64,000 nt of DNA from Planctomycetota bacterium (GTDB lineage Bacteria; Planctomycetota; B15-G4), in assembly GCA_021604805.1 (NCBI GenBank), contig BQJR01000002.1:1014665-1078664 (forward strand). Reading direction: 5' to 3'. The notes below the pieces were generated by a model. The model was not told where the DNA came from. It worked only from the letters and a program-made list of their open reading frames with translations, and did not search any database. Shown here in pieces: positions 1 through 64,000 of the stretch. Position 1 is the first letter of the stretch. Each line of letters starts with the position of its first letter. Position numbers and translations under genes: made by a program.

Positions 1-678
1 GCCGTGATGCTCGTGTCGCTGATGGAAGCCGCTGATCGCGTCGACTCGACCACCGGCGTGCAGATGGCCTACCTCAAGCAGTGGGCGCCGCGCGCGGAGA
101 ACGAGCTCGAGTTGCGCGTGCCCGACTTGCTGCCGCGCGCCACGCACGGCAAAGGCGAGGCGCATGAGCTCGACGCGCAACAAGCCGCTCGCACGCTCGT
201 CGCCGACGTGGCTTACCTCGACCCGCCGTACAACCAGCACAGCTACCTCGGTAACTATCACGTGTGGGAGTCGCTCGTGCGCTGGGATCAACCCGAGGTC
301 TACGGCGTGGCGTGCAAGCGCGTCGATTGCCGCGACCGTCGCAGCGCGTTCAACTCGAAGCCGCGCAGCGCGGACGCCTTCCGCCAAGTGATCGACGCGC
401 TGCGCGCACGCACGGTGATCGTGTCCTTCAACGACGAAGGCTATCTCGCGCGCGACGAACTCGAGCGAACGCTGAGCACGTTGTGGCAGGGCGCCGCGCA
501 CGTGGACGTGTTCGAGAACGACAGCAAGCGTTACGTCGGCGCGCAGATCGGGATCCACAGTCCGAGCGGCGAGAAGGTCGGCACGGTCGGCCGCTTGCGC
601 AACAAGGAACTGCTCTACGTGGCGACGCGCGGCAAAGCCAGCGTCGCGCTCAGCCCTTCGCGTCCATCCGCTCCATGA
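1..678 (+). CDS. D12-class (Dam-like) adenine-specific DNA methyltransferase, 5'-truncated
   Basis: The reading frame is open from base 1, so the start lies upstream of the window. The visible part is the C-terminal half of an adenine-N6 DNA methyltransferase. Counting from the ATG at base 4, the catalytic motif DPPY sits at residues 73-76, followed by NQHSYLGNYHVWESL, the usual context in D12-family enzymes. The SAM-binding motif must lie upstream, outside the window. A later segment (VIVSFNDEGYL) resembles the family's C-terminal strand. The enzyme would methylate adenine in a specific site; no restriction partner is visible. The last 29 bases overlap the convergent gene on the minus strand. 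Whether it is a Dam-like orphan or part of a restriction system cannot be told. Confidence 0.85.
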   Translation, partial: AVMLVSLMEAADRVDSTTGVQMAYLKQWAPRAENELELRVPDLLPRATHGKGEAHELDAQQAARTLVADVAYLDPPYNQHSYLGNYHVWESLVRWDQPEVYGVACKRVDCRDRRSAFNSKPRSADAFRQVIDALRARTVIVSFNDEGYLARDELERTLSTLWQGAAHVDVFENDSKRYVGAQIGIHSPSGEKVGTVGRLRNKELLYVATRGKASVALSPSRPSAP

Positions 679-1810
679 CGGCGCGCACGACGAGCGGCCA
701 GGCGATGGTCGCGTCGGCGTGAACCTCGGCCCAGCGTCCGCCCTCAGCGGCCGGGACGATCTTGCCCCAGCTCACGGATTCGCTGTAGCTGCAGCCTGAA
801 AGCCCACCCCAATGCACCGGCTCGGGGCAGATGCGCACGGCGTAGCGGTAGCGACAAGGCTCGTGCGCCCGCGACGGGACGCGCTTGCCGAGGATGTCGA
901 TGAAGGGCGCGACTTGCTGCGCCCAGTTGCGCGGCACGCCGCCGCCGATGGTGAAGATGCCGTGCCGGTCGTGCTGGATGAAGCGCTGGTGGAAGCTGTT
1001 CAGGTCGAGGAAGGGGTCGAAGCGCAGCTGCGGTTTGCCGAGCTCGTCGCGCATGTGGTTGTTCGTGGCGAAGTCGAGGCCGAGTTCGCTGTCGGTGAAC
1101 GCGGGCACGTACACGGGCACGTTGTGTTCGTAGGCGCTCTTGAGCGGGCCGCGACCTTTGGTGTTCTCGCTGAGCCACTTGCCGATGCGCGTGTTGAGCG
1201 TGGAGCTGCAGAGCACTTCGTCGTCGGGGACTTCGGCGAGCACTTGCGCCATGATGCGTTCGGTGTCGTCGAGGTTCTTCTCGAGTTCGATGGTGTCGTA
1301 GACGCGGTTGTAGCCGCGCTCGAGCAGCTCGGAGTCGGGCATCGAACCGTCGTGCTCGAAGTGCGACATGCCGAGACTCTCCACGAGGCCGTGCGCCATG
1401 AGCGCGCCGGTGGAGACGACCGCGTGCACCCAACCGCGCTCGATGAGTTCGCAGATCACCAGGCCTTGCTTCGCGATCGTCATCGCGCCGCTGAGCGTGA
1501 GTACGTTGTAGCTCTGCTTGTCACTCACCATCGCTTCGAGGACGTCGGCGGCGCGGCCGAGTTCGCGTCCTCCGAAGCTCGTGTCGGACATGCCGCGCAC
1601 GAGCGCATCCACGCTGCCGGCGGCGGCGAGGTCGAGCGAGCGCAAGGGGCGCAGGCCGTCGGAGTGGCCGTCGCCGTAGCGTGCGCGCAGGTCGCTCGTG
1701 GCCTCGCCGGGGGCGTTCACGTTGGCGTCGCCGTCCGCACCTTGCCCGCCGTCTGAACCTTGCCCGCCGTCGTCATCCTTCGGCGTGCCGCAGGGCCAGT
1801 GTTGGCTCAC
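650..1810 (-). CDS. Deoxyhypusine synthase-like protein
   Basis: This 386-residue protein is a bacterial member of the deoxyhypusine synthase family, NAD-dependent enzymes that move the aminobutyl group of spermidine. The catalytic-lysine motif SVSWGKI is present, with the lysine near residue 350. Other family blocks are NVLTLSGAMTIAKQGL, VVSTGALMAHGLVES and GIFTIGGGVPRNWAQQ. The first 45 residues are Gly/Asp-rich and atypical, so the true start may lie downstream of the GTG used here. The GTG overlaps the carA stop as GTGA, which implies co-translation. Bacteria generally lack eIF5A, and known bacterial homologues work in polyamine metabolism, for example homospermidine synthesis. The exact substrate here is inferred, not shown. 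Confidence 0.88.
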   Translation of the reverse strand: MSQHWPCGTPKDDDGGQGSDGGQGADGDANVNAPGEATSDLRARYGDGHSDGLRPLRSLDLAAAGSVDALVRGMSDTSFGGRELGRAADVLEAMVSDKQSYNVLTLSGAMTIAKQGLVICELIERGWVHAVVSTGALMAHGLVESLGMSHFEHDGSMPDSELLERGYNRVYDTIELEKNLDDTERIMAQVLAEVPDDEVLCSSTLNTRIGKWLSENTKGRGPLKSAYEHNVPVYVPAFTDSELGLDFATNNHMRDELGKPQLRFDPFLDLNSFHQRFIQHDRHGIFTIGGGVPRNWAQQVAPFIDILGKRVPSRAHEPCRYRYAVRICPEPVHWGGLSGCSYSESVSWGKIVPAAEGGRWAEVHADATIAWPLVVRAVMERMDAKG

Positions 1811-2955
1811 GACGCCGCGGTTCCGTGCGAGGCCACCATCTCGGCGAAGCGGCGGAACAAGTAGAAGGCGTCGCGCGGGCCGGGGGCGGCTTCGGGGTGG
1901 TACTGAACCGTGAACAGCGGGAGCTCGCGGTGGCGCAGGCCTTCCACGGTGCGGTCGTTGAGGTTCACGTGGGTGACTTCGACCTTGCCGGCGTCGAGTG
2001 AGTCTTCTTCCACCACGAAGCTGTGGTTCTGGCTCGTGATCTCGGTGCGCTCGGTCGTGAGGTCGATCACGGGCTGGTTCGCGCCGTGATGCCCGAACTT
2101 CATCTTCACCGTGCGGCCGCCGAGGGCGAGCGCCGTGAGCTGATGCCCGAGGCAGATGCCGAAGGTGGGCAGCCCCGTCTGCGTGAGTTCGCGGATCGTG
2201 TCGACGGCGTAGCTGAGCGGTTCGGGGTCACCGGGGCCGTTCGACAGGAACAGGCAGTCGTGCGCGGCTTCGATCACTTGCGCGGCGGGCGTGCTCGCGG
2301 GGTAGACCGTCACGTCGAAGCCAGCCGCAGCGAGTCCGCGCAGCATGTTGCGCTTGATGCCGAAGTCGAGCACGGCGAGGCGCGGCGAGCCCACGGCCAC
2401 GCGTTCCACGTGCGGCAAGAAGGGGGAGTCGAGGCCTTCCGTCCAGGTGTGGACGCTGTCGCACGTGACTTCACGCACGAGATCGCGACCGGCGATGCCC
2501 TGCCAGCCGCCGAGCTTCTTCAACAGCGATTCGCGATCGGTGTCCACGCTCGACAAGATCGCGCGCAGCGAGCCGTGAGTGCGCACTTTGCGAACGATGG
2601 CGCGCGTGTCGACCCCGGCGAGGCCCACGACCTTTTGTTCGTCGAGCCAAGTGGAGAGGTCGACGGTGGCGCGTTGGTTGCTCACGAGCGGTGACAGCTC
2701 GCGCACCACGAAGCCTTGCAGGTCGCACCCGTCGGACTCGATGTCCTCGGTGTTCACGCCCGTGTTCCCGATCAGCGGGTAGGTCATGAGCACGATCTGC
2801 CCGTGGTAACTGGGATCGGTGAGGATCTCCTGGTACCCAGACATCGCGGTGTTGAACACCAGCTCGCCGCACGACTCCCCGTCGTGCCCGAAGTGGGTTC
2901 CCTCAAAGGTGGACCCGTCCTCAAGGACGAGCAGGCAAGGCTTGGTCGCGGACAT
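1807..2955 (-). CDS. carA: Carbamoyl-phosphate synthase small subunit
   Basis: CarA is the glutaminase subunit that supplies ammonia to CarB for carbamoyl phosphate, used in pyrimidine and arginine synthesis. The 382-residue length is normal. The N-terminal CPSase small-chain domain (FNTAMSGYQEILTDPSY) precedes a class I glutamine amidotransferase domain. The nucleophile is Cys268 in GICLGHQ, and His353 and Glu355 lie in QYHPEAAPG. Oxyanion-site residues appear in SNGPGDPE. The ATG at 2953-2955 has no clear ribosome-binding site. carB is not in the window. The gene overlaps the downstream deoxyhypusine synthase-like gene by four bases. It lies 81 bases beyond the stop of the PPRA-protein block, from which it may or may not be co-transcribed. 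Confidence 0.97.
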   Translation of the reverse strand: MSATKPCLLVLEDGSTFEGTHFGHDGESCGELVFNTAMSGYQEILTDPSYHGQIVLMTYPLIGNTGVNTEDIESDGCDLQGFVVRELSPLVSNQRATVDLSTWLDEQKVVGLAGVDTRAIVRKVRTHGSLRAILSSVDTDRESLLKKLGGWQGIAGRDLVREVTCDSVHTWTEGLDSPFLPHVERVAVGSPRLAVLDFGIKRNMLRGLAAAGFDVTVYPASTPAAQVIEAAHDCLFLSNGPGDPEPLSYAVDTIRELTQTGLPTFGICLGHQLTALALGGRTVKMKFGHHGANQPVIDLTTERTEITSQNHSFVVEEDSLDAGKVEVTHVNLNDRTVEGLRHRELPLFTVQYHPEAAPGPRDAFYLFRRFAEMVASHGTAAS

Positions 2956-3036
2956 GTCCGCATCGTAGCGGTGCGGTGCGGGGGGCGTCGAGGGTGGGGG
3001 GGGCGGCCACCGCCGGACAAAGAGGTGAGTCGTCGC

Positions 3037-3765
3037 TCAGTGTGGGAGGGCGGACTCGTGTGGGGCGCACTCCTCTGCGAGAAGCGTGATCACAGCATTG
3101 CCTCGAATGGGAACCCCGATGAGATGTGTTCCTGGCACATCGAGGCGCAAGCCAGCAGCGAGGAACTCGTGAGGGATCTGGATGATGAGGACCTCCCCGG
3201 CGTGCAGCTCGCTCATCGCGGCGAGTCTCCCGCTCGAATCCCGCAAGACGGCGATGGCGGACCTTCCTTCGAGGCTGTCCGCTCGATGAGCCGATCGGTC
3301 GCGGTTCAAGATCAAGGTGACGGTGTGATGCGCTGCCGCCACGGCTCTCGGTGGGGCGATCGTGAAGCCTCCCCCGCCAGAGGAAACAGTCCCGGGGCCC
3401 TTCATCGACATCGGCGTTGCCGGGCCACCTTGTCGACTGGGAGGGTTCACGACGACCCCCCCTCCCCCGGGGGCTTGAGGATCGTTCGAGGGTGCAGAGC
3501 TCGTCGAACTCATCGACTTGGGAACGGCGCGCGCATCCAGTTTTCCGCTCGCTGCACCTTCCACCTGCACAGCCTTCGAAGGGTGCGGGCTGACGCCACC
3601 TGCTTGAAGTTGAGTTGTCCCTGCCCCATGGAGGACGGCGCGAGGCGGCGTGATGACAAGTTGTGCAGCCGCGTCGGAGCTGGCAGAGAGCAGGAAAACG
3701 ACTGCTGCGGCGACGCCGGAAACCATGCGATTTCTCCGGTGTGTGCTCTGGCTGCAGGGGTTCAC
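3037..3765 (-). CDS. Secreted PPRA-box protein A, four proline boxes
   Basis: I do not recognise a described family. The GTG at 3763-3765 is chosen because GGAGGAG lies six bases upstream; this gives 242 residues. A signal peptide covers roughly residues 1-35 (VAAAVVFLL core, DAAAQ end). Right after it comes VITPPRA (PPRA at 40-43). Related boxes follow: HPSKAV near 64, NPPSR at 107-111 and APPRA at 138-141. A Gly/Ser/Pro-rich linker separates them. The C-terminal domain has IAVLRDSSGRLAAMSEL (RD at 175-176), the signature shared with the neighbouring paralogues, but carries a 30-residue extra tail. This is the last and most elaborated of five tandem paralogues. Its function is unknown; an exported surface or periplasmic role is inferred from the signal peptide. 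Confidence 0.75.
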   Translation of the reverse strand: MNPCSQSTHRRNRMVSGVAAAVVFLLSASSDAAAQLVITPPRAVLHGAGTTQLQAGGVSPHPSKAVQVEGAASGKLDARAVPKSMSSTSSAPSNDPQAPGGGGVVVNPPSRQGGPATPMSMKGPGTVSSGGGGFTIAPPRAVAAAHHTVTLILNRDRSAHRADSLEGRSAIAVLRDSSGRLAAMSELHAGEVLIIQIPHEFLAAGLRLDVPGTHLIGVPIRGNAVITLLAEECAPHESALPH

Positions 3766-3912
3766 TTTAGCTCCTCCGAGAGTGATGGGCTCACAGACTT
3801 CCCCCGCTGGAAACCAATCACGGCACCGAGTCACCACCGGGGAAGTGGATTCCAGCGTCGAGCCTGCATCGCAACTGGCGCTGCCGCCTTCAGAAGATGA
3901 TTCGGCGCGTCT

Positions 3913-4413
3913 CTATCGAGGCGCTCGCACGCTCAGCAGGAGGTTTCCCGCGGCGACTTGCGGATACGTAACGAAGGTTGCTGTCGCTCCTGGCCTGAGC
4001 GCTGCCATCGCGATCACTCGACCGCGGCTGTCTCTCACAATCACTAAAATCCGGTGGTATTGAGCGAGCTCCCCGACACCGAGTAAGGGTTTGCTCACCA
4101 CGAGCCGGACTGGCCTGCCTTGCGAGGCGGGCGTCTGCTCCGGGGGGCGGTTTCGTGCTGTCGCCCGGTCAACTCCGACCACGACTGGGCTGATGCTGGG
4201 CCGCGCACTGAGGTCGACACCGATCGCTGAGGCCATGCTTTCGGTACTAGTGGTGCCGGGGCCGCTGGGTGCGGCTCGCGGTGGAGAAATGACGACCGTG
4301 CCGCCACCACAGATCGCGGGACTTGAACAGAGTGCTAATGCAAGCACAGCAAGCGCGCAGGCAAGCGCGCGAGGGGGTCTCACGAACGACTGGTCAATCG
4401 CTTGCCTACTCAC
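3913..4413 (-). CDS. Secreted PPRA-box protein B
   Basis: A 166-residue exported protein of the local PPRA family, function unknown. The GTG start at 4411-4413 overlaps the previous stop as GTGA, and a GGAG ribosome-binding site lies inside the upstream gene's last codons. The hydrophobic signal segment is residues 17-35. The mature protein begins with GGGTVVISPPRAAP (PPRA at 44-47). A middle block, RPSISPVVVG, and the C-terminal signature VIVRDSRGRVIAMAALRPG are shared with paralogues D and E. Bases 4095-4193 are almost identical to 5406-5504 in paralogue D, which indicates recent duplication or gene conversion. The stop is TAG, as in paralogue E. All five genes read the same way, so one transcript is likely. 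Confidence 0.78.
   Translation of the reverse strand: MSRQAIDQSFVRPPRALACALAVLALALCSSPAICGGGTVVISPPRAAPSGPGTTSTESMASAIGVDLSARPSISPVVVGVDRATARNRPPEQTPASQGRPVRLVVSKPLLGVGELAQYHRILVIVRDSRGRVIAMAALRPGATATFVTYPQVAAGNLLLSVRAPR
4095..4193. repeat. 99-bp near-identical direct repeat, copy 1
   Basis: Bases 4095-4193 match 5406-5504 with about four differences by eye. The repeat lies inside paralogue B and encodes its middle segment. The two genes are less alike outside it, so the high identity is local. This looks like recent gene conversion or a partial duplication. Confidence 0.85.
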
Positions 4414-5006
4414 AGCGTGGCCTCCAGTCCGAACGCAGTGATAGAAGATCCTGCAGCCAGCTCTGCCGCGAAAAGCGTCTTGCCCTGCCGATCCCGAATG
4501 ACAGCGAGCACCGGCTCGAAAGCGTCACGAGCGTGTCGGCCTGCGGTTGAGGTTCGCCTCATGACCAAGATGGCGCTGGACGATGAGTCGCTCCCTGCGG
4601 TGATAATTCGTGGTGGAACGGAAAGGCCTCCGCCGCCTGCACCCTGGCCTAAGTTGTCAGGGTTGCGTGCCGACACCGCCACAACTGAAACGAGTATGCC
4701 GTGGGGAAGGTTCACGATCACGCCCCCTCTGACCGGCGCGACGGCGCTGCGGGGAGGTGCGAAGAACACGAGGGCCTGCGCCCGGAGCATGGTGTTCGCG
4801 TTTGCTTGACCAGCGGCCTCGTTCTCGGCCGGCACAGCCTTCGGAGGGTGCGGGTGAACCTCCTGCGCCCTGAGCGTTGTTCCGAGACAGGCAACGACGA
4901 TGCTTGCGATCACCGTCAGCGCGGTGAGCTTCCGCGAACTACATTTCCTCGGTAGCTCTCTCTCATGATGAGCGACATGAGCCCCCGCGCCTGTCTTCAG
5001 CTGCAT
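4410..5006 (-). CDS. Secreted PPRA-box protein C, divergent member
   Basis: The ATG at 5004-5006 follows GGGAGAG at suitable spacing, giving 198 residues; an in-frame start at 5045 is possible but has less support. A positively charged stretch and hydrophobic segment (residues 28-44) form a signal peptide ending LRAQ. The mature N-terminus reads EVHPHPPKAVP (PPKA at 54-57). Two more boxes follow, APPRS at 83-87 and VPPRI at 130-134, so the box is repeated inside the protein. The C-terminal signature VIRDRQGKTLFAAELAAG is more degenerate than in B, D and E. It ends in AFGLEATL, nearly the same ending as the helical protein upstream in the operon. That tail also carries the next gene's ribosome-binding site. 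No known function. Confidence 0.72.
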   Translation of the reverse strand: MQLKTGAGAHVAHHERELPRKCSSRKLTALTVIASIVVACLGTTLRAQEVHPHPPKAVPAENEAAGQANANTMLRAQALVFFAPPRSAVAPVRGGVIVNLPHGILVSVVAVSARNPDNLGQGAGGGGLSVPPRIITAGSDSSSSAILVMRRTSTAGRHARDAFEPVLAVIRDRQGKTLFAAELAAGSSITAFGLEATL

Positions 5007-5223
5007 CCACTTCTCTCCCGGATCAGATGTGTTCAGGGTCCCCACCGACTGTCGAGCGCCTGGTTCCGGAGCCCGAGCCGGTCAAAGTTGAGCCCCCGGT
5101 GAACTCATAAGGCTCTCCCGCCTGGACACCGAGATGTGCGCCAGGTCACCTGGGCGTTTGGAACCCCGTGTCACGCTCCCGTTGAGCCCTACGACGCCTT
5201 CTCGGGTGCAGTTTGCTGAGGTC

Positions 5224-5730
5224 TTACGGGAGGGCGTGGGCGCTCAGCAACAGTTCGGTGGCGACGACTTCCGGCGATGCCAGCAAGGTGACCCTTGTTC
5301 CTGGCTTGAGCACTGCCATCGCAATCACTCGGCCGCGGTCGTCCCTCGCGGTGACTAGAACCCAGTGGTTCTGAGCGAGTTCGGACTCGCCAACCAATGG
5401 GTTGGTCACCACGAGCCGGACTGGGCTGCCTTGCGAGGCGGGCGTCTGCTCCAGGGGGCGGCTTCGTGCTGTCGCCCGGCCAACTCCGACCACGACTGGG
5501 CTGAAAGTTGGGCGAAGGTTCACTGCTGTGGCGGTCGCTGAGTCAGCGCCCTCGGTTTGAGTGAAGCCGGGGCTGTGAGGAGCCGCGCGCGGTGGAGAGA
5601 TGACATGGCCTTGCGCAATGAGCTGCAGGTGGGCAGCCAGCACCGCGACTGTGGTTAGCAAAACTCGGTTGAGGCTTCGACGTCTAGCCCTGAAGTGCCG
5701 TGCGCTGGCATCGGACGTTGCGCTGCGCAT
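5224..5730 (-). CDS. Secreted PPRA-box protein D
   Basis: A 168-residue exported protein, closest to paralogue B. The ATG at 5728-5730 forms a TGATG junction with a 25-codon upstream frame. GGAG lies about nine bases upstream of it. The signal peptide has an Arg-rich n-region (residues 11-22) and hydrophobic core (23-39), ending AQG. The mature start is HVISPPRAAP (PPRA at 46-49). The block NLRPTFSPVVVG and the signature ARDDRGRVIAMAVLKPG follow. Bases 5406-5504 are the second copy of the repeat shared with B. The function is unknown. B and D differ mainly at the N-terminus and in the last 40 residues, where D ends SPEVVATELLLSAHALP. Confidence 0.78.
   Translation of the reverse strand: MRSATSDASARHFRARRRSLNRVLLTTVAVLAAHLQLIAQGHVISPPRAAPHSPGFTQTEGADSATATAVNLRPTFSPVVVGVGRATARSRPLEQTPASQGSPVRLVVTNPLVGESELAQNHWVLVTARDDRGRVIAMAVLKPGTRVTLLASPEVVATELLLSAHALP
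5406..5504. repeat. 99-bp near-identical direct repeat, copy 2
   Basis: Partner of 4095-4193, offset by 1311 bases in the same orientation. It encodes the stretch from the SPVVVG block to PVRLVV in paralogue D. About 95 of 99 positions agree by eye. Confidence 0.85.
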
Positions 5731-5807
5731 CAAACCAGCTCCAAGCCGACCGGTTGCGATGGAATCTCCGGCGCAACGCAGATCCCCTCGATCGTTAGAA
5801 CTCTCAT
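5730..5807 (-). CDS. Possible 25-residue leader peptide or gene remnant
   Basis: A short frame starts at the ATG at 5805-5807, preceded by AGGAGA at good spacing. It encodes 25 residues beginning MRVLTIEGIC and ending PVGLELV. Its stop overlaps the start of paralogue D as TGATG, so it could couple translation to that gene. The ending (GLE then two residues) resembles the FGLEA endings of the two other genes that directly precede PPRA genes. It may be the truncated tail of a lost upstream gene, or a true coupling peptide. Its length makes chance hard to exclude, but the ribosome-binding site and junction are better than expected by accident. Confidence 0.45.
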   Translation of the reverse strand: MRVLTIEGICVAPEIPSQPVGLELV

Positions 5808-6123
5808 GTGTTCATCTCCTGAGGCTAGAGGTATCAGGCACGCCACAACCGCGCTTGGGGGCCCCGTCGAATCGTGTGCGCGGCGGAACCTGGTTGGTTC
5901 GCGTAGGTCTCCATCACAGGAAACCGCGTGCCCGCCCAGGTTACATGTCGAAGAAGAAAACGCTCATTCCCCGGGTGGGTCGATCGCCGCGAGCCAGGTC
6001 GCCCTTGGGTGTGAGCGGGGGCGCGATGGGCAACAACGTGTTCTCAATGACGACAGGAACGACACCGCGCCTGGGAGTGCGCGGAAGGCCTCGCGTGTGT
6101 TGCCGTCAGCTCACACCGCGTCA
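5808..6123. other. 316-bp gap with a possible degenerate frame
   Basis: No confident gene lies here. On the minus strand 5941-6105 is open for 54 codons without an ATG near its beginning. It encodes a tail reading VIENTLLPIAPPLTPKG and ending MSVFFFDM. The IAPP piece recalls the proline boxes of the neighbours, so this could be a decayed paralogue, but the similarity is short. The rest (5808-5940) would hold the leader and any promoter for the small frame at 5807. I see no terminator with a T-tract. Confidence 0.3.
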
Positions 6124-6615
6124 CTAGTGGTCTGGTATGGCGCTGATCAAGAGTCCCTGTGTGGCGACTTCGGGTGCAAGCTCGAAGACCACTGTGGCCC
6201 CGAGCGCGAACCTCGCCATCGCGATCACGTGCCCTTCCCGGTTGTGCAAGACGACGAGGGTTGATCTGGATTGAGCATGGCCACTCGCTCCTGCGTGCGG
6301 GTGACGGACTAGAATCCTAATCGGTGCAGGCTGCAAAACGCTCACGCGGCGTGTCGTGGGGCTCCGTGATTCCTCACCGTCAGGTCCCACACCGAGTGGG
6401 CTGTACGCGGGCCGCAAGTTGGGAACGTGGTCGCCTCCCGAACCTGCAGTGTTCACTTGCGTGGCTGCCGAGATGACGGGCGCCCCGCGCGGCGGGACGG
6501 GGAGAATCGAGCCGCCGCCAGCAGCGGGCGCTGCTCTCGCAAGAACAAGCATCCCCAGCGAGAGTGCAAGAATAACTAGAGTAGGACTTCGAGGTCCGAG
6601 TTTGCGCGTTCTCAT
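6124..6615 (-). CDS. Secreted PPRA-box protein E
   Basis: A 163-residue exported protein and the first PPRA gene of the block. The ATG at 6613-6615 lies five bases after the stop of the upstream gene, and the likely ribosome-binding site (GGAGG) falls within that gene's last codons. The signal peptide is residues 1-32 (LVILALSLGMLVLA core). The mature N-terminus is GGGSILPVPPRGAP (PPRG at 41-44). It shares NLRPAYSPLGVG with paralogue D and the C-terminal signature VLHNREGHVIAMARFALG, where the RD pair is HN. The stop is TAG. Function is unknown. As the copy nearest the sigma-like gene it may resemble the ancestral member, which is an inference. Confidence 0.77.
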   Translation of the reverse strand: MRTRKLGPRSPTLVILALSLGMLVLARAAPAAGGGSILPVPPRGAPVISAATQVNTAGSGGDHVPNLRPAYSPLGVGPDGEESRSPTTRRVSVLQPAPIRILVRHPHAGASGHAQSRSTLVVLHNREGHVIAMARFALGATVVFELAPEVATQGLLISAIPDH

Positions 6616-6620
6616 TAAAG

Positions 6621-7466
6621 TCACGCGGAGGCCTCCAGTCCGAATGCCCCCTGAATGATGCATGCTTCTACGTTCAGCTTTTGTGCGAACCACGAGATCC
6701 TGTTGTGTACTAGCTGGGACCACTCGTTTGCCCAAGCGCCCTCTCCGAGGGTCGCTCTAAAGACCGAGGCGGCGCTCAAGAATGAATCCGTGTTGCCCAG
6801 GTTGGCGTGAGCTGCGCATCGGTCGAAGGCGAGGATTGGATCCTCTCCGTCGTCGAGAGCGAGTGAGTCGATTTCGGTCAGTGCTCGGTGTGACTGACCT
6901 GCTTCTGTTAAGGCGTGAACGATCAAGAGGCGCGCAGTCCGGCGCCAAGATGGGGTCGCAGTGGAGTTGGCAAGATCGCGTGCTCGGCTCGCAGTTTCGT
7001 CCCACTGTTCATGCACTGCAGGAAGAACGGCTTCCATGTAGCGCACGCGGTCACTTCGACCCTCCAGGCCCTCACAGATACGGAGCGCGGCACGAAGTGG
7101 GCGCAGGTCGGATTCGCTGCCCGGTTGGGGGAGCTTGAGCTGTGCTGTTTCAGGGTCGAGTCGTTGGCTAAGTAGGCGGATTGCCCTATGCAGGTCCAGG
7201 ACGTGCGCAGGGCTCTCGATCCAGATGCTGTTGCGGCAGCATGCTCCGTGCACCGCCAAGCAAGCACGCGCCAAGTCGTAGGCAACATCCGCGAGCTCGT
7301 GTTCCGCGGCATTCCGCGCCGCAACCGCGAGTTCACCTGCGAACGCTGTGTCGTCACTCGCATGAACACCACCGCCCCCCAGCAGCTCCGCCCCCACGCG
7401 TGCGTGCACGTCGACTCGCCGGAGGACTTCGTCGGTGTCCACTGGGCGATATGGATCAGGAGTCAT
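6621..7466 (-). CDS. Cytoplasmic helical protein of unknown function
   Basis: The ATG at 7464-7466 is set by a textbook AGAAGGAGGT five bases upstream, and it overlaps the end of the sigma-like gene by 11 bases. The 281-residue product has no signal peptide or membrane segment. It is rich in Ala, Leu and Arg, with alternating helical stretches such as DLARACLAVHGA and RTARLLIVHALTEAGQSHRAL, which suggests a TPR-like or other alpha-solenoid fold. I recognise no catalytic motif. Its place between a sigma-like factor and the secreted PPRA proteins suggests a partner, such as a regulator of the sigma factor, but nothing in the sequence proves this. It ends GAFGLEASA, echoing paralogue C. Confidence 0.75.
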   Translation of the reverse strand: MTPDPYRPVDTDEVLRRVDVHARVGAELLGGGGVHASDDTAFAGELAVAARNAAEHELADVAYDLARACLAVHGACCRNSIWIESPAHVLDLHRAIRLLSQRLDPETAQLKLPQPGSESDLRPLRAALRICEGLEGRSDRVRYMEAVLPAVHEQWDETASRARDLANSTATPSWRRTARLLIVHALTEAGQSHRALTEIDSLALDDGEDPILAFDRCAAHANLGNTDSFLSAASVFRATLGEGAWANEWSQLVHNRISWFAQKLNVEACIIQGAFGLEASA

Positions 7467-8124
7467 CGGGACCTCCTTCTGTGACTTGGGAGAGCGCCAG
7501 CGCGAGACCCTGTCGCGCCTGGCTTTCGAGGCTGCGCACTTGTGGCGCCGGGGTGCCGAGCGCGAGCGCGGTGGTGTTGATGCTGAGCTGTTCGACGTCG
7601 AGCGCGCGCAGGACGCGACGCTCATCGAGCGGCAGTCTGTGGAAACACACGGCGACCACACGTTGGTACGGCGTTTGTAGTTTGGCGACGGCGTCGGGCA
7701 ACGGGCCGGTGTAGAGCCGCGGGCGCGCGCCCTCTTCCTCATCGATCACGAGGCGCGCGACTTGAGACACGAGCTGTTGCGCTTCGTCGCGCAGGGCTTC
7801 GGTGCTGTCGCTCAAGAACGTGGGCGTGTCGGGCAGGCGCTTCTCGGGATCGATGAACAGGTGCGAATAGAAGGCCACCACCAACTCATCCGGGTCGAGG
7901 GCGAGGCCGACTTGGCGCGCAACCTGTCGCGCCGACTCGCGCAGGAACGGTTCGGTGAGCTCGAGCAGCAAGTCGAAGAGTCGCGGCTCATCCTCGGACT
8001 GGAATCGCGCGAGCAGGATGCGCGCGGCGATGTCCACGTTCTCGGGGAGCCGCAGGTCGAGGTTTCCTAACCGTTCATCCTGCGAGAGCTGCTGCAGGCG
8101 TCGTTGGAAACCGTCGGTCGTCAT
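7456..8124 (-). CDS. Sigma-70/ECF-like factor
   Basis: A 222-residue protein with the two-part layout of small sigma factors. Residues about 45-95 look like region 2: LFDLLLELTEPFLRESARQV followed by DPDELVVAFYSHLF, where ECF factors have an acidic DAEDLVQ-type helix. Residues about 160-215 look like region 4: a helix around LPLDERRVLRALDVEQLS, then TTALALGTPAPQVRSLESQA in place of the helix-turn-helix. The motifs are divergent, so the call is provisional. It would direct RNA polymerase to a small set of promoters, perhaps this block itself. It is the first gene of the block and overlaps the next by 11 bases. A GGTAAGG site precedes its ATG. Confidence 0.55.
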   Translation of the reverse strand: MTTDGFQRRLQQLSQDERLGNLDLRLPENVDIAARILLARFQSEDEPRLFDLLLELTEPFLRESARQVARQVGLALDPDELVVAFYSHLFIDPEKRLPDTPTFLSDSTEALRDEAQQLVSQVARLVIDEEEGARPRLYTGPLPDAVAKLQTPYQRVVAVCFHRLPLDERRVLRALDVEQLSINTTALALGTPAPQVRSLESQARQGLALALSQVTEGGPDDS

Positions 8125-8399
8125 CCAGCCTTACCCCTTGGTCAAGCGGTCCTGCGCGACGCCACTCCAGCCGAGGCGACGGTTTCCCGGCCACCACCTA
8201 CGGCCCTTCTCAGGCCCACGACGCTAGGTGAACATCGAGGGGTCGTCAAGGAATCGCATGGGACTTGCCGTTCCCGAAGTGATTCAAAGCAGTCGACGGC
8301 TCAAAGCCCGCCCGATCTCAGAAACCACCGGGAGACGGCGTGGGCCATCTTCCGGCCGGTTCACATCGCCACAGGCCCGTGGAGTCGTGCCACCCCGCT

Positions 8400-9449
8400 T
8401 CAGTCTCCCCGCGGCAAGGCGTCGAGACTCAGGTCGGCTGTGTGGCCGGCGCGTTGCACGTGATGCCCGAGGCCCGCCACCATCACGGCGTTGTCCGTCG
8501 CCAGGCGCATGGGCGGCATGAACAACGGTAGCCCGGCGCGCTCGGCCTCGAGCTTCAGCCGCGCGCGCAGCCCGCTGTTCGCGGCCACGCCTCCGCACAC
8601 GACCAGCCCCCCCGCCTGGATGCGCCGCGCGGCTTGCAGCAGGCGTTTCGCGAGCACGTCGACAGCAGCGGCTTGGAACGACGCGGCCACGTCGGCGGGC
8701 ACGAGGTCGGCGGGCAAGGGGTCGCGACCCTGCGGCCCGCGCAGCGCGTAGAGCACGGCCGTCTTGAGCCCGGAGAACGAGAAGTCGAGGCTGTCACTGG
8801 GGAGCGGACGCGGGAAGGCGTAGGCCTTCGGGTCGCCGTCCGCCGCCAGCTTGTCGAGCAGCGGCCCACCCGGGTAACCGAGGCCGAGCAACGCCGACAC
8901 CTTGTCGTAGGCCTCGCCCGCGGCGTCGTCCAAGGTGCGGCCGATCGGGCGGTGCACCTGTGGGCCACCACTCTCGTAAAGCGTCGTGTGTCCGCCCGAA
9001 ACCACCAACGACGCGAGGGGCCAGGGAGCCGATTCAGGCGCCGTGGGGCCGTTGCCTGCCGCACCGCCGGCGTCTTCTCCGCCCATCAAGGCCCCATAAA
9101 CATGGGCGTGGACGTGGTTCACGGGGATCAGCGGCAGGTCGAGCGCCAGTGCGAAGCCTTTCGCGGTGGAAAGCCCGACCAGCAGGCAGCCGATGAGGCC
9201 CGGTTGGTTCGTGACGGCCACCCCATCCACCTCGGCCAGCGTGACCCCGGCCTCGTCGAGGCAGGTCTGGATCACCGGGAAGATCACTTCCAAGTGGCTG
9301 CGACTGGCGACTTCGGGGATCACGCCGCCGAAGCGCGCGTGCAGCTCCGCCTGGCTGGCGACCCGCTCAGCGAGCACCTCGTGCCCATCCCGCACCAGCG
9401 CGGCGGCGGTCTCGTCGCAAGAACTTTCGAGGCCGAGGATCAGGCTCAT
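8400..9449 (-). CDS. tsaD: tRNA N6-threonylcarbamoyladenosine transferase
   Basis: TsaD transfers the threonylcarbamoyl group to adenosine 37 of ANN-decoding tRNAs, working with TsaB and TsaE in the cytoplasm. The start MSLILGLESSCDETA is the classic N-terminus, so the ATG at 9447-9449 is chosen over longer in-frame options. The metal-binding histidines are His112 and His116 in NHVHAHVYG. ASKHA-fold blocks follow: SLVVSGGHTTLY, GRTLDDAAGEAYDKV, FSFSGLKTAVL and VCGGVAANSGLR. At 349 residues it is of normal size. An internal 15-20 residue Gly/Pro-rich insertion follows the metal site. It stands alone, with 275 bases to the next gene downstream. Confidence 0.97.
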   Translation of the reverse strand: MSLILGLESSCDETAAALVRDGHEVLAERVASQAELHARFGGVIPEVASRSHLEVIFPVIQTCLDEAGVTLAEVDGVAVTNQPGLIGCLLVGLSTAKGFALALDLPLIPVNHVHAHVYGALMGGEDAGGAAGNGPTAPESAPWPLASLVVSGGHTTLYESGGPQVHRPIGRTLDDAAGEAYDKVSALLGLGYPGGPLLDKLAADGDPKAYAFPRPLPSDSLDFSFSGLKTAVLYALRGPQGRDPLPADLVPADVAASFQAAAVDVLAKRLLQAARRIQAGGLVVCGGVAANSGLRARLKLEAERAGLPLFMPPMRLATDNAVMVAGLGHHVQRAGHTADLSLDALPRGD

Positions 9450-9696
9450 GGTCGCGGGATACACTCTTGGAGGATCAGGCTGGGGAGCATGTCCGAGTGG
9501 GCCCATCGTGTCGAGGCCGCACCCCAACCTATGGCTATCAGCATGCTTACATTGATTCCACAACTCGCGGTGTCGGGATCAGGGGGCGAATGGCGTCGGT
9601 TGGCGCCCGATTCGAAGGGGCGATGCCGGACCAATTCTTGCCGCCCTCAGCAGCTCTGATTCACCCGACCCCGAGATGGAACGCGGAGGTACCCCG

Positions 9697-11286
9697 ATGA
9701 CAATGTCGACCTTTCATGTGATCTGTTTCTCTGCGGCCATGGCCGCGCCGCTCGCCGCGCAGAACACTGCCAATGTGTCCTTCCGCGACACGCAGACCAA
9801 TGTGGCGACCCAGGCCACGAGCGACACCCGTGCGTTGGTCTGGTTCGACTACGACGGGGACCTGGACCTCGACTTGTTCGCACTCAACTACGACCAGGTC
9901 AAGCAGCTCTACCGCAACGACGCCGGCGCGCTCGTGCTCGACGACACCTTGCCCGCCGCGCTGCTCGGCGCCGAGAAGGCCAAGGGCGTGGACATCGGTG
10001 ATGTCGATGGCGACGGCGACCTCGACGTGGTCGTGGCGAATGCACACACCGACCCCAACCGCGTGTACCTCAACCAAGGTGGCGCGCAGGCCGGAACCGA
10101 AGGCGCCTTCGCCGCGCCGATCGACTTCCCCGCCCAAGACACCGCGCACGCCTACGACGTGGCGCTCGGCGATCTCGATGGTGACGGCCAACTCGACGCC
10201 GTGTTCGTGAACTGGTTCGCCGCCAACCAGCTCTACTTCGGTTTGGGCGACGGCACCTTCCTGCTCGACGCCGCCAGCCCCGTGGGTCAAGGCGCCGACG
10301 CGAGTCGCCAAGTGGATCTCGTGGACCTCGAACTCGACGGCGACCTCGACATCGTGGTGGCCAACAGCAACGGCGCCGACAACCAGATCTTCGTGAACCA
10401 AGGCTTCGCACAGGCCGGCCTTCAAGGCGACTTCGTGGAGCTCACGCTCGACGCCTTCGTGGCCGACGGCGGCGACTCCTACGGCATCGAGGTCGGCGAC
10501 CTCAACGGCGACGGCCTCCCCGAGATCGCCGTCGCCAACCGCTTCCAAGCCAACGCGCTCTACGTGAACCAGAGCACGCCCGCAGGCATCGCCTTCGAGC
10601 GTGTGATCGTGGACGGCTTCGATCCCGATGCTGACGCGTCCACCTTCCGCGACAGCTACGACTTCGTGTTCGGCGACCTCGACAACGACGGCGACATGGA
10701 CATCGTGGTGGCCAACCGCGTCATGCAGAACTGCATCCTGCTCGCCGTCGACGACGCTGCCGAGCTCGAGTTCGAGTCGGTGGAGCACGGCCAGGTCGTG
10801 ACCGATCGCGGTGACTCACGTGCCGTGGCGCTCAACGACCTGGATGGCGACGGCTTCCCCGAACTGAGCGTGGCCAACACGCTCGGCGGCAGCAACTTCC
10901 AGTACGAGAACCTCGGCTGCCAGTGGACCGACGTGGGCAACGCCCTCGCCGGAACGCTCGGCGAACCGGTGCTCATCGGGCGCGGCGATGTCTTCGGCGG
11001 CGAGTCGATCAGCCTCGACACGTTGAACGGTCCGCCCAACACCGTGAGCATCGTGTTCATCGGCCAGACCTCTGCGCTGACGCCCTTCCGCGGCGGCGTC
11101 ATCGTGCCCTCGCTCGAGTTCGTGCTCACGCGCATGAGCGACGCCGAAGGCAAGACCACGGTGAGCGGGAACTACCCGAACAGCCTGCCGGTCGGCTTCC
11201 AGTTCTTCTTCCAGACGGTCGCCTCCGACGCCGGTGCGCCCGAGGGTGCGACCTTCTCGAACGCCCTGCGCAGCACAGGCCTCTGA
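9697..11286 (+). CDS. Secreted FG-GAP/VCBS repeat protein
   Basis: A 529-residue exported protein. The ATG at 9697 is chosen because GGAGGT lies six bases before it. The signal peptide is residues 1-22 (FSAAMAAPLAAQ). The body holds about six FG-GAP/VCBS repeats, each with a calcium-binding loop such as DVDGDGDLDVVVAN, DLDGDGQLDAVFVN, DLNGDGLPEIAVAN and DLDNDGDMDIVVAN, separated by YLNQ/FVNQG strands. These repeats form an extracellular beta-propeller stabilised by calcium. The last 110 residues are a beta-rich domain without repeats. Such proteins are usually adhesins or surface-bound; no catalytic residues are seen. A strong hairpin follows the stop. Confidence 0.9.
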   Translation: MTMSTFHVICFSAAMAAPLAAQNTANVSFRDTQTNVATQATSDTRALVWFDYDGDLDLDLFALNYDQVKQLYRNDAGALVLDDTLPAALLGAEKAKGVDIGDVDGDGDLDVVVANAHTDPNRVYLNQGGAQAGTEGAFAAPIDFPAQDTAHAYDVALGDLDGDGQLDAVFVNWFAANQLYFGLGDGTFLLDAASPVGQGADASRQVDLVDLELDGDLDIVVANSNGADNQIFVNQGFAQAGLQGDFVELTLDAFVADGGDSYGIEVGDLNGDGLPEIAVANRFQANALYVNQSTPAGIAFERVIVDGFDPDADASTFRDSYDFVFGDLDNDGDMDIVVANRVMQNCILLAVDDAAELEFESVEHGQVVTDRGDSRAVALNDLDGDGFPELSVANTLGGSNFQYENLGCQWTDVGNALAGTLGEPVLIGRGDVFGGESISLDTLNGPPNTVSIVFIGQTSALTPFRGGVIVPSLEFVLTRMSDAEGKTTVSGNYPNSLPVGFQFFFQTVASDAGAPEGATFSNALRSTGL

Positions 11287-11294
11287 GCCTCCCC

Positions 11295-11329
11295 CGCGCT
11301 GCGGTGGCCCTCGAGGCCACCGCAGCGCG
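11295..11329 (+). terminator. Hairpin terminator after the FG-GAP gene
   Basis: A perfect 15-bp stem (11295-11309 with 11315-11329) and a 5-base loop lie nine bases after the stop codon, followed by CGTTT. The stem is strong enough for intrinsic termination although the T-run is short. Confidence 0.8.
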
Positions 11330-11382
11330 CGTTTCAGGCCGTTCCGGAAGAATCTCGGGAGTCGAGTCAAGCGGCCGCGCGG

Positions 11383-11431
11383 CCCTGACCGATCAAAGTC
11401 CATCGCATTGATGAACATAGATCAGTCAGGG
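11383..11431 (+). promoter_or_regulatory. Leader hairpin covering the ribosome-binding site
   Basis: Bases 11383-11394 can pair with 11420-11431 (12 bp, one mismatch) across a 25-base loop. The right arm runs into the GGGAG ribosome-binding site of the gene starting at 11439. Folding would hide that site, so the element could control translation. No known riboswitch consensus is recognised. Confidence 0.45.
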
Positions 11432-11438
11432 AGTACCG

Positions 11439-14420
11439 ATGGCCTCCAAGCAACCCGTTCCCCAGCGAGTGGCCCGCAATCCACTCGTCTTCGTGTGCGG
11501 CCTGGCCGCAGTCTTCGTGCTCGCGGTGGCTGGTCTGCCCGACGCGAGTGACGCGCCCCGTGACTCCACGCCGCGCGCTGTTCGCGAAGCGCCCGTCGTG
11601 CCGACTGCTCTCGAGCGTGTCGACTCGAGCGAGCGCGATCAACGCAACTCGATGGCCCTGCCGCGCGCGCTCGACGCGCGCCCCGAGATGTTGCGCGTCG
11701 AACAGCTGCGGCGCCCCGATCTCGCAGCCGCGAACAACCCCGACAAGAAGATCGCCAAGCTGCAGAAGAAGATCATGAAGAAGGAGGCCAACGTCCTCCT
11801 GAAGGAAGAGAAGATCGCGCAGGCCGAGGCCGACGCGCTCACTGCTCAGTCCGACCTCGCCGCCGCGCAGACCGCGCTGATGGAGGCCGAGGCCCTGCCG
11901 CAGAGCACGCCCGCCGAGATCAAGGCGCGCAAGAAGGCCATCAAGGCTGCGAACAAGGCGCTCAAGAAGGCCCAGAAGCAGATCAACAAGCTGGCCAAGA
12001 AGGTCAGCAAGCTCGAGACGAAGGTCGGGAAGCTCGAAGAGACCATCGACAACATCGAGCAGACCATCGAAGACATCACGGTGGGCGGACTGCCCGACCC
12101 GGGTTCGAGCAACGTGGCGGGCTTGAAGTTGCCGTCGCGGATGAGCGTGGTGTCGACCAAGGTCGCCGAAGTGGGCGCGGGTGAGGGCGGCGGTTCGGGC
12201 TTCTTCCCCGGTCTCGGCCTGGGCGGCGGCAGCTTCGCCGGCGATTTCCCGGCGCTCAGCGACTTCGCGACCGATGAGTCGCACGCCTTCGTGTACGACC
12301 CGTCGATGGACGCACTCGAGTCGGTGAACTCGATCCTGTGCCAGATCCAGCAGACCGCGTACCAGTTCATGGTCAACGAAGGCGCCTACCTCGCGCAGAT
12401 CAACGAGGTCGGTTGCCGCGAGGGTGTCGAGGTCGACGAAGGTGTCGGCAGCGAGTCGGCCTCGCAGGCGGATGAGCTCTCGCTGTGGACCGTCGCCAGC
12501 GTGCGCAGCTCGGACGAGAGCGAACACGTGGTCGGCGTCTGGGTCCCCGAAGACGGCGGCGATGACGACGCCCCCGGCGAGGATCCCGAAGGCCCGGCCC
12601 ACATCCACGCCCGCATGGCGATCCTCGAAGGCGTCACCGAAGCCAACCCCTTCGGCGTGTTCGAGATGGACTTCGCGCTCTACCTCGACGAGGACACCGA
12701 GCAAGACGACCCGATGTTCATCGGTACGCTCGAGTCAGGCTCCGCCGAGGGCGGCAACCTGCACTTCGACTTCTACGAGCAACAGGGCAACCCGAACGAC
12801 CCGATCTACTCGCTGCGCCAGGTCTCGGTCACGATGACGCCCGACGGCACGACCGGCGTGGCGCACGTCCGCGAAGAGTTCACCGACGTCTTCGGTGGCC
12901 CCGCGGGCGGCAGCGAGGAGTTCGTGGAGGAGTACCTGCTCGCCTTCGACGAAGGCAACTTGCTGCGCGGCGAAGTGCTCGGCGACACCGTCTGCCTGAA
13001 CCGCGAAGAGTTCAGCACGAACGTGTGGCGCTACAACCTCTATCACGCCGAAGGCGAGTTGGCCGGACAGCGCGTGAAGCGCAACTCGGGCTTCCCGATC
13101 AAGACCGAAGGCGGCGAGCACGGCTGGGCCGGATACTGGGGCATCGAGTTGCACGGCCCCGATGATCTGACCGACGGCCAGACCGTGCTCAAGGAAACCT
13201 TCGGCGAACCCGGCGACGACCCGGCCGAGGAGTACACCGTGGTGCAAGCGCCCGGCAAGCTCTTCGAGTTCCGTCGCGAGGAGCTCGACCTCGAGAGTCT
13301 CGACGGCGCGAAGTTCGAGTGGTGGGAGTTCCCGTTCTCGGAGTCTCCCGGCCCGCCGCCGCAGCCTGTGCGCTGGCAGGTCGAGTACGACCACGCGAAC
13401 GGCCTGTGGTTCAAGCTCGCCTTGTTCGACGAGCAAGAGCAGAGCTTCGTGCCCGAAGCCAACCCCTCGGCGATCAACCGCGAGGAGTACCCGTGGCTCG
13501 ACCTGTACAGCAACGCGCTGGGCGGTTCGGTGAACAACCTCGATGGCGACGACTTCGTCACCTTCTTCTCCGAGCGCGTGATCAACGGTAGCGATGACGC
13601 TTTCGGCGAGGGCACCCAACTCGACTTGGTCGGTTACTTCGACGCGCTCGACGCAGGGATCACCGGCACCGAAGCCGAGGGTGGCGACATCTTCCTCCCG
13701 GAGGCCTACGAGCTCGAAGAGGGTTACAGCTACCGCTTCCTCAAGGATGACCTCGGCCTCTACGTGGACCTCGACGACGGCGGCGGTTTCCAGGCCGTCG
13801 GTCTCGCCGATGGCGAGGACTACCAGAGCGGTCCCTTCGAGTGGGGCATGCGCTCCGGCCCGATGGTGCCCGCGAGCGTGATGCTCGACGACGTCTACGA
13901 CATCTGGGACCAAGAGGTCGTGTACGTCTACGAGACGGGCCCGAACTCGTGGAACCGTTACTCCGCGCTGCGCAACGGTGAGGGCGAGTTCGTCAACTTC
14001 GAGCCGCCGCTGCAGTTCACCTACACGCACAACGTCGACAACGACCTCAACGACGACGAGTCCTTCGCGGGCCAGTCCTACGCCATGGGTTACGGCGGCT
14101 CCGGCGACCTCTGGGGCATCCCGTTCGAGGGCTTCGACATCGACGGCGACGGCAACCCCGACCGCTGGTACCCGCAGTTCAGCCTGGCCGACGGCGCACT
14201 GATGGGCCCGACCGGCAGCGAGTACGTGGTGCGCGCCATCGAGCTGGAGCAACGCCTGCTGGAAGACGAGCAAGGTTGCACCGAGCTGAGCATCGCCGAC
14301 GCGCAAGCGCTGTCACTGCCGAGCGAGAACGGCTACCAAGAGCCCAACATCGGCAGCAAGCCAGAGGTCACCGAGTCACCCGCTGTGATCGAAGGCGAGG
14401 TGCAGGGCGACGACGAGTGA
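11439..14420 (+). CDS. Large acidic exported protein with Lys-rich coiled coil
   Basis: A 993-residue protein I cannot assign. Residues 14-33 form a single hydrophobic segment (signal peptide or anchor). Residues about 98-215 are a Lys/Ala/Glu coiled coil (KKIAKLQKKIMKKEANVLL and similar heptads). A short Gly-rich stretch around 250 follows. The remaining 700 residues are strongly acidic and aromatic, rich in Asp, Glu, Gly, Trp and Tyr, with a calcium-loop-like DIDGDGNPDRW near residue 905. Cysteines are few. The gene sits between two terminatable units and has its own leader hairpin, so it is probably transcribed alone. A periplasmic or surface role is inferred only from the N-terminus. Confidence 0.8.
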   Translation: MASKQPVPQRVARNPLVFVCGLAAVFVLAVAGLPDASDAPRDSTPRAVREAPVVPTALERVDSSERDQRNSMALPRALDARPEMLRVEQLRRPDLAAANNPDKKIAKLQKKIMKKEANVLLKEEKIAQAEADALTAQSDLAAAQTALMEAEALPQSTPAEIKARKKAIKAANKALKKAQKQINKLAKKVSKLETKVGKLEETIDNIEQTIEDITVGGLPDPGSSNVAGLKLPSRMSVVSTKVAEVGAGEGGGSGFFPGLGLGGGSFAGDFPALSDFATDESHAFVYDPSMDALESVNSILCQIQQTAYQFMVNEGAYLAQINEVGCREGVEVDEGVGSESASQADELSLWTVASVRSSDESEHVVGVWVPEDGGDDDAPGEDPEGPAHIHARMAILEGVTEANPFGVFEMDFALYLDEDTEQDDPMFIGTLESGSAEGGNLHFDFYEQQGNPNDPIYSLRQVSVTMTPDGTTGVAHVREEFTDVFGGPAGGSEEFVEEYLLAFDEGNLLRGEVLGDTVCLNREEFSTNVWRYNLYHAEGELAGQRVKRNSGFPIKTEGGEHGWAGYWGIELHGPDDLTDGQTVLKETFGEPGDDPAEEYTVVQAPGKLFEFRREELDLESLDGAKFEWWEFPFSESPGPPPQPVRWQVEYDHANGLWFKLALFDEQEQSFVPEANPSAINREEYPWLDLYSNALGGSVNNLDGDDFVTFFSERVINGSDDAFGEGTQLDLVGYFDALDAGITGTEAEGGDIFLPEAYELEEGYSYRFLKDDLGLYVDLDDGGGFQAVGLADGEDYQSGPFEWGMRSGPMVPASVMLDDVYDIWDQEVVYVYETGPNSWNRYSALRNGEGEFVNFEPPLQFTYTHNVDNDLNDDESFAGQSYAMGYGGSGDLWGIPFEGFDIDGDGNPDRWYPQFSLADGALMGPTGSEYVVRAIELEQRLLEDEQGCTELSIADAQALSLPSENGYQEPNIGSKPEVTESPAVIEGEVQGDDE

Positions 14421-14542
14421 TCTGAGCGCTCAGCTCTGAATCGGCGCGAGCCGGTCGGGACTCCGTTCCTGGCCGGCTCGTGTCGTTGTGAGGGGCGAGG
14501 CGATCGGTGAGCGCGCGCCGTCACGCGGTAGACTCCGCGGCC

Positions 14543-15832
14543 ATGTTCCGTGCCCTCTTGATCACGCTGTCGTGCGCGCTCTTCGTCGCCGCTGCGCCGC
14601 TGCGTGTGGCGCTGCACGACAACTCGTGGAGCCAGTCGCTGGTCGTGGTGCAGCACGACCAGACCACGGTCTTCCTGCGTGTGCAGGCGCTCTCCGCGAT
14701 CGAGCTGCCGGGCGTGGACAGCAACGCGGATGCCTGGCTCGACGGCGAGGAGCTCGATGCCGCGCGCGACGTCGTGCTCGCGCACCTGGAATCAGCGTGG
14801 GCCCTGCGTCCCAGCGCCAGCGATCAAGGTTCTGCGTTGGCGCTCGAGCTCACGCGCTTCGAACTCGTGGAGGAGGCGCAGTCGGCGCTCGACCTGCAAC
14901 GCTTCGTCGAGGCGGAGTGGCGTTGGGAAGGTGCGCCGCCCGAGGTGTTGCGTCTCGACATGCAGCTCTTCGCCGACACGAGTCCGATGCACATCGACAC
15001 CTGCCGCGTGACTTGGCCCGACGGCAGCTTCGAGGACGCGCGCACTTGGGCCGGCAAACCCTTTCACCGTTTTGCGCGACCGGCTTCCGACGCGAGCGGG
15101 TCAGCGGGTGCGGGCCAGCCTGCGGCCGACGCCGACGCGACCGGTGCCAGTGCGCGCGACGACAACTCCGGCACGCGCGGGAGCGCCACGAGCCCCGCCT
15201 TCCTCGACGACCTGCACCTCGGCGTCGAGCACATGCTGACCGGCTGGGATCACCTGGCTTTCCTGCTCGGGTTGCTCGCGGTGTGCGCCGGACGTCGCGC
15301 CTTGCTCGGCGTGATCACCGCCTTCACCTTGGCGCACTCACTCACGCTCACGCTCGCCGCCTACGACCTGTTGCGCTTGCCCTCGGGGCCGGTCGAGTTG
15401 GGCATCGCGGTTTCGATCGCTTACGTGGGCGCGCTCGCCCTGTTCAGCGGTCGACCGCGCACGCTCTGGATCGAGGCGGGCGTGTTCGGGTTGGTGCACG
15501 GGCTCGGCTTCGCGAGTCAGATCGCGCGACAACTCACGGGGAGCGCGTCGCCGCTGCAACTCTTGCTCGGATTCAATCTCGGGCTCGAGCTCGGGCAACT
15601 CGCCGTGGTGTTGGCGTTGCTCGGTGTGCTCGCGCTGCTCCGGCAACGCGGTGAAGTGGTGGACGTCCGCGTGGAGACGGCCGTCAATGCGGCGTCCGAG
15701 CGCGCGCCCTTGCGTGCTCGACCCACGCGCTGGTTGTTGCCGCGCAAGCTGCGCAAGCTTGCGGCGCTCTGCGTGTTGCTCGGCGGGTTGTGGTGGAGCT
15801 ACGAACGCGTCGCCGCCTTGGGGCTCGGCTGA
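14543..15832 (+). CDS. HupE/UreJ-like membrane protein with EF-hand-like N-domain
   Basis: A 429-residue protein starting at the ATG at 14543, with a signal peptide in residues 1-18. The periplasmic N-domain contains DSNADAWLDGEE, an EF-hand-type calcium loop (acidic or Asn residues at 1, 3, 5, 9 and 12). After a Ser/Ala/Asp linker the membrane half begins with HLGVEHMLTGWDHLAFLLGL, then ITAFTLAHSLTLTLA and a C-terminal run of helices. These histidine-containing helices are the signature of the HupE/UreJ_2 family, proposed metal (nickel or other) transporters. No urease or hydrogenase genes are in the window, so the substrate is unknown. The downstream gene is convergent. Confidence 0.8.
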   Translation: MFRALLITLSCALFVAAAPLRVALHDNSWSQSLVVVQHDQTTVFLRVQALSAIELPGVDSNADAWLDGEELDAARDVVLAHLESAWALRPSASDQGSALALELTRFELVEEAQSALDLQRFVEAEWRWEGAPPEVLRLDMQLFADTSPMHIDTCRVTWPDGSFEDARTWAGKPFHRFARPASDASGSAGAGQPAADADATGASARDDNSGTRGSATSPAFLDDLHLGVEHMLTGWDHLAFLLGLLAVCAGRRALLGVITAFTLAHSLTLTLAAYDLLRLPSGPVELGIAVSIAYVGALALFSGRPRTLWIEAGVFGLVHGLGFASQIARQLTGSASPLQLLLGFNLGLELGQLAVVLALLGVLALLRQRGEVVDVRVETAVNAASERAPLRARPTRWLLPRKLRKLAALCVLLGGLWWSYERVAALGLG

Positions 15833-15931
15833 TCGCGGGTCACTGCCGCTCGGTTCCCGCGTGAGTTCGCGGGCGGACTCGTGCTGCACTCGCTGCGCGT
15901 CGGCGCTCACCGGGCTGCGGCCACGCCCGCG

Positions 15932-17554
15932 TCAGCTGCCCACACCGCCGTAGGGCACGCCGGCCAAGTCGGCGATCTCGCGCTTGAAGGTCGTGAGGTC
16001 GCGCAGCTCGAACTCGGCCAAGCTGTGATGTCCGCAAGCGCGCGCCAACACCTTCATCAAGTCGGTGGACGCCTCGAAGAAGCGCGCCAAGCGTTCCGCC
16101 GCCTGCTTCACCGGCAACCGATCGCGCAGGTGTTGCTTCTGCGTGGCGATGCCGACCGGGCAGTTGTTCGTGTGACAGGCGCGCATGCCCAAGCAGCCGA
16201 TGGCTTGCAGCGCCGAGTTGCTCAGCGCGACGGCATCCGCGCCGAGCGCGAGCGCCTTCACGAAGTCGGGTGCCGTGCGCAAGCCGCCCGTGGCCACGAG
16301 GGTCACGTGTTCCGCGGCGCGCTTGTCGAGATGTCGACGCGCGCGTGCGAGCGCGGCCATCGTGGGCACCGAGATGTGATCGCGGAACACGAGCGGCGCC
16401 GCGCCCGTGCCGCCACCGCGGCCATCCAAGATCACGTAGTCGACGCCGATCTCGAGCGCGGCGTCGAGGTCTTCTTCCACGTGTTGCGCCGAGAGTTTGT
16501 AGCCGATCGGGATGCCGCCGGTGCGCGCGCGCACGATCTCGGCGAAGTCGCGGATCTCGTCGATCGTGGTCCACTCGGGGAAGCGCGACGGTGAGATCGC
16601 GGGCGTGCCTTCCTCGAGCCCGCGCACTTGCGCGATCTTGCCGGTGACCTTCTCGCCGGGGAGGTGCCCGCCGGTGCCGGTCTTCGCGCCCTGCCCGCCC
16701 TTGAAGTGAAACGCCTGCACGCGCTTCAACAAGTCCCACTCGAAGCCGAAGCGCGCCGACGCGAGTTCGTAGAAGTAGCGCGAGTTGGCGGCCTGCTCCT
16801 CGGGCAGCATGCCGCCTTCGCCCGAGCAGATGCCGGTGCCGGCGAGCTCGGCGCCGCTGGCCAGCGCCACCTTGGCCTCTTCGCTCAGCGCGCCGAAACT
16901 CATGTCGCTCACGAAGAGTGGGCGCGCGAGCGTGAGCGGCTTCTTGGCGCGCGGGCCGATCACCGTGGTGCTGTCCACGTCTTCGTCGTCGAGCAGCGGC
17001 AGGCGCGCGAGCTGCGCGGTGAGGATCTGGATGTCGTCCCAGCTGGGCAGCGTCTGGCGCGGCACGCCCATGGCGGCGGCGGGGCCGTGGTGGCCGACCT
17101 TGCTCAGGCCGTCGGCGGCGAGCGATTGGATCGCCGACACGTGCGGCTCTTCCTCGACGGGGCTCGTGTCGGCGTAGTCGCCTTGGTAGCCGTCGCGGTC
17201 GAAGGGTTGCGGATGTTCTCGCGCCCACGCGGCGACTTCGCTTTCATCCACGAGCACCTTGTCGTCGTCGACCCAGGCTTTGAACTTCGGCAGCGCTTCG
17301 GCGTTGTCGTAGGCACTCACGCCGGTGTCGATGCGGAAGTCCCAGTTGTGTAGGCCGCACACGATGTCGTCGCCCTTCACGGCGCCGTCGGCGAGCAGCG
17401 CGCCGCGGTGCAGGCAACGCCCGTAGAGCACCGAGACCTCGTCGCCGTAGCGGATGACCACGAGGTCCACGTTCGCGACGCGCGCCGCGAACGGCTTGCG
17501 ATCCTCGAGCGCGCTCCATGCAGCGACGGCGTGGGCGTTGGCGGTGTGGCTCAT
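15932..17554 (-). CDS. Rieske domain-glutamate synthase-like FMN domain fusion
   Basis: A 540-residue two-domain redox protein. Residues about 1-110 are a Rieske-type domain with the ligand pairs CLH (GRCLHRGALL) and CGLH (IVCGLHNWDF) for a 2Fe-2S cluster. Residues about 170-520 are the FMN-binding synthase domain of glutamate synthase (FVSDMSFGALSEEAK, FHFKGGQGAKTGTGGHLPG, DYVILDGRGGGTGAAP). The 3Fe-4S cysteines are in CLGMRACHTNNCPVG. The amidotransferase domain of true GltB is absent. So it probably catalyses a ferredoxin-like redox reaction on an unknown substrate rather than classical glutamate synthesis. GGAG precedes the ATG. The stop lies 99 bases from the convergent HupE-like gene. 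Confidence 0.92.
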   Translation of the reverse strand: MSHTANAHAVAAWSALEDRKPFAARVANVDLVVIRYGDEVSVLYGRCLHRGALLADGAVKGDDIVCGLHNWDFRIDTGVSAYDNAEALPKFKAWVDDDKVLVDESEVAAWAREHPQPFDRDGYQGDYADTSPVEEEPHVSAIQSLAADGLSKVGHHGPAAAMGVPRQTLPSWDDIQILTAQLARLPLLDDEDVDSTTVIGPRAKKPLTLARPLFVSDMSFGALSEEAKVALASGAELAGTGICSGEGGMLPEEQAANSRYFYELASARFGFEWDLLKRVQAFHFKGGQGAKTGTGGHLPGEKVTGKIAQVRGLEEGTPAISPSRFPEWTTIDEIRDFAEIVRARTGGIPIGYKLSAQHVEEDLDAALEIGVDYVILDGRGGGTGAAPLVFRDHISVPTMAALARARRHLDKRAAEHVTLVATGGLRTAPDFVKALALGADAVALSNSALQAIGCLGMRACHTNNCPVGIATQKQHLRDRLPVKQAAERLARFFEASTDLMKVLARACGHHSLAEFELRDLTTFKREIADLAGVPYGGVGS

Positions 17555-17683
17555 CGATGCGCTCCGTGCAGAGAGAGGTGAGTGGGTGCGACGGGTGAGT
17601 GGGTGTTGAGTGAGCTGGCCGTCACCTCACGGTGAGAGGCGCGATGCGCAGGCGTGTGCGCTGCCCTGGATCCCCGCGAAGCG

Positions 17684-18886
<1,203 letters not shown>

Positions 18887-19043
18887 GTGTTGCTCCGATT
18901 CCGGGCCTCATCTGACAGCGTCCCGACAAGGATGACGAATCGAGGCAAAGGTTGCGCCCGAGTGCCCGCCCATCTGACGCGCGCCACGATCCGACGCGCC
19001 GTGGCGCGCTCGTCGGCGCCGTGCGGGAACGGCGTCGCGCACG

Positions 19044-19083
19044 AAAAAGCCGCGGCCCGCGCCGGCGAAGGCGCGAGCCGCGG
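19044..19083 (-). terminator. Rho-independent terminator for the choice-of-anchor gene
   Basis: Bases 19050-19063 pair with 19070-19083 (14 bp, one mismatch, 6-base loop). Read on the minus strand the stem is followed by CTTTTTC. It lies 76 bases after the stop at 19159 and is the clearest intrinsic terminator in the window. Confidence 0.9.
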
Positions 19084-19158
19084 AGAGAACAGCGGTCGGT
19101 GGCGACGGGAGCTTCGGCGAGGGAGCGCCGAGGGAGGGGGAGGCCGTCGCCCGCGTGG

Positions 19159-20703
19159 TCAGCGCGTCTCGACCACTTGGTAAATCGCAGTGTTGCCGGA
19201 GACTTCGTTGCTCACGATGAGCAGCGGGTGGCCGTTCGGGCTGCGCGCGGCGGACACGAACACGAGGCCTTCGGGGCCGAGGTCGCCGCCGGTGCCCGCT
19301 TCGGGATCACCGCTGAAGTCACGGTCGAGCACGTAGTCGAGGAAGATCGGGTCGGTCGGGTCGCTCACGTCGAGCAGCATGATGCCGCCCATGCGCTCCA
19401 GGCCGACGAAGGCCACCTGCTTGCCGAACACCTGGCCGACGGTGACGCCTTCCGGCTCGGGACCCTTGTTGTCGCTGCGGTTGTCGAAGGAGTCGTTGTC
19501 GTCGTTGGTGCTGTTGAAGTGCTCGGGGAAGCGTTCCGCGACGATGCGCTCGAAGAGGTCGCCGCTGTCCCAGACCAGGTTGCCCATGGCGTCCCAGACG
19601 CTCATCGAGCGCGCGCCGTAACTCTCCAGGCGATCGAGGTCACCGTCGCCATCGATGTCGCCGGTGATCGAGACGGCCAGGCTGCCGAGGGTTTCGTCCT
19701 GCTGCAGCTCGGCGGCGTTCGGGAACACGGTCGGGTCGAGGTCGGCGTCCTCGACTTCGATCTCTTCTTCGAAGGTGTCGTACTCGCGCGCATCGCCCTC
19801 GTTGGCGCTCAGGATGAAGATGCCGGCGGCGGTGCGCACGCTGGCGATCGCGTCGGGCATGTAGAGACCTTGCAGCGGCCAGTTGGCGATGTGGATCGCG
19901 TCGTCCTTGTCGCTGGCGTCGAGGCCGTTGCCGTCGAGCGTGTGGTCCTTGCGGCCGAGGCTGACCACGTCGAGCAGCGTGGCGGTGGTCCAATCGATGA
20001 TCGCGAGGGCGTTGTTCTCTTGCAGCGAGACCCAGCACAGGTTGCTGCCGCGCGCGGTCGTGATGTACTCGGGCTCGAGGTCTTGCGCCACGGTGGCGTT
20101 GGGGCCGAACACGCGCAGGTCGCCGGTCACGGTGGCGTTGAGCGACGTGAAGTCCACGGTTTGCACGTTGCCTTGCGTGGCAGAGGCGACGCCCATCGAG
20201 AGGTCGATGATCGACACGCTGCCTTCGGGGTCGATGCTGTAGTCGTCGTTGGGTTCGCCTTCGTTCGCCACGAGCAAGGTCGTGTTGTCGGGCGCGAAGG
20301 TGAGCATGTCGGGGAGCGCGCCCACGCTGAGCGTGTTGCGCAGGTTGCCGTCGAGGTCGAGCAGCGCGACGAAGCCGTCGTCGGTCGACACGTCGGCCGC
20401 GACTGCCACAGCCACCGTGCGCAAGCGCGACGACACCGCCACGCTCTGCACGCCGCTGCCGAGCGCCGAGAGGTCCACGTGGAAGAGCAATCCGGGCGCG
20501 GTCGGGTCCGCGAGGCTGATCACGTCGAGCCCGTTGAGGTCACCGTTCACCACGTAGAGGCGCTCGGTCGGCGCGTGGTACGCGGCGATCTCGGCAGCGC
20601 TCTCGTCGAACACTCCGCTCTCGTAGGAGCCGAGACGTTGCAGCGAAACCTGTGCGGACAAGGTGCAGGTCAGGGCGGTCAAAGCGATCAGGCAGCGCAG
20701 CAT
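19159..20703 (-). CDS. Secreted choice-of-anchor-I-type beta-propeller protein
   Basis: A 514-residue exported protein. The ATG at 20701-20703 is chosen over upstream in-frame codons because GGAGAGAG precedes it and the signal peptide (residues 1-17, LIALTALTCTLSAQ) follows at once. The body reads as propeller-like strands: LYVVNGDLNGLDVISL, VQSVAVSSRLRTVAVAV, TLLVANEGEPNDDY. The segments LVANEGEPNDDY, ANEGDAREYD and KGPEPEGVTVG are typical of the choice-of-anchor-I family, often annotated near alkaline phosphatases and esterase-like phytases. No metal-binding catalytic set is evident, so a binding or structural role is as likely as catalysis. An acidic DDNDSFDNRSDNKG loop may bind calcium. 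Confidence 0.85.
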   Translation of the reverse strand: MLRCLIALTALTCTLSAQVSLQRLGSYESGVFDESAAEIAAYHAPTERLYVVNGDLNGLDVISLADPTAPGLLFHVDLSALGSGVQSVAVSSRLRTVAVAVAADVSTDDGFVALLDLDGNLRNTLSVGALPDMLTFAPDNTTLLVANEGEPNDDYSIDPEGSVSIIDLSMGVASATQGNVQTVDFTSLNATVTGDLRVFGPNATVAQDLEPEYITTARGSNLCWVSLQENNALAIIDWTTATLLDVVSLGRKDHTLDGNGLDASDKDDAIHIANWPLQGLYMPDAIASVRTAAGIFILSANEGDAREYDTFEEEIEVEDADLDPTVFPNAAELQQDETLGSLAVSITGDIDGDGDLDRLESYGARSMSVWDAMGNLVWDSGDLFERIVAERFPEHFNSTNDDNDSFDNRSDNKGPEPEGVTVGQVFGKQVAFVGLERMGGIMLLDVSDPTDPIFLDYVLDRDFSGDPEAGTGGDLGPEGLVFVSAARSPNGHPLLIVSNEVSGNTAIYQVVETR

Positions 20704-20912
20704 GGTGGGACTCTCTCCAGGGATGGTTCGTGCGGAAGGAGTCGTCCGGCCCACCCGCTTCAGCTGGCAGGGCGCGCGGGGTCGGTGATGAGTGGCGCCG
20801 GTGCTTGGGTCGGAGGGTGCAGCGGGTGGACCGGGACGACGAGAGGCAACATCTCTCTCACCCGTGACGAGCAAGCGTGCGCCGTGTGAAAGCTGCGTGT
20901 GTGAAGACGCGC

Positions 20913-23255
20913 TTAAGCGTCCGCCAACACAAGCTCTTGGCGCTGCGGCGCCGACCGGATCCACGCGTGTTCGTAGCCAGCGACACGCACCTGGAAGTCT
21001 TCGATGTCGACGGGCACCAGCGCGTCGAGCATGCCGTGCGCATCCGATCGGAGCGACGCACTCGCGCGGTTCGCGTTGTCGACCACGCGGATGTCTTCGG
21101 CGCGGATCGGCGCGCCGCGCGTGTCGAGCAAACGTAGGCGCAGGCGCTGCACTTGCTGCGTCAGGTCGACGTCGAGCAGGCGCGGGTCTTCGGTGCGTTC
21201 GCCGGGCTCGATGCGCACGCCGGGTACGACCACGAGCTCGCGCCAGTCGCTCTCGTGCAGGCCGAAGGTCACGCGGATCGTGCCCGGCGGGAGACCTGCG
21301 ATCGCTCGTGCCGGGCCGAAGATCTGGCGCAGTTCCTCTTCGCCACTGCGGCCTTCGCCGCTCCAGAACAGACGGAACGCGTCCTGCGGTGCGTCGCTGG
21401 GGAGCACGGTGCTCACGAGCATGCTGCCCGCGTGTTGCGCTTGGAGGAGCACGTCGAGGCTGCCCACGGCCACGGGTTCGAGCGGCGCCCTCAGCGCGAG
21501 TTGTCCGTCGAGCTCGAAAGCGACGCGTTCATACATCGGGTCGATGGGTGCGAACTCGAAGCGACCGTGTTGGTCGGTGTGCGCGCGGCCGATGTGCGTG
21601 CGGAACAGTTCGCCGGCCACGAACTCTTGGATCCCCACGAGCGTCACACCGCGCTTCGCGAGCGGCGCACCGTGTTCATCGATCACGCGTCCGGCTACGC
21701 GGCCGAACGGGCCGCGATCCGGCGGCGAAGATTGCGACGACGACGCGTCGAGTGCGGGCAGTTGGATCACGCCGAGTTCGTGCGGGCCTGTGGGCTCGCC
21801 CTTGCCGTCCCAGCTCCAAGAGACCTCAGCGCCATGTGTGTTGACGAGCGCCTCGGCGCTGCCGCCCTCGACGGCGAAGTGCAACGTGACGTCGGCGTCG
21901 GGAACCAAGGCGAGTGGGCCGCTGAGCTCGAAGCGCGCGCTGCCTTCCACGGCGGTCGCGCGCAGGGCGCGTTCGCTGGTCGCGTCTTCGAGCGTGACCT
22001 TCAGGTTGTACGTGTCGAGTGGCGTGTCGTTCAGGTCGCGGAGCTCGCCGGTGAACTCCACACGGAAGGCGCTGAGCACGTCGAACTCCACGCGGCGCAG
22101 TTCGCCGTGCTGCGAGAGGCTGTCGAGGTCCTCGCTGAAGTTCACGAGTGTGCCGCCGGCGCTCCACACGCGAACGGGTGTGTGCAGGGGCACGGGGCCG
22201 AGCAGGAGGCGATCACCCGCTTTCTCGATCACGCGCTGCTGCCCACTTCCCCAGCGCGAGCGAGCCGTGGTGTCGAAGCCCCAAACCACTTCGCCTCTGA
22301 GCAAGCCCAGTGGGCGTGCGTTGCCGAGTTGGTCGCGCAGCTGCAGCTCGTACCAACCGTGAGGCGGCAAGCGTAGTTCGAGCGGCGCGTCGCGCGGCGG
22401 CGGTTCCGGCAACACGATCTCGAGCGGGTCCTCGATCGGACTCGGCGCGCCGATCGTCAGCTGCCACTGCTTGCCGTAAGGCAGGCGTGCTTCGGCGAGC
22501 GTCTGGCCCAGCTGTTCGAGTGGCAGTCGCGCGACGCCGCTCTGCGCCTCGGTGACCCAGCCGCCGGGGCCGTCCATGCGCTCCTTCGTGAACGGGTTGA
22601 GCAACTCGGTGTGGATCGGCACGTTGCCGACGGGGTCTCCCGCAGCGTCGAGCACGAGCACTTCGAGCGTGCCGAACCACGCGAGCTCTTCGTCGGGGAG
22701 TTGGATGCGCAGGCCCTTGCCGCGCACGAGCTGCGCGGGGACGTCCACGCCCAGTGGCGGATCGAGCGGCATGTGCAGCGCGATCATGAGGCGCGTGAGC
22801 CCGCCGCGCGTGAGGTCGTCGCTCTCGAACACTTCGGCCGACATCTCGAAGCGCGCGGGTTCACCGCTCGAGCCCGTGCGCACTGGCGGCAACCACGCGT
22901 AGCGCTCGCCTTGCGACTCGACCACGCCGATGAGCGGCATGTCGGCGACGAGCGCGCCGCTCGCATCCACCACGTCGACGTAGAGCGCGTTGTCGCGGGC
23001 GGCCGGAGTCGACGTGGGCGCGCGTGCGTTCGCCTTCGTTGCCGACGTGTCAGGTGTCGCGAGTCGTGTGGGTTCACGCTCCGTCGTGAGTGGGTCGGCC
23101 GCGCTCCCCGGTTCGAGCGTGTCGTCGTCGCCAGCGCCCGCCACGCTCTCCAGCGCTTCGAGCGGCGCGCCCTCACCCGCACGGTCGGACGTCGCCACAA
23201 CGAGCAGCGCCACCAGCCCCGCGACCACCAGCAGCCCGAGCGCGACGTGTTTCAC
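20913..23255 (-). CDS. Membrane-anchored protein with carboxypeptidase-regulatory-like domains
   Basis: A 780-residue protein with a GTG start preceded by GGAGGT. Residues 4-22 form a hydrophobic anchor or signal. A Ser/Thr/Pro-rich linker runs to about residue 88. The rest is a chain of beta-sandwich-like units, several with the pattern of carboxypeptidase regulatory (CarboxypepD_reg) domains: ALYVDVVDASGALVADMPL, VAGRVIDEHGAPLAKRGVTL, then HTDQHGRFEFAPI and RLRLLDTRGAPIRAEDIRV. These Ig-like modules bind no cofactor and usually act as spacers or surface ligands. No enzymatic domain is visible. It follows the transketolase genes on the same strand, 76 bases away, and precedes the choice-of-anchor gene by 209 bases. 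Confidence 0.8.
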   Translation of the reverse strand: MKHVALGLLVVAGLVALLVVATSDRAGEGAPLEALESVAGAGDDDTLEPGSAADPLTTEREPTRLATPDTSATKANARAPTSTPAARDNALYVDVVDASGALVADMPLIGVVESQGERYAWLPPVRTGSSGEPARFEMSAEVFESDDLTRGGLTRLMIALHMPLDPPLGVDVPAQLVRGKGLRIQLPDEELAWFGTLEVLVLDAAGDPVGNVPIHTELLNPFTKERMDGPGGWVTEAQSGVARLPLEQLGQTLAEARLPYGKQWQLTIGAPSPIEDPLEIVLPEPPPRDAPLELRLPPHGWYELQLRDQLGNARPLGLLRGEVVWGFDTTARSRWGSGQQRVIEKAGDRLLLGPVPLHTPVRVWSAGGTLVNFSEDLDSLSQHGELRRVEFDVLSAFRVEFTGELRDLNDTPLDTYNLKVTLEDATSERALRATAVEGSARFELSGPLALVPDADVTLHFAVEGGSAEALVNTHGAEVSWSWDGKGEPTGPHELGVIQLPALDASSSQSSPPDRGPFGRVAGRVIDEHGAPLAKRGVTLVGIQEFVAGELFRTHIGRAHTDQHGRFEFAPIDPMYERVAFELDGQLALRAPLEPVAVGSLDVLLQAQHAGSMLVSTVLPSDAPQDAFRLFWSGEGRSGEEELRQIFGPARAIAGLPPGTIRVTFGLHESDWRELVVVPGVRIEPGERTEDPRLLDVDLTQQVQRLRLRLLDTRGAPIRAEDIRVVDNANRASASLRSDAHGMLDALVPVDIEDFQVRVAGYEHAWIRSAPQRQELVLADA

Positions 23256-23331
23256 GCGACCTCCGCAGCGTTCGGATCACGCGCCGCTGCCCGCATGCGC
23301 CCCGCCTCCGCGCAGCGCACGCGTCGACGCG

Positions 23332-24210
23332 TCAGTCGGCGAGCTCGCTCAACGCCTGCTTCAGCTCGTCGTCACTCGGCGCGACGCCGTGCCACTTGGG
23401 CACGTTTTCCATGTACGAGACGCCCTTACCGAGCAGCGTGTGGCAGCAGATCATTTGCGGTTGGCCGCGCACGGTCTTGGCTTTTTCGAGCGCGGCGTGC
23501 ACCGCCTTCATGTCGTGGCCGTCGACTTCTTGCACGTGCCAACCGAAGGCGGCGTACTTGGCGGCGAGGTCGCCTTGGTCCATGACGTCCTTGGTGAAGC
23601 CGTCGATCTGAATGCCGTTGCGATCGATGAGTACCGTGAGGTTGTCGACCTTGTAGTGCGCGGCGGCGGACGCCATCTCCCACACCTGGCCCTCTTGGCT
23701 CTCGCCGTCGGAGCTGCCGACATACACGCGGTAATCCTTCTTCGCGATGCGCGCGCCGAGCGCCATGCCGAGGCCGACACTCACGCCGTTGCCGAGTGAG
23801 CCCGTGCACGCGTCGACACCCTTGGTGAAGTGCGTGTCGGGGTGACCCTGCAAGTTGCTGCCGAGTTTGCGCAGCGTGATCAGTTCGCTGTGCGGGAAGA
23901 ACTCGAGCTTCGCCAAGATCGCGTAGAGGATCGGGCAAATGTGACCGTTGCTCAGCACGAAGCGGTCGCGGTCCTCCCACGCCGGGTTCTTCGGGTCCAC
24001 GTTCATGTGCCCGCCGAAGTACAGCGTGGTGAACACGTCGGTCATGCCGAGCGAACCGCCGGGGTGACCGGAGGCCGACGCGTGCAGCATCGTGAGCACG
24101 TCGCGACGCAACTCTTTGGCGGTCACAGCCAGCTTGTCGAAGTCGGGGGTCATCGTCGGCGTGTTCCGGGTGGTGTTCGCGGGGGCGGGCGCGGCTTCGG
24201 TGTCGCTCAT
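23332..24210 (-). CDS. Transketolase, N-terminal (TPP-binding) subunit
   Basis: The 292-residue N-terminal half of a split transketolase. It carries the thiamine-diphosphate/Mg module: SASGHPGGSLGMTDVFTTLY, DRFVLSNGH, CTGSLGNGVSVGLGMALG, and GSSDGESQEGQVWEMASAAA with a metal-binding acid, then DRNGIQIDG. Together with the C-terminal subunit it would move two-carbon units between sugar phosphates in the pentose phosphate pathway. The ATG at 24208-24210 lies two bases after the stop of the C-subunit gene (TGAGCATG), so translation is coupled. The order is C-subunit first, the reverse of the usual arrangement. The first 20 residues are a Pro/Ala/Thr extension. Confidence 0.95.
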   Translation of the reverse strand: MSDTEAAPAPANTTRNTPTMTPDFDKLAVTAKELRRDVLTMLHASASGHPGGSLGMTDVFTTLYFGGHMNVDPKNPAWEDRDRFVLSNGHICPILYAILAKLEFFPHSELITLRKLGSNLQGHPDTHFTKGVDACTGSLGNGVSVGLGMALGARIAKKDYRVYVGSSDGESQEGQVWEMASAAAHYKVDNLTVLIDRNGIQIDGFTKDVMDQGDLAAKYAAFGWHVQEVDGHDMKAVHAALEKAKTVRGQPQMICCHTLLGKGVSYMENVPKWHGVAPSDDELKQALSELAD

Positions 24211-24212
24211 GC

Positions 24213-25175
24213 TCAGCGGCCCTTCTGCTTGAGGGCCAGGGTTTCGCGCGCGGCTTGCGCGATGCTCGGGGCGTCGAGGCCGAAGTGCGCGAGCAGCTCG
24301 GCGCCGTCGCCCGACTCGCCGAAGCGGTCGTCCATCCCGAGGCGACGCACGTGGCAGGGCGCCTGCTCGGCGATCACTTCGGCGACGGCAGAGCCCATGC
24401 CGCCGCGGCGTTGATGTTCTTCCACCGTGACGATCGCGCCGGTGTCGCGCGAGGCGGCGATCAGCGTGGCTTCGTCGAGCGGCTTGATGCAGGCCACGTT
24501 GAGCACGCGCGCCTGGATGCCTTCGGTGGCGAGCATCTCGGCGGCTTCGAGTGCCGGGTGCACGCACACGCCGCAGGCCGCGAGCGTGATGTCGCTGCCG
24601 TCGCGCAGCACGGGGATCTTGCCGAACTCGAACTCGTAGTCGTCTGGCAGGAACACGGGCGTCTTCATGCGCGAGAGGCGCACGTAGGCCGGGCCTTCGC
24701 TGGCGGCGACGGCGGCGATGGCGGCTTCGGTCTCGCGCCCGTCGGCCGGAACGATCACGCGCATGTTCGGGAGCACGCGCATGATCGCGAGGTCCTCGAG
24801 CACTTGGTGACTCGCGCCGTCTTCACCGGTGGTGAGGCCGGCGTGACTCGCGCAGATCTTCACGTTGGCAATCGGCAGCGCGATCTCTTGACGCACTTGT
24901 TCGAAGGCTTTGCCCACCGCGAACATCGCGAAGGAACTCGCGAACACGGTCAGCCCCGTGCTCGCCAAGCCGCTGGCCGTGCCGATCATGTTGGCCTCGG
25001 CCACGCCCATGTTGAAGAAGCGCTCGGGGTACTGCTGCGAGAAGGCCTTGGTCTTGGTGGAACCCGAGAGGTCGGCGTCGAGCACGACGACATCGTTGCG
25101 GCTCTCACCCAAGGCGAGCAGCGCCTTCCCGTAGCTCTCGCGGGTGGCGACCTGCCCGGTCACGGTGATGCTCAA
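24213..25175 (-). CDS. Transketolase, C-terminal subunit
   Basis: A 320-residue subunit with the pyrimidine-binding and C-terminal transketolase domains: VVVLDADLSGSTKTKAF, RFFNMGVAEANMIGTASGLA (with the TPP-activating glutamate), KICASHAGLTTGEDGASHQ and VRLSRMKTPVF, then VLNVACIKPLDEATLI and VTVEEHQRRGGMGSAVAEV. It pairs with the subunit encoded next. The start codon appears to be TTG at 25173-25175; a GTG four codons later is an alternative, and neither has a strong ribosome-binding site. Together with the next gene it forms a two-gene unit. The protein could also be read as a DXS-like C-domain, but the full neighbour pair favours transketolase. Confidence 0.94.
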   Translation of the reverse strand: MSITVTGQVATRESYGKALLALGESRNDVVVLDADLSGSTKTKAFSQQYPERFFNMGVAEANMIGTASGLASTGLTVFASSFAMFAVGKAFEQVRQEIALPIANVKICASHAGLTTGEDGASHQVLEDLAIMRVLPNMRVIVPADGRETEAAIAAVAASEGPAYVRLSRMKTPVFLPDDYEFEFGKIPVLRDGSDITLAACGVCVHPALEAAEMLATEGIQARVLNVACIKPLDEATLIAASRDTGAIVTVEEHQRRGGMGSAVAEVIAEQAPCHVRRLGMDDRFGESGDGAELLAHFGLDAPSIAQAARETLALKQKGR

Positions 25176-25377
25176 AGGTGTGCCCCATTTCAGGGAGTCG
25201 CGCGGAGTCCCTACTGCCCCGCGCGCGCCTCTAGGGTCGCGGCCGAGCCGGGGCGACGCAAGGCTGGCGGCCAGCTTTCATCGAGCGACGCACCGCATGC
25301 GTTCAGCGCAGCGTGAGCAACGTGGGGAAGGTCGGTGGAAAGCTCGGCGGCGAGGCCCCGACGCGATCGCGCCCGCC

Positions 25378-26571
25378 TCACACGCGCGCTTCGCTGAGCG
25401 CCGTGGCGAAGGCTGCCAGCCGCGCGAGCCCCTGCTCCAGCGTGGCGTCGTCGACGGCGATCGAGAGCCGGATGCAGCGGTTCTCGCCGAAGGCTGCGCC
25501 GGGCACGGCCGCCAAGCGCTGCTCTTCGAGCAAGCGCTGACAGAAGGCCACCGAGCCTTGGATCTCGCCGCCGTAGAGCGCGTCGACCCGCGGGAACACA
25601 TAGAAGGCGCCCTGCGGCGGGTCGACCTGCAGACCGGGGATCTCGGCGAGCAGCTCGAGCGCGAGATCGCGACGACGCGCAAAGGCGCTCGCGATGTTGG
25701 CCGTGTGCTCGGGCCCGGAGGCGAGCGCGCCCTGCGCCGCCCATTGCGCGGCCACCGAGGCGTTGCTCGACAGATGACTCTTCAAGCTCGCCGCAGCCTT
25801 CAGCGCCGGGCCGTGCCCCGCCAGGAACCCGACGCGCCAGCCCGTCATGGCGTGCGACTTGCTCAAGCCGTTCACCACGAAGGTGCGCTCGGCCATCCCC
25901 GGCAGCGACGCGATCGACACGAAGCGCCCGTCGAACACGAAAGGCCAGTAGATCTCGTCGCTGATCACCGTGATGTCGCGCGCCACGCACACGGCCGCGA
26001 TGTCGAGCAGCTCGGCTTCGCTGAACACGGCGCCGGTGGGGTTGTTGGGCGAGTTGAGCAGCAGCAAGCGCGCGCCGGTCTGCGCGGCGGCGGCGTCGAG
26101 CGCGGCGGCGCGCAGCTTGAAGTGGTTCTCGGCGTTCACCGGCACGTCGTGCGGCTTCAGGTCGTAGGCCTGCGCCATGGCGGCGTAGCTGAGCCAGTTC
26201 ACGGAGGGCAACAACAGGGTGTCGCCCGGATCGCCGGCAGCCGCGAGCGCCAAGGCCAGCGCTTCCTTCGCGCCGTTGGTGACGATCAAGTCTTGCGCGC
26301 TGTACGTGCAGCCGCTCACACGTGACACGTGCGCCGCGGCGGCCTCACGCAGCTCGAGCGTTCCGCTGGCGGCGGTGTAACCCACGCGCCCTTCGCTCTC
26401 GGCGAGCCCGGCGATCACGGCTTCGGCGGCTTGCGGCGGGCCGGCGAAGTCGGGCTGCCCCACGCCCAGGCCGATCACGTCGAGACCTTGCTCACGCAAC
26501 TCGCGCACCCGCGCCTCGATGGCGAAGGTGACAGAGGGTGCGATCGACGCGGCGCGTTGGGAGGCCTTCAT
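25378..26571 (-). CDS. Class I/II pyridoxal-phosphate aminotransferase (aspartate aminotransferase-like)
   Basis: A 397-residue fold-type I aminotransferase. Family blocks: VIGLGVGQPDFAGPPQAAEA near the N-terminus, GYTAASGTLELREAAAAHV, TNGAKEALALALAAAGDPGD, LLLNSPNNPTGAVFSEAEL and VISDEIYWPFVFDG, with the PLP-lysine motif VNGLSKSHAMTGWRVGF at about residue 235. An arginine near the C-terminus (CIRLSIAV) would bind the substrate carboxylate. It most resembles AspC-type aspartate/prephenate aminotransferases, which pass amino groups between aspartate or aromatic acids and 2-oxoglutarate. The ATG at 26569-26571 begins MKASQRAASIAPSVTF, a typical N-terminus, with a weak ribosome-binding site. Substrate choice is not settled by sequence alone. 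Confidence 0.93.
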   Translation of the reverse strand: MKASQRAASIAPSVTFAIEARVRELREQGLDVIGLGVGQPDFAGPPQAAEAVIAGLAESEGRVGYTAASGTLELREAAAAHVSRVSGCTYSAQDLIVTNGAKEALALALAAAGDPGDTLLLPSVNWLSYAAMAQAYDLKPHDVPVNAENHFKLRAAALDAAAAQTGARLLLLNSPNNPTGAVFSEAELLDIAAVCVARDITVISDEIYWPFVFDGRFVSIASLPGMAERTFVVNGLSKSHAMTGWRVGFLAGHGPALKAAASLKSHLSSNASVAAQWAAQGALASGPEHTANIASAFARRRDLALELLAEIPGLQVDPPQGAFYVFPRVDALYGGEIQGSVAFCQRLLEEQRLAAVPGAAFGENRCIRLSIAVDDATLEQGLARLAAFATALSEARV

Positions 26572-26617
26572 CGCGGGGACTCTAACGTTCGAGTGTTTGT
26601 GTGCCCAGCGGTGGGCG

Positions 26618-28198
26618 TCAGCGCGGCGCGGCTTCGACGGCTTCCAGGCCGAGCACGGCCACGATCTCGTCGACGCGCAGGCCGATGTCCACCGGCGGCA
26701 TCTCGGCTTGGTGTCCGTTGCGCGCGACCACGGCGGCCAGCGCGAACAGCATCGCGCGCGGCTCCGGATCCTCGGCGAAAACGGTTTCGAGCGTGCGGAA
26801 GAGGCGGTCGTCGAGGCCCACACCCGCGGTGAGCGCGGCCAGGGTCGGCAGGGTCTGCGCCTCGCGGAACCCCGTCGCATACTGATCGACGACGCGCTCG
26901 AGTTGCTCGCGATCACCTTGTGTGTGCAACACGTCCACGAGCCTGCCGAGCAGATCGCGGTCGGTTGCCGGCAGCTTGTCACCCACTTCGAGCAAAGTGT
27001 CGACCGCCACTCGACGCGCTTCGGGCGTGGCCTCCCAGCCGGCGCGCGCGATGAGTCGACGCGCGCGCAAGCTCGCCCCCTCGATCAGGTCGACGCGTTC
27101 GAGCAGCGCGTCGGCGGCGCTGCCGGCACCGGCTTCCTCGAGCGCCACGGCCACGGCCACGTACACGCGTGCGGCCTCCAAGGGCGGCAAGCGCTCGGCG
27201 AAGCTCTGCGCCTCGGTGGGGCGCTCGGCGTGGGCCATGGCCTCGCCGAGTTCGGCGGGCGGCGCGGGTTCCGTCGGCCAGGGGTGGTTCGCTTCGAGCG
27301 CGTCGAACACGAGCAGCGCCTTGTCGGCGAAGCCGTTGCGCGCCCAGTCGGCCACGAGATGTTGCGCCGGGAAGAGGCCGTTCTTCGGGCGCGCGCCGGC
27401 GTCGCCCAGGGCACCCACGAGCGAGGCTTCGAGCAAGGTCGTCACGCGCTCGACCTCGCCCACGAAGAGCAGGCCGCGCAGCAGCGGCGCGAGGTCGAGG
27501 ATCTCGGGCGGCTGTTCGTAGCGTTGTGCCCAGGTGGCGCGCCAGTCGTCTTCGCGACCCAAGCCGGCGAGCAGGTTCAGGCGCGCGATGAGGTACTCCT
27601 CGCGGAGTTCCTCGCTGGGTTCGGGGTCTTTGCGCGAGACGTACCAGCTGGCTTCCGCGAGGTCGTCGAGACCGGCTGCGAGTTGCAGGGGCAGCAGCAA
27701 GCCGTGGTGGTACACGCGCACGTTTGCGTCGGGGAGCGCGTCGACCACGGCGGTGAGTTCACCGAGCAGGCGCTCGAAGCGCGCGGTCTGACGTTTGCGC
27801 CAAGCGTGCAGCGTGAGTCGTTCCAGCGCGAAGGCGTGGAACAAGGGCTCGCTGATCTGCGCGAGACGCGCTTCGGCTTCCGCCTCGCGATCCAAGCGTT
27901 CGAGACACAGTGCGAAGTAGGCTTGGTACCAGTCGGCTGAGCCGGGGTCTTCCACGCGCGACAAGGCCTCTTCGGCGCGCTGCCACCACTCGCTCGACTT
28001 GATCTTGGCTTGCTCGGTGATCTCGGGCGGCGTGTCACTGTCGCTTGCGTTCGACGGTGTCGCGGCGCGCGCGGGTTCGTCGCGCGGGGCGTCGTCTCCG
28101 CAGGCGGGCAGCAGGCAGGCGCTCAGCAACAACGCGACGTGCAGCGCGCCGCCGAGGGAGAAGGATCGCAGAGACGGCGCAGGCTGGAGTGAGGACAC
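26618..28198 (-). CDS. Lipoprotein with helical TPR-like repeats
   Basis: A protein of about 526 residues with a lipoprotein signal, SACLLPACGDD, so the mature form would be lipid-anchored at the cysteine. The start is uncertain: GTG at 28196-28198 is used, GTG at 28211-28213 is equally possible, and neither has a good ribosome-binding site. After a Ser/Thr/Asp linker the protein is almost entirely alpha-helical and rich in Ala, Leu, Glu and Arg, with tetratricopeptide-like pairs (WYQAYFALCLERLDREAEAE, EAARVYVAVAVALEEAGAG). No catalytic motif is seen. It lies between the sulfatase and the aminotransferase on the same strand; a link between them is not evident. Confidence 0.75.
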   Translation of the reverse strand: MSSLQPAPSLRSFSLGGALHVALLLSACLLPACGDDAPRDEPARAATPSNASDSDTPPEITEQAKIKSSEWWQRAEEALSRVEDPGSADWYQAYFALCLERLDREAEAEARLAQISEPLFHAFALERLTLHAWRKRQTARFERLLGELTAVVDALPDANVRVYHHGLLLPLQLAAGLDDLAEASWYVSRKDPEPSEELREEYLIARLNLLAGLGREDDWRATWAQRYEQPPEILDLAPLLRGLLFVGEVERVTTLLEASLVGALGDAGARPKNGLFPAQHLVADWARNGFADKALLVFDALEANHPWPTEPAPPAELGEAMAHAERPTEAQSFAERLPPLEAARVYVAVAVALEEAGAGSAADALLERVDLIEGASLRARRLIARAGWEATPEARRVAVDTLLEVGDKLPATDRDLLGRLVDVLHTQGDREQLERVVDQYATGFREAQTLPTLAALTAGVGLDDRLFRTLETVFAEDPEPRAMLFALAAVVARNGHQAEMPPVDIGLRVDEIVAVLGLEAVEAAPR

Positions 28199-28277
28199 GC
28201 GAGGCTCGAACACGAGGGGGGCAGGCGACCGACCCTGAGATCCTAGTGTTTTCTGCGGCGCGTCGAGCTGCGTGAAG

Positions 28278-29645
28278 TCACGACCCGTTGAGCTCGAGCA
28301 CGGCCAGCAGCTCTGCGGCGGCGGCTTCCTCGGCGGGCGTGCTCGGTGGGTACCGGTTGTTGGTTTCGTGAGGATCGTCGGGCAAGTAGTAGAGCTGGAG
28401 CTTGGCCGGCGGCCCCACACGCGGGTAGTGGTGCAGTTTCCAGCCGGCGCTGTTCTGTGCGGCGCGACGGTGCAAGGTCTTCGGGGCGTCGAAGCCGTTG
28501 GGCTCGAAGCGTTCGGCGTAGGACCAGGCGCGGTCGCTCGTGGGCAGGTTCGCGATCGCCGGGTAGATCGACTGACTGTCGCGCGCGACGCCGTCGTTGG
28601 GCACGCGCAGCCGCGCGATGTGGAGCACCGTGCTGAACACGTCGACGGCGTCGACCATGCCCGTGTGCACGCGCCCGCCGTTGGCCACGGCCGAACCCCA
28701 CACGATCATCGGCACGCGGATGCCGCCCTGGAACACGCTGCCCTTGCTCTTCTGCGAGAGGCCCGCCTGGTTCACGGCTTCGGGGGGCGTGCCGTTGTCG
28801 CCCAACACGATCACGGTGGTGCGCTTGGCGACGGTCGGGCGCATCGACGCGAAGAGTCGTCCGAGTTCGGTGTCGAGCGCTTGCAGCGCGGCGGCGTACT
28901 TGTCCACGGCGCCGCAGGCTCCCTCGCACAACGGTCCTTGCGTGTGCAGCTCACTCGGCGGTGCGTGGAAAGGTTTGTGCGGCGCGTTGAAGGCCAGCCA
29001 CATGAAGAAGGGTTGCTCGCTCGGCGTGTTGATCAGCGCCAGCGCGTCGTCGACGGTTTCGCTCGTGGCGTAGGCGCGCGTGGGCACGACCTGGAAGCCG
29101 TTCTCGTCGGCCACGTTCTTGGGCCAGTCGAACCAATCGCTGTCGGAGAACGCGGCCGACGACACGTTGGCGATCGTGCCCGCGTGCAGGTCGAAGCCGC
29201 CCCACTGCACGGGATGGTTGTTCCGTCCGCCGGGCCAGGTGGCGTTCGCCATGTGCCACTTGCCCACGGCCCAGTTGCGGTAGCCGGCCGGCGCGAGCAG
29301 CTCGGGCAAGGTGACTTCGTCGGCGGATGGCAGGAAGTCGCCGGGGCCGCTGCCGGGCGCGCCCACCACGGCGCCGGCGCCCGTGCGCCAGGCGTAGCGT
29401 CCGGTGAGCATGGCCACGCGCGTGGGGGAGCAGACGGGGTTCGTGTAGGCGTTCTCGAACAGCACGCCGCGGCGCGCGAGGGCGTCGAGGGTGGGTGTGG
29501 GAGGCGACCCGGCTGGCGCGCCGTAGATGCCGATCTTGTCCACGCCCACGTCGTCGAGCGTGATCACGAGGATGTTCGGGCGCGGCGCTCGCGCGTCGCC
29601 GCTACTGAGGGACATCGCGGCGATCAGGGGCAGGAGCAAGAGCAT
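28278..29645 (-). CDS. Secreted sulfatase (formylglycine type)
   Basis: A 455-residue exported sulfatase of the alkaline phosphatase superfamily, which would cleave sulfate esters, typically from algal polysaccharides. The start MLLLLPLIAAMSL gives a signal peptide of about 23 residues. The metal site is NILVITLDDVG. The nucleophile is the cysteine in NPVCSPTRVAMLTGRYA, the CxPxR motif that is converted to formylglycine. Later ligands are in VGKWHMA, FNAPHKPFH and VIVLGDNGTP. The formylglycine-generating enzyme is not in the window. The ATG at 29643-29645 has a weak ribosome-binding site. A divergent gene starts about 200 bases upstream. Confidence 0.95.
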   Translation of the reverse strand: MLLLLPLIAAMSLSSGDARAPRPNILVITLDDVGVDKIGIYGAPAGSPPTPTLDALARRGVLFENAYTNPVCSPTRVAMLTGRYAWRTGAGAVVGAPGSGPGDFLPSADEVTLPELLAPAGYRNWAVGKWHMANATWPGGRNNHPVQWGGFDLHAGTIANVSSAAFSDSDWFDWPKNVADENGFQVVPTRAYATSETVDDALALINTPSEQPFFMWLAFNAPHKPFHAPPSELHTQGPLCEGACGAVDKYAAALQALDTELGRLFASMRPTVAKRTTVIVLGDNGTPPEAVNQAGLSQKSKGSVFQGGIRVPMIVWGSAVANGGRVHTGMVDAVDVFSTVLHIARLRVPNDGVARDSQSIYPAIANLPTSDRAWSYAERFEPNGFDAPKTLHRRAAQNSAGWKLHHYPRVGPPAKLQLYYLPDDPHETNNRYPPSTPAEEAAAAELLAVLELNGS

Positions 29646-29847
29646 CGAGTGAGTGTATCCGGCTCTCGAGCGGGCGGGGGGCTTGCCATCGGGTGGGGAC
29701 GTGGCGAGGCTAAGCGGTCGTCCACAGCCGGTGAGCGCTGTCGTCGGGGGGGCGCCGCTCGCCCGCGCTCTCGGCCCGCGAGCGCTCTCGCTCGCTGACT
29801 CCGCTCGCCGCCCCCGCCCGCATCTTCCGCGTCTCTCGAGTTCGAAC

Positions 29848-31917
29848 ATGGCCCGTCGTCGTCGCGTGAAACGGCGCAAGAGCGGTAGCAAGCGCGGCTT
29901 CATCAGCCTGCCGCGGCTGCTCGTCGTCTTGCTGCTGGTTGTCGCCCTCGGATACTTCGCCTTCACCAAGTTGTTCTTCGATCCCACCGAGGAACCGCAC
30001 GGGCGCTTCGATCAGCTTGTGCCGCGCGACGTCGAAGTGTTCGTGCATCGCGAGGCGCTGGCCAGCGACTTCAACGGCTGGCCCGATCTGCGTCTGCAGG
30101 AAGCCTTCCGGGTGAGCGCGGCGTGGAAGAGCTTCGCCAAGTCGCAACTCTGGCAGGAGCAGACGTGGCCCGCCGAGGTCCAGGCCGGCCTCGATGAACT
30201 CGACGCAGCCCTGCGCGACGTGCCCTTCGATCTGCTCGACGACGTGCTCGGTCGCGAGGCCGTGGTGGTCGCGCGGCAGCTCGAGTCGCCCGAGACCTAC
30301 GCACTCATGGCGCGTCTCAGCAACCGCGGCAAGCTCGCCGTGAGCGGCGCGTTGCGTTTCGACGGCACGCTCTCCGAGTCGGTGCCCGGCCTCACGATCG
30401 AGGAGCGCAGCAACCCCGAACGCCCCGGCCTGACCTACTCGCGCCTCGTCACACCAGAGGGCGACGAGCTGTTCCTCAAGCGCGACCGCGACCTGCTCGT
30501 GCTCAGCCGCGATGAACTGCTGTTGCACGAGATCCTCGGCAACGTGCTCGACGGTGGCGCACGCAGTCTCGCGCTCGAGCGTCTCTACGCACAGCACTTG
30601 CCCGCGGCCAGCGGCGCGCCCGACGAACGCTTCAGCACGAGCTTCGTGGTGGAGTTGGGTGAGTTGGTGCGCGTGTTCGAGTGGCAGCCGAACATGCTCG
30701 ATCCCGACCGCGACCTGCTCGCCGACATCTGGCCCACCTTGCTCGAGCCGGCGATCTTGCAGCGCGGCCTGGGGCGCCTCGAAGTCACGCCCGATCAACT
30801 CAGCCTGCAGTTGCACGCCGACGTGGATCCCGAGAAGACGCGCGCCAGCAAGGGCGGCTTGGCGGGCACGCAAGACTTCCGCGTGCCCGAACGCCTCAAC
30901 GACCTGCTGCGCCTGATGCCCTACGACACGGCCGGCGTGATCACCGCCAACGTGCGCTTGGAAGACCTGCTCACCACGCTGTTGCAGAACCTCGACCCGG
31001 CCACGAAGTCGCTCATCGAGAACAAGGTGAAGCGCGTTTCGGCCTTGCTGCCCAGCAGTTCCGTGCGCTCGCTGGCCTCGCTGGTGAGCGAACTCGGGCG
31101 CGCCTTCGGCGATCAACTCACGATCGCGGTGCGGCGTCCTGACCATGAGCAGCTGCCCGGTGCGCAGCCGCTGCCGCTGCTCGCCTTCCTGTTGCCGATC
31201 GACAGCATGAACGCCTGGAAGGGTGTCGAGGACGCGGTGCTCACCGGCGGCGCCGAGATCGGCTTCGACATGAGCAACAGCATGCAGCTCGACATGGGCA
31301 GCGACCTGCTCAAGTGGCTGGCTGTCGTGGGCTTGCCCTTCGAAGAGTTCGCGTACATCACGCTCGACGGCGAACTCGCCGTGATCTCCACCGACCGTCG
31401 CTTCGCCGAGGAGATCGTGGGTGCGTACATCGGTTCGGTGGGCGTGCGCTCGCTGCAAGGCGAAGCGAAGGTGCGCAAGTTGCTCGAGCGCATCCCCGAG
31501 ACGCAGTACGGACCGGCGCGCGGCAACCTCGCGCTGTGGTTCGACCGCGCTGCGATGTGGGAGTTGATCGCGCCCTACGCCGACTACGTGGCCGACCTCG
31601 CTTCGGTGCTCGACCAGGCCACCTTGCGCGCGTCGGAGCGCACGCGCTTGCTCAATGCCGACGCCGCGTTCCGTCAGTGGTCGCGCCGCCCCGACACGCT
31701 GCCGCCCGAAGTCGAAGCGCAACTCGACGAGCGGCTCGACGCGATCATGGCGGAGGCGCAACGCGAGCGTCGTGAGGTCACGATCCCCAAACTCGCTGCG
31801 GCCTGGAGTGACGGCTGGGCGTGGCGCGATCTCGTCTCGCAAGTGGTGGCCAGCCTGCGCCTCGGCGAGCGCGACATGGACCTCACGCTGCTCGTGGAGA
31901 CCGCGCTGAAGCGCTGA
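29848..31917 (+). CDS. Membrane-anchored protein of unknown function
   Basis: A 689-residue protein beginning MARRRRVKRRKSGSKRGF, a very basic cytoplasmic tail, followed by one transmembrane segment at about residues 21-45 (PRLLVVLLLVVALGYFAF). The remaining 640 residues are predicted outside the cytoplasm. They mix helices and strands and include RDVEVFVHREALASDFNGW, FLKRDRDLLVLSRDELLLHE and EFAYITLDGELAVISTDRRF. The last phrases resemble DUF3352-type proteins, which compare paired beta domains, but the match is by eye and weak. It stands alone, divergent from the sulfatase and upstream of two tRNA genes. Starts further upstream in frame are possible but would lack the basic N-terminus. Confidence 0.75.
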   Translation: MARRRRVKRRKSGSKRGFISLPRLLVVLLLVVALGYFAFTKLFFDPTEEPHGRFDQLVPRDVEVFVHREALASDFNGWPDLRLQEAFRVSAAWKSFAKSQLWQEQTWPAEVQAGLDELDAALRDVPFDLLDDVLGREAVVVARQLESPETYALMARLSNRGKLAVSGALRFDGTLSESVPGLTIEERSNPERPGLTYSRLVTPEGDELFLKRDRDLLVLSRDELLLHEILGNVLDGGARSLALERLYAQHLPAASGAPDERFSTSFVVELGELVRVFEWQPNMLDPDRDLLADIWPTLLEPAILQRGLGRLEVTPDQLSLQLHADVDPEKTRASKGGLAGTQDFRVPERLNDLLRLMPYDTAGVITANVRLEDLLTTLLQNLDPATKSLIENKVKRVSALLPSSSVRSLASLVSELGRAFGDQLTIAVRRPDHEQLPGAQPLPLLAFLLPIDSMNAWKGVEDAVLTGGAEIGFDMSNSMQLDMGSDLLKWLAVVGLPFEEFAYITLDGELAVISTDRRFAEEIVGAYIGSVGVRSLQGEAKVRKLLERIPETQYGPARGNLALWFDRAAMWELIAPYADYVADLASVLDQATLRASERTRLLNADAAFRQWSRRPDTLPPEVEAQLDERLDAIMAEAQRERREVTIPKLAAAWSDGWAWRDLVSQVVASLRLGERDMDLTLLVETALKR

Positions 31918-32057
31918 CCGACGGCGCTCTCAGAGCTTCCGCCAGGTGCGACGCCACGCGCGATCGATGCCCCGCGCGGGCGTCTCCCCCAAGCTTCGCC
32001 GAGGCTCGCGCTTGACGCCGCCGTAGTGGATGCGCTGCAATGCGCCGTTCACCACGT

Positions 32058-32146
32058 GCCCAGATGGTGGAATTGGTAGACACGCTAGGTTGAGGGCCTA
32101 GTCCGGGTTAAACCGGGTGCAGGTTCGAGCCCTGTTCTGGGCACCA
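32058..32146 (+). tRNA. tRNA-Leu (anticodon GAG), CCA encoded
   Basis: A full cloverleaf: acceptor GCCCAGA paired with TCTGGGC, anticodon stem CTAGG/CCTAG with loop TTGAGGG (anticodon GAG, reading CTC/CTT), a long variable arm GTCCGGGTTAAACCGGGTGC typical of leucine tRNAs, and T-loop GGTTCGAGC. Discriminator A at 32143, CCA at 32144-32146. Confidence 0.97.
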
Positions 32147-32295
32147 CAACTCATTTGCTTGCAACGATTTGCCGCAGAAGAACGCTGCCCTCACAGCGGT
32201 TGACGGCCCGCTCGTTCAAGCGCTACAACTCAGTCTTCGACGCACCAGATTCCCAACCTACCGGAGGGGGATCAGCAGTGGCGCGCCGACCCGGT

Positions 32296-32372
<77 letters not shown>

Positions 32373-32374
32373 CT

Positions 32375-32429
32375 TCTCAACACCGGTTGAGACTCGAGAT
32401 GGCCCGCGAGCGAGAGCTGGCGGGCCATC
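32375..32429. terminator. Two hairpins after tRNA-fMet, probable two-way terminator
   Basis: Hairpin one pairs 32375-32381 with 32386-32392 (7 bp, 4-base loop). Hairpin two pairs 32398-32407 with 32420-32429 (10 bp perfect, 12-base loop). They lie between convergent units (tRNA plus strand, MgtC-like gene minus strand). No T-run follows, so a termination role is inferred. Confidence 0.55.
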
Positions 32430-32475
32430 GGCAATTCCGGAGTGCCGGCGTTCGCGGGTCGACGCTGTCCGCGCC

Positions 32476-32928
32476 TCAGTTGCCCTCGTTGTTCTCCGGC
32501 TTGAATCGCCCGAGCCATGCCAGCGTGACGAAGGTGAGCGCGGCCACGAGCAGCGCGATCTCGTAGCGCTCGAGCGCTACCGCGGCGCCCAGTGCGCCCG
32601 TGCACCACAGGCCCGAGGCTGTGGCGGTGCCTTTCACGCGATCGCCGCTCTTGAGGATCGCGCCGCCGCCGATGAAGCCCACGCCGGTGATCAAGCCGGC
32701 GAACACGCGCGCGAGCGGCTCGGTGTCCGTGCCGAACGTCGCCATGGCCGTGCGCACGAACGCGCAGCTCGCCAGGGCCACGAGGGGGAAGGTGCGCAAG
32801 CCCGCGCTGCGCTCGCGATGTTCGCGGTTCCAAGCCACGGGCAGCGCCAGCGCGAAGGCGGCACCCAGGTGAGCGAGGTGCGAGAGCAGCTCGGTCCAGT
32901 CGATGACATCGGTTTCGGCGAAGGTCAT
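32476..32928 (-). CDS. MgtC/SapB-family membrane protein
   Basis: A 150-residue inner-membrane protein. The ATG at 32926-32928 has GGGGAG seven bases upstream. It has about five hydrophobic helices and the family core NREHRERSAGLRTFPLVALA, then GLITGVGFIGGGAILKSGDRVKGTATASGLWCTGALG. MgtC proteins modulate the F-type ATPase and help survival at low magnesium in pathogens; many environmental homologues have no known role. It lacks the C-terminal ACT-like extension of Salmonella MgtC, so it is the short SapB type. The gene is divergent from the AraC-type regulator, with 192 bases between them that may hold both promoters. Confidence 0.93.
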   Translation of the reverse strand: MTFAETDVIDWTELLSHLAHLGAAFALALPVAWNREHRERSAGLRTFPLVALASCAFVRTAMATFGTDTEPLARVFAGLITGVGFIGGGAILKSGDRVKGTATASGLWCTGALGAAVALERYEIALLVAALTFVTLAWLGRFKPENNEGN

Positions 32929-33120
32929 GCGCGGCTCCCCGGAGCTGCCGTCGAGCGTAGAACAGCACCTGGCGCGACGCGAGGGTGAGCCGCTCGACGG
33001 GCGTGTTGCGCGGGGGCTGTGCGCCGTGTCACCAAGCCTTCCCTTGCCGCGGGAACGTGCGACACTTGCGGGCACACCCGCTTGAGGTTGGCCGGCCTCG
33101 TGCTCCTGGAGTTGCTCAGC

Positions 33121-34086
33121 ATGCAGCGCCGTCCCAGCACGTCGTCCAGATCTTCGTCCGGCCCTGTGCGCCGAGGCCTGTTGTTTCAGAGCCCCGTGAT
33201 CGAGGTGCGTGAGAACCACTGCACGCGTCACAACGTGGGGCTCTCACCGACGACCGAGCCGATGCCGTATCACGAAGTCGTGTTCGCGAGCCGTGGGCTT
33301 TGGTGTCGTCACCAGGGGGCGCGCAGCTGGCCCGTCGACAGTCGGCACGTGCACTTCTTCGCGCAGGGCAGCGTGCACCGGGTGTCTCACCCGGCCGGCT
33401 GCGGGGACCGCAACACCGGGCTTGCGGTGAGCGCCGACGCGCTGGAGGAGATCACGCGCGGCATCAACCCGGAGCGGACCCCGCGCTCACCGTATGCGCA
33501 CACGCATCGCAGGGTCGATGCGCGTCTGGCCGCCGCGCACGGCCTGTTGCGTCGTGTCGCTCAACAGGGCGCCGACGCGTTGGCGGTCGAAGAGCTGAGC
33601 TTGCGCTTGGTCGTCCGCGCGTTGGGCACGAGTTCTTGTCGCGACGCGAGCTCCCCGCGCCCACCGACGGCCAGCGAGCGCATCCAGGTGGAGCAAGCGC
33701 GTGCGCTGCTGCACCACGACCTGTCGGGACCGCTGAGTGTGAGCGACGTCGCCGCCGCCGTCGGACTGTCGGCCTTCCACTTGTCGCGTGTGTTCTCGCG
33801 CGTGATCGGCACGCCGATGATGCGCTACCGCGGCGAGTTGCGCCTCGCGGACGCGATCCAGCGAGTGCTCACGGGCGACGCCGCGCTCGCCGACGTGGCA
33901 GCCAGCTCGGGCTTCGCCGATCGCAGCCACCTCACGCGCAGCGTTCGGCGCGCGCTGGGCGGCTCACCCGCTGCGCTCCGCGCCGCGCTGGGCGATGCGC
34001 GCTGGGAAGCCCTCGCGCGGCGATGGCTCGACGTGGAGCGAGCGGAGAGCAAGCAGGTTCACGCCCGGGCTCGCAGCGCAGGTTAA
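33121..34086 (+). CDS. AraC-family transcriptional regulator
   Basis: A 321-residue regulator. The ATG at 33121 is chosen with GGAG upstream; an in-frame start 34 codons earlier is possible. The N-terminal domain (about residues 30-200) is a cupin-like sensor with many histidines. The C-terminal domain holds two helix-turn-helix units: PLSVSDVAAAVGLSAFHLSRVFSRVIG then ALADVAASSGFADRSHLTRSVRRALGGSPAALR, the classic AraC signature. It binds DNA, usually as a dimer, to activate nearby genes. The amidohydrolase gene follows after 40 bases, and the MgtC-like gene is divergent; either may be its target. Confidence 0.93.
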   Translation: MQRRPSTSSRSSSGPVRRGLLFQSPVIEVRENHCTRHNVGLSPTTEPMPYHEVVFASRGLWCRHQGARSWPVDSRHVHFFAQGSVHRVSHPAGCGDRNTGLAVSADALEEITRGINPERTPRSPYAHTHRRVDARLAAAHGLLRRVAQQGADALAVEELSLRLVVRALGTSSCRDASSPRPPTASERIQVEQARALLHHDLSGPLSVSDVAAAVGLSAFHLSRVFSRVIGTPMMRYRGELRLADAIQRVLTGDAALADVAASSGFADRSHLTRSVRRALGGSPAALRAALGDARWEALARRWLDVERAESKQVHARARSAG

Positions 34087-34126
34087 GACCGAGAGCTCGC
34101 TCCGCTCCCTTTCACTTGAGGTTTCC

Positions 34127-35947
34127 ATGCGCGTGTTCGTGTTGTCGTTGTGTCTCGCTCTGTCCGCTGCGAGCGTGCCTGGCCAAGCCGAAGCCGCGCG
34201 CACTTGGCCGCTTGCCTCCGGTGGATTCCTCATCCGCGACGTGAGCGTCTTGCCGATGACGGGCGCAGGTCGGCTCGCCGAGCGCGACGTGCGCATCCAC
34301 GACGGTGTCCTCGTGTCCATCACGGCCGCCGGCGCGCAAGCACCTCTGCCCGATGAGACCGTGATCGAAGGCCGCGGGCGCACGCTGCTCCCCGGTCTCG
34401 TCGACATGCATGTGCACGTCGACGAGTCGGGCTTCGACGAGCATGTGCTGCTCTACCTCGCGCACGGCGTGACCACGGTTCAGAGCATGCACGGCACGCC
34501 CGAGATCCTCGACCTGCGTGCGCGCCTCGCGCGCGGCGAGCTGCTCGGCCCGCGCCTGTTCACCACCGGCCCGACGACTGCGACCGAAGGCGTGGACAGC
34601 CCCGCGAAGGCGCGCGCGGTCGTGTCGCGTCAGGCCGCAGCCGGCTACGACGCGATCAAGATGTACGGCGACGGCAACGACACCATGAGCGCCGACACGC
34701 ACCGCGCGCTCGTGGACGCTGCCCACGAACACGGCCTCCGCGTCGTCGGCCACGCCGCGCGCAACATGACCGTCGATGTCGTGCTGGACAACGGTCAAGA
34801 CTCGCTCGATCACATGGAAGAGCTGATCTACACGGCGCGACCGTTGCTCGACGCCCTGCTGCCGCTCGTCCGCTACCAGTTCCAGGGTGGCGCGCACGAC
34901 GACGTCGAAGCGCTGCTGGCCGAGTTCGACACGCTCGACCTGAGCGCGCCTCTCGACGAGGTCACGCGCGCTGTCGTGGAGGCGGGCGTGTCGATCACGC
35001 CGACCTTGATCGCGTTCACGACCATCGCAGACCTCAAAGCCTCGCGCCTGGATGCCTTGCTCGACAACCCGCAGATGCGCTACGTGAATCCCTTCGTGCG
35101 CTTCGCGTGGGCGCCCGAACGCACCTTCTACCGAGACAGCGATCCCGAGCGGCTCGAGCGCATGGGGCGTGTGCTCGACGCCGAACTCGCGGTGCAGAAG
35201 CAGCTCGTGCGCGCCTTCCACGAGGCCGGCGTCCCTCTGATGACGGGCAGCGACGCGCCGCTCACCTATGTGTTCCCAGGTTGGTCGTTGCAGCGCGAAG
35301 TGCGCTTGCTCGCCGAGAGCGGCATGGGCGCACAGGACGCGTTGCGCGCGGCCACGATCGTGCCCGCGCGCGAGCTCGGTCTCGACGACCACCTCGGCAG
35401 CGTGGAGGTCGGCAAACAGGCCGACCTGTTGCTGGTGAACGGCGACCCGCTCGCAGACCTTCACGCGCTCGCCGACATCGCGGGTGTGTTCACGCGCGGC
35501 AACTGGCTCTCCGCCGAGCGTTTGCAGAGCGAGCCCGACGCGCTCGTCGCGATGCAAGCGGACCTGGAAGCGGACTTCGCGCCGATCGAAGTCGCGCTCG
35601 CGAAAGAGGACTTCCCCGGGGCGCTCGCGGCCTTTGCGTCGTGCGTGGATCCGGAGCCGTCGCTGGTTGTCTGGCTCGAAGACCAACTCAACCTGCGCGC
35701 GTACCGCGAGCTCCGCGAGGGCCGCGACGAAGCCGCTGTCGAACGTTTCGCGCAGATCGCGAAGGCCTTTCCTGAGTCGTGGAATGCTTGGGACAGTCTC
35801 GGCGAAGGCCTCGCCGCCTTCGGTGCGATCGACGAAGCCATCCGCTGCTACGAACGCTCGGTGGAGCTGAACCCCGGAAACGAGGGTGGACGCGCCGCGC
35901 TTGCGCGTCTGCGTTCGAGCGCCGCGACGCCGACATCGGAACGCTGA
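34127..35947 (+). CDS. Exported amidohydrolase with C-terminal TPR
   Basis: A 606-residue metal-dependent hydrolase. The ATG at 34127 follows GAGG by six bases, and a signal peptide (residues 1-23, LCLALSAASVPGQAEA) shows export. The amidohydrolase fold starts with a beta domain (GFLIRDVSVLPMTG), then the metal-binding HVHV in GLVDMHVHVDESG. KMYGDGND may carry the bridging lysine; histidines follow in VVGHAARN and DSLDHMEE, and the catalytic aspartate in TGSDAPL. A return to the beta domain (VEVGKQADLLLVNGDPLADL) closes the fold. After about residue 480 a TPR-like segment ends with SWNAWDSLGEGLAAFGAIDE. Likely an imidazolonepropionase/dipeptidase-like enzyme; the substrate is unknown. Confidence 0.9.
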   Translation: MRVFVLSLCLALSAASVPGQAEAARTWPLASGGFLIRDVSVLPMTGAGRLAERDVRIHDGVLVSITAAGAQAPLPDETVIEGRGRTLLPGLVDMHVHVDESGFDEHVLLYLAHGVTTVQSMHGTPEILDLRARLARGELLGPRLFTTGPTTATEGVDSPAKARAVVSRQAAAGYDAIKMYGDGNDTMSADTHRALVDAAHEHGLRVVGHAARNMTVDVVLDNGQDSLDHMEELIYTARPLLDALLPLVRYQFQGGAHDDVEALLAEFDTLDLSAPLDEVTRAVVEAGVSITPTLIAFTTIADLKASRLDALLDNPQMRYVNPFVRFAWAPERTFYRDSDPERLERMGRVLDAELAVQKQLVRAFHEAGVPLMTGSDAPLTYVFPGWSLQREVRLLAESGMGAQDALRAATIVPARELGLDDHLGSVEVGKQADLLLVNGDPLADLHALADIAGVFTRGNWLSAERLQSEPDALVAMQADLEADFAPIEVALAKEDFPGALAAFASCVDPEPSLVVWLEDQLNLRAYRELREGRDEAAVERFAQIAKAFPESWNAWDSLGEGLAAFGAIDEAIRCYERSVELNPGNEGGRAALARLRSSAATPTSER

Positions 35948-36072
35948 GGCGACCCGACGGCTGTGCGCTAACGCCGCGCGGTGAGTGAGTGTCGGCTGGG
36001 CGTCCGTCGCGGGCTGCGCGGGCGCGGCCTCCGCCTGCTGCGTATGCTGGCGCCGTCCTCGGAGGTCTCACC

Positions 36073-37827
36073 ATGTTGCGCCGCGTGTTCGTCAGTCTGC
36101 TCGCCCTCGCGTTCCTCACCGCCTGCGCGACGACACCGCCGCCTCCGCTCTACGACGGGCTCGGCGATTCCGGCCACACGATCAGCAGCGACACCGCACT
36201 CGCCGTCGACTACTTCGACCAAGGCCTCGCGCTCTGCTGGGGCTTCAATCACGACGAGGCCAAGCGCTCCTTCGAGCACGCGCTCGAGCTCGATCCGAGT
36301 TGCGCGATGGCGCAGTGGGGCATCGCCTACACCCTCGGGCCGAACATCAACGGCCCGCTCGTCGATCCGGCGGTGGCGTTGCAGGCGCACCGCGCTGCGC
36401 AGATGGCGTTGGCGATGGTGCGCGCCGAAGACCGCGCCGCAGTCCACGCGAGCGATCGCGCCGAAGACCAGGCGACTGGCGACGCGGTCGACCGTGCTGC
36501 GGAGCACGCCCACGTCGCGCCGTCGCGCAGCACACCCGTGGAGCGCGCGCTCATCGAAGCGCTCGCCGTGCGCTTCGCCGACCCGCCGCCCGCCGACCGC
36601 GCGCCGCTCGATCTCGCCTACGCCGACGCCATGCGCGCAGTCTGGAAGCGCTTCCCGAACGAACCGCTCGTGGGCACGCTCTTCGCCGACGCGCTCATGA
36701 ACATCAACCAAGACTGGCGCGCCTGGGGCACCGACGAAGAGCGCGGCGACCACACGCTCGAGATCGTCGGCACGCTCGAGAACGTGCTCGCGCTCGCCCC
36801 GCAACACACGGGCGCGAACCACTTCTACATCCACGCCGTCGAAGCCTCCGACAACCCCGACCGCGGCTTGCGCTCCGCCAGCGCCCTCGGCGACCTCATG
36901 CCCGCCGCCGGTCACATGGTGCACATGCCCGCGCACATCTTCATGCGCCTCGGCATGTACGACGAGTCGGTCGACAGCAACAAGCGCGCCGTGGCCGCCG
37001 ACAACGAGTTCTTCGCGCAGGCGCCGCGGCAGGGCGTCTATCACCTGTACCGCGCTCACAACAGTCACTTCCTCGCCTGGGCGGCGATGTTCCGAGGCAG
37101 CAAGGGGGACGCGCTCTTCGCCGCGCGCGACATGGAATCGAAGTTGCCCACCGAAGCCGGCCCCTTCACTCCGGTGATCGACGCGTACCGCTTCGTGCCC
37201 ATGCACGTGATGATGCGCTTCGGCATGTGGGACGAGATGCTCGCCGAGCCCGCGCCAAACAACATCTACAAGCTCTCGACCGCGCTCTGGCATCACGGCC
37301 GCGCCATCGCCTTCGCCAACACCGAGCGCTTCGACGCCGCGCGCGCCGAAGCCGCGAACTTCGAACCACTCGCCACCGACTTCCTCGCGTCCATGGGCGA
37401 TGCCATGCCCGCGAACTTCAAAGTGGAACTCACCAACGTGCTCGCAGCCGCGCGTCACGTGATGTGGGGCGAGATCCTGTTCCGCGAGGGCGATCACGAA
37501 GGCGGCCTGGCGGCGCTGCGCAAGGGCGTCGCTGCGGAACAAGCCCTGCCTTACGGCGAGCCGCCCGGTTGGATGCAACCCGTGCGTCACTCACTCGGCG
37601 CGCTGTTGCTCGAGGTCGATCAAGTGGACGAAGCCGAAGCCGTTTACCGCGCCGACCTCGAGCGCTACGCCGACAACGTGTGGTCGCTGCACGGCCTCGC
37701 GGAATGCCTGCGTCGCACGGGGCGCGAGAGCGAAGCCATCTGGGTGCAGAAGCGCTACGACGAGGTCGCTGCCCACGCCGACGTGGAGATCACGGCGTCG
37801 TGCTTCTGTCGCAAGAGCGAGAGTTGA
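36073..37827 (+). CDS. TPR lipoprotein
   Basis: A 584-residue lipoprotein. The ATG at 36073 follows GGAGGT by seven bases; the signal peptide ends at a lipobox, FLTACATT, with Cys18 as the lipidation site. The mature part is alpha-helical with tetratricopeptide repeats: ALCWGFNHDEAKRSFEHALE, QWGIAYTLGPNING, then AHIFMRLGMYDESVDSNKRA and GALLLEVDQVDEAEAVYRAD. Conserved phrases such as HFYIHAVEASDNP and HMPAHIFMRLG are typical of a widespread family of such proteins, whose function is not known. An Ala/Arg/Asp insert (about 115-150) is less ordered. It overlaps the next gene, whose TTG start sits in its stop codon. Confidence 0.88.
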   Translation: MLRRVFVSLLALAFLTACATTPPPPLYDGLGDSGHTISSDTALAVDYFDQGLALCWGFNHDEAKRSFEHALELDPSCAMAQWGIAYTLGPNINGPLVDPAVALQAHRAAQMALAMVRAEDRAAVHASDRAEDQATGDAVDRAAEHAHVAPSRSTPVERALIEALAVRFADPPPADRAPLDLAYADAMRAVWKRFPNEPLVGTLFADALMNINQDWRAWGTDEERGDHTLEIVGTLENVLALAPQHTGANHFYIHAVEASDNPDRGLRSASALGDLMPAAGHMVHMPAHIFMRLGMYDESVDSNKRAVAADNEFFAQAPRQGVYHLYRAHNSHFLAWAAMFRGSKGDALFAARDMESKLPTEAGPFTPVIDAYRFVPMHVMMRFGMWDEMLAEPAPNNIYKLSTALWHHGRAIAFANTERFDAARAEAANFEPLATDFLASMGDAMPANFKVELTNVLAAARHVMWGEILFREGDHEGGLAALRKGVAAEQALPYGEPPGWMQPVRHSLGALLLEVDQVDEAEAVYRADLERYADNVWSLHGLAECLRRTGRESEAIWVQKRYDEVAAHADVEITASCFCRKSES

Positions 37828-39827
37828 AGGCACGCCCCACGCTCACGTTCCTGTTGGCGCTGTGTTTCGCGTGGGCGCCCCACTTGTCGGCGCACGCGCC
37901 GCACGACCCGATCCATGCGCTGGCGGTGTCGCCCGACTTCGCGCACGACCGCACGCTCTTCGTGGCCGTGGGCGGGTTCTCCGCGTTCTTGCGCTCCACG
38001 GATGCAGGCGAGAGCTTCCACGCGGCGCACCACGGGCTGCGTCTCACCTACGTGAACTCGATCGCGCTCTCGCGCGACTTCGCCGTCGATCGAACGCTGT
38101 GGGTCTCGAACGGGCGCGAACTCGCCGTGAGTCGCGACGCGGGCGAGAGCTGGTCCGACGTGAACCTGCCGCTCGAGCAGCAGCTCCGCTACACGGACTT
38201 GCTCGCCACCGACGGCAAGCTCTTCGCCGCCACCACAGCAGGTCTGTTGCGTGTCGACGACCCGCAAGCTGACAGCCCCGAGCAACTGAGCCTCACGCCG
38301 CGCCCGCGCGCGCTGCGTGCGGTGTCGGCACTCGCGAGCTTCCCGCAAAGCACCTCGACGCCAACCCGTCGCGGCTGGCTCGTCGCGCACGACGGCGAAG
38401 CCGTGCTGCTCTCCTTCGACTTCGGCGCGAGCTTGTTGCGCTTGCAGCTCCCCGAGCGCGTGCAGCCGAGTGCCGTGCTGATGACCTCCGCGGGCCCGCT
38501 CGACGCGCAGCTCTGGGTCGGCACGCAAGACGGCCGCGTGTTCAAGGCGCGCGCCAAGCAACCCGCGTGGGAGCTGGTGGGTGAGCGCTTGCCGGGCGGC
38601 GCCGTGTCGTCGCTCAGCGAGTTGCCGACGCCGAGTGGTGAACCCGCGCTGCTCGCCACCACCGATGCCGGCGGCGTGCACACCTGGCGCGGCGAAACGT
38701 GGCACACACGCAGTGAAGGGCTGCGCGAACTCAGCGGTCAGAGCGCGCGGCATCACTTCGCCGTGGTGCCGTCGCCCGACTTCGTGCGCGACGGTCTGCT
38801 CTTCCTGGCCAGCTTCGAAGGCTTGCATCGTGCGCGCGGCGATCGTCCCTGGGAGTGGCACAATCTGCTGCCGCCGAGCCTCGCGCGCGACCTGCAACTC
38901 TCGCCGCGCTTCGCCGACGACAAGCGTCTCTTCCTGTGCAGCTACGGCGGCGGTTTGTTGCAGAGCGACGACGCCGGAGCCCACTTCCGCGTGCTCGACA
39001 GCGGTCCCTGGAAGTGGGCCGACGGCGTGGGCGTGTCACCCGACTTCGCCAACGACGGCACGCTCATCCTCGGTGGTCCGCATCGTCAACTCATCTCTCG
39101 CGACGCCGGCGCCTCGTGGTCGCCCATGATCTCGCGCGAGGGCGGCTTCCTCGATCGCACGCGCTTCGCGCCCGACTACACAGAGAGCGGCGAGATCTTC
39201 GCCCAGCTGTTGTTCTTCAGCGACGGCGCGCGCAACGAGTTCCTGATCAGTCGCGACCGCGGTCGCAGTTGGGAGCAACGCGGGCCGCGCGAGGTGAACG
39301 ACTTCGCGCTCGCGCCCGACTACGCCGCGAGCGGACGCCTCTGGCTCGCCTCCGAAGCCGGTCTGCTCGTGTCCCGAGATCGCGGTGACACCTTCACCGA
39401 AGTCGCCACGCCCTTCGCGCAGCTCAGCGCGGTGAACGCCGCGCAGCACCATCGCGCGCTCATGATCAGCATCGCTTCCACGCGCGGGGAGGTCGCGGTC
39501 TCGCTCGACGGCGGCCGCAGTTGGCGTCGCGCACCCGCGGCCACCGACGTGTGGTTGCTCGAGTCGGCGCGCAACGCCGCGGGCTCGGCGCAGCTCTTCG
39601 CGGGCACGCGCACCCAGGGCGTGCTCCGCTCTTCCGACGGCGGCCTGAGTTGGGTCGCGTTGCCTGGCGGACCGCAGCGCGTGCTCGCACTCGACGTCGT
39701 CGCGCAACACGGGCGCGAGCCCGCCGTGCTGGCTGCCGGCTTCAGCGGACCCTGGTTGAGTGACGATGCAGGTGAGAGTTGGCGCTCGCTCGACGTCGGC
39801 TCCCGCGGAACAGACGCCTCCCGATGA
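37824..39827 (+). CDS. Secreted Asp-box (BNR) repeat protein, copy 1
   Basis: About 667 residues, with a signal peptide in residues 1-25 (TLTFLLALCFAWAPHLSA). The start is taken as TTG at 37824 in a TTGA overlap with the previous stop; a GTG at 37800 is possible. The body repeats phrases of the form SPDFAHDRTLFVAV followed by STDAGESF or SRDAGESW, the Asp-box of beta-propeller proteins (sialidase, sortilin and photosystem assembly-like). At least ten such boxes are visible. The catalytic residues of sialidases are not evident, so it is likely a structural or binding propeller. It ends in an ATGA overlap with the second copy. Confidence 0.85.
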   Translation: MKARPTLTFLLALCFAWAPHLSAHAPHDPIHALAVSPDFAHDRTLFVAVGGFSAFLRSTDAGESFHAAHHGLRLTYVNSIALSRDFAVDRTLWVSNGRELAVSRDAGESWSDVNLPLEQQLRYTDLLATDGKLFAATTAGLLRVDDPQADSPEQLSLTPRPRALRAVSALASFPQSTSTPTRRGWLVAHDGEAVLLSFDFGASLLRLQLPERVQPSAVLMTSAGPLDAQLWVGTQDGRVFKARAKQPAWELVGERLPGGAVSSLSELPTPSGEPALLATTDAGGVHTWRGETWHTRSEGLRELSGQSARHHFAVVPSPDFVRDGLLFLASFEGLHRARGDRPWEWHNLLPPSLARDLQLSPRFADDKRLFLCSYGGGLLQSDDAGAHFRVLDSGPWKWADGVGVSPDFANDGTLILGGPHRQLISRDAGASWSPMISREGGFLDRTRFAPDYTESGEIFAQLLFFSDGARNEFLISRDRGRSWEQRGPREVNDFALAPDYAASGRLWLASEAGLLVSRDRGDTFTEVATPFAQLSAVNAAQHHRALMISIASTRGEVAVSLDGGRSWRRAPAATDVWLLESARNAAGSAQLFAGTRTQGVLRSSDGGLSWVALPGGPQRVLALDVVAQHGREPAVLAAGFSGPWLSDDAGESWRSLDVGSRGTDASR

Positions 39828-41773
39828 GACCCGGTTTACGCACGCTCGCGATCCTCGCGCTCGGGGTGTTGCTCGGCGGCTTCCATTCCCCGCACGACGT
39901 GCTCAGCGCGTGGGTCCTCTCGCCGGACTTCGCCGAAGACCGCACGCTCTTCGTGTCGGCGAGCCGCTTCAAGCTGGTGCTGCGCTCCACCGACGGCGGC
40001 CTGAGCTTCGAGCCCGTGAACGTGGGGCTCAGCACCGGCAACGTGAACGAGCTCGCCATCTCGCTGCACTTCGCCGACGACCGCACCCTGTGGGCGCTCG
40101 AAGGCGAGCGCCTGTTGCGCAGCACCGACGCCGGCGATCGTTGGGTCAAGGTCCACACTCCCGAAGCGCTCGAGAGCCCGCGCGCTTTGAGCTTGACCGC
40201 GAGTGGGCAGCTCTTGGTGGGCACCGTGTTCAGCGGGATCTGGCGCTTCGATCCGCGCACGGAGCACTGGTCGCAACTCGACATCACGGGAGCAGGCGTG
40301 CCGCCGATCGCAGAGCTCACGAGCAACGCCTCGCGCACGCGCTTCCTCGCCTTGTCGAACAACGGGCGCGTGTTCCTCGGCGACGAAGAGGGGGCGGACT
40401 TCCGGCAGGCGCGCTTGCCCGTGACGTCGCTCGTGACGGCAGCTGGATGGGTGGAAGGTGAACACGACGCGCTCTACGTCGGCTCGCAAGGTGAGGGTGT
40501 GTTCCGCTCCTTCGACGGCGGCGCGTCGTGGGAGCGCTTCAGCGACGGCCTGAGCGATCCCTTCGTGACCGACCTCTCGATCACGCAGGACGAACACGGC
40601 GACAGCGTGCTCTTCGTGAGCACGCAGAACGCGGGCGTCTTTCGCGCCACGCCGGAGGCTGCGTGGGAGTTGCACGCGCGCGGACTCCGCAGGCAGACCC
40701 CGCAGACCGACGTGCACTATTCCGGCGTGATCGCCGCGCCCGATTTCGCGGAGAGCGGACTCGTCTATCTCTTCGGCTTCGAAGGCCTGCACGTGTCGCA
40801 GCGCGGCAAGGCGTGGATCCCGCTGCACGCCTTGCCCGGCTCCTTGGTGCGTAACCTCGCGCTCTCCCCCCACTTCGCCGACGACTGCGCGTTCTGGTTG
40901 TCGACCTACGGTGAGGGCTTGCTCGGCACCCAGGATGCGGGCGAGAGTTTCGTGCGCCTCGATGAGGGCCGGTTCACTTTCCCGGATGCGGTGGACGTGT
41001 CCTCCGACGGCAGCTTGGCGTTCGGACGGCCGAGCTCCCTCGCGTTCACGAACGACGGTGGCCAGACCTGGGAGGAGCGTCGCCCCAACGACTTCGGCTT
41101 CCCCCGAGTGGTCGCCTTCGCGCCCGACGCTGCGAGCAGTGGCGTGATGCTCGCTTCGGTTTCCCTGTCGGGCCCGGGTGAAAGCGCGGGCGTGTTCCGC
41201 AGCAACGACCACGGGGTGACCTGGCAACGCGTCGGCCCGGAGAAGGCTTACCGCATCGTGTTCGCGCCGAGCTGGGAAAGCTCGGGCCGCGCCTGGCTGG
41301 CGAGTCCTACAGGCCTCTACCTGAGCCGCGATCGCGGCCGGACTTGGACGCTCAATGCGAGCTGCCCCGAGTCTCACGTGCGCGACGTGGCGGTGCGTCA
41401 GGTCGGCGATCACGAGCACTTGTTGATCACGGGCGTCGCCCTGGAACGCGCCGCGGTGCACGTGTCCACAGACAGCGGCGGCACCTGGCAGAGCGACGTC
41501 GCAGGCCTCGAAGACACACTCCCGGTTTACGTGGGCTTCGGCGGCGACACGCACGCCTTCGTGGCCACCCACGATCAGGGCGTGTTCCGCAGGACCGCCG
41601 GCAGCACGACCTGGCAAGCCGCAGGCACGGGCCCGCGCGCTTCCTTCGCCTTCGAAGTCTCAGCCGAGTTCGACCGCGACCGCACCGTGCTCGCCGGCGG
41701 CTACGAGGGCGCCTGGATCAGCCAGGACGCGGGCGCGAGCTGGCGCCTCAGCCGGATCGACCTCGCCGACTGA
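39824..41773 (+). CDS. Secreted Asp-box (BNR) repeat protein, copy 2
   Basis: A 649-residue paralogue of the preceding gene, starting at the ATG overlapping its stop. The N-terminus, LRTLAILALGVLLGGFHSPHD, gives a signal peptide. The same repeats occur: SPDFAEDRTLFVSA, STDGGLSFEPVN, SFDGGASWERF, SRDRGRTWTL. Because the two proteins match along their whole length in layout, tandem duplication is inferred. Both follow the TPR lipoprotein in one translationally coupled unit, which suggests a shared envelope task. No enzyme residues are identified. Confidence 0.85.
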   Translation: MRPGLRTLAILALGVLLGGFHSPHDVLSAWVLSPDFAEDRTLFVSASRFKLVLRSTDGGLSFEPVNVGLSTGNVNELAISLHFADDRTLWALEGERLLRSTDAGDRWVKVHTPEALESPRALSLTASGQLLVGTVFSGIWRFDPRTEHWSQLDITGAGVPPIAELTSNASRTRFLALSNNGRVFLGDEEGADFRQARLPVTSLVTAAGWVEGEHDALYVGSQGEGVFRSFDGGASWERFSDGLSDPFVTDLSITQDEHGDSVLFVSTQNAGVFRATPEAAWELHARGLRRQTPQTDVHYSGVIAAPDFAESGLVYLFGFEGLHVSQRGKAWIPLHALPGSLVRNLALSPHFADDCAFWLSTYGEGLLGTQDAGESFVRLDEGRFTFPDAVDVSSDGSLAFGRPSSLAFTNDGGQTWEERRPNDFGFPRVVAFAPDAASSGVMLASVSLSGPGESAGVFRSNDHGVTWQRVGPEKAYRIVFAPSWESSGRAWLASPTGLYLSRDRGRTWTLNASCPESHVRDVAVRQVGDHEHLLITGVALERAAVHVSTDSGGTWQSDVAGLEDTLPVYVGFGGDTHAFVATHDQGVFRRTAGSTTWQAAGTGPRASFAFEVSAEFDRDRTVLAGGYEGAWISQDAGASWRLSRIDLAD

Positions 41774-41951
41774 GCGCCACCTGCGGTCGCGGACGGGTCG
41801 GACGCTGCACGTGCTCGGGCGTTCCGGAGCGCGTTCCGGTGGCCTTCGGAGAGCGTCGGGGGCGTGATCCCTGACACCACTTCGGCGCCTCGTTGCGCGC
41901 TTTCGGGCTGCTGGTAGGCTGCGACTCGAACCACCGAAAGGGAATCACGCC

Positions 41952-43094
41952 ATGTCGCCACGCCGCGCAGTTCAGCTCGCGCTGTTCTTGTTCACCTTCT
42001 GCATCGCGAGCCCGGCGTCGCGCGCTGAACTCACCTTCAATGCGCTGAATCCCGACGAAGGCACTCTGGGCACGCTCGTGGAGTTGCGTCTCGTCGGCGA
42101 CATCGGCAAGGGCAAGCCCAAGGTCTGGCTCACTCGTAGCGACGACTCGTCCAACAAACCCAAGAAGACGAAGACCAAGGTCTTCAGTGCGGTCGACATC
42201 GGTGGCGACGTGTCGAGCCTGCTCGTGCAGGTCAAGAAGTCCAAGACGGGCCCCGGGCTCTACGATCTGCACGTGAAGCCGAAGGGCAAGGGGCTCTCGG
42301 TGCAGACCTTCGAGAAGGTCTTCACCATGGAAGCGCCAGTGCTCGCTGCTGTGGATCCGAGCACCACGGTCTCCAAGGCGAAGGTCACGCTCAGCGGCAC
42401 CCACTTCGGTCTCCCGAAGAAACCTGTCGTGCGCGCCACGCCGGTGGGTGGCGGGAAGTCCAAGAAGGTGAAGGTGCTCGAGGTGATGAACGACGGCATG
42501 GCGCTCGTGAAGTTGCCGAAGCTCGCGCCCGGTACCTACGACCTGAGTCTCGCGAACAAGGTCGGCGAGAGTGTGCTGGCCGCCGGCCTCACGATCTCCG
42601 GCGCCGGCGGCCCGGGGCCGGGCAACTTCACCGACTTCGTGCGCGCCACGCTCTCGAGCAGCGAACAGGCTTTGCTCACCACGCAGTTCAACGCCGAGGG
42701 TCCCGGTAAGCCCTTCCACAGTGTGCTCGGCCTGAACATCAGCAGCCAGTTCGCCGACCAGATGACGATCAACGCCGGCATGAACGTGGGTGTCGACGCG
42801 GTCTCCCTCGCGATGACGCTGCCGTTCAATCCCGGCGTGACACCCACACCGTTCACGATCGACTTCTCGGCACCGACGGTGTTCGGCATCGGCTTCACAC
42901 AGACCTCGCCGCACGCCAGCTGGGATTCGAGCGACACGATGAGCGGCTCGGTCACGATCGAGAGCGCCACGGCCGAGCGCGTGGAGGGCAGCTTCGAGTT
43001 CAGTCTCGGCCCGGCAGCCGCGTCGCCTTCCCCGGCCGCGGGGGAGCTGCACCTCACCGGCGGGAGTTTCAGTGTGCCGGTGATGAGACTCTGA
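41952..43094 (+). CDS. Secreted protein with TIG/IPT-like domains
   Basis: A 380-residue exported protein. AAGGGA lies before the ATG, and a signal peptide covers residues 1-25 (LALFLFTFCIASPASRA). Two Ig-like TIG/IPT domains follow: LNPDEGTLGTLVELRLVGDI with lysine-rich strands, and VDPSTTVSKAKVTLSGTHFG. A Gly/Pro linker leads to a C-terminal beta-rich domain of about 150 residues (NFTDFVRATLSSSEQALL to the end). TIG domains usually bind other proteins or carbohydrates. Many lysines (KPKKTKTKV, KSKKVKV) give the first half a positive charge. No enzymatic motif is seen. A GC hairpin (43095-43121) right after the stop may act as a terminator. Confidence 0.8.
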   Translation: MSPRRAVQLALFLFTFCIASPASRAELTFNALNPDEGTLGTLVELRLVGDIGKGKPKVWLTRSDDSSNKPKKTKTKVFSAVDIGGDVSSLLVQVKKSKTGPGLYDLHVKPKGKGLSVQTFEKVFTMEAPVLAAVDPSTTVSKAKVTLSGTHFGLPKKPVVRATPVGGGKSKKVKVLEVMNDGMALVKLPKLAPGTYDLSLANKVGESVLAAGLTISGAGGPGPGNFTDFVRATLSSSEQALLTTQFNAEGPGKPFHSVLGLNISSQFADQMTINAGMNVGVDAVSLAMTLPFNPGVTPTPFTIDFSAPTVFGIGFTQTSPHASWDSSDTMSGSVTIESATAERVEGSFEFSLGPAAASPSPAAGELHLTGGSFSVPVMRL

Positions 43095-43121
43095 GCCGCG
43101 CGGCGTGCCGTCGCGCGCGGC
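43095..43121 (+). terminator. GC-rich hairpin after the TIG-domain gene
   Basis: Bases 43095-43102 pair with 43114-43121 (8 bp, all GC). It begins immediately after the stop codon. No T-run follows, so it is only a possible terminator. Confidence 0.4.
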
Positions 43122-43265
43122 CGCGGGTGATCGCCGCTTCGGCCCGGTTCCGGGGCGTCGCTGCAGCGCCCGCTTTCAGCGCGTCGCCGCTGCGCCCCGA
43201 TGTCGGTGCGAGGCGTTCCGGAGCTGCCCCTGTCACAGATCCGTGCGGCGTGGCAGCATCGAGGG

Positions 43266-44855
43266 ATGCATCTCTTCACCGAATTTCTGCACGTGGCGGC
43301 GCTCGTCGTCGCGCTCTCTTGCTCGCTCATCGCCCAGGCCGAGGGTTCGCCGGCTGCCACGTCGCCGACCGAGAGCGATCGCCCCGCGCCCGCCGCCGCT
43401 GACGCCGAGCCCGATCACTCGGGCTTCATGTCGATGTCCGAGCTCGACGCGGGTCAGCCGCGCGGTTTGCGCCTGCGCGAGCCCGAGGCCGCGCCCGGCT
43501 ACACGATCTTCGAGCCGCTCAATTCACGCGCGATCTACCTCATCGATCTCGACGGCGAGGTCGTGCACGAGTGGCCCACCGACAGCTCGCCCGGTGGCTG
43601 GGTGTACTTGCAAGACGACGGCACGCTGCTGCGCTCCGGCCGCGTCGACGACGACGTGCACTTCAAGGGCGGCGGCATCGGCGGCGTGCTGCAACGACTC
43701 GCGCCCGACGGTTCACTGCTCTGGAACTGGCGCTTCGCCGACGAAGACCACCATCAGCACCACGACATCGAACCCCTGCCCAACGGCAACGTGTTGCTCA
43801 TCGCCTGGGAGCGTGTGAGCGCGCGCGACGCCGCCAAGCTCGGCCGCGACCTGGAACTCATCGATCGCGAGAAAGGCTTCTGGCCCGACATGCTCATCGA
43901 GGTGCGCCCGATCCTGCCCGACGGCGCCGAGATCGTCTGGGAGTGGCACGCCAAGGACCACTTCGTGCAGCAGCTCGACCCGCGCGCGCCCGACTATGCT
44001 TCGCCCGCCGAACACCCCGGCCGCATCGACATCAACTTCCCGGACCCCTACGAAGAGGTCGTGACGGCCGAGTCGCTCGCCGAGAAGCGAGAACTCGAAG
44101 AGGCGATGCGCGCGCTCGGCTACGTGGGCGGCGACGACGAAGACGAGTCCGAAGAGGAACGCCGCAAGGTCACCGACTTCACGCACACGAACGCCGTGTC
44201 CTACCACGCGGGTCACGACCTGATCGTGATGTCGAGCCCGGAGCTGTGCGAGATCTTCGTCATCGATCACTCGACCACGACCGAGGAAGCGGCGAGCTCG
44301 AGTGGCGGACGTCGGGGGCGCGGCGGCGACTTGCTCTGGCGTTGGGGCAACCCGCGCAACTACGGCCACGGCGCCGTGGCCGACCGCAAACTCGGCTATC
44401 AACACGACCCGCGCTGGTTGCCCACGTCGTCACCCGACGAGCTGCGCTTGCTGGTCTTCAACAACGGTCGCCAGCGTCCCGACGGCGAGAGTTTCTCCTC
44501 GGTGGACGAGCTCGTGTTGCCCTTCGACGCCGAGCGCGGTTTCGTGCGCGACGAGGGCGCCGCCTTCGGTCCGGCCGACCCCGTGTGGAGCTACTCCGCC
44601 GGCGACGACTTCTTCTCGGCGTTCATCTCGGGTTCGCAGCGCTTGCCGAACGGCAACACACTGATCGCGTCGGGGGCGGCGGGGCGTCTCTTCGAAGTCA
44701 CTCGCGAAGGCAAGCTCGTGTGGGACTACCGCAACGGCTATGGCGGCGACGTGATCCCGCCCGAGCACGCGGGCAACGCGCCGCCGCTCGCTGTGTATCG
44801 CGTGGACCGGTACGCACCCGATCATCCTGGTGTGCGCGCGCTGCTCGGCCGCTGA
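43266..44855 (+). CDS. Arylsulfotransferase (ASST)-like protein
   Basis: A 529-residue protein of the arylsulfate sulfotransferase-like family. The ATG at 43266 is chosen because a signal peptide (residues 1-21, EFLHVAALVVALSCSLIAQ) follows. The body has the propeller phrases of the family: GYTIFEPLNSRAIYLIDLDG, VVHEWPTDSSPGGWVYLQDD, HHDIEPLPNGNVLLIAWE, then FSAFISGSQRLPNGNTLIAS and LFEVTREGKLVWDYRNG. True ASSTs move sulfate between aryl donors through an active-site histidine. Candidate histidines are in DEDHHQHHDIEP, but the match to a catalytic position is not proven. A long acidic segment (EDESEEERRKV, about 294-304) is an unusual insert. Only 12 bases separate it from the convergent efflux operon. 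Confidence 0.85.
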   Translation: MHLFTEFLHVAALVVALSCSLIAQAEGSPAATSPTESDRPAPAAADAEPDHSGFMSMSELDAGQPRGLRLREPEAAPGYTIFEPLNSRAIYLIDLDGEVVHEWPTDSSPGGWVYLQDDGTLLRSGRVDDDVHFKGGGIGGVLQRLAPDGSLLWNWRFADEDHHQHHDIEPLPNGNVLLIAWERVSARDAAKLGRDLELIDREKGFWPDMLIEVRPILPDGAEIVWEWHAKDHFVQQLDPRAPDYASPAEHPGRIDINFPDPYEEVVTAESLAEKRELEEAMRALGYVGGDDEDESEEERRKVTDFTHTNAVSYHAGHDLIVMSSPELCEIFVIDHSTTTEEAASSSGGRRGRGGDLLWRWGNPRNYGHGAVADRKLGYQHDPRWLPTSSPDELRLLVFNNGRQRPDGESFSSVDELVLPFDAERGFVRDEGAAFGPADPVWSYSAGDDFFSAFISGSQRLPNGNTLIASGAAGRLFEVTREGKLVWDYRNGYGGDVIPPEHAGNAPPLAVYRVDRYAPDHPGVRALLGR

Positions 44856-44867
44856 CGGGCGCTCGCT

Positions 44868-46334
44868 TCAGCTTGCGTCGTCGGTGTCTGTGTTGGGCGG
44901 GGCGGCCTGCTCGGTTGCTGCGCCGATCAGTTGCCAGCCGCCGCCCAGCGCGCGGTAGATCGTGATGAAGGCTTGCGCGACGTCGCCCTCGGCGATGGCC
45001 AGCGTGTCTTGCTGCTGCACGAGCGTGGTCTGCGCCACGAACACGGCGGTGTAGGCCACGGCGCCGCCGCGGTACTGCGCGGCCACGGTCGCCGCGGCCT
45101 CGCTCGCTGCGTTCACGCTGCGGCGCAGGGCGTCGAGTCGTTCGCGCGCGCGCACGAAGCCTTCGAGCGCGTCTTCGACCTCGCGTTGCGCGATGAGCAC
45201 CGTCTCGCGGTAGCTCTGGAGCAAGGCGTCGTAGCGCGCTTCCTCGGCGCGCACGCCGGCTTCGAGACGCCCGTAGTTGAACAGCTTCCAGTCGAGCCCG
45301 GCGCCGATCGAACCGGCGACGCTGCGATGACGGAAGAGGTCGGAAGGATCGTCGGCGGCCCAGCCGAGGCTGCCCTGCAAGCTGAGGTGTGGGTAGAACT
45401 CGGCTTCGGCGATGCCGATGCGTGCGCTCTGCGCGGCGAGCAAACGTTCGGCGCGGCGCACGTCGGGGCGTTGACGCAACAGCTCGGCGGGCAGTCCCGT
45501 GGCCACCATCTCGGGCACGGTCGGGATCGCGCCGTCGGCCAAGCTCGCGGCGAGTTCGCGCGGCAGACGTCCGAGCAGCACGGCCAGTGCGTGGCGCGCG
45601 CGTTGACGCCCGGCGGCGAGCAAGGGGATCAAGGCTTCGGTCTGCCCGACGACGCTGTTCGCCTGGTGCACGTCGAGCACACTCACGGCGCCTTCGTCGT
45701 GACGCACACGCGCGAGGTCGAGCGTCTCGCGCTGCAGCTCCACGTTCTCGGTGGCGAGGCGCAGGCGTTCCTCGAAGGTGCGCAGGTCCACGTAGGTGCT
45801 GCCGACTTCGGCGATGAGCAACACGACCACGTCGTCGAAGTCGGCGACGGTGACTTCGAGTTGCGCTTCCGACGCTTCGACGGCGCGGCGCAGTCGGCCC
45901 CACAGGTCGAGCTCCCACGAGAGGTTCGCGCCCACGGCGAACTCCTCGGTGATGCGCGGCGCGAAGGCGCCGAGCGCCACGTCGCGGCTCTGGCCCACGC
46001 GCGTGGCGCTGGCGTTCAAGGTCTGTTGCTGCGGGTAGAGGTCGCCGTGCGCCAAGTCGAAGAGCGCGCGCGCCTCCACGATGCCCGCGGCCGCGGCGCG
46101 CAACGAGAGGTTGCCGTCGAGCGCGCGCTCCACCAGCGTATCGAGCTCGCTGTCGTTGAGCTGCTGCCACCAGGTGGCGAGCTCGGCGTTCGAGACCTCA
46201 CTCGGCTTCTCGCCCGCGAAGTGTTCGGCGAGCGACACGTCGGGGCTCTCGTAGTCGGGGCCCACGCTGCAGGCGGCGGTCAAACCCAACCCGAGCGCCA
46301 GCAAGGCGTGTGTGAAACGGAAGCGTTCAAGCAT
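44868..46334 (-). CDS. RND efflux outer-membrane factor (NodT family lipoprotein)
   Basis: A 488-residue TolC-like outer-membrane channel subunit. The ATG at 46332-46334 overlaps the end of the pump gene by eight bases. The lipobox is LGLTAACSVGPDY, with the common post-cysteine VGPDY motif. Long helices (LSLRAAAAGIVEARALFDLA, LRLATENVELQRETLDLARV) and the second repeat (RIGIAEAEFYPHLSLQGSL) form the periplasmic barrel. Trimers would dock on the pump through the membrane-fusion protein to expel drugs or other small molecules. It is the last gene of the three-gene operon, and its stop is 12 bases from the convergent ASST-like gene. Confidence 0.95.
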   Translation of the reverse strand: MLERFRFTHALLALGLGLTAACSVGPDYESPDVSLAEHFAGEKPSEVSNAELATWWQQLNDSELDTLVERALDGNLSLRAAAAGIVEARALFDLAHGDLYPQQQTLNASATRVGQSRDVALGAFAPRITEEFAVGANLSWELDLWGRLRRAVEASEAQLEVTVADFDDVVVLLIAEVGSTYVDLRTFEERLRLATENVELQRETLDLARVRHDEGAVSVLDVHQANSVVGQTEALIPLLAAGRQRARHALAVLLGRLPRELAASLADGAIPTVPEMVATGLPAELLRQRPDVRRAERLLAAQSARIGIAEAEFYPHLSLQGSLGWAADDPSDLFRHRSVAGSIGAGLDWKLFNYGRLEAGVRAEEARYDALLQSYRETVLIAQREVEDALEGFVRARERLDALRRSVNAASEAAATVAAQYRGGAVAYTAVFVAQTTLVQQQDTLAIAEGDVAQAFITIYRALGGGWQLIGAATEQAAPPNTDTDDAS

Positions 46335-49300
46335 GGTCGGGTTGCTCCTCGACACCAGCGGTCGCAGGTGGGGACGAACGCGCACGGCGCGCGCTGAATC
46401 CGCGCAGCGCCACGTAGAACACGGGCGTGAGCAGCAAGCCCAGCAGCGTGACGCCCAGCATCCCGACGAACACCGCCGTGCCCAGCACGCGGCGCATCTC
46501 GAAGCCCGCGCCGGTGGCTGTCACGAGCGGGATCACGCCGAGGATGAAGGAGAAGGCCGTCATCAACACGGGGCGCAAGCGCAGGCGGCAGGCTTCCACG
46601 ATGGCGTCGAAGCGATCGCGGCCGGCGTCTTCCTCGGCCTTGGCGAACTCCACGATCAGGATCGCGTTCTTGCAGGCCAGGCCCACGAGCACGACCAAGC
46701 CGACCTGCGTGATGATGTTGTTGTCCATGCCGCGCAGCCACACACCACCGAGCCCGAACAGCAGGCACAGCGGCACGATCAAGATGATCGCGAGCGGCAG
46801 CAACCAACTCTCGTACTGGCCGGCGAGCGTGAGGAACACGAAGAGCACGGCGAGCGGGAACAACCACCTGGCGAGGTCGCTCTGGTTGCGCTCTTGGAAG
46901 GCGAGGTCGGTCCACTCGTAGCCGATGCCCGAGGGCAGCACGTCGGCGGCGAGGGCTTCCATGCGTTGCAGCGCCTGTCCGGTGCTCGTGCCGGGCAGCG
47001 TGGAGCCGTTCACGTCGGCGGCGGGGAACAGGTTGTAGCGCGACACGCGGTCGGGGCCGACGCGCAGCTGCGCGTCCACCAGGGAACCGAGCGGCACCAT
47101 CGCGCCCCGATTGCTGCGCACCTTGAGTTGCGCGATGTCGTCCACGTCGTCGCGGAACTCGGCTTCGGCTTGCGCGGTCACGCGATAGGTGCGGCCGAGC
47201 AAGTTGAAGTCGTTCACGTAGAAGGAGCCGAGGTAGACCTGCAGCGCTTCGAACACGTTGCCCAGCGGCACGTCGAGCATGCGCGCCTTGATGCGGTCCA
47301 CGTCGGCGAAGATCTGTGGCGTGCTCGCGCGATAGGTGGAGAAGAGTCCCACGAGCCCGGGTTCTTGACGCGCCTTCGCGAGCAGCTCGTTGGCCGCCGC
47401 CTCGAGCGCTTGCGGGCCGAGGCCGGCGCGGTCCTGCAGCTGCATCTTGAAGCCGCCCGCGGTGCCGATGCCCGACACGGGGGGCGGCGGGATCACGAGC
47501 ACGAAGGCGTCTTCGATGGCGCCCATGCGTTGGCGTAGCTCGCCGAGCAGCACGTCGATGCTGCGACCGCGCGCGTCGCGTTCGGCGGCGTCGTCGAGCG
47601 GCAGGAAGACCGCGGCTGCGTTCGACGCGTTGGTGCGCGTGGCGCCCGAGAAGCCGGCGAAGCCCACGGCGTTGCGCACGCCGTCGACCTGCAAGGCTTC
47701 CTCGATGATCTGTTGCGCGACTTGGTCCGTGCGATCCAGCGAGGCCGCGTCGGGCAGTTGCGCCGACACGATCAGGTAGCCCTGGTCCTGCGGCGGGATG
47801 AAGCCTTCGGGAACGGTCTGGAAGGTCTTGCCCGTGACCAGGAGCAGCAGCGCGTAGATCACGAGCGCCAGGCCGACGCGCCGCGTGAAGAAGCGTACGG
47901 TCTTGGCGTAGCGCGCGGAGGCGCCGTCGAAGAGCTTGTCGAAGCGACGGGTGAAGCCGCCGAAGATCGCGTTGCCCATGCGCTCCACGACGTTCGCGCG
48001 TCCGCCCGGCGCCTTGATCAGCAGCGACGCCATCGCCGGGCTCAGCGTGAGCGACACGAAGGTCGAGAGCACGGTGGCCACGGCGATCGTGACCGCGAAC
48101 TGCTGGAAGAACTGTCCGCCGATGCCGGGCAGGAAGGCGGTCGGCACGAACACGGCCACGAGCACGAGTGAGGTCGCCACGAGTGCCGACCCGACTTCGT
48201 CCATGGTTTGACGGGTGGCTTCGCGCGGCGCCAAGCCCTCGCCGATCTTGCGCTGCACGTTCTCCACCACCACGATCGCGTCGTCGACCACGATGCCGAT
48301 GGCGAGCACCAAGCCGAACAACGAGAGGTTGTTGAGCGAGATGCCGAGCATCTGCATCACGGCGAAGGTGCCCACGAGCGACACCGGGATCGCGATCACG
48401 GGGATCAGCGTCTGGCGCCAGCCCTGCAGGAAGAGCAGCACCACGAGCACCACCAGCAGGCCCGCTTCGAGCAGCGTGACGAAGACCTCGTCGATCGATT
48501 GCTCCACGAACTCGGTGGGGTTGTACACGACGTCGTAGGCGAGGCCTTCGGGGAAGTCGCGTTCGAGCTCGCGCATGGTGGCGAGCACGTTGCGCGTGGT
48601 CTCGACCGCGTTGGAGCCGGGGCGTTGGAAGATCGGGAGCGCCACGGCGCGCGCGACTTCATCGCGGCTGCCTAGGTAGCTCGTGACGCCGTAGTCGCGC
48701 GCGGCGAGCTCCACGCGCGCCACGTCGTCGAGGCGCACGAGGCGGCCGTCGCTGCCCGACTTCACCACGATGTCGGCGAACTCGGAAGCGTCGCGCAGCC
48801 GGCCCAGCGTGTTCACCGGAACTTGGAAGGCGTGCTCGCCGTCCATCGGTTGCTGGCCCAGCACGCCCGCCGCGACCTGCACGTTCTGTTCGCGCAAGGC
48901 GGCGATCACGTCGCCGGCGGTGAGCTCCAGGTGCGCCATGCGCTCCACGTCGAGCCACACGCGCATGGCGTATTCGCGCGCGCCGAACACGGCCACGTTG
49001 CCCACGCCTTCGAGTCGCGAGAGCACGTCGCGCACGCGCAGCAAGGCGTAGTTGCTGATGTAGAGCTGGTCGAGTTGGTTGCCCGGCGAGAGCAGGTGGA
49101 TCACGAGCAGCATGTCGGGCGAGCGCTTGGTGGTCGTGATGCCGCCGCGCGTGACGTCTTCAGGCAAGCGTGGTTCGGCGATCGCCACGCGGTTCTGCAC
49201 GAGCACCTGCGCCAGGTCGAGGTCGGTGTCGAGCTCGAAGGTGATCGTGAGCGTCATCAGTCCATCGGTGGTGGACTGCGACTCCATGTACAGCATGTTC

Positions 49301-49524
49301 TCGACGCCGTTGATCTCCTGCTCGATGGGCGTCGCCACGGTTTCGGCGATCACCTCGGGCGAAGCGCCGGGGTAAGAGGCCGTGACCTGGATCGTGGGCA
49401 ACGCCACCGGCGGGTACTGCGACACGGGCAGCGTGAAGTACGCCAGCGCGCCCACGAGCACGATCACCACTGAGAGCACGGTGGCCAGGATCGGCCGGTC
49501 GATGAAGGTGTGGGAGAACTTCAT
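46327..49524 (-). CDS. HAE1-family RND efflux permease (inner membrane)
   Basis: A 1065-residue proton-driven pump, the normal size for AcrB-type transporters. The N-terminus MKFSHTFIDRPILATVLSVV is typical. The two periplasmic loops are recognisable (FELDTDLDLAQVLVQNRVA, YNPTEFVEQSIDEVFVTLL). The proton-relay aspartate pair lies in GIVVDDAIVVVENVQRKIGEGL in TM4. C-terminal transmembrane blocks are GLVVLVGLACKNAILIVEFAK and FSFILGVIPLVTATGAG. The ATG overlaps the preceding stop as ATGA. It exports substrates with the fusion protein and NodT-type channel on either side. Antibiotic or solvent resistance is inferred from family; substrates are unknown. Confidence 0.97.
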   Translation of the reverse strand: MKFSHTFIDRPILATVLSVVIVLVGALAYFTLPVSQYPPVALPTIQVTASYPGASPEVIAETVATPIEQEINGVENMLYMESQSTTDGLMTLTITFELDTDLDLAQVLVQNRVAIAEPRLPEDVTRGGITTTKRSPDMLLVIHLLSPGNQLDQLYISNYALLRVRDVLSRLEGVGNVAVFGAREYAMRVWLDVERMAHLELTAGDVIAALREQNVQVAAGVLGQQPMDGEHAFQVPVNTLGRLRDASEFADIVVKSGSDGRLVRLDDVARVELAARDYGVTSYLGSRDEVARAVALPIFQRPGSNAVETTRNVLATMRELERDFPEGLAYDVVYNPTEFVEQSIDEVFVTLLEAGLLVVLVVLLFLQGWRQTLIPVIAIPVSLVGTFAVMQMLGISLNNLSLFGLVLAIGIVVDDAIVVVENVQRKIGEGLAPREATRQTMDEVGSALVATSLVLVAVFVPTAFLPGIGGQFFQQFAVTIAVATVLSTFVSLTLSPAMASLLIKAPGGRANVVERMGNAIFGGFTRRFDKLFDGASARYAKTVRFFTRRVGLALVIYALLLLVTGKTFQTVPEGFIPPQDQGYLIVSAQLPDAASLDRTDQVAQQIIEEALQVDGVRNAVGFAGFSGATRTNASNAAAVFLPLDDAAERDARGRSIDVLLGELRQRMGAIEDAFVLVIPPPPVSGIGTAGGFKMQLQDRAGLGPQALEAAANELLAKARQEPGLVGLFSTYRASTPQIFADVDRIKARMLDVPLGNVFEALQVYLGSFYVNDFNLLGRTYRVTAQAEAEFRDDVDDIAQLKVRSNRGAMVPLGSLVDAQLRVGPDRVSRYNLFPAADVNGSTLPGTSTGQALQRMEALAADVLPSGIGYEWTDLAFQERNQSDLARWLFPLAVLFVFLTLAGQYESWLLPLAIILIVPLCLLFGLGGVWLRGMDNNIITQVGLVVLVGLACKNAILIVEFAKAEEDAGRDRFDAIVEACRLRLRPVLMTAFSFILGVIPLVTATGAGFEMRRVLGTAVFVGMLGVTLLGLLLTPVFYVALRGFSARRARSSPPATAGVEEQPDHA

Positions 49525-50708
49525 CGTGCTTCACCTGACGGCGGCACGCTCGGTAGCTCGTCGCCCTGGATGGCTTGCAGCTCTTCGGCGCGTGGGGTCA
49601 CGGTGGCGCCCGGGCGCAGGCGTTGCAGGCCGCTCACGACCACGCGCTCGTTCTCGCCGAGTCCGCTGTGGATCACGCGCAAGCCGTAGGCCATCGGGCC
49701 GAGCGTCACGACCCGCGGTTGCACGGCGTCGCCATCACCCACGACCCACACGACTCGGTTGGTCTGGTCGGTGGCGATGGCGGCGTCGGGGAGCAACAGC
49801 GCGTCGTACTCGGAGCTGCCGCGCAGGCGGATGCGCGCGAAGAGGCCCGGGGTGAGCACGCCGTCGGGGTTGTCGAAGATCGCGCGGCCGCGCATGGTGC
49901 CCGTGTCACTGTCGAGCCGGTTGTCGACGAAGTCCATGTAGCCGAGGTGCGGGAAACCGTCTTCGTCTTCGAGGCCGAGGAACACGGGGTTGGCCACGTC
50001 GCGCGAACTCGGGCGCTTGCCTTCGCGATCGAGTCGCGTGTACTTGAGGTAGGACGCTTCGTCGGCGTCGAAGTAGGCGTGGATCGGATCCAGCGTGTTG
50101 ATCGTGGTGAGCAGGGTCGCGAGCGAGCTGCCGCCGTCGATCAAGTTCCCCGCGCTCACGAGGTGACGACCGATGCGTCCCGAGATCGGCGCCTTCACGC
50201 TGGTGAACTCGAGGTCGAGCTCGGCAGCGGTCACGGCGCCTTGCGCCGCCGCCACAGTAGCTTCGGCTTGCGCGAGTTCGCCCGCGCGTTGGTCGCGCTC
50301 TTCTTCTGAGGCCGCGTTGCGTTCGAGCAGACGCTCGGTGCGGTCGAGCAACTGGCGCGTGAGGTCGCGACGCGCCAGCGCCGTGTTCAGCTCGCCGCGC
50401 CGGCGGTCGAGTTCTGCTTGGAAGGGACGTGGGTCGATGCTGAAGAGCGGCGCACCCTGTTCGACCATCGCGCCGTCGGTGAAGTGCACGGCCTCGAGGT
50501 AGCCGCTCACGCGGGCGCGCACTTCCACGCGCGACACGGCTTCGAGGCGACCGGTGAAGGCGTCCCACTCCACGAGCTTGCGAACCAGCGGCGTGGCCAC
50601 ACCGACTTCCGGCGGAGGCGGCGCGTTCGGCGGCGCGCCGGAGTCGGCACCGCAGCCGAGCGCGACCGCGAAGATCAGGATGGAGTGCAGCAAGCGCGCA
50701 GCGGACAT
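49521..50708 (-). CDS. RND periplasmic membrane-fusion protein
   Basis: A 395-residue adaptor linking the pump and outer-membrane channel. GGGAG lies seven bases before the ATG at 50706-50708. A lipobox-like VALGCGADS suggests lipid anchoring. Next come the barrel-sandwich domain halves (RVSGYLEAVHFTDGAMVEQG and ITSVKAPISGRIGRH-like strands), the coiled-coil hairpin (LNTALARRDLTRQLLDRTER to QAEATVAAAQGAVTAAELDL) and a beta-barrel domain (MRGRAIFDNPDGVLTPGLFARIRLRG). First gene of the efflux operon, with a promoter and palindrome upstream. Its stop overlaps the pump start. Confidence 0.96.
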   Translation of the reverse strand: MSAARLLHSILIFAVALGCGADSGAPPNAPPPPEVGVATPLVRKLVEWDAFTGRLEAVSRVEVRARVSGYLEAVHFTDGAMVEQGAPLFSIDPRPFQAELDRRRGELNTALARRDLTRQLLDRTERLLERNAASEEERDQRAGELAQAEATVAAAQGAVTAAELDLEFTSVKAPISGRIGRHLVSAGNLIDGGSSLATLLTTINTLDPIHAYFDADEASYLKYTRLDREGKRPSSRDVANPVFLGLEDEDGFPHLGYMDFVDNRLDSDTGTMRGRAIFDNPDGVLTPGLFARIRLRGSSEYDALLLPDAAIATDQTNRVVWVVGDGDAVQPRVVTLGPMAYGLRVIHSGLGENERVVVSGLQRLRPGATVTPRAEELQAIQGDELPSVPPSGEAR

Positions 50709-50785
50709 GGAGGGCTCCCGTGGGGAGATCGCGGGCGGAGGGTGCCGGCTGCACCGAGCTCGCGTCTTCGTGGGTGGGTAGTGAA

Positions 50786-50801
50786 TCAAACGGTCGTTTG
50801 A
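50786..50801 (-). promoter_or_regulatory. TetR-type palindromic operator at the efflux promoter
   Basis: A 16-bp palindrome with 7-base arms (TCAAACG and CGTTTGA) around GT. It sits between a -35 TTGACA (minus strand, 50804-50809) and the region of the -10 box, 78 bases from the start codon. Such AAACG/CGTTT palindromes are typical TetR operators over efflux promoters. No TetR gene is in the window. Confidence 0.7.
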
Positions 50802-50803
50802 AG

Positions 50804-50809
50804 TGTCAA
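50804..50809 (-). promoter_or_regulatory. -35 box TTGACA of the efflux operon
   Basis: A perfect TTGACA on the minus strand. A -10 hexamer is expected about 17 bases downstream, but only a poor match (TTCACT) is seen. The operator lies in the spacer, consistent with repression by occlusion. Confidence 0.5.
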
Positions 50810-50916
50810 CCGGCATTCAGCAGGGACGGACGGGCCGCTTGGGTGGTGGAAGGCTGCCGAGGGCTGCCGGGAGCGCCGGGAGCAGCCGGGGCGCTTGGGT
50901 CACTCGAGACGCCGCA

Positions 50917-50985
50917 GGCCGTGAGGAGCCGCCGGCCGTGAGCCGCCGCGGGCCGTGAGGAGCCGCCAGTCCTGAGCCGCTGCGG
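50917..50985. repeat. Short imperfect tandem repeats, GGCCGTGAGGAGCCGCC unit
   Basis: Copies at 50917-50933 and 50951-50967 are identical; a three-base-deleted form lies at 50934-50947 and a decayed one follows from about 50971. They lie between the end of the DUF5658-like gene and the efflux promoter. No function is apparent. Confidence 0.6.
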
Positions 50986-51008
50986 GTCGCCGCGCCCGCG
51001 AGCCCGGC

Positions 51009-51602
51009 TCAGCCGCCGGTGCGGGCCAGCAGGTACGAGTGGTAGAGCATCAGCGCCACGTAGCCGCCGAACAGCACCATCATGAAGAAGCGCACGCGGC
51101 GGAAGCGGGCGTGGATGAGCAGGAACAGCGCGCCGGCCACGGTGAGGAACATCTTCACGCCGGCGAAGCCGAGCGTGCCGCCCCACTCGATCGTCCAGCG
51201 CATGAAGGGGTTGGCCTCCTCACCGCCGTTCGCGAGGTAGTTCAGCGTGAGCAGCAGATCGGCCAGGCTCATGAGCACGATGCCGATCACGTAGATCCAC
51301 TCGGCCTTCGTGTAGCGGTCCACGTAGATGTACTGCTTGTCGGTGCCGCGACGCACGCCCCGCCGGCGGCCGCGCAACCAGTAGCGGGACAGCATGCGCG
51401 TGGGGCGTTGACGACGGTCGGGGCCCAGGCGCCGCGTGGTCGCGTCGGGCGCGAAGAAGTCGGCGGCGCCGGAGGCCTCGGAAGCGCGCGCTGTCTCGGA
51501 GGCGCTGGAGGGCACCGAAGCGCTCGCGGCTTGGTCACTCTTCGCGACAGCCGTCACGCCTCGCGCAACTGTCGTTCTCGGCGAGCTGGACGGTTCGGAC
51601 AT
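51009..51602 (-). CDS. DUF5658-like membrane protein
   Basis: A 197-residue protein. Residues 1-90 are a Ser/Ala/Arg-rich cytoplasmic tail with RRLGPDRRQRPTRMLSRYW. The rest has about three membrane helices (WIYVIGIVLMSLADLLLTLN, LGFAGVKMFLTVAGALFLLI, FFMMVLFGGYVALMLYHSYL). The phrase DLLLTLNYLANGGEEANPFMR is the hallmark of DUF5658, a small membrane domain of unknown role. The start at 51600-51602 is divergent from the pilin gene, with a 258-base shared upstream region. No catalytic residues are seen. Confidence 0.8.
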   Translation of the reverse strand: MSEPSSSPRTTVARGVTAVAKSDQAASASVPSSASETARASEASGAADFFAPDATTRRLGPDRRQRPTRMLSRYWLRGRRRGVRRGTDKQYIYVDRYTKAEWIYVIGIVLMSLADLLLTLNYLANGGEEANPFMRWTIEWGGTLGFAGVKMFLTVAGALFLLIHARFRRVRFFMMVLFGGYVALMLYHSYLLARTGG

Positions 51603-51860
51603 CGGCGCAGTGAACTCCGCGAAGTGGCGCCGAACCCACGATCAGGCCGACGAGTGCCCTATCGGCGCCGGTATGGGCTTGCCTAAGAAGTTTCCAAAGT
51701 CGACTTCAGGCGACGAAGCCGTGTAGCCGATGTCCGACATTCAGGCGGCTTGATAGCAACGGTCGCCACAGTCACTTGTCAACTTTGGACCGCCGAACCC
51801 CCGCGACCTCGCCTTTCACGAGACCCGGCCAATCGGCTTCTTTTAGGGAAACCTGCTGCC

Positions 51861-52310
51861 ATGAAGAAGAAGCAGAAGAGCAACAACACCAACCGCGGTT
51901 TCACGCTCGTCGAGCTGGCTGTGGTCGTGGTGATCATCGGCGTGCTCGCGGCGTTCGCCGTGCCGCGCTTCCTGAGCTCCGTCGAGCGTTCGAAGGCTGC
52001 TGAAGCCTACAACTACCTCGCCACCGCTCACTCCGCCCAAGAGCGCTACCACGCGCGTCAGGGTACCTACGCCAGCGACATCGAAGATCTCGACACCGAG
52101 ATGATGACGCCGGAGTACTTCAGCGTGGGCGCGATCGCTGTGCCCGCTTCGGAGACCGACCTGGAGACGGGTTGGGAGATCACGCTCACTCGTGAAGGCG
52201 CCTCTGCTGGTTACGGCGCCTACACGGTCGTGTTCAACCACAACGGTTTCGACGCGGTGAACAGCACCATCAGCGCCGAGATCAGCCCGCTGCAGACGGC
52301 GGAAAGCTGA
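51861..52310 (+). CDS. Major type IV pilin/pseudopilin
   Basis: A 149-residue prepilin. The leader KKKQKSNNTNRG ends at the prepilin peptidase site, G followed by FTLVELAVVVVIIGVLAAFAV, with Glu at +5. That hydrophobic helix (about residues 14-35) builds the fibre. The globular part has a YHARQGTYASDIEDLD segment and a beta region near the C-terminus, with no cysteine pair, more like GspG-type pseudopilins than classical PilA. AGGGA precedes the ATG. It heads a cluster of pilus/secretion genes, followed by a strong hairpin that may let the pilin be made in excess. Prepilin peptidase is not in the window. Confidence 0.93.
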   Translation: MKKKQKSNNTNRGFTLVELAVVVVIIGVLAAFAVPRFLSSVERSKAAEAYNYLATAHSAQERYHARQGTYASDIEDLDTEMMTPEYFSVGAIAVPASETDLETGWEITLTREGASAGYGAYTVVFNHNGFDAVNSTISAEISPLQTAES

Positions 52311-52328
52311 TTGCACCTGATGCACGGC

Positions 52329-52376
52329 CCGCTCGGGTGAGCTCTTTGCTCAACGCAGAGAGTCTCACCCGGGCGG
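52329..52376 (+). terminator. Stem-loop after the major pilin gene
   Basis: Bases 52329-52345 pair with 52359-52376 (about 17 bp with one wobble and one bulge). It lies 18 bases after the pilin stop. No T-run follows, so it may be a partial terminator or protect the pilin mRNA end. Confidence 0.55.
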
Positions 52377-52472
52377 TCCACCCCGGCGGCGTCCTGCGCG
52401 ACTCGCGCAGCACCGTGCGCTCTCACGGTCGCGATGTCACGGGTCCCCAACCTCTCCCGCGACGACCGCACC

Positions 52473-53924
52473 ATGGCGAAGCGCACCACAAGCCGCATGA
52501 AGGGTGCCACCGGCATCTTCCTCGGCGAAGACAGCTTGGTGGTGACGACGCTCCGTCGCCGCTCGGTGCGCTCGCGCAAGCTCGAGTCCTTCGAGTTGGC
52601 CTTCGGTCCCGAAGGCCCCGCCGCCGCGCTGCGTCAGCTCGCTGACGAGGGGCGCCTGGCGCACGAAGTCGTCTGCGGTCTGGATCCGCGACGCATCTTC
52701 TCGATCACGCGCAAGCTCGGCGCCGACGAACAAGAGCGCGAGCCCTCTGAGCTGCTCAACCGGCAGCTCACCAGTTTCGAGGGCGGCGTCGTCGCGGCGA
52801 TGCAAGCCGTGAAGTTGCCCTCGGGCACGCACCACCACATGGTGGCCGTGCAGCGCAGCACCGCCGTGGAGCTGCACGAAGTCCTCGCCGAACGCGGAGG
52901 CGGCTCTCAACGCTTCGTGCCCGTGCCCGTGGCGCTCATGCATCTCGCGCGACGCAGCCAGCGTCAGCCGCGGCGCTGGCACACGGCCTTGCGCTTGATG
53001 CCGGGCGACGAACACGGCGTCATCGCGCTCTGCCACGACGACACGGCGCTCGCCTGGCAGCTCTACGACTCCGGCGACCGCGAGTCGCTGCTGATCGCCG
53101 TGCTCGGTCTGCGCAGTCACGCGCAAGACGAGCTCGGCATGACCAAGCTCGACGGCATGATCCTGCACGCTGGCGACGACAACGCCGCGCTGGCCGAGTC
53201 GCTCGCCAAGCGCTTCGAGATCCCCTGCCTCACGGCCCCCGAAGTGCGCATCGACGCGCACACGATGAGCCACGCGCTGGCGCTCTCCGGCCTGCGCCCC
53301 CAATGGGAAGACCTCGACCTCTTCTCCGACCTGCGACCGCACGGCGGCTTCCGTCACAACTTCCCGTCGCGCGTGGTGCCCGCACTGCTGCTGCTCATCG
53401 CCGGCCTCTCGACCTACCTCTGGATGGAGGTCGACACGCTCGAGATCGCCGTCGCCAAGGTGAACGCGCAGATCGAACGCGATGCCGCGCGCGCCGGCGC
53501 GCAGGTGGCCGACCTCACCGGCCTGCACGACAAGCGCGAGCGCGAGCTCAACGTGATCCACGCCTTCGTGGTGCGTCGCGTGTTCTGGGAGGACTACCTG
53601 CGCGAGCTGCCCAAGGTCGTCCCCAACACGCTCAACCTGCAGCGGCTCGACGGGCGCGACGCGGTGATCCTCAAGAAGAAGTCCGCGTCGGCAGTGGCCA
53701 AGCTCAAGCTCTTCTCCGTCACCGGCGACGTGGCGCTCAACGCGCGCGAGACGCAACCGCGCGAGATCGCGCAACTCACCCAAGCCCTGCAGAGCTCCGA
53801 GCTCTTCCAGAGCAACTTCCCCGTGGTGGAAGGCTCGAACGTGCGCCTGCAGTCCGGTAAGTCGGGCGCCGAAGCCACCATTGCCGTGACCTGCAAGCCG
53901 CCCAAGGGCTGGGTGGGGAGCTGA
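52473..53924 (+). CDS. PilM-PilN-like fusion protein
   Basis: A 483-residue protein. Two in-frame starts, 52434 and 52473, lack a good ribosome-binding site; the second begins MAKRTTSRMKGATG. Residues about 1-290 resemble the cytoplasmic actin-like PilM/GspL domain (ATGIFLGEDSLVVTTL, VVCGLDPRRIFSITRKLG, MILHAGDDNAALAESLAK). A transmembrane helix at about 302-320 (ALLLLIAGLSTYLWMEV) is followed by a coiled coil and periplasmic ferredoxin-like domain like PilN (FWEDYLRELPKVVPNTLNL). So the normally separate PilM and PilN are joined, as in GspL. It connects the pilus platform to the secretin subcomplex. The next gene begins eight bases later. Confidence 0.8.
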   Translation: MAKRTTSRMKGATGIFLGEDSLVVTTLRRRSVRSRKLESFELAFGPEGPAAALRQLADEGRLAHEVVCGLDPRRIFSITRKLGADEQEREPSELLNRQLTSFEGGVVAAMQAVKLPSGTHHHMVAVQRSTAVELHEVLAERGGGSQRFVPVPVALMHLARRSQRQPRRWHTALRLMPGDEHGVIALCHDDTALAWQLYDSGDRESLLIAVLGLRSHAQDELGMTKLDGMILHAGDDNAALAESLAKRFEIPCLTAPEVRIDAHTMSHALALSGLRPQWEDLDLFSDLRPHGGFRHNFPSRVVPALLLLIAGLSTYLWMEVDTLEIAVAKVNAQIERDAARAGAQVADLTGLHDKRERELNVIHAFVVRRVFWEDYLRELPKVVPNTLNLQRLDGRDAVILKKKSASAVAKLKLFSVTGDVALNARETQPREIAQLTQALQSSELFQSNFPVVEGSNVRLQSGKSGAEATIAVTCKPPKGWVGS

Positions 53925-53932
53925 TCGCCGCC

Positions 53933-54499
53933 ATGGAGACAGGCTTCGACAAGTCGCAACTGCAGGCCGTGGAGCTCTGGTGGGCGCGCACCACCGGGGA
54001 TCACGTGCGTTTGCGCTTCGTGATCTGTCTCAGCTTGTTCCTGAGTTCCTACCTGTTCGTGATCGATCCGTTGAGCGTGCGTCTCGCGGCGGCGCGCAGC
54101 AGTCATCGCGAAGTGCTCAAGCGCGAGAACATGGCCAAGGAACTGGTCTACTTCGCGGACCAGCTCGCGATCATCGAGCCGCGCCTCGTCGCTGAAGACG
54201 ACGAAGTCGACTGGCAGAACTACGTGCTCGATCAGTTGGCCGCCGCCGGCGTGCAACTGGCCTCGGTGGAGCCGCGCGGCGTGAAGTCGCAACACGGCTT
54301 CAAGTTGGTCGAGATGGAGATCAACGCGCGCAGCACGGAGTACCCGGCCTTGGTCGACTTCGTGGATCGTGTCGAGCACGGAGACCGCTTGGTGCGCATC
54401 GAGAAGCTCACGATCGTGCGTCAGCCGAGCAACCTGCTGCTGACCTGCGTGCTCAAGGGCTTGGTGCGGCCCGGTCTCGTGCGTGCGGAGGACGACTGA
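53933..54499 (+). CDS. PilO/GspM-like inner-membrane protein
   Basis: A 188-residue protein with one transmembrane helix at about 28-46 (FVICLSLFLSSYLFVIDPL). A coiled coil (ARSSHREVLKRENMAKELVY) and a small periplasmic domain follow (GVQLASVEPRGVKSQ, EMEINARSTEYPALVDFVDRVEHG). That layout matches PilO or GspM, which pair with PilN/GspL in the inner-membrane alignment complex. The assignment relies on position between the PilM-PilN fusion and the PilP-like gene, because sequence in this family is poorly conserved. The stop overlaps the next start by one base (TGATG). Confidence 0.8.
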   Translation: METGFDKSQLQAVELWWARTTGDHVRLRFVICLSLFLSSYLFVIDPLSVRLAAARSSHREVLKRENMAKELVYFADQLAIIEPRLVAEDDEVDWQNYVLDQLAAAGVQLASVEPRGVKSQHGFKLVEMEINARSTEYPALVDFVDRVEHGDRLVRIEKLTIVRQPSNLLLTCVLKGLVRPGLVRAEDD

Positions 54500-55245
54500 T
54501 GTTCGAGTTCATCCACACACGCATCGCTTGGATCGCGGGCTGCCTGCTCATCTGGACGAGCTACGGCGCGCTCCAGGACGACACCAAGGTGAAGGCGATC
54601 AAGAAGCTCGAGCGCGTGGAGATCGGCGCCGAGCTCGTGGAGCGTCGCGACCCGCTCAGCGCGGCGCCGAAGCTGCGCGATCCCTTCAACGTGCCCGACG
54701 CCGACGGAGCCCCCCGCGACGCCACGCTCGCCAAGACCGGCATGCTTGGCGCCCTCGACACGGGCCTGCACTGGGTGGCGTCGAACCAAGAGTTCCTGAG
54801 CGAGACTGTCGCGCCCTTCGTGCCCGCGCTCAACGCGTGGCGACGCGCCGAGGCGCACGTGGCCACTCTCGGTCAGGCCTCGTTGAGTCCCGTGGTCGCC
54901 GGACCGCCGCCTGCGTTCCGCTTGCAGCTCGAGGCCGTGAGTCGCGCCGACGGCGTGAGCTCGGCGCGCATCAACGGCCGACTGTTCCGCGAAGGCGACG
55001 TGATCCCCAACAGCGACGCGTACGCGCCGCCGCGCGTGGCTGGCATCGAAGGCGTGTCGGTCTACGTGATGCACCGCGGCAAGGTGCTCACGCTCGACCT
55101 CGACGATGCGCCCGTGGTGCAGGTCGGCGAGCCGGCCGTGTCTTCGGGGGGCGCATCGTCGTCGTCGTCGTCGCAGGCGTCGGGCAGCACGCTCTCCCCG
55201 CGCGCGCGCAACCGCGCCTTGCGCGCTGGCGGAGGCGCGCCATGA
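54499..55245 (+). CDS. PilP/GspC-like protein
   Basis: A 248-residue protein. A hydrophobic N-terminus (residues 7-26) acts as signal or anchor. RDPFNVP-type residues near 60 recall PilP. A C-terminal beta domain, ARINGRLFREGDVIPNSDAY then VEGVSVYVMHRGKVLTLDL-like strands, matches the GspC homology region that binds the secretin N-domains. The last 30 residues are a Ser-rich and Arg-rich tail. It would link the inner-membrane complex to the secretin. The stop overlaps the ATPase start as ATGA. Confidence 0.75.
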   Translation: MFEFIHTRIAWIAGCLLIWTSYGALQDDTKVKAIKKLERVEIGAELVERRDPLSAAPKLRDPFNVPDADGAPRDATLAKTGMLGALDTGLHWVASNQEFLSETVAPFVPALNAWRRAEAHVATLGQASLSPVVAGPPPAFRLQLEAVSRADGVSSARINGRLFREGDVIPNSDAYAPPRVAGIEGVSVYVMHRGKVLTLDLDDAPVVQVGEPAVSSGGASSSSSSQASGSTLSPRARNRALRAGGGAP

Positions 55246-57065
55246 ACCGCCCGACCGTGTCGCCCGAAGCGCTCCAGGATCAACCGCTGCTCGTGCGCTT
55301 GCTCCTCGAGCAAGGTGAACTCGAAGCCAGTCAGCTCGACGCCGTGAACAAGGCGCGCTTGCGCTTCCCCGGCGACGTCGAGACGGCCCTGATCCACTCC
55401 AACCTGGTCACGGAGCAAGACGTCGCGCGGAACTACGCCGAGCACCTCGGCGTGCCCTGGTTGGACGTGGCCGCCTCCGAGAAGCCCGACGACGACGCGC
55501 TCTGGGTGGTGGAGTCGCGCGACGGCGGCGAGCCGCTGCCCATCGCGCCGCTGTCCGAACTCGTGGCGCAGTGCCGCAGCGTGAGCGACGCCATCGGCGA
55601 CGTCGTGTGCCGTAAGCACAGCGTGGTGCCCGTGGGCGCGCGCGCCGGCTCGGCCGACCTGGCCTGTCTCAACCCCTGCGACTTCTCGGTGATCGAAGAG
55701 GTGCGCATGCGCGCGGGTTGCGTGGTGCGACCGCGCGGCGCGACGCTGCGCCTCGTCACCGAGATGATCAGCGCGCTCTACGGCGAACGCGACATGGTGC
55801 GCGAGATCGCCGGCGAAGACGGCGGCAGCGGCGCGAGTCAGGTGGCCAATGACGACGAGATGGAAGTCGTCGTGGACCTCGGCCGCCCGATCCCGAACAC
55901 CAAAGACAGCCAGGTGATCCGCATCGCGAACATCTTGCTCTCGACCGCCATCGACGAAGGCGCCAGCGACATCCACCTCGAGCCCTACGAGGACACGGTG
56001 CGCGTGCGCTACCGCGTGGACGGCAAGATGCTCGAGACGACGCCGCCGCCCAAGGCGCTCTTCGTGCCGACCATCTCGCGCCTGAAGATCCTCTCCAAGA
56101 TGGACATCGCCGAGCGTCGCTTGCCGCAAGACGGCTCGATCGCGCTCAAGCACGGCGACCGCCGCGTGGACCTGCGCGTGTCCACCGTGCCCACCGTGTA
56201 CGGCGAGAAGATGGTGATCCGAATCTTGGAGAAGGGCGGCATCCCCGACTCCATGCTGCAGCTCGGCTTCAGCGAGAAGCAGTCGGAGGCCTTCCTCGAG
56301 GCCGCCAACTCGCCGCACGGACTCATGTTCGTCACCGGGCCGACGGGCTCGGGCAAGAGCACCACGCTCTACTGCTGCCTGAACCTGATCAACAAGCCCG
56401 ACGTGAACATCGTCACGGTGGAAGACCCGGTCGAATACAAGTTCACCGGTCTCAACCAGGTGCACGTGCGCACGAACGTGGGTCTCACCTTCGCGAGCGC
56501 GCTGCGCGCTTTCCTGCGTCAAGACCCCGACAAGATCATGGTCGGTGAGGTCCGCGACCAAGAGACCGCGCAGATCTGCATGCGCGCGGCGCTCACCGGT
56601 CACCTCGTGCTCTCCACGCTGCACACGAACAACTCGCTGCAGGTGATCAACCGCTTGGTCGACATGGGCATCGAGCCCTTCCTGCTCGGCCCCGCGTTGC
56701 GACTGCTCGAAGCGCAACGCTTGGCGCGCCGCTTGTGCCCCGACTGCAAGGAGGCCTACGAGTTGCCCGACCAGGTCGCCGAGCGGCACGGGCTCGAGGC
56801 CGGGCTCACCTTGTTCCGGGCCGTGGGCAAGAGCTGCCTCACCTGCCGTGGCACGGGCAGCAAGGGTCGCGTGGGCATGTACGAGGTCGTGGCCATCAGC
56901 GAGGCGCTGCGCGAGTTGATCTCGTCGGGGGCTTCGCAGAACGACATCAAGCGCGAGGCCAAGCGCGAGGGTGTGCGCTTCCTCGAGGACGACGCGCGCG
57001 ACAAGTTGCGCCAAGGCGTGACGAGCCTGGAAGAAGTCGCCGAGTACATCCGGGTGAGCGGGTGA
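55242..57065 (+). CDS. Type II secretion/type IV pilus assembly ATPase
   Basis: A 607-residue hexameric ATPase of the GspE/PilB family that powers fibre extension. GGAGG precedes the ATG. The N-terminal MshEN-like domain (LLLEQGELEASQLDAVNKAR) is followed by the catalytic core. Walker A is GPTGSGKSTTLYCCLN, the Asp box is NIVTVEDPVEYKF, Walker B is DPDKIMVGEVRDQETA, and the His box is TGHLVLSTLHTNN. A zinc site is formed by two CxxC motifs (LCPDCKEAY and SCLTCRG). It is 4-base coupled to the preceding gene and five bases before the platform protein. Retraction ATPase PilT is not present, so the system may be a secretion or adhesion fibre rather than twitching pili. Confidence 0.97.
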   Translation: MNRPTVSPEALQDQPLLVRLLLEQGELEASQLDAVNKARLRFPGDVETALIHSNLVTEQDVARNYAEHLGVPWLDVAASEKPDDDALWVVESRDGGEPLPIAPLSELVAQCRSVSDAIGDVVCRKHSVVPVGARAGSADLACLNPCDFSVIEEVRMRAGCVVRPRGATLRLVTEMISALYGERDMVREIAGEDGGSGASQVANDDEMEVVVDLGRPIPNTKDSQVIRIANILLSTAIDEGASDIHLEPYEDTVRVRYRVDGKMLETTPPPKALFVPTISRLKILSKMDIAERRLPQDGSIALKHGDRRVDLRVSTVPTVYGEKMVIRILEKGGIPDSMLQLGFSEKQSEAFLEAANSPHGLMFVTGPTGSGKSTTLYCCLNLINKPDVNIVTVEDPVEYKFTGLNQVHVRTNVGLTFASALRAFLRQDPDKIMVGEVRDQETAQICMRAALTGHLVLSTLHTNNSLQVINRLVDMGIEPFLLGPALRLLEAQRLARRLCPDCKEAYELPDQVAERHGLEAGLTLFRAVGKSCLTCRGTGSKGRVGMYEVVAISEALRELISSGASQNDIKREAKREGVRFLEDDARDKLRQGVTSLEEVAEYIRVSG

Positions 57066-57069
57066 ACCG

Positions 57070-58173
57070 ATGAAGACCGCCACGCTCCCCAACCCCGGCT
57101 TCCTGCGTCCGCGCGTGACCGCGAAGATGCACCCCAAGGTCACGTCGCCCGACTTGTTGGCCTTCTTCCAGCAGCTCTCCACCCTGTTCGGCGCGGGCAC
57201 GCCGATCTACGAAGCGTTGATCATCGCCGCCGCGCAGACCCAGAGTCAGCGCCTCTCCGACGTGATCCACGACATCGCGGACCAGGTGGCTTCGGGCACC
57301 TCGCTGCACGCGGCGCTCGCGCGTCACGAGCGTTACTTCCGGGCCGAGTGGAACGAAGTCATCCGCAGCGGTGAGGAGTCGGGTCAGCTCGCCGAGGTGT
57401 TGCAACGTCTCACGCGCCAGATCGACGCGGCCGCGCAGCTGCGCAGCAAACTCGTGAGCGCGATGATGTACCCCGCGATCATCATGGTCGTGGCGGTGGG
57501 CGCCGTGGTCGTGATGTTGGTCAAGGTCGTGCCGACCTTCGCGAGCATGTTCGAGTCCTTCGGCAAGGAGCTGCCGGGCATCACGCAGGCCGTGCTGAAC
57601 TTGTCGGCCTTCATGCAGGACCACGTGCTGATGTTGCTGGGCGGGATCACGGTCGGCGTGATCGGCATGCGTCGCTACCTGAACACCCCCGAAGGCGCGC
57701 AGCGACGCGACAACGTGCTCATCGCGATCCCCGGCATCGGCGACGTGATCGTGCAGGTCTGCATGCAGAAGTTCGCCAACAACATGTCGATGCTGCTCGG
57801 CGCGGGGCTCCCGTTGCTGGAGTCGCTGCACAGTCTCAAGGGCATCTTCAAGGGCAACGCGGTCTACCACGCGGCGATGTCGAAGGTCGCGAAGCACGTG
57901 GAGCGCGGCGGACAGCTCGCCGAAGCCGTGGAACAGACCGGCGCCTTCACCAACTTCGCGTCGAGCATGACGCGCATCGGCGAGGAGTCGGGCACGCTCG
58001 CCGAGGTGCTCAGTGAGGTCGAGATCTACTACCGCCGCAAGGTCGAAACCGTCGTGGAGCGCCTGGCGAGCACGCTCGAAACCGTGGTGATCCTGGTGAT
58101 GGGTGTCACGGTGGCCGTGATCCTCTGCGCCGTGTACCTGCCCATGTTCTCCATGGCTTCGGGGGTCGGATGA
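57070..58173 (+). CDS. Platform protein (GspF/PilC family)
   Basis: A 367-residue polytopic inner-membrane protein that contacts the ATPase. Two related domains of about 120 residues each are seen: LLAFFQQLSTLFGAGTPIYEAL with RSGEESGQLAEVLQRLTRQID, and ANNMSMLLGAGLPLLESLHS with RIGEESGTLAEVLSEVEIYY. The three membrane helices include PAIIMVVAVGAVVVMLVKVV and ETVVILVMGVTVAVILCAVY. Those repeats and the GE(E/R)SG motifs are the family signature. Its stop overlaps the secretin start as ATGA. Length is slightly below the usual 400 residues. Confidence 0.97.
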   Translation: MKTATLPNPGFLRPRVTAKMHPKVTSPDLLAFFQQLSTLFGAGTPIYEALIIAAAQTQSQRLSDVIHDIADQVASGTSLHAALARHERYFRAEWNEVIRSGEESGQLAEVLQRLTRQIDAAAQLRSKLVSAMMYPAIIMVVAVGAVVVMLVKVVPTFASMFESFGKELPGITQAVLNLSAFMQDHVLMLLGGITVGVIGMRRYLNTPEGAQRRDNVLIAIPGIGDVIVQVCMQKFANNMSMLLGAGLPLLESLHSLKGIFKGNAVYHAAMSKVAKHVERGGQLAEAVEQTGAFTNFASSMTRIGEESGTLAEVLSEVEIYYRRKVETVVERLASTLETVVILVMGVTVAVILCAVYLPMFSMASGVG

Positions 58174-59891
58174 TGACGCTCCCCGCCACCAGACTGCGCG
58201 GCATGCTGTGCGCGCTCGTGTTGTTGCTCGGCGCCGCGCCGCTCAGTGCGCAGGCCTTGGCCGACGGTCTCGAAGCCTTGCTCAGTGGTGTGCAGCGTGA
58301 GCGCGACGAAGGCCCGACGCTCCCGCCGCCCACCGAGCTCGGCGTGGGTGAGAACACCGGCTTCGCGAAGGCGCCTGGCGGTCTGCTCGAGCTGCACGCG
58401 CGCAACCTCGACGTGATGGACTCGATGGCGCAGCTGCGCCAGCTCACGCGTCGCAACATCGTGGTGTCCGACGACGTCGACGCGCGCTTCACCGGCGACC
58501 TCTACGACGTGAGCTTCGAGGAAGCCATCGCCATCATCTGCCGCTCGGCGAATCTCGAGTGGACGCAGGAGTCGAACTACCTGCACATCGGCCGCGCCAA
58601 GATCGTCACGCGGCACTTCAAGCTGAACCATGCCCGTGCCGACGACCTGGTGGCGCTCATCGAACCGATGCTCAGCGCCGAGGGCCACGTGTCGGGCACG
58701 CAACCCTCGGAAGTGGGCATCGCGTCCTTCGCCAGCGACGAGTCCGCCGGCGGCGGCGACTACGCCGCGCTCGACGTGCTCGTGGTGCAGGACTACGCCG
58801 AGCGCATGGCCGAGATCTCCGAGATCATCTCCACGGTCGACGCGCAACCGCGCCAGGTGCTCGTGGAAGCCACGATCCTGACCGCCGAGATCAGCGACAC
58901 CTACGACCTCGGCACCGACATCACCACCGTGTTCGGCAGCGACTTCCAGGAGATCGGCGCGACCACCAGCGGCTCGGGCGCCGAGATCGACGAGTTCCGC
59001 CCGCAGCTCGCCGACGACGGCCTCGTGACCGGCGCCACCAGCCTCAGTTCCGGCTTGCCCAGCGGCGGCCTGCGACTCGGCTTCCTCAAAGACGGCATCG
59101 GCGCCTTCGTCACCGCGCTGCAATCGGTCACGACCACGAACGTGCTCGCGAGCCCCAAGATCATCACGCTCAACAAGCAGCGCGGCGAAGTGCTGCTCGG
59201 TCGTCGCGACGGCTTCCTCACGACCACCGTGAGCCAGACCTCCACCACTCAGAGCGTGGAGTTCCTGGAGACGGGCACGCGCCTGATCTACCGCCCCTTC
59301 ATCACCGACGACGGCTTCGTGCGTCTCGAGATCCATCCCGAGGATTCCGACGGCGGCGTGGACGCCGCAGGCCTGCCCTTCAAGGAAACCACCGAGATCA
59401 CCACCAACGTGATGGTGCGCGGCGGCGAGACCGTGGTGATCGGCGGCCTCTTCCGCGAGAAGGAACGCGTGATCCATCGCAAGGTGCCTTGGCTCGGCGA
59501 CATCCCGTGGCTCGGCGAACTCTTCCGCAGTCGCAGCGAAGAGATGGTGCGCGAAGAGATCATCATCTTCCTCACGCCGCACATCATCGACTTCGCCGCG
59601 CAGCTCGCCGCCGAAGAGGTCGCGAACGCCGCCATGCCGCGCCCGGTGGAACTCGCCAAGTCCTATGTCGACGCGGCCCGCGAGCTCGTGGCGCGACGTG
59701 AGTTCGGCAGCGCCGAGATGATGCTCGCCGCCGTGAACCGCTTGGGTGTGCGCCTCGACGAGGTCGACGACCTGCGTCGCCAGATCTGGCGCGACCGCGT
59801 GCTCGACTACGACGAAGACCTCGTCGACGGCCTGATCCTGGAGTTGCTCATGGGCACGCCCGTGACTCCCGGCACCTCGGAGGACGACTGA
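58170..59891 (+). CDS. Secretin (GspD/PilQ family)
   Basis: A 573-residue outer-membrane secretin with a signal peptide (residues 1-27, ALVLLLGAAPLSAQA). N-domains are recognisable: VMDSMAQLRQLTRRNIVVSD (STN/N0-like) and VTRHFKLNHARADDLVALIEP (N1-like). The secretin core holds QVLVEATILTAEISDTYDLG, TNVLASPKIITLNKQRGEV and VVIGGLFREKERVIHRKVPW, with WLGDIPWLGELFRSRSE and EEIIIFLTPHIID. The C-terminal 80 residues are a helical extension (AKSYVDAARELVARREFGSA), possibly a pilotin-binding or TPR-like part. It forms the channel for pseudopilus or pilus. A TPR lipoprotein follows three bases later and could be its pilotin. Confidence 0.96.
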   Translation: MMTLPATRLRGMLCALVLLLGAAPLSAQALADGLEALLSGVQRERDEGPTLPPPTELGVGENTGFAKAPGGLLELHARNLDVMDSMAQLRQLTRRNIVVSDDVDARFTGDLYDVSFEEAIAIICRSANLEWTQESNYLHIGRAKIVTRHFKLNHARADDLVALIEPMLSAEGHVSGTQPSEVGIASFASDESAGGGDYAALDVLVVQDYAERMAEISEIISTVDAQPRQVLVEATILTAEISDTYDLGTDITTVFGSDFQEIGATTSGSGAEIDEFRPQLADDGLVTGATSLSSGLPSGGLRLGFLKDGIGAFVTALQSVTTTNVLASPKIITLNKQRGEVLLGRRDGFLTTTVSQTSTTQSVEFLETGTRLIYRPFITDDGFVRLEIHPEDSDGGVDAAGLPFKETTEITTNVMVRGGETVVIGGLFREKERVIHRKVPWLGDIPWLGELFRSRSEEMVREEIIIFLTPHIIDFAAQLAAEEVANAAMPRPVELAKSYVDAARELVARREFGSAEMMLAAVNRLGVRLDEVDDLRRQIWRDRVLDYDEDLVDGLILELLMGTPVTPGTSEDD

Positions 59892-59893
59892 CC

Positions 59894-60901
59894 ATGTTGC
59901 GCACACTCACGCTGCTCACAGCCCTGTCTTTCGCCGCCGGTTGCGTCACGGTGGAGGAAGGTCGCGCGAGCCTCGTGTCGCAGAACATCGCCGGCCACGT
60001 TCCGCGCTGGGACGAGCTGCCCGACGACGGCGTGCTGCGCGACCAGGACGAACCCGATCGCGAACTCGTGCTGAGCGCGCAACGCCTCGAGCAGCAAGGC
60101 CGCTGGTCCGACGCGCGGCAACTCTGGAACGAACTCGAAGCGCGCGGCGCCGCCGACTCCAGCGTGCTCGTGGCGCAGGTGCGCACGCTGCACGCGCAAG
60201 GCTTCAGTCAGCAGGCCGCTGCGTTGCTCGAACGCGAGTGGAAGCTGCGACCCGACGACTCCGAGCTCGCGCTCGCCGCAGGCGACGCTTGGCTCGCCGC
60301 CGGCAAAGTGGATGCCGCCCTGGTGGCCTACCGCGCCGCCGCCGAAGCACTCCCCGACGACCGTCGCGCGCGTCACGCGATCCTCTCCACCCTGTTGCTC
60401 GCGGACCGCCCGCACGAGGTCGTGGCCGAGTTCGAAACGCTCTCGGTGGCGCAGGTCCCGCTGCATCTCCTGTTGCACATCGGTCGCGCGGGCCTCGTGT
60501 CCGGTGCCTACGACCTCGCCACGCAATGCTTCTCGTTGTGGATCTCCGAGCACCCCGCCGACCAAGATGCCTGGGTCGACCTCGCGCGCGCTTCGGTGTT
60601 GTCGGGCGATCACGCGTCGGCGGCCTCGGCGTTGGCGTCGGCGCGCTCGATCGACCCGTCGCACCCACGCTTGGCGCTGCTCTCTGGTCACGTCGCCTAC
60701 CTCGCGGGTGATCAGAGCCAAGCGCTGCGTCTCTACGCCATCGCCGCCGAACAGGGTGTCGACCCGCTCGGCTTGTTGATGCGCTTCTGGACGCCCTCCG
60801 CCGTGCAGAGCACCGCCGACGCCGGCGCGCACCTGGCGCCGCAGCGCAACGCGGAACTCACCCGCCAGCGCGGCGTGCGTCCGCGTCAGCGCGAGGACTG
60901 A
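59894..60901 (+). CDS. TPR lipoprotein, possible pilotin
   Basis: A 335-residue lipoprotein with lipobox LSFAAGCVTVE (Cys17). The rest is tetratricopeptide-like: LVLSAQRLEQQGRWSDARQL, LAQGFSQQAAALLEREW-type units, LALAAGDAWLAAGKVDAALV and AYDLATQCFSLWISEHPADQ. Lipid-anchored TPR proteins such as PilF/PilW bring the secretin to the outer membrane. The position straight after the secretin suggests the same job, but this is inferred from context. The last 25 residues are Arg/Gln-rich and likely unfolded. Confidence 0.85.
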   Translation: MLRTLTLLTALSFAAGCVTVEEGRASLVSQNIAGHVPRWDELPDDGVLRDQDEPDRELVLSAQRLEQQGRWSDARQLWNELEARGAADSSVLVAQVRTLHAQGFSQQAAALLEREWKLRPDDSELALAAGDAWLAAGKVDAALVAYRAAAEALPDDRRARHAILSTLLLADRPHEVVAEFETLSVAQVPLHLLLHIGRAGLVSGAYDLATQCFSLWISEHPADQDAWVDLARASVLSGDHASAASALASARSIDPSHPRLALLSGHVAYLAGDQSQALRLYAIAAEQGVDPLGLLMRFWTPSAVQSTADAGAHLAPQRNAELTRQRGVRPRQRED

Positions 60902-60905
60902 GCGC

Positions 60906-61331
60906 GTGGACGCGGCGCAACGTGGCACCTCGCTGCTCGAGGTGATGCTCGTGGTGATCGTGCTCGGCATCGTGATCGGGGCCGGTGCGCCGCGCGCCTC
61001 GCTCGCCGCCGAAGAAGCCCGTGTCGACGGCGCCGCCGCGACCTTGCGCAGCCTGTGGCACGCGCAGCGCTTGTTCCGACTCGAGGCCGGCGTCTACTCG
61101 CGCGAGACCTCCGAGCTCGAAGAGCAACGCTTGATCGACACGGCGGTCTTCGCCGCGCAGCAACCCTTCGTGTACCGACTCGTGGACCCCGACGACGACA
61201 GCTTCGAGTTCGAAGCCGAGCGCGTGGGCAGCAGCGTGTGGTCGGGTGTGTTGTCCATCGACAGCGACGGCGTGATCAGCGGTCGCGTGCTGCGAGGAGG
61301 TGGCGATGAGATCACGCCCATGCACGACTGA
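60906..61331 (+). CDS. Minor pseudopilin, GspH/FimT-like
   Basis: A 141-residue prepilin starting at the GTG at 60906. The cleavage site is G followed by TSLLEVMLVVIVLGIVIGAG, with Glu at +5. A short globular domain (RSLWHAQRLFRLEAGVYSRE) ends at 61331. It resembles GspH/FimT-type minor pseudopilins that cap the fibre. It overlaps the next gene by 26 bases, whose ribosome-binding site is the GAGGAGG inside its coding region. The +1 residue is Thr instead of Phe, which is unusual but tolerated. Confidence 0.82.
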   Translation: MDAAQRGTSLLEVMLVVIVLGIVIGAGAPRASLAAEEARVDGAAATLRSLWHAQRLFRLEAGVYSRETSELEEQRLIDTAVFAAQQPFVYRLVDPDDDSFEFEAERVGSSVWSGVLSIDSDGVISGRVLRGGGDEITPMHD

Positions 61332-61677
61332 GCGCGCGCCGAGCGCGAAGGCCGCGGGCTTCACCTTGCTCGAATGCGTGATCGCCACGTTGCTGATGAC
61401 GCTCATGGCTTACGGCTGGATGCGTCTGCACTCCTCGCACGCTGAACTCGTGGCGAGCCTCGACGAAGACCTGTTCACGCACAAGGCGTACTACGTGGAC
61501 CGCCCCGACAGCGAGGCCGCGCGCGTGCTCGGCGTGGCGGCGCGACTGTCGCGCAACCCGGCGGTGTTGCCCCAAGCCGTTGATCCCGAAGCGCCCTTCG
61601 CACTCACCATCGTGTCTGCGGAGCGCGCGTTGCGTCCGCCGAGCGCCAGCGCGCGCGTGCACATGGTGGAGAACTGA
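61306..61677 (+). CDS. Minor pseudopilin, GspI-like
   Basis: A 123-residue prepilin. The ATG at 61306 is five bases after GAGGAGG and is preferred to the GTG at 61300. A Lys/Ala/Arg-rich leader ends at G followed by FTLLECVIATLLMTLMAYGW, with Glu at +5. The C-terminal part is short, rich in Ala and Arg, and holds no cysteine pair. By order and size it is like GspI. It overlaps the preceding gene and ends three bases before the next. Confidence 0.82.
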   Translation: MRSRPCTTERAPSAKAAGFTLLECVIATLLMTLMAYGWMRLHSSHAELVASLDEDLFTHKAYYVDRPDSEAARVLGVAARLSRNPAVLPQAVDPEAPFALTIVSAERALRPPSASARVHMVEN

Positions 61678-61680
61678 GCC

Positions 61681-62175
61681 ATGTCGCGTCGCGCTCAAGC
61701 CGGCTTCACGCTCACGGAGTTGTTGATCGTCGCCACACTCACGTCCTTGCTCAGCATCCTGCTGATGCAGCTCTTCGGGCCGGTGGCGAAGAACACCTCG
61801 AACTTGCGCGCGCAGGCCTTGGCGGTGAGTGAGTTGCGCGCGGGCACGGAAGCCTTGTTGCAAGACCTCGGTGGCGTGGAGCACGCGGAGGTCGCCGACG
61901 GGGCGCTGTTGCTGCAGCGTGAGGAGGCGGTGGCGCGGTTCCGAGGCGCGTGGCGCAACGGCGGAGACGCCGGGATCCTGTACAGCTTCGAGGGGGGCGA
62001 CCTGCGTCGCGCCGATCTCGCGCTGGGCGGCAGCGTGGTCGTGGCGCGCGGACTCAGCGCCTTCGACCTCACCGTTGTCTCGTCGCGCGAGGTCGAGATC
62101 ACGCTCGCAGCCGAGTCAGGCGGTGACACGCCGTCGATCCTGCTGCGCTGGGACGAGTCGGGAGGTGGCCTGTGA
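61681..62175 (+). CDS. Minor pseudopilin, GspJ-like
   Basis: A 164-residue prepilin with leader MSRRAQAG, cleavage before FTLTELLIVATLTSLLSIL and Glu at +5. The domain that follows (SELRAGTEALLQDLGGVEH to the end) is beta-rich, like GspJ. It would join the tip complex with the GspI-like and GspK-like neighbours. The GGAG of the preceding gene end may serve as its ribosome-binding site. It overlaps the following gene as GTGA. Confidence 0.82.
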   Translation: MSRRAQAGFTLTELLIVATLTSLLSILLMQLFGPVAKNTSNLRAQALAVSELRAGTEALLQDLGGVEHAEVADGALLLQREEAVARFRGAWRNGGDAGILYSFEGGDLRRADLALGGSVVVARGLSAFDLTVVSSREVEITLAAESGGDTPSILLRWDESGGGL

Positions 62176-62582
62176 TGTCTGCACACGACATGACCTCTGC
62201 GCGGGGTGCGCGTGCGCGTCCTTCCGAGCAGGGCGCGGCGCTGGTGCTCGTCACCGTGATGGGCTTCCTCGCGTTGGCGATCTTCGTGCGCGCTTGGCGT
62301 GGCACGCACGACGCGATCCGCACCGAGAGCTACGTGGTCGCGCGCGCCCTGCGCGACGAGAGCGTGGGGGAAGCCTTGGCCGCGGGCATCCACTTGCTCG
62401 AGACAGGTCGTCCGCCGAGCGATCCCTACAGCGCGGTGCTCACGGTGTCCGCGACACAAGGCGACGTGGACTGCACGCTCACGTGGACCAGTGCGGGTGA
62501 CCTCGACACCTGGGACGTGAGCGCGCGACTGGCGACCGCGATCGAGTCCTTCAACCTCGAGGAGCTGCCGAGCAGCTTCTGA
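62172..62582 (+). CDS. GspK/PilX-like minor pseudopilin
   Basis: A 136-residue protein. GTG at 62172 and ATG at 62175 are both usable with GGAGG upstream. After a basic leader the sequence EQGAALVLVTVMGFLALAIF forms the N-terminal helix. That is the PilX/GspK type, in which the usual Glu at +5 is missing, as in tip pseudopilins. The remainder is small and lacks the large insertion of classical GspK, so this is a compact form. It closes the pilus cluster. Confidence 0.72.
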   Translation: MMSAHDMTSARGARARPSEQGAALVLVTVMGFLALAIFVRAWRGTHDAIRTESYVVARALRDESVGEALAAGIHLLETGRPPSDPYSAVLTVSATQGDVDCTLTWTSAGDLDTWDVSARLATAIESFNLEELPSSF

Positions 62583-62673
62583 GTGTGCGGCTCGATCGCG
62601 CTCAAGCGTGCGCTCCGGGTGTGTCGATGTGAGTGCGGGTCGATCTGCCTCGCGGGATGTACCGGTGTCACGA

Positions 62674-64000
62674 ATGCGCGCGCCACTCACACGCCTCACG
62701 CTGTGCTTCAGCTTGGTCTGGTTGCTGAACGAGCTGGGCACGAACGTGGTCGCTTACCTCGGGCGCTTCGGCAAGGCCAAGGTGCTGAAGTCACTGACCG
62801 ACGACCTCGGTGCGGTGTACTTCGACATCGGGATGCAGTTGCTCTGGATGCTCGCGTTGACCGGCGTGTTGATCGTGCTGGCGTCCTGGGCATGGTGCGC
62901 GGTCGTGCAGCGCACGTGGCTGGCTCTCCGTGCCGGGCGCACGTTCCCGCGCGGCGCGCTCTGGATCTACGCCGCCGCCACGAGCTTCGCCTTCTTCAAC
63001 CTCTGGTACAGCGCGCACGCCTACTTGTTCCCGTACTCGCGCATGAACGGGTCGCCGCTGTCGGCCTTCTGCGGCTCGGTGCGATGGCTCGACACGCCGA
63101 GCCTGGCGTCGCGCGGCGTGCTGTTGTTCAGCGTGCCCGTGGTGGTGCTCGCTTGCAGCGTGGCGCTGCGACGTTCGCGTGCGTTGCGTCGCGGGGTCTT
63201 CGCGGCCTTGCTGCTCGGCGTCGCGGCCGTGCAGGCCGGCAAGGCCGTGCACCGTGTGGGGCCGTCGCGACCGTTTACCGCCGACGGCAGCGTGGTGCTC
63301 TTGGGCGTCGACTCGCTGCAAGTCAACCGGCTCGCGGCCGGCGGACACCCCACGCCGCGCGCCCCCGCGCTCGACGGCTTCCTCGAGCAAGCTCGCCTCT
63401 TCGACAACGTGTGGACGCCGCTCGCGCGCACGTACCCGAGTTGGATCACGCTGCTCAGCGGTCGTCATCCCGTGAACCACGGCATGCGCTTCAACCTGCT
63501 GCCCGACAGCTTCCTCGACCCGGACAACAGCTACCTGCCGCAGCACTACGCGGCCGCCGGCTACAACACGCTGCACGCCACCGATGAAGTGCGCTTCAGC
63601 ATCTTGCGTCCCGAGTTCGGATTCGACGAGCTGCTGCACCCGCACATGGGCGCCGAAGACTTCCTGATCGGGAGCTTCTTCGACTTCAGCTTGGCCAACC
63701 TCGTGCGCCAGACCCACACCGGCAACGACCTGTACCCCGCGCTGGCGAACAACCGCGCGGCGGTGGCTTACAACCCGAAGCTCTTCGTGCACGAACTCAT
63801 CGAGCGGCTCGACGCCCTCCCGCGCGACGAACCGGCCTTCGTGAACGTGCACTTGTGCGGCAACCACTGGCCCTTCCGCACGTCGGCTCCGTGGGCGCAC
63901 GCTTCCGACGACCCGGTGATGAACTCGATCGCCATGACCGACGCACAGGTCGGTGAGCTGCTCCACTGGATGGACGCCAACGAACTCTCGCCGCGCGCCA
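62674..64000 (+). CDS. Membrane sulfatase-fold protein, 3'-truncated
   Basis: Open from the ATG at 62674 to the window edge (442 codons) with no stop. The first 180 residues hold about five transmembrane helices (LWMLALTGVLIVLASWAWCA, GALWIYAAATSFAFFNLW, GVLLFSVPVVVLACSVAL). Next comes the sulfatase fold: SVVLLGVDSLQVNRLAAGG with the metal aspartate, then WTPLARTYPSWITLLSGRHP. At the nucleophile position there is Thr253 in place of the cysteine or serine of sulfatases. A threonine there is seen in phosphoethanolamine and lipoteichoic acid-type phosphotransferases. So it may transfer a phosphoryl group to an envelope lipid or glycan, but this is inferred. The ribosome-binding site is weak. Confidence 0.85.
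   Translation, partial: MRAPLTRLTLCFSLVWLLNELGTNVVAYLGRFGKAKVLKSLTDDLGAVYFDIGMQLLWMLALTGVLIVLASWAWCAVVQRTWLALRAGRTFPRGALWIYAAATSFAFFNLWYSAHAYLFPYSRMNGSPLSAFCGSVRWLDTPSLASRGVLLFSVPVVVLACSVALRRSRALRRGVFAALLLGVAAVQAGKAVHRVGPSRPFTADGSVVLLGVDSLQVNRLAAGGHPTPRAPALDGFLEQARLFDNVWTPLARTYPSWITLLSGRHPVNHGMRFNLLPDSFLDPDNSYLPQHYAAAGYNTLHATDEVRFSILRPEFGFDELLHPHMGAEDFLIGSFFDFSLANLVRQTHTGNDLYPALANNRAAVAYNPKLFVHELIERLDALPRDEPAFVNVHLCGNHWPFRTSAPWAHASDDPVMNSIAMTDAQVGELLHWMDANELSPRA

Follow-up and report, generated by a model that had tools for sequence, protein, structure and literature searches.

Organization of the locus

The region considered here spans positions 3037-8124 of a 64,000-nucleotide window (the whole stretch of DNA analyzed) from the genome of an uncultured Planctomycetota bacterium. 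Its minus strand is filled by seven co-oriented open reading frames, in the order sig, hel, E, D, C, B and A (Table 1), and is flanked on the same strand by a tsaD-like gene (8400-9464) and a carA-like gene (1807-2955), both named by reading. A sigma-like gene and a gene for a helical protein precede five genes for small proteins, just as a preliminary description of this DNA had stated. The likely starts are GTG 3765 for A, ATG 5006 for C, ATG 5730 for D, ATG 6615 for E and ATG 7466 for hel, the last of which is preceded by a Shine-Dalgarno sequence. That description also had all the genes joined by overlaps or very short gaps, which is true of sig/hel (11-bp overlap), hel/E (5-bp gap) and C/B (4-bp overlap) but not of E/D (393 bp), D/C (217 bp) and B/A (147 bp). 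The two widest gaps, of 393 and 217 bp, could conceal separate promoters. A sixth gene hidden between E and D was considered and rejected, as the three frames read through that gap gave no open reading frame of the exported family. Terminator-like sites within the block are no more numerous than in shuffled sequences.

Table 1. Genes, PP(R/K) boxes and promoter-like element of the block
Feature	Position	Strand	Remarks
Promoter-like element, TTGAC-N18-TAGCGT	8221..8249	-	Begins 125 bp upstream of sig
sig, sigma-like, degenerate ECF type	7456..8124	-	222 aa; region 4 recognizable, region 2 not
hel, predicted soluble TPR-like helical partner	6621..7466	-	281 aa; anti-sigma-like by homology, without Hx3Cx2C
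E, predicted exported PPR-box protein	6124..6615	-	163 aa; paralogue of B and D; hydrophobic N-terminal segment
Box in E, LPVPPRG	6484..6504	-	
D, predicted exported PPR-box protein	5224..5730	-	168 aa; paralogue of B
Box in D, VISPPRA	5584..5604	-	DNA repeat D2
C, predicted exported protein, three PP(R/K) boxes	4410..5006	-	198 aa; paralogue of A
First box in C, HPHPPKAV	4833..4856	-	DNA repeat common to A
B, predicted exported PPR-box protein	3913..4413	-	166 aa
Box in B, VISPPRA	4273..4293	-	
A, predicted exported multi-box protein	3037..3765	-	GTG start, Shine-Dalgarno GGAGGAG
First box in A, ITPPRA	3637..3654	-	

GC content in the block is 0.61-0.65, compared with 0.68 over the whole window; GC at third codon positions (GC3) is 0.63-0.69 in A-E against 0.87-0.89 in the flanking tsaD and carA. 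Because of this low GC3, and because a simple codon-usage gene caller misses A-E altogether, evidence that they are coding carries particular weight. Differences between B and D fall at codon positions 1, 2 and 3 in the numbers 35, 40 and 64, with a dN/dS of about 0.37-0.46; A-E are protein-coding, and B and D are under purifying selection. Chance open reading frames are ruled out by the homologues, the dN/dS and the box shuffles described below. The block is a warning that genes of this kind can escape codon-usage gene calling.

Five paralogous proteins with predicted export

The proteins A-E are paralogues that fall into two groups, B/D/E and A/C, with identities of 58% (B/D), 38% (D/E), 33% (B/E) and 33% (A/C). 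All five, together with a sixth relative encoded elsewhere in the source genome (own2), begin with a hydrophobic segment (15-aa mean hydropathy 1.95-2.62; cleavage sites placed by inspection), and the proposal of five adjacent small exported proteins is upheld to the extent that export is predicted for each. Within these six proteins a PP[RK] motif sits 5-8 residues after the likely cleavage site, close to where a box had been reported in all five. When the mature proteins were shuffled, PP[RK] fell within the first 15 residues with P = 0.006-0.017 per protein, values that are not to be multiplied as A-E are paralogous and not independent. As background, only one of 69 other predicted proteins from three genome regions has the motif in its first 75 residues. 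Strict counting gives two boxes in A, three in C, one each in D and E, and in B one in the mature protein plus one ahead of the signal segment; the three boxes claimed for C are present, whereas the four claimed for A are reached only if HPSKA and NPPSR are allowed. The DNA repeat at the first box of C covers 26 nt and is 92% identical to positions 3564-3589 in A. The first proposal, that the box is a processing, sorting or binding tag, is not supported further than by its conserved position and repetition, and a role in sensing or self/non-self marking has no support in these data. A search with a PPR-box profile matched only proteins of the source genome and one protein of another genome, G283 (E 1.3e-4). 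The latter was judged a chance match, being charged and His/Gly-rich, with PPKHPPSGPG after its signal and different neighbors.

Toward the C-terminus, the pattern (V/L)xxRDxxGRVIAMAxLxPG had been attributed to four proteins; in its strict form it is found in B and D, but E, A and C carry degenerate versions. None of A-E has a Pfam match, and the single NCBIfam match, to D, lies far below its cut-off; that no profile library names these proteins agrees with the earlier remark that no named family has such a layout. The AlphaFold model of B (pLDDT 54.6) is too poor for a fold search. The way to a known domain leads instead through own2, a protein of 144 residues with LLPPRQTP after its signal, RPSYSPVVVG and ARDARGRIVAIG. 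It aligns with B, D and E over the box, RPxxSPxxVG and ARDxRGRIVAIG, and it also matches a profile of exported proteins from sister genera (alignment A8) with E 0.0011, a score equaled in none of 500 shuffles. One of those sister-genus proteins (L049:11447-11854) contains a PF13620 domain above the curated cut-off (E 8e-8), and others give weaker matches. With own2 as the bridge, the C-terminal domain of the exported proteins is probably of the carboxypeptidase-regulatory (transthyretin-like) type. Neither A-E nor own2 matches PF13620 itself, and A-E by themselves give no significant match to the A8 profile (profile-profile E 0.064, marginal). Compared with PF13620 proteins, the window proteins have a shorter or degenerate domain and an added PPR box. 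The C-terminus of A resembles the satellite domain (GLRLDVPGTHLIGVPI), a likeness that is not significant alone. An A-E profile missed own2 and every sister-genus exported protein, which makes calls of absence weak for proteins that evolve this fast.

A degenerate sigma-like protein

Region 4 of sig is recognizable, with a Pfam Sigma70_r4_2 match (E 4.7e-4) below the curated cut-off and a match to the region-4 stretch of NCBIfam SigM (E 1.7e-5), and the profile of the sigma-like family matches sigma-E structures (E about 1e-6). Region 2 is a different matter. The ten satellites, the group of sigma-like proteins to which sig belongs, all lack a Pfam Sigma70_r2 match, whereas eight of 12 ordinary family members have one, and in a tree the ten split from the ordinary proteins with a branch support of 95/96, the sig and L044 rows being long branches. 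The divergence is concentrated in regions 2.3-2.4, where nine aligned satellites are 0.29 identical to the ordinary consensus as compared to 0.45-0.60 in other regions. Net charge in these regions is -5 in sig and ranges from -5 to +3 among satellites versus +3 to +7 in ordinary members (Mann-Whitney P 0.0006), and region 4.2 is likewise less basic in satellites (P 0.005), both rank tests comparing related sequences that are not independent. Since sig has no recognizable region 2 and a charge of -5 in regions 2.3-2.4, it may not open promoters, and may not be a working sigma factor.

The sequence upstream of sig points in the same direction. A promoter-like element, TTGAC-N18-TAGCGT, recurs at a second locus of the source genome (L044), 141 bp ahead of the paralogous sig there, and has four occurrences in the 4.47-Mb genome (one control match). 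Its extended form, CTTGACnnCCC-N10-ACCTAGCGTnG, is present exactly twice, upstream of these two sig genes, and may reflect common descent or shared control. The other two copies of the simple element precede unrelated genes by 70-90 bp, and its core may therefore be a general promoter. The -35-like part is TTGAC and not the ECF-type GGAAC, and no ECF-type GGAAC promoter was found ahead of sig or in the three wide gaps. A working sigma factor driving a dedicated regulon, as first envisaged, is not borne out, given a degenerate -10-reading region and a shared promoter-like element of non-ECF appearance.

A predicted TPR partner

AlphaFold2 models hel as a solenoid of helical hairpins (pLDDT 85.6, pTM 0.79), and the protein has no apparent transmembrane segment (maximum hydropathy 1.01 over 19 residues), in keeping with its initial description as a cytoplasmic helical protein. 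A profile of the hel family matches designed and natural TPR chains, with E 1.8e-15 for a consensus TPR. In a fold search the model retrieved many TPR proteins with high Foldseek probability, none at E <=0.001, and window hel alone has no Pfam TPR match. Taken together, hel is predicted to be a TPR solenoid.

Eight relatives of hel carry Hx3Cx2C near the N-terminus; window hel, L044, L050 (whose start is uncertain) and L053 do not. In class I anti-sigma domains this motif has been described as the mark of zinc binding (PMC7406223). Furthermore, the best NCBIfam matches of one protein (L048:5456-5998) are the anti-sigmas RsrA and ChrR, weakly scored. Because of these eight relatives and these matches, hel is read as anti-sigma-related. 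It adjoins a sigma-type gene, as do zinc class I anti-sigmas (ASDI), and lacks the Hx3Cx2C by which they are also defined.

Recurrence of the module

The source genome contains a second sig-hel pair (L044:6843-7499 and 7496-8323), directly followed by the gene of own2 (L044:8320-8754), with 4-bp overlaps at both junctions. Overlaps of 1-4 bp are common among module genes in the source genome and sister genera. In sister genera, small exported proteins follow sig-hel at L047 (two), L049, L053, L055, L056, L058 (two) and L060; the usual number in family genomes is one or two, and the tandem array of the source genome holds five divergent copies. Nine loci in six genera retain the sig-hel pair itself, and a hel profile finds the module in all six family genomes, namely the source and five from other genera. 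Among 288 other sampled Planctomycetota there was no full-length hel match and partial TPR matches in two, in a scan of limited sensitivity that scored at most five candidates per genome. Since the sig-hel-exported order recurs in the source genome and in sister genera, the block is a unit and not a coincidence, a real module restricted to one family. The same sigma-like and helical partners had been predicted to stand beside homologues, and they do so for the closest one, own2; the exceptions are a lone exported relative (L112:7638-8048) and L057, where a dnaJ-like gene comes after the sigma-like one and neither hel nor an exported gene intervenes. At L050 a contig end cuts the locus off after hel.

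A related locus is found in five family genomes (L045, L046, L048, L052 and L054), where the sigma and TPR parts are fused in one protein (508-656 aa as read), encoded together with an exported protein and with a further sigma factor of the ordinary kind. These five natural fusions support sig and hel as physical partners. The loci adjoin glycogen-phosphorylase-like and/or gamma-glutamyltransferase-like genes (names by reading), and in G001 the corresponding position holds a sigma gene and an Hx3Cx2C protein. After its signal, the exported protein of the fused locus carries the conserved box G(N/D/G)DGVGG(I/V)E; its C-terminal domain is a different one.

Comparison with known systems

SigR-RsrA and SigE-ChrR are examples of ECF sigma factors paired with soluble zinc anti-sigmas. 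The block resembles them in its adjacent, overlapping genes for a sigma-type protein and a soluble partner and in the Hx3Cx2C of hel relatives; it differs in that hel would be mostly TPR solenoid and in the window lacks the zinc motif, that region 2 of sig is degenerate, and that exported genes lie in the same run. ECF42 proteins are ECF sigma factors with a TPR C-terminal extension of about 200 residues (PMC8999054), an overall layout shared by the fused sigma-TPR proteins. In the window, however, sigma and TPR are separate genes, fused only at the related locus, where no YCII-type neighbor was seen and only generic TPR models match. Rap-Phr and other RRNPP systems likewise place a TPR protein before small exported products, yet Rap-Phr has no sigma partner, and the window products retain a C-terminal domain. 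The parts are of known kinds, but neither the way they are combined, nor the branch of degenerate sigma-like proteins, nor the tandem array of boxed proteins had a match in the profile libraries and literature searched, and the module is apparently undescribed.

Function and evolution of the module

The explanation that we hold to be somewhat better than an even bet is that an ECF sigma/anti-sigma-derived pair was duplicated, that the block is one of the copies, and that the pair regulates fast-evolving exported envelope proteins. On this account sig would derive from an ECF sigma factor, and hel, encoded by an overlapping gene, would be a soluble TPR solenoid that partners it and is akin to the anti-sigma-like proteins with the zinc motif Hx3Cx2C. 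The promoter ahead of sig would read the whole operon, sig included, giving autogenous control; hel would hold the sigma-like protein, and a cytoplasmic cue would alter this hold and turn expression of the operon up or down. The exported proteins, each built from a Gly/Pro box segment at the N-terminus and a small domain at the C-terminus, would be the output, at work in the periplasm or on the cell surface, and tandem amplification in the source genome would have given the five divergent copies. Recurrence, the fusions, the Hx3Cx2C relatives, the TPR fold, the own2 bridge and the shared promoter-like element support this explanation. It is weakened by the degenerate sig, the non-ECF element, the missing zinc motif of hel and the missing hel at L057, as well as by the failure of A-E alone to match the sister-genus profile and the poor model of B.

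A rival reading, a real possibility but on balance doubtful, is that sig and hel no longer form a transcription switch. After duplication from an ordinary ECF locus, the sigma-like protein may have lost promoter reading and persisted as a protein-binding partner, for instance a decoy titrating the TPR protein or RNA polymerase, with another sigma factor driving the operon. The lack of Sigma70_r2 throughout the satellites, the low identity and charge loss of regions 2.3-2.4, the less basic region 4.2 and the TTGAC-type element all fit. Nevertheless, region 4 remains recognizable, and retention of the pair at so many loci points to a conserved function; a profile can miss region 2 through fast divergence alone, satellites are long branches, and the charge comparisons involve non-independent sequences. 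That the block is a genomic island, decaying or newly acquired, whose fast-evolving genes share no function appears unlikely: this would suit the lower GC and GC3, the uneven gaps and the degenerate C-terminal domains of A and C, but B and D are under purifying selection, no stops interrupt any of the seven open reading frames, the gene order is repeated at other loci, no tRNA lies nearby, and the block matched nothing in phage and plasmid collections (one query per collection). Least probable of all, and by our estimate very improbable, is that secreted peptides are made from the exported proteins, the box being the released unit and the TPR partner its receptor in the manner of Rap-Phr. A TPR gene does directly precede the exported genes, a Rap protein (6t3h) is among the many TPR structures matched, and boxes are repeated in A, in C and above all in L047:7188-8498, a protein of a sister genus in which the unit GGD-x-GGG-x-IP comes 10-14 times, in places after QAR. 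Against this, every member keeps a C-terminal domain that a peptide precursor would not need, the TPR match is generic, and Rap-Phr has no sigma partner.

If the block is indeed a copy of an ECF sigma/anti-sigma-type module, then this lineage would have duplicated that module many times, its sigma member drifting from recognizable promoter reading and each copy having small exported proteins of its own. Rather unlikely, but of broader consequence, is a scenario in which the sigma/anti-sigma pair was repurposed after loss of promoter reading to become the partner module of exported multi-box proteins, the box serving as a functional repeat (a binding or released unit), and radiated by tandem and dispersed duplication in one family as a new sigma-derived signaling or surface-display system. 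If confirmed, the module would plainly exemplify sigma factors turned to another use and offer an entry to the many unannotated exported proteins of Planctomycetota.

Repeated boxes in the exported proteins

When the DNA of the genes for exported proteins A and C was compared, a short repeat lying over the HP(S/P)KAV box proved more conserved than the remainder of both genes. In a sister genus, an exported protein encoded downstream of a pair comprising the sigma-like gene (sig) and its TPR-like partner (hel) (L047:7188-8498) carries a GGD-x-GGG-x-(I/V)P box repeated 10-14 times N-terminal to its C-terminal domain; a codon-usage gene caller misses most of this gene. The gap between E and D is exceptionally long for the block (3037-8124).

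Coordinates of repeat, gap and fused-gene features
Feature	Position	Description
A/C DNA repeat	window 3564-3589 and 4829-4854	26 nt, 92% identical; spans HP(S/P)KAV box
E/D gap	window 5731-6123	393 bp; no family ORF inside
Related locus of family	L045:7898-11060; also L046, L048, L052, L054	fused sigma-TPR gene, exported protein, second sigma gene
Further fused sigma-TPR gene	L047:14640-15983	~4 kb upstream of satellite (degenerate-branch sigma) locus

Variant and related loci

At all five related loci, the exported protein has a box of the GNDGVGGIE type and the locus adjoins glgP-like and/or ggt-like genes. The further fused gene shows only distant kinship.

The sig-hel-exported order has exceptions. 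A satellite-type sigma-like gene (L057:821-1672) is followed by a dnaJ-like gene in place of hel and the exported gene; in L058 this same dnaJ-like neighbour lies beyond the exported genes, on their other side. A solitary exported relative of the sister-genus family (L112:7638-8048) lacks the sig-hel pair among the neighbours read.

Elsewhere in the window, genes at 51861-62582 share one orientation and several encode pilin/pseudopilin-like N-termini (GFTLVEL, GFTLTELL); the run is likely to be a gene cluster for type IV pili or type II secretion.
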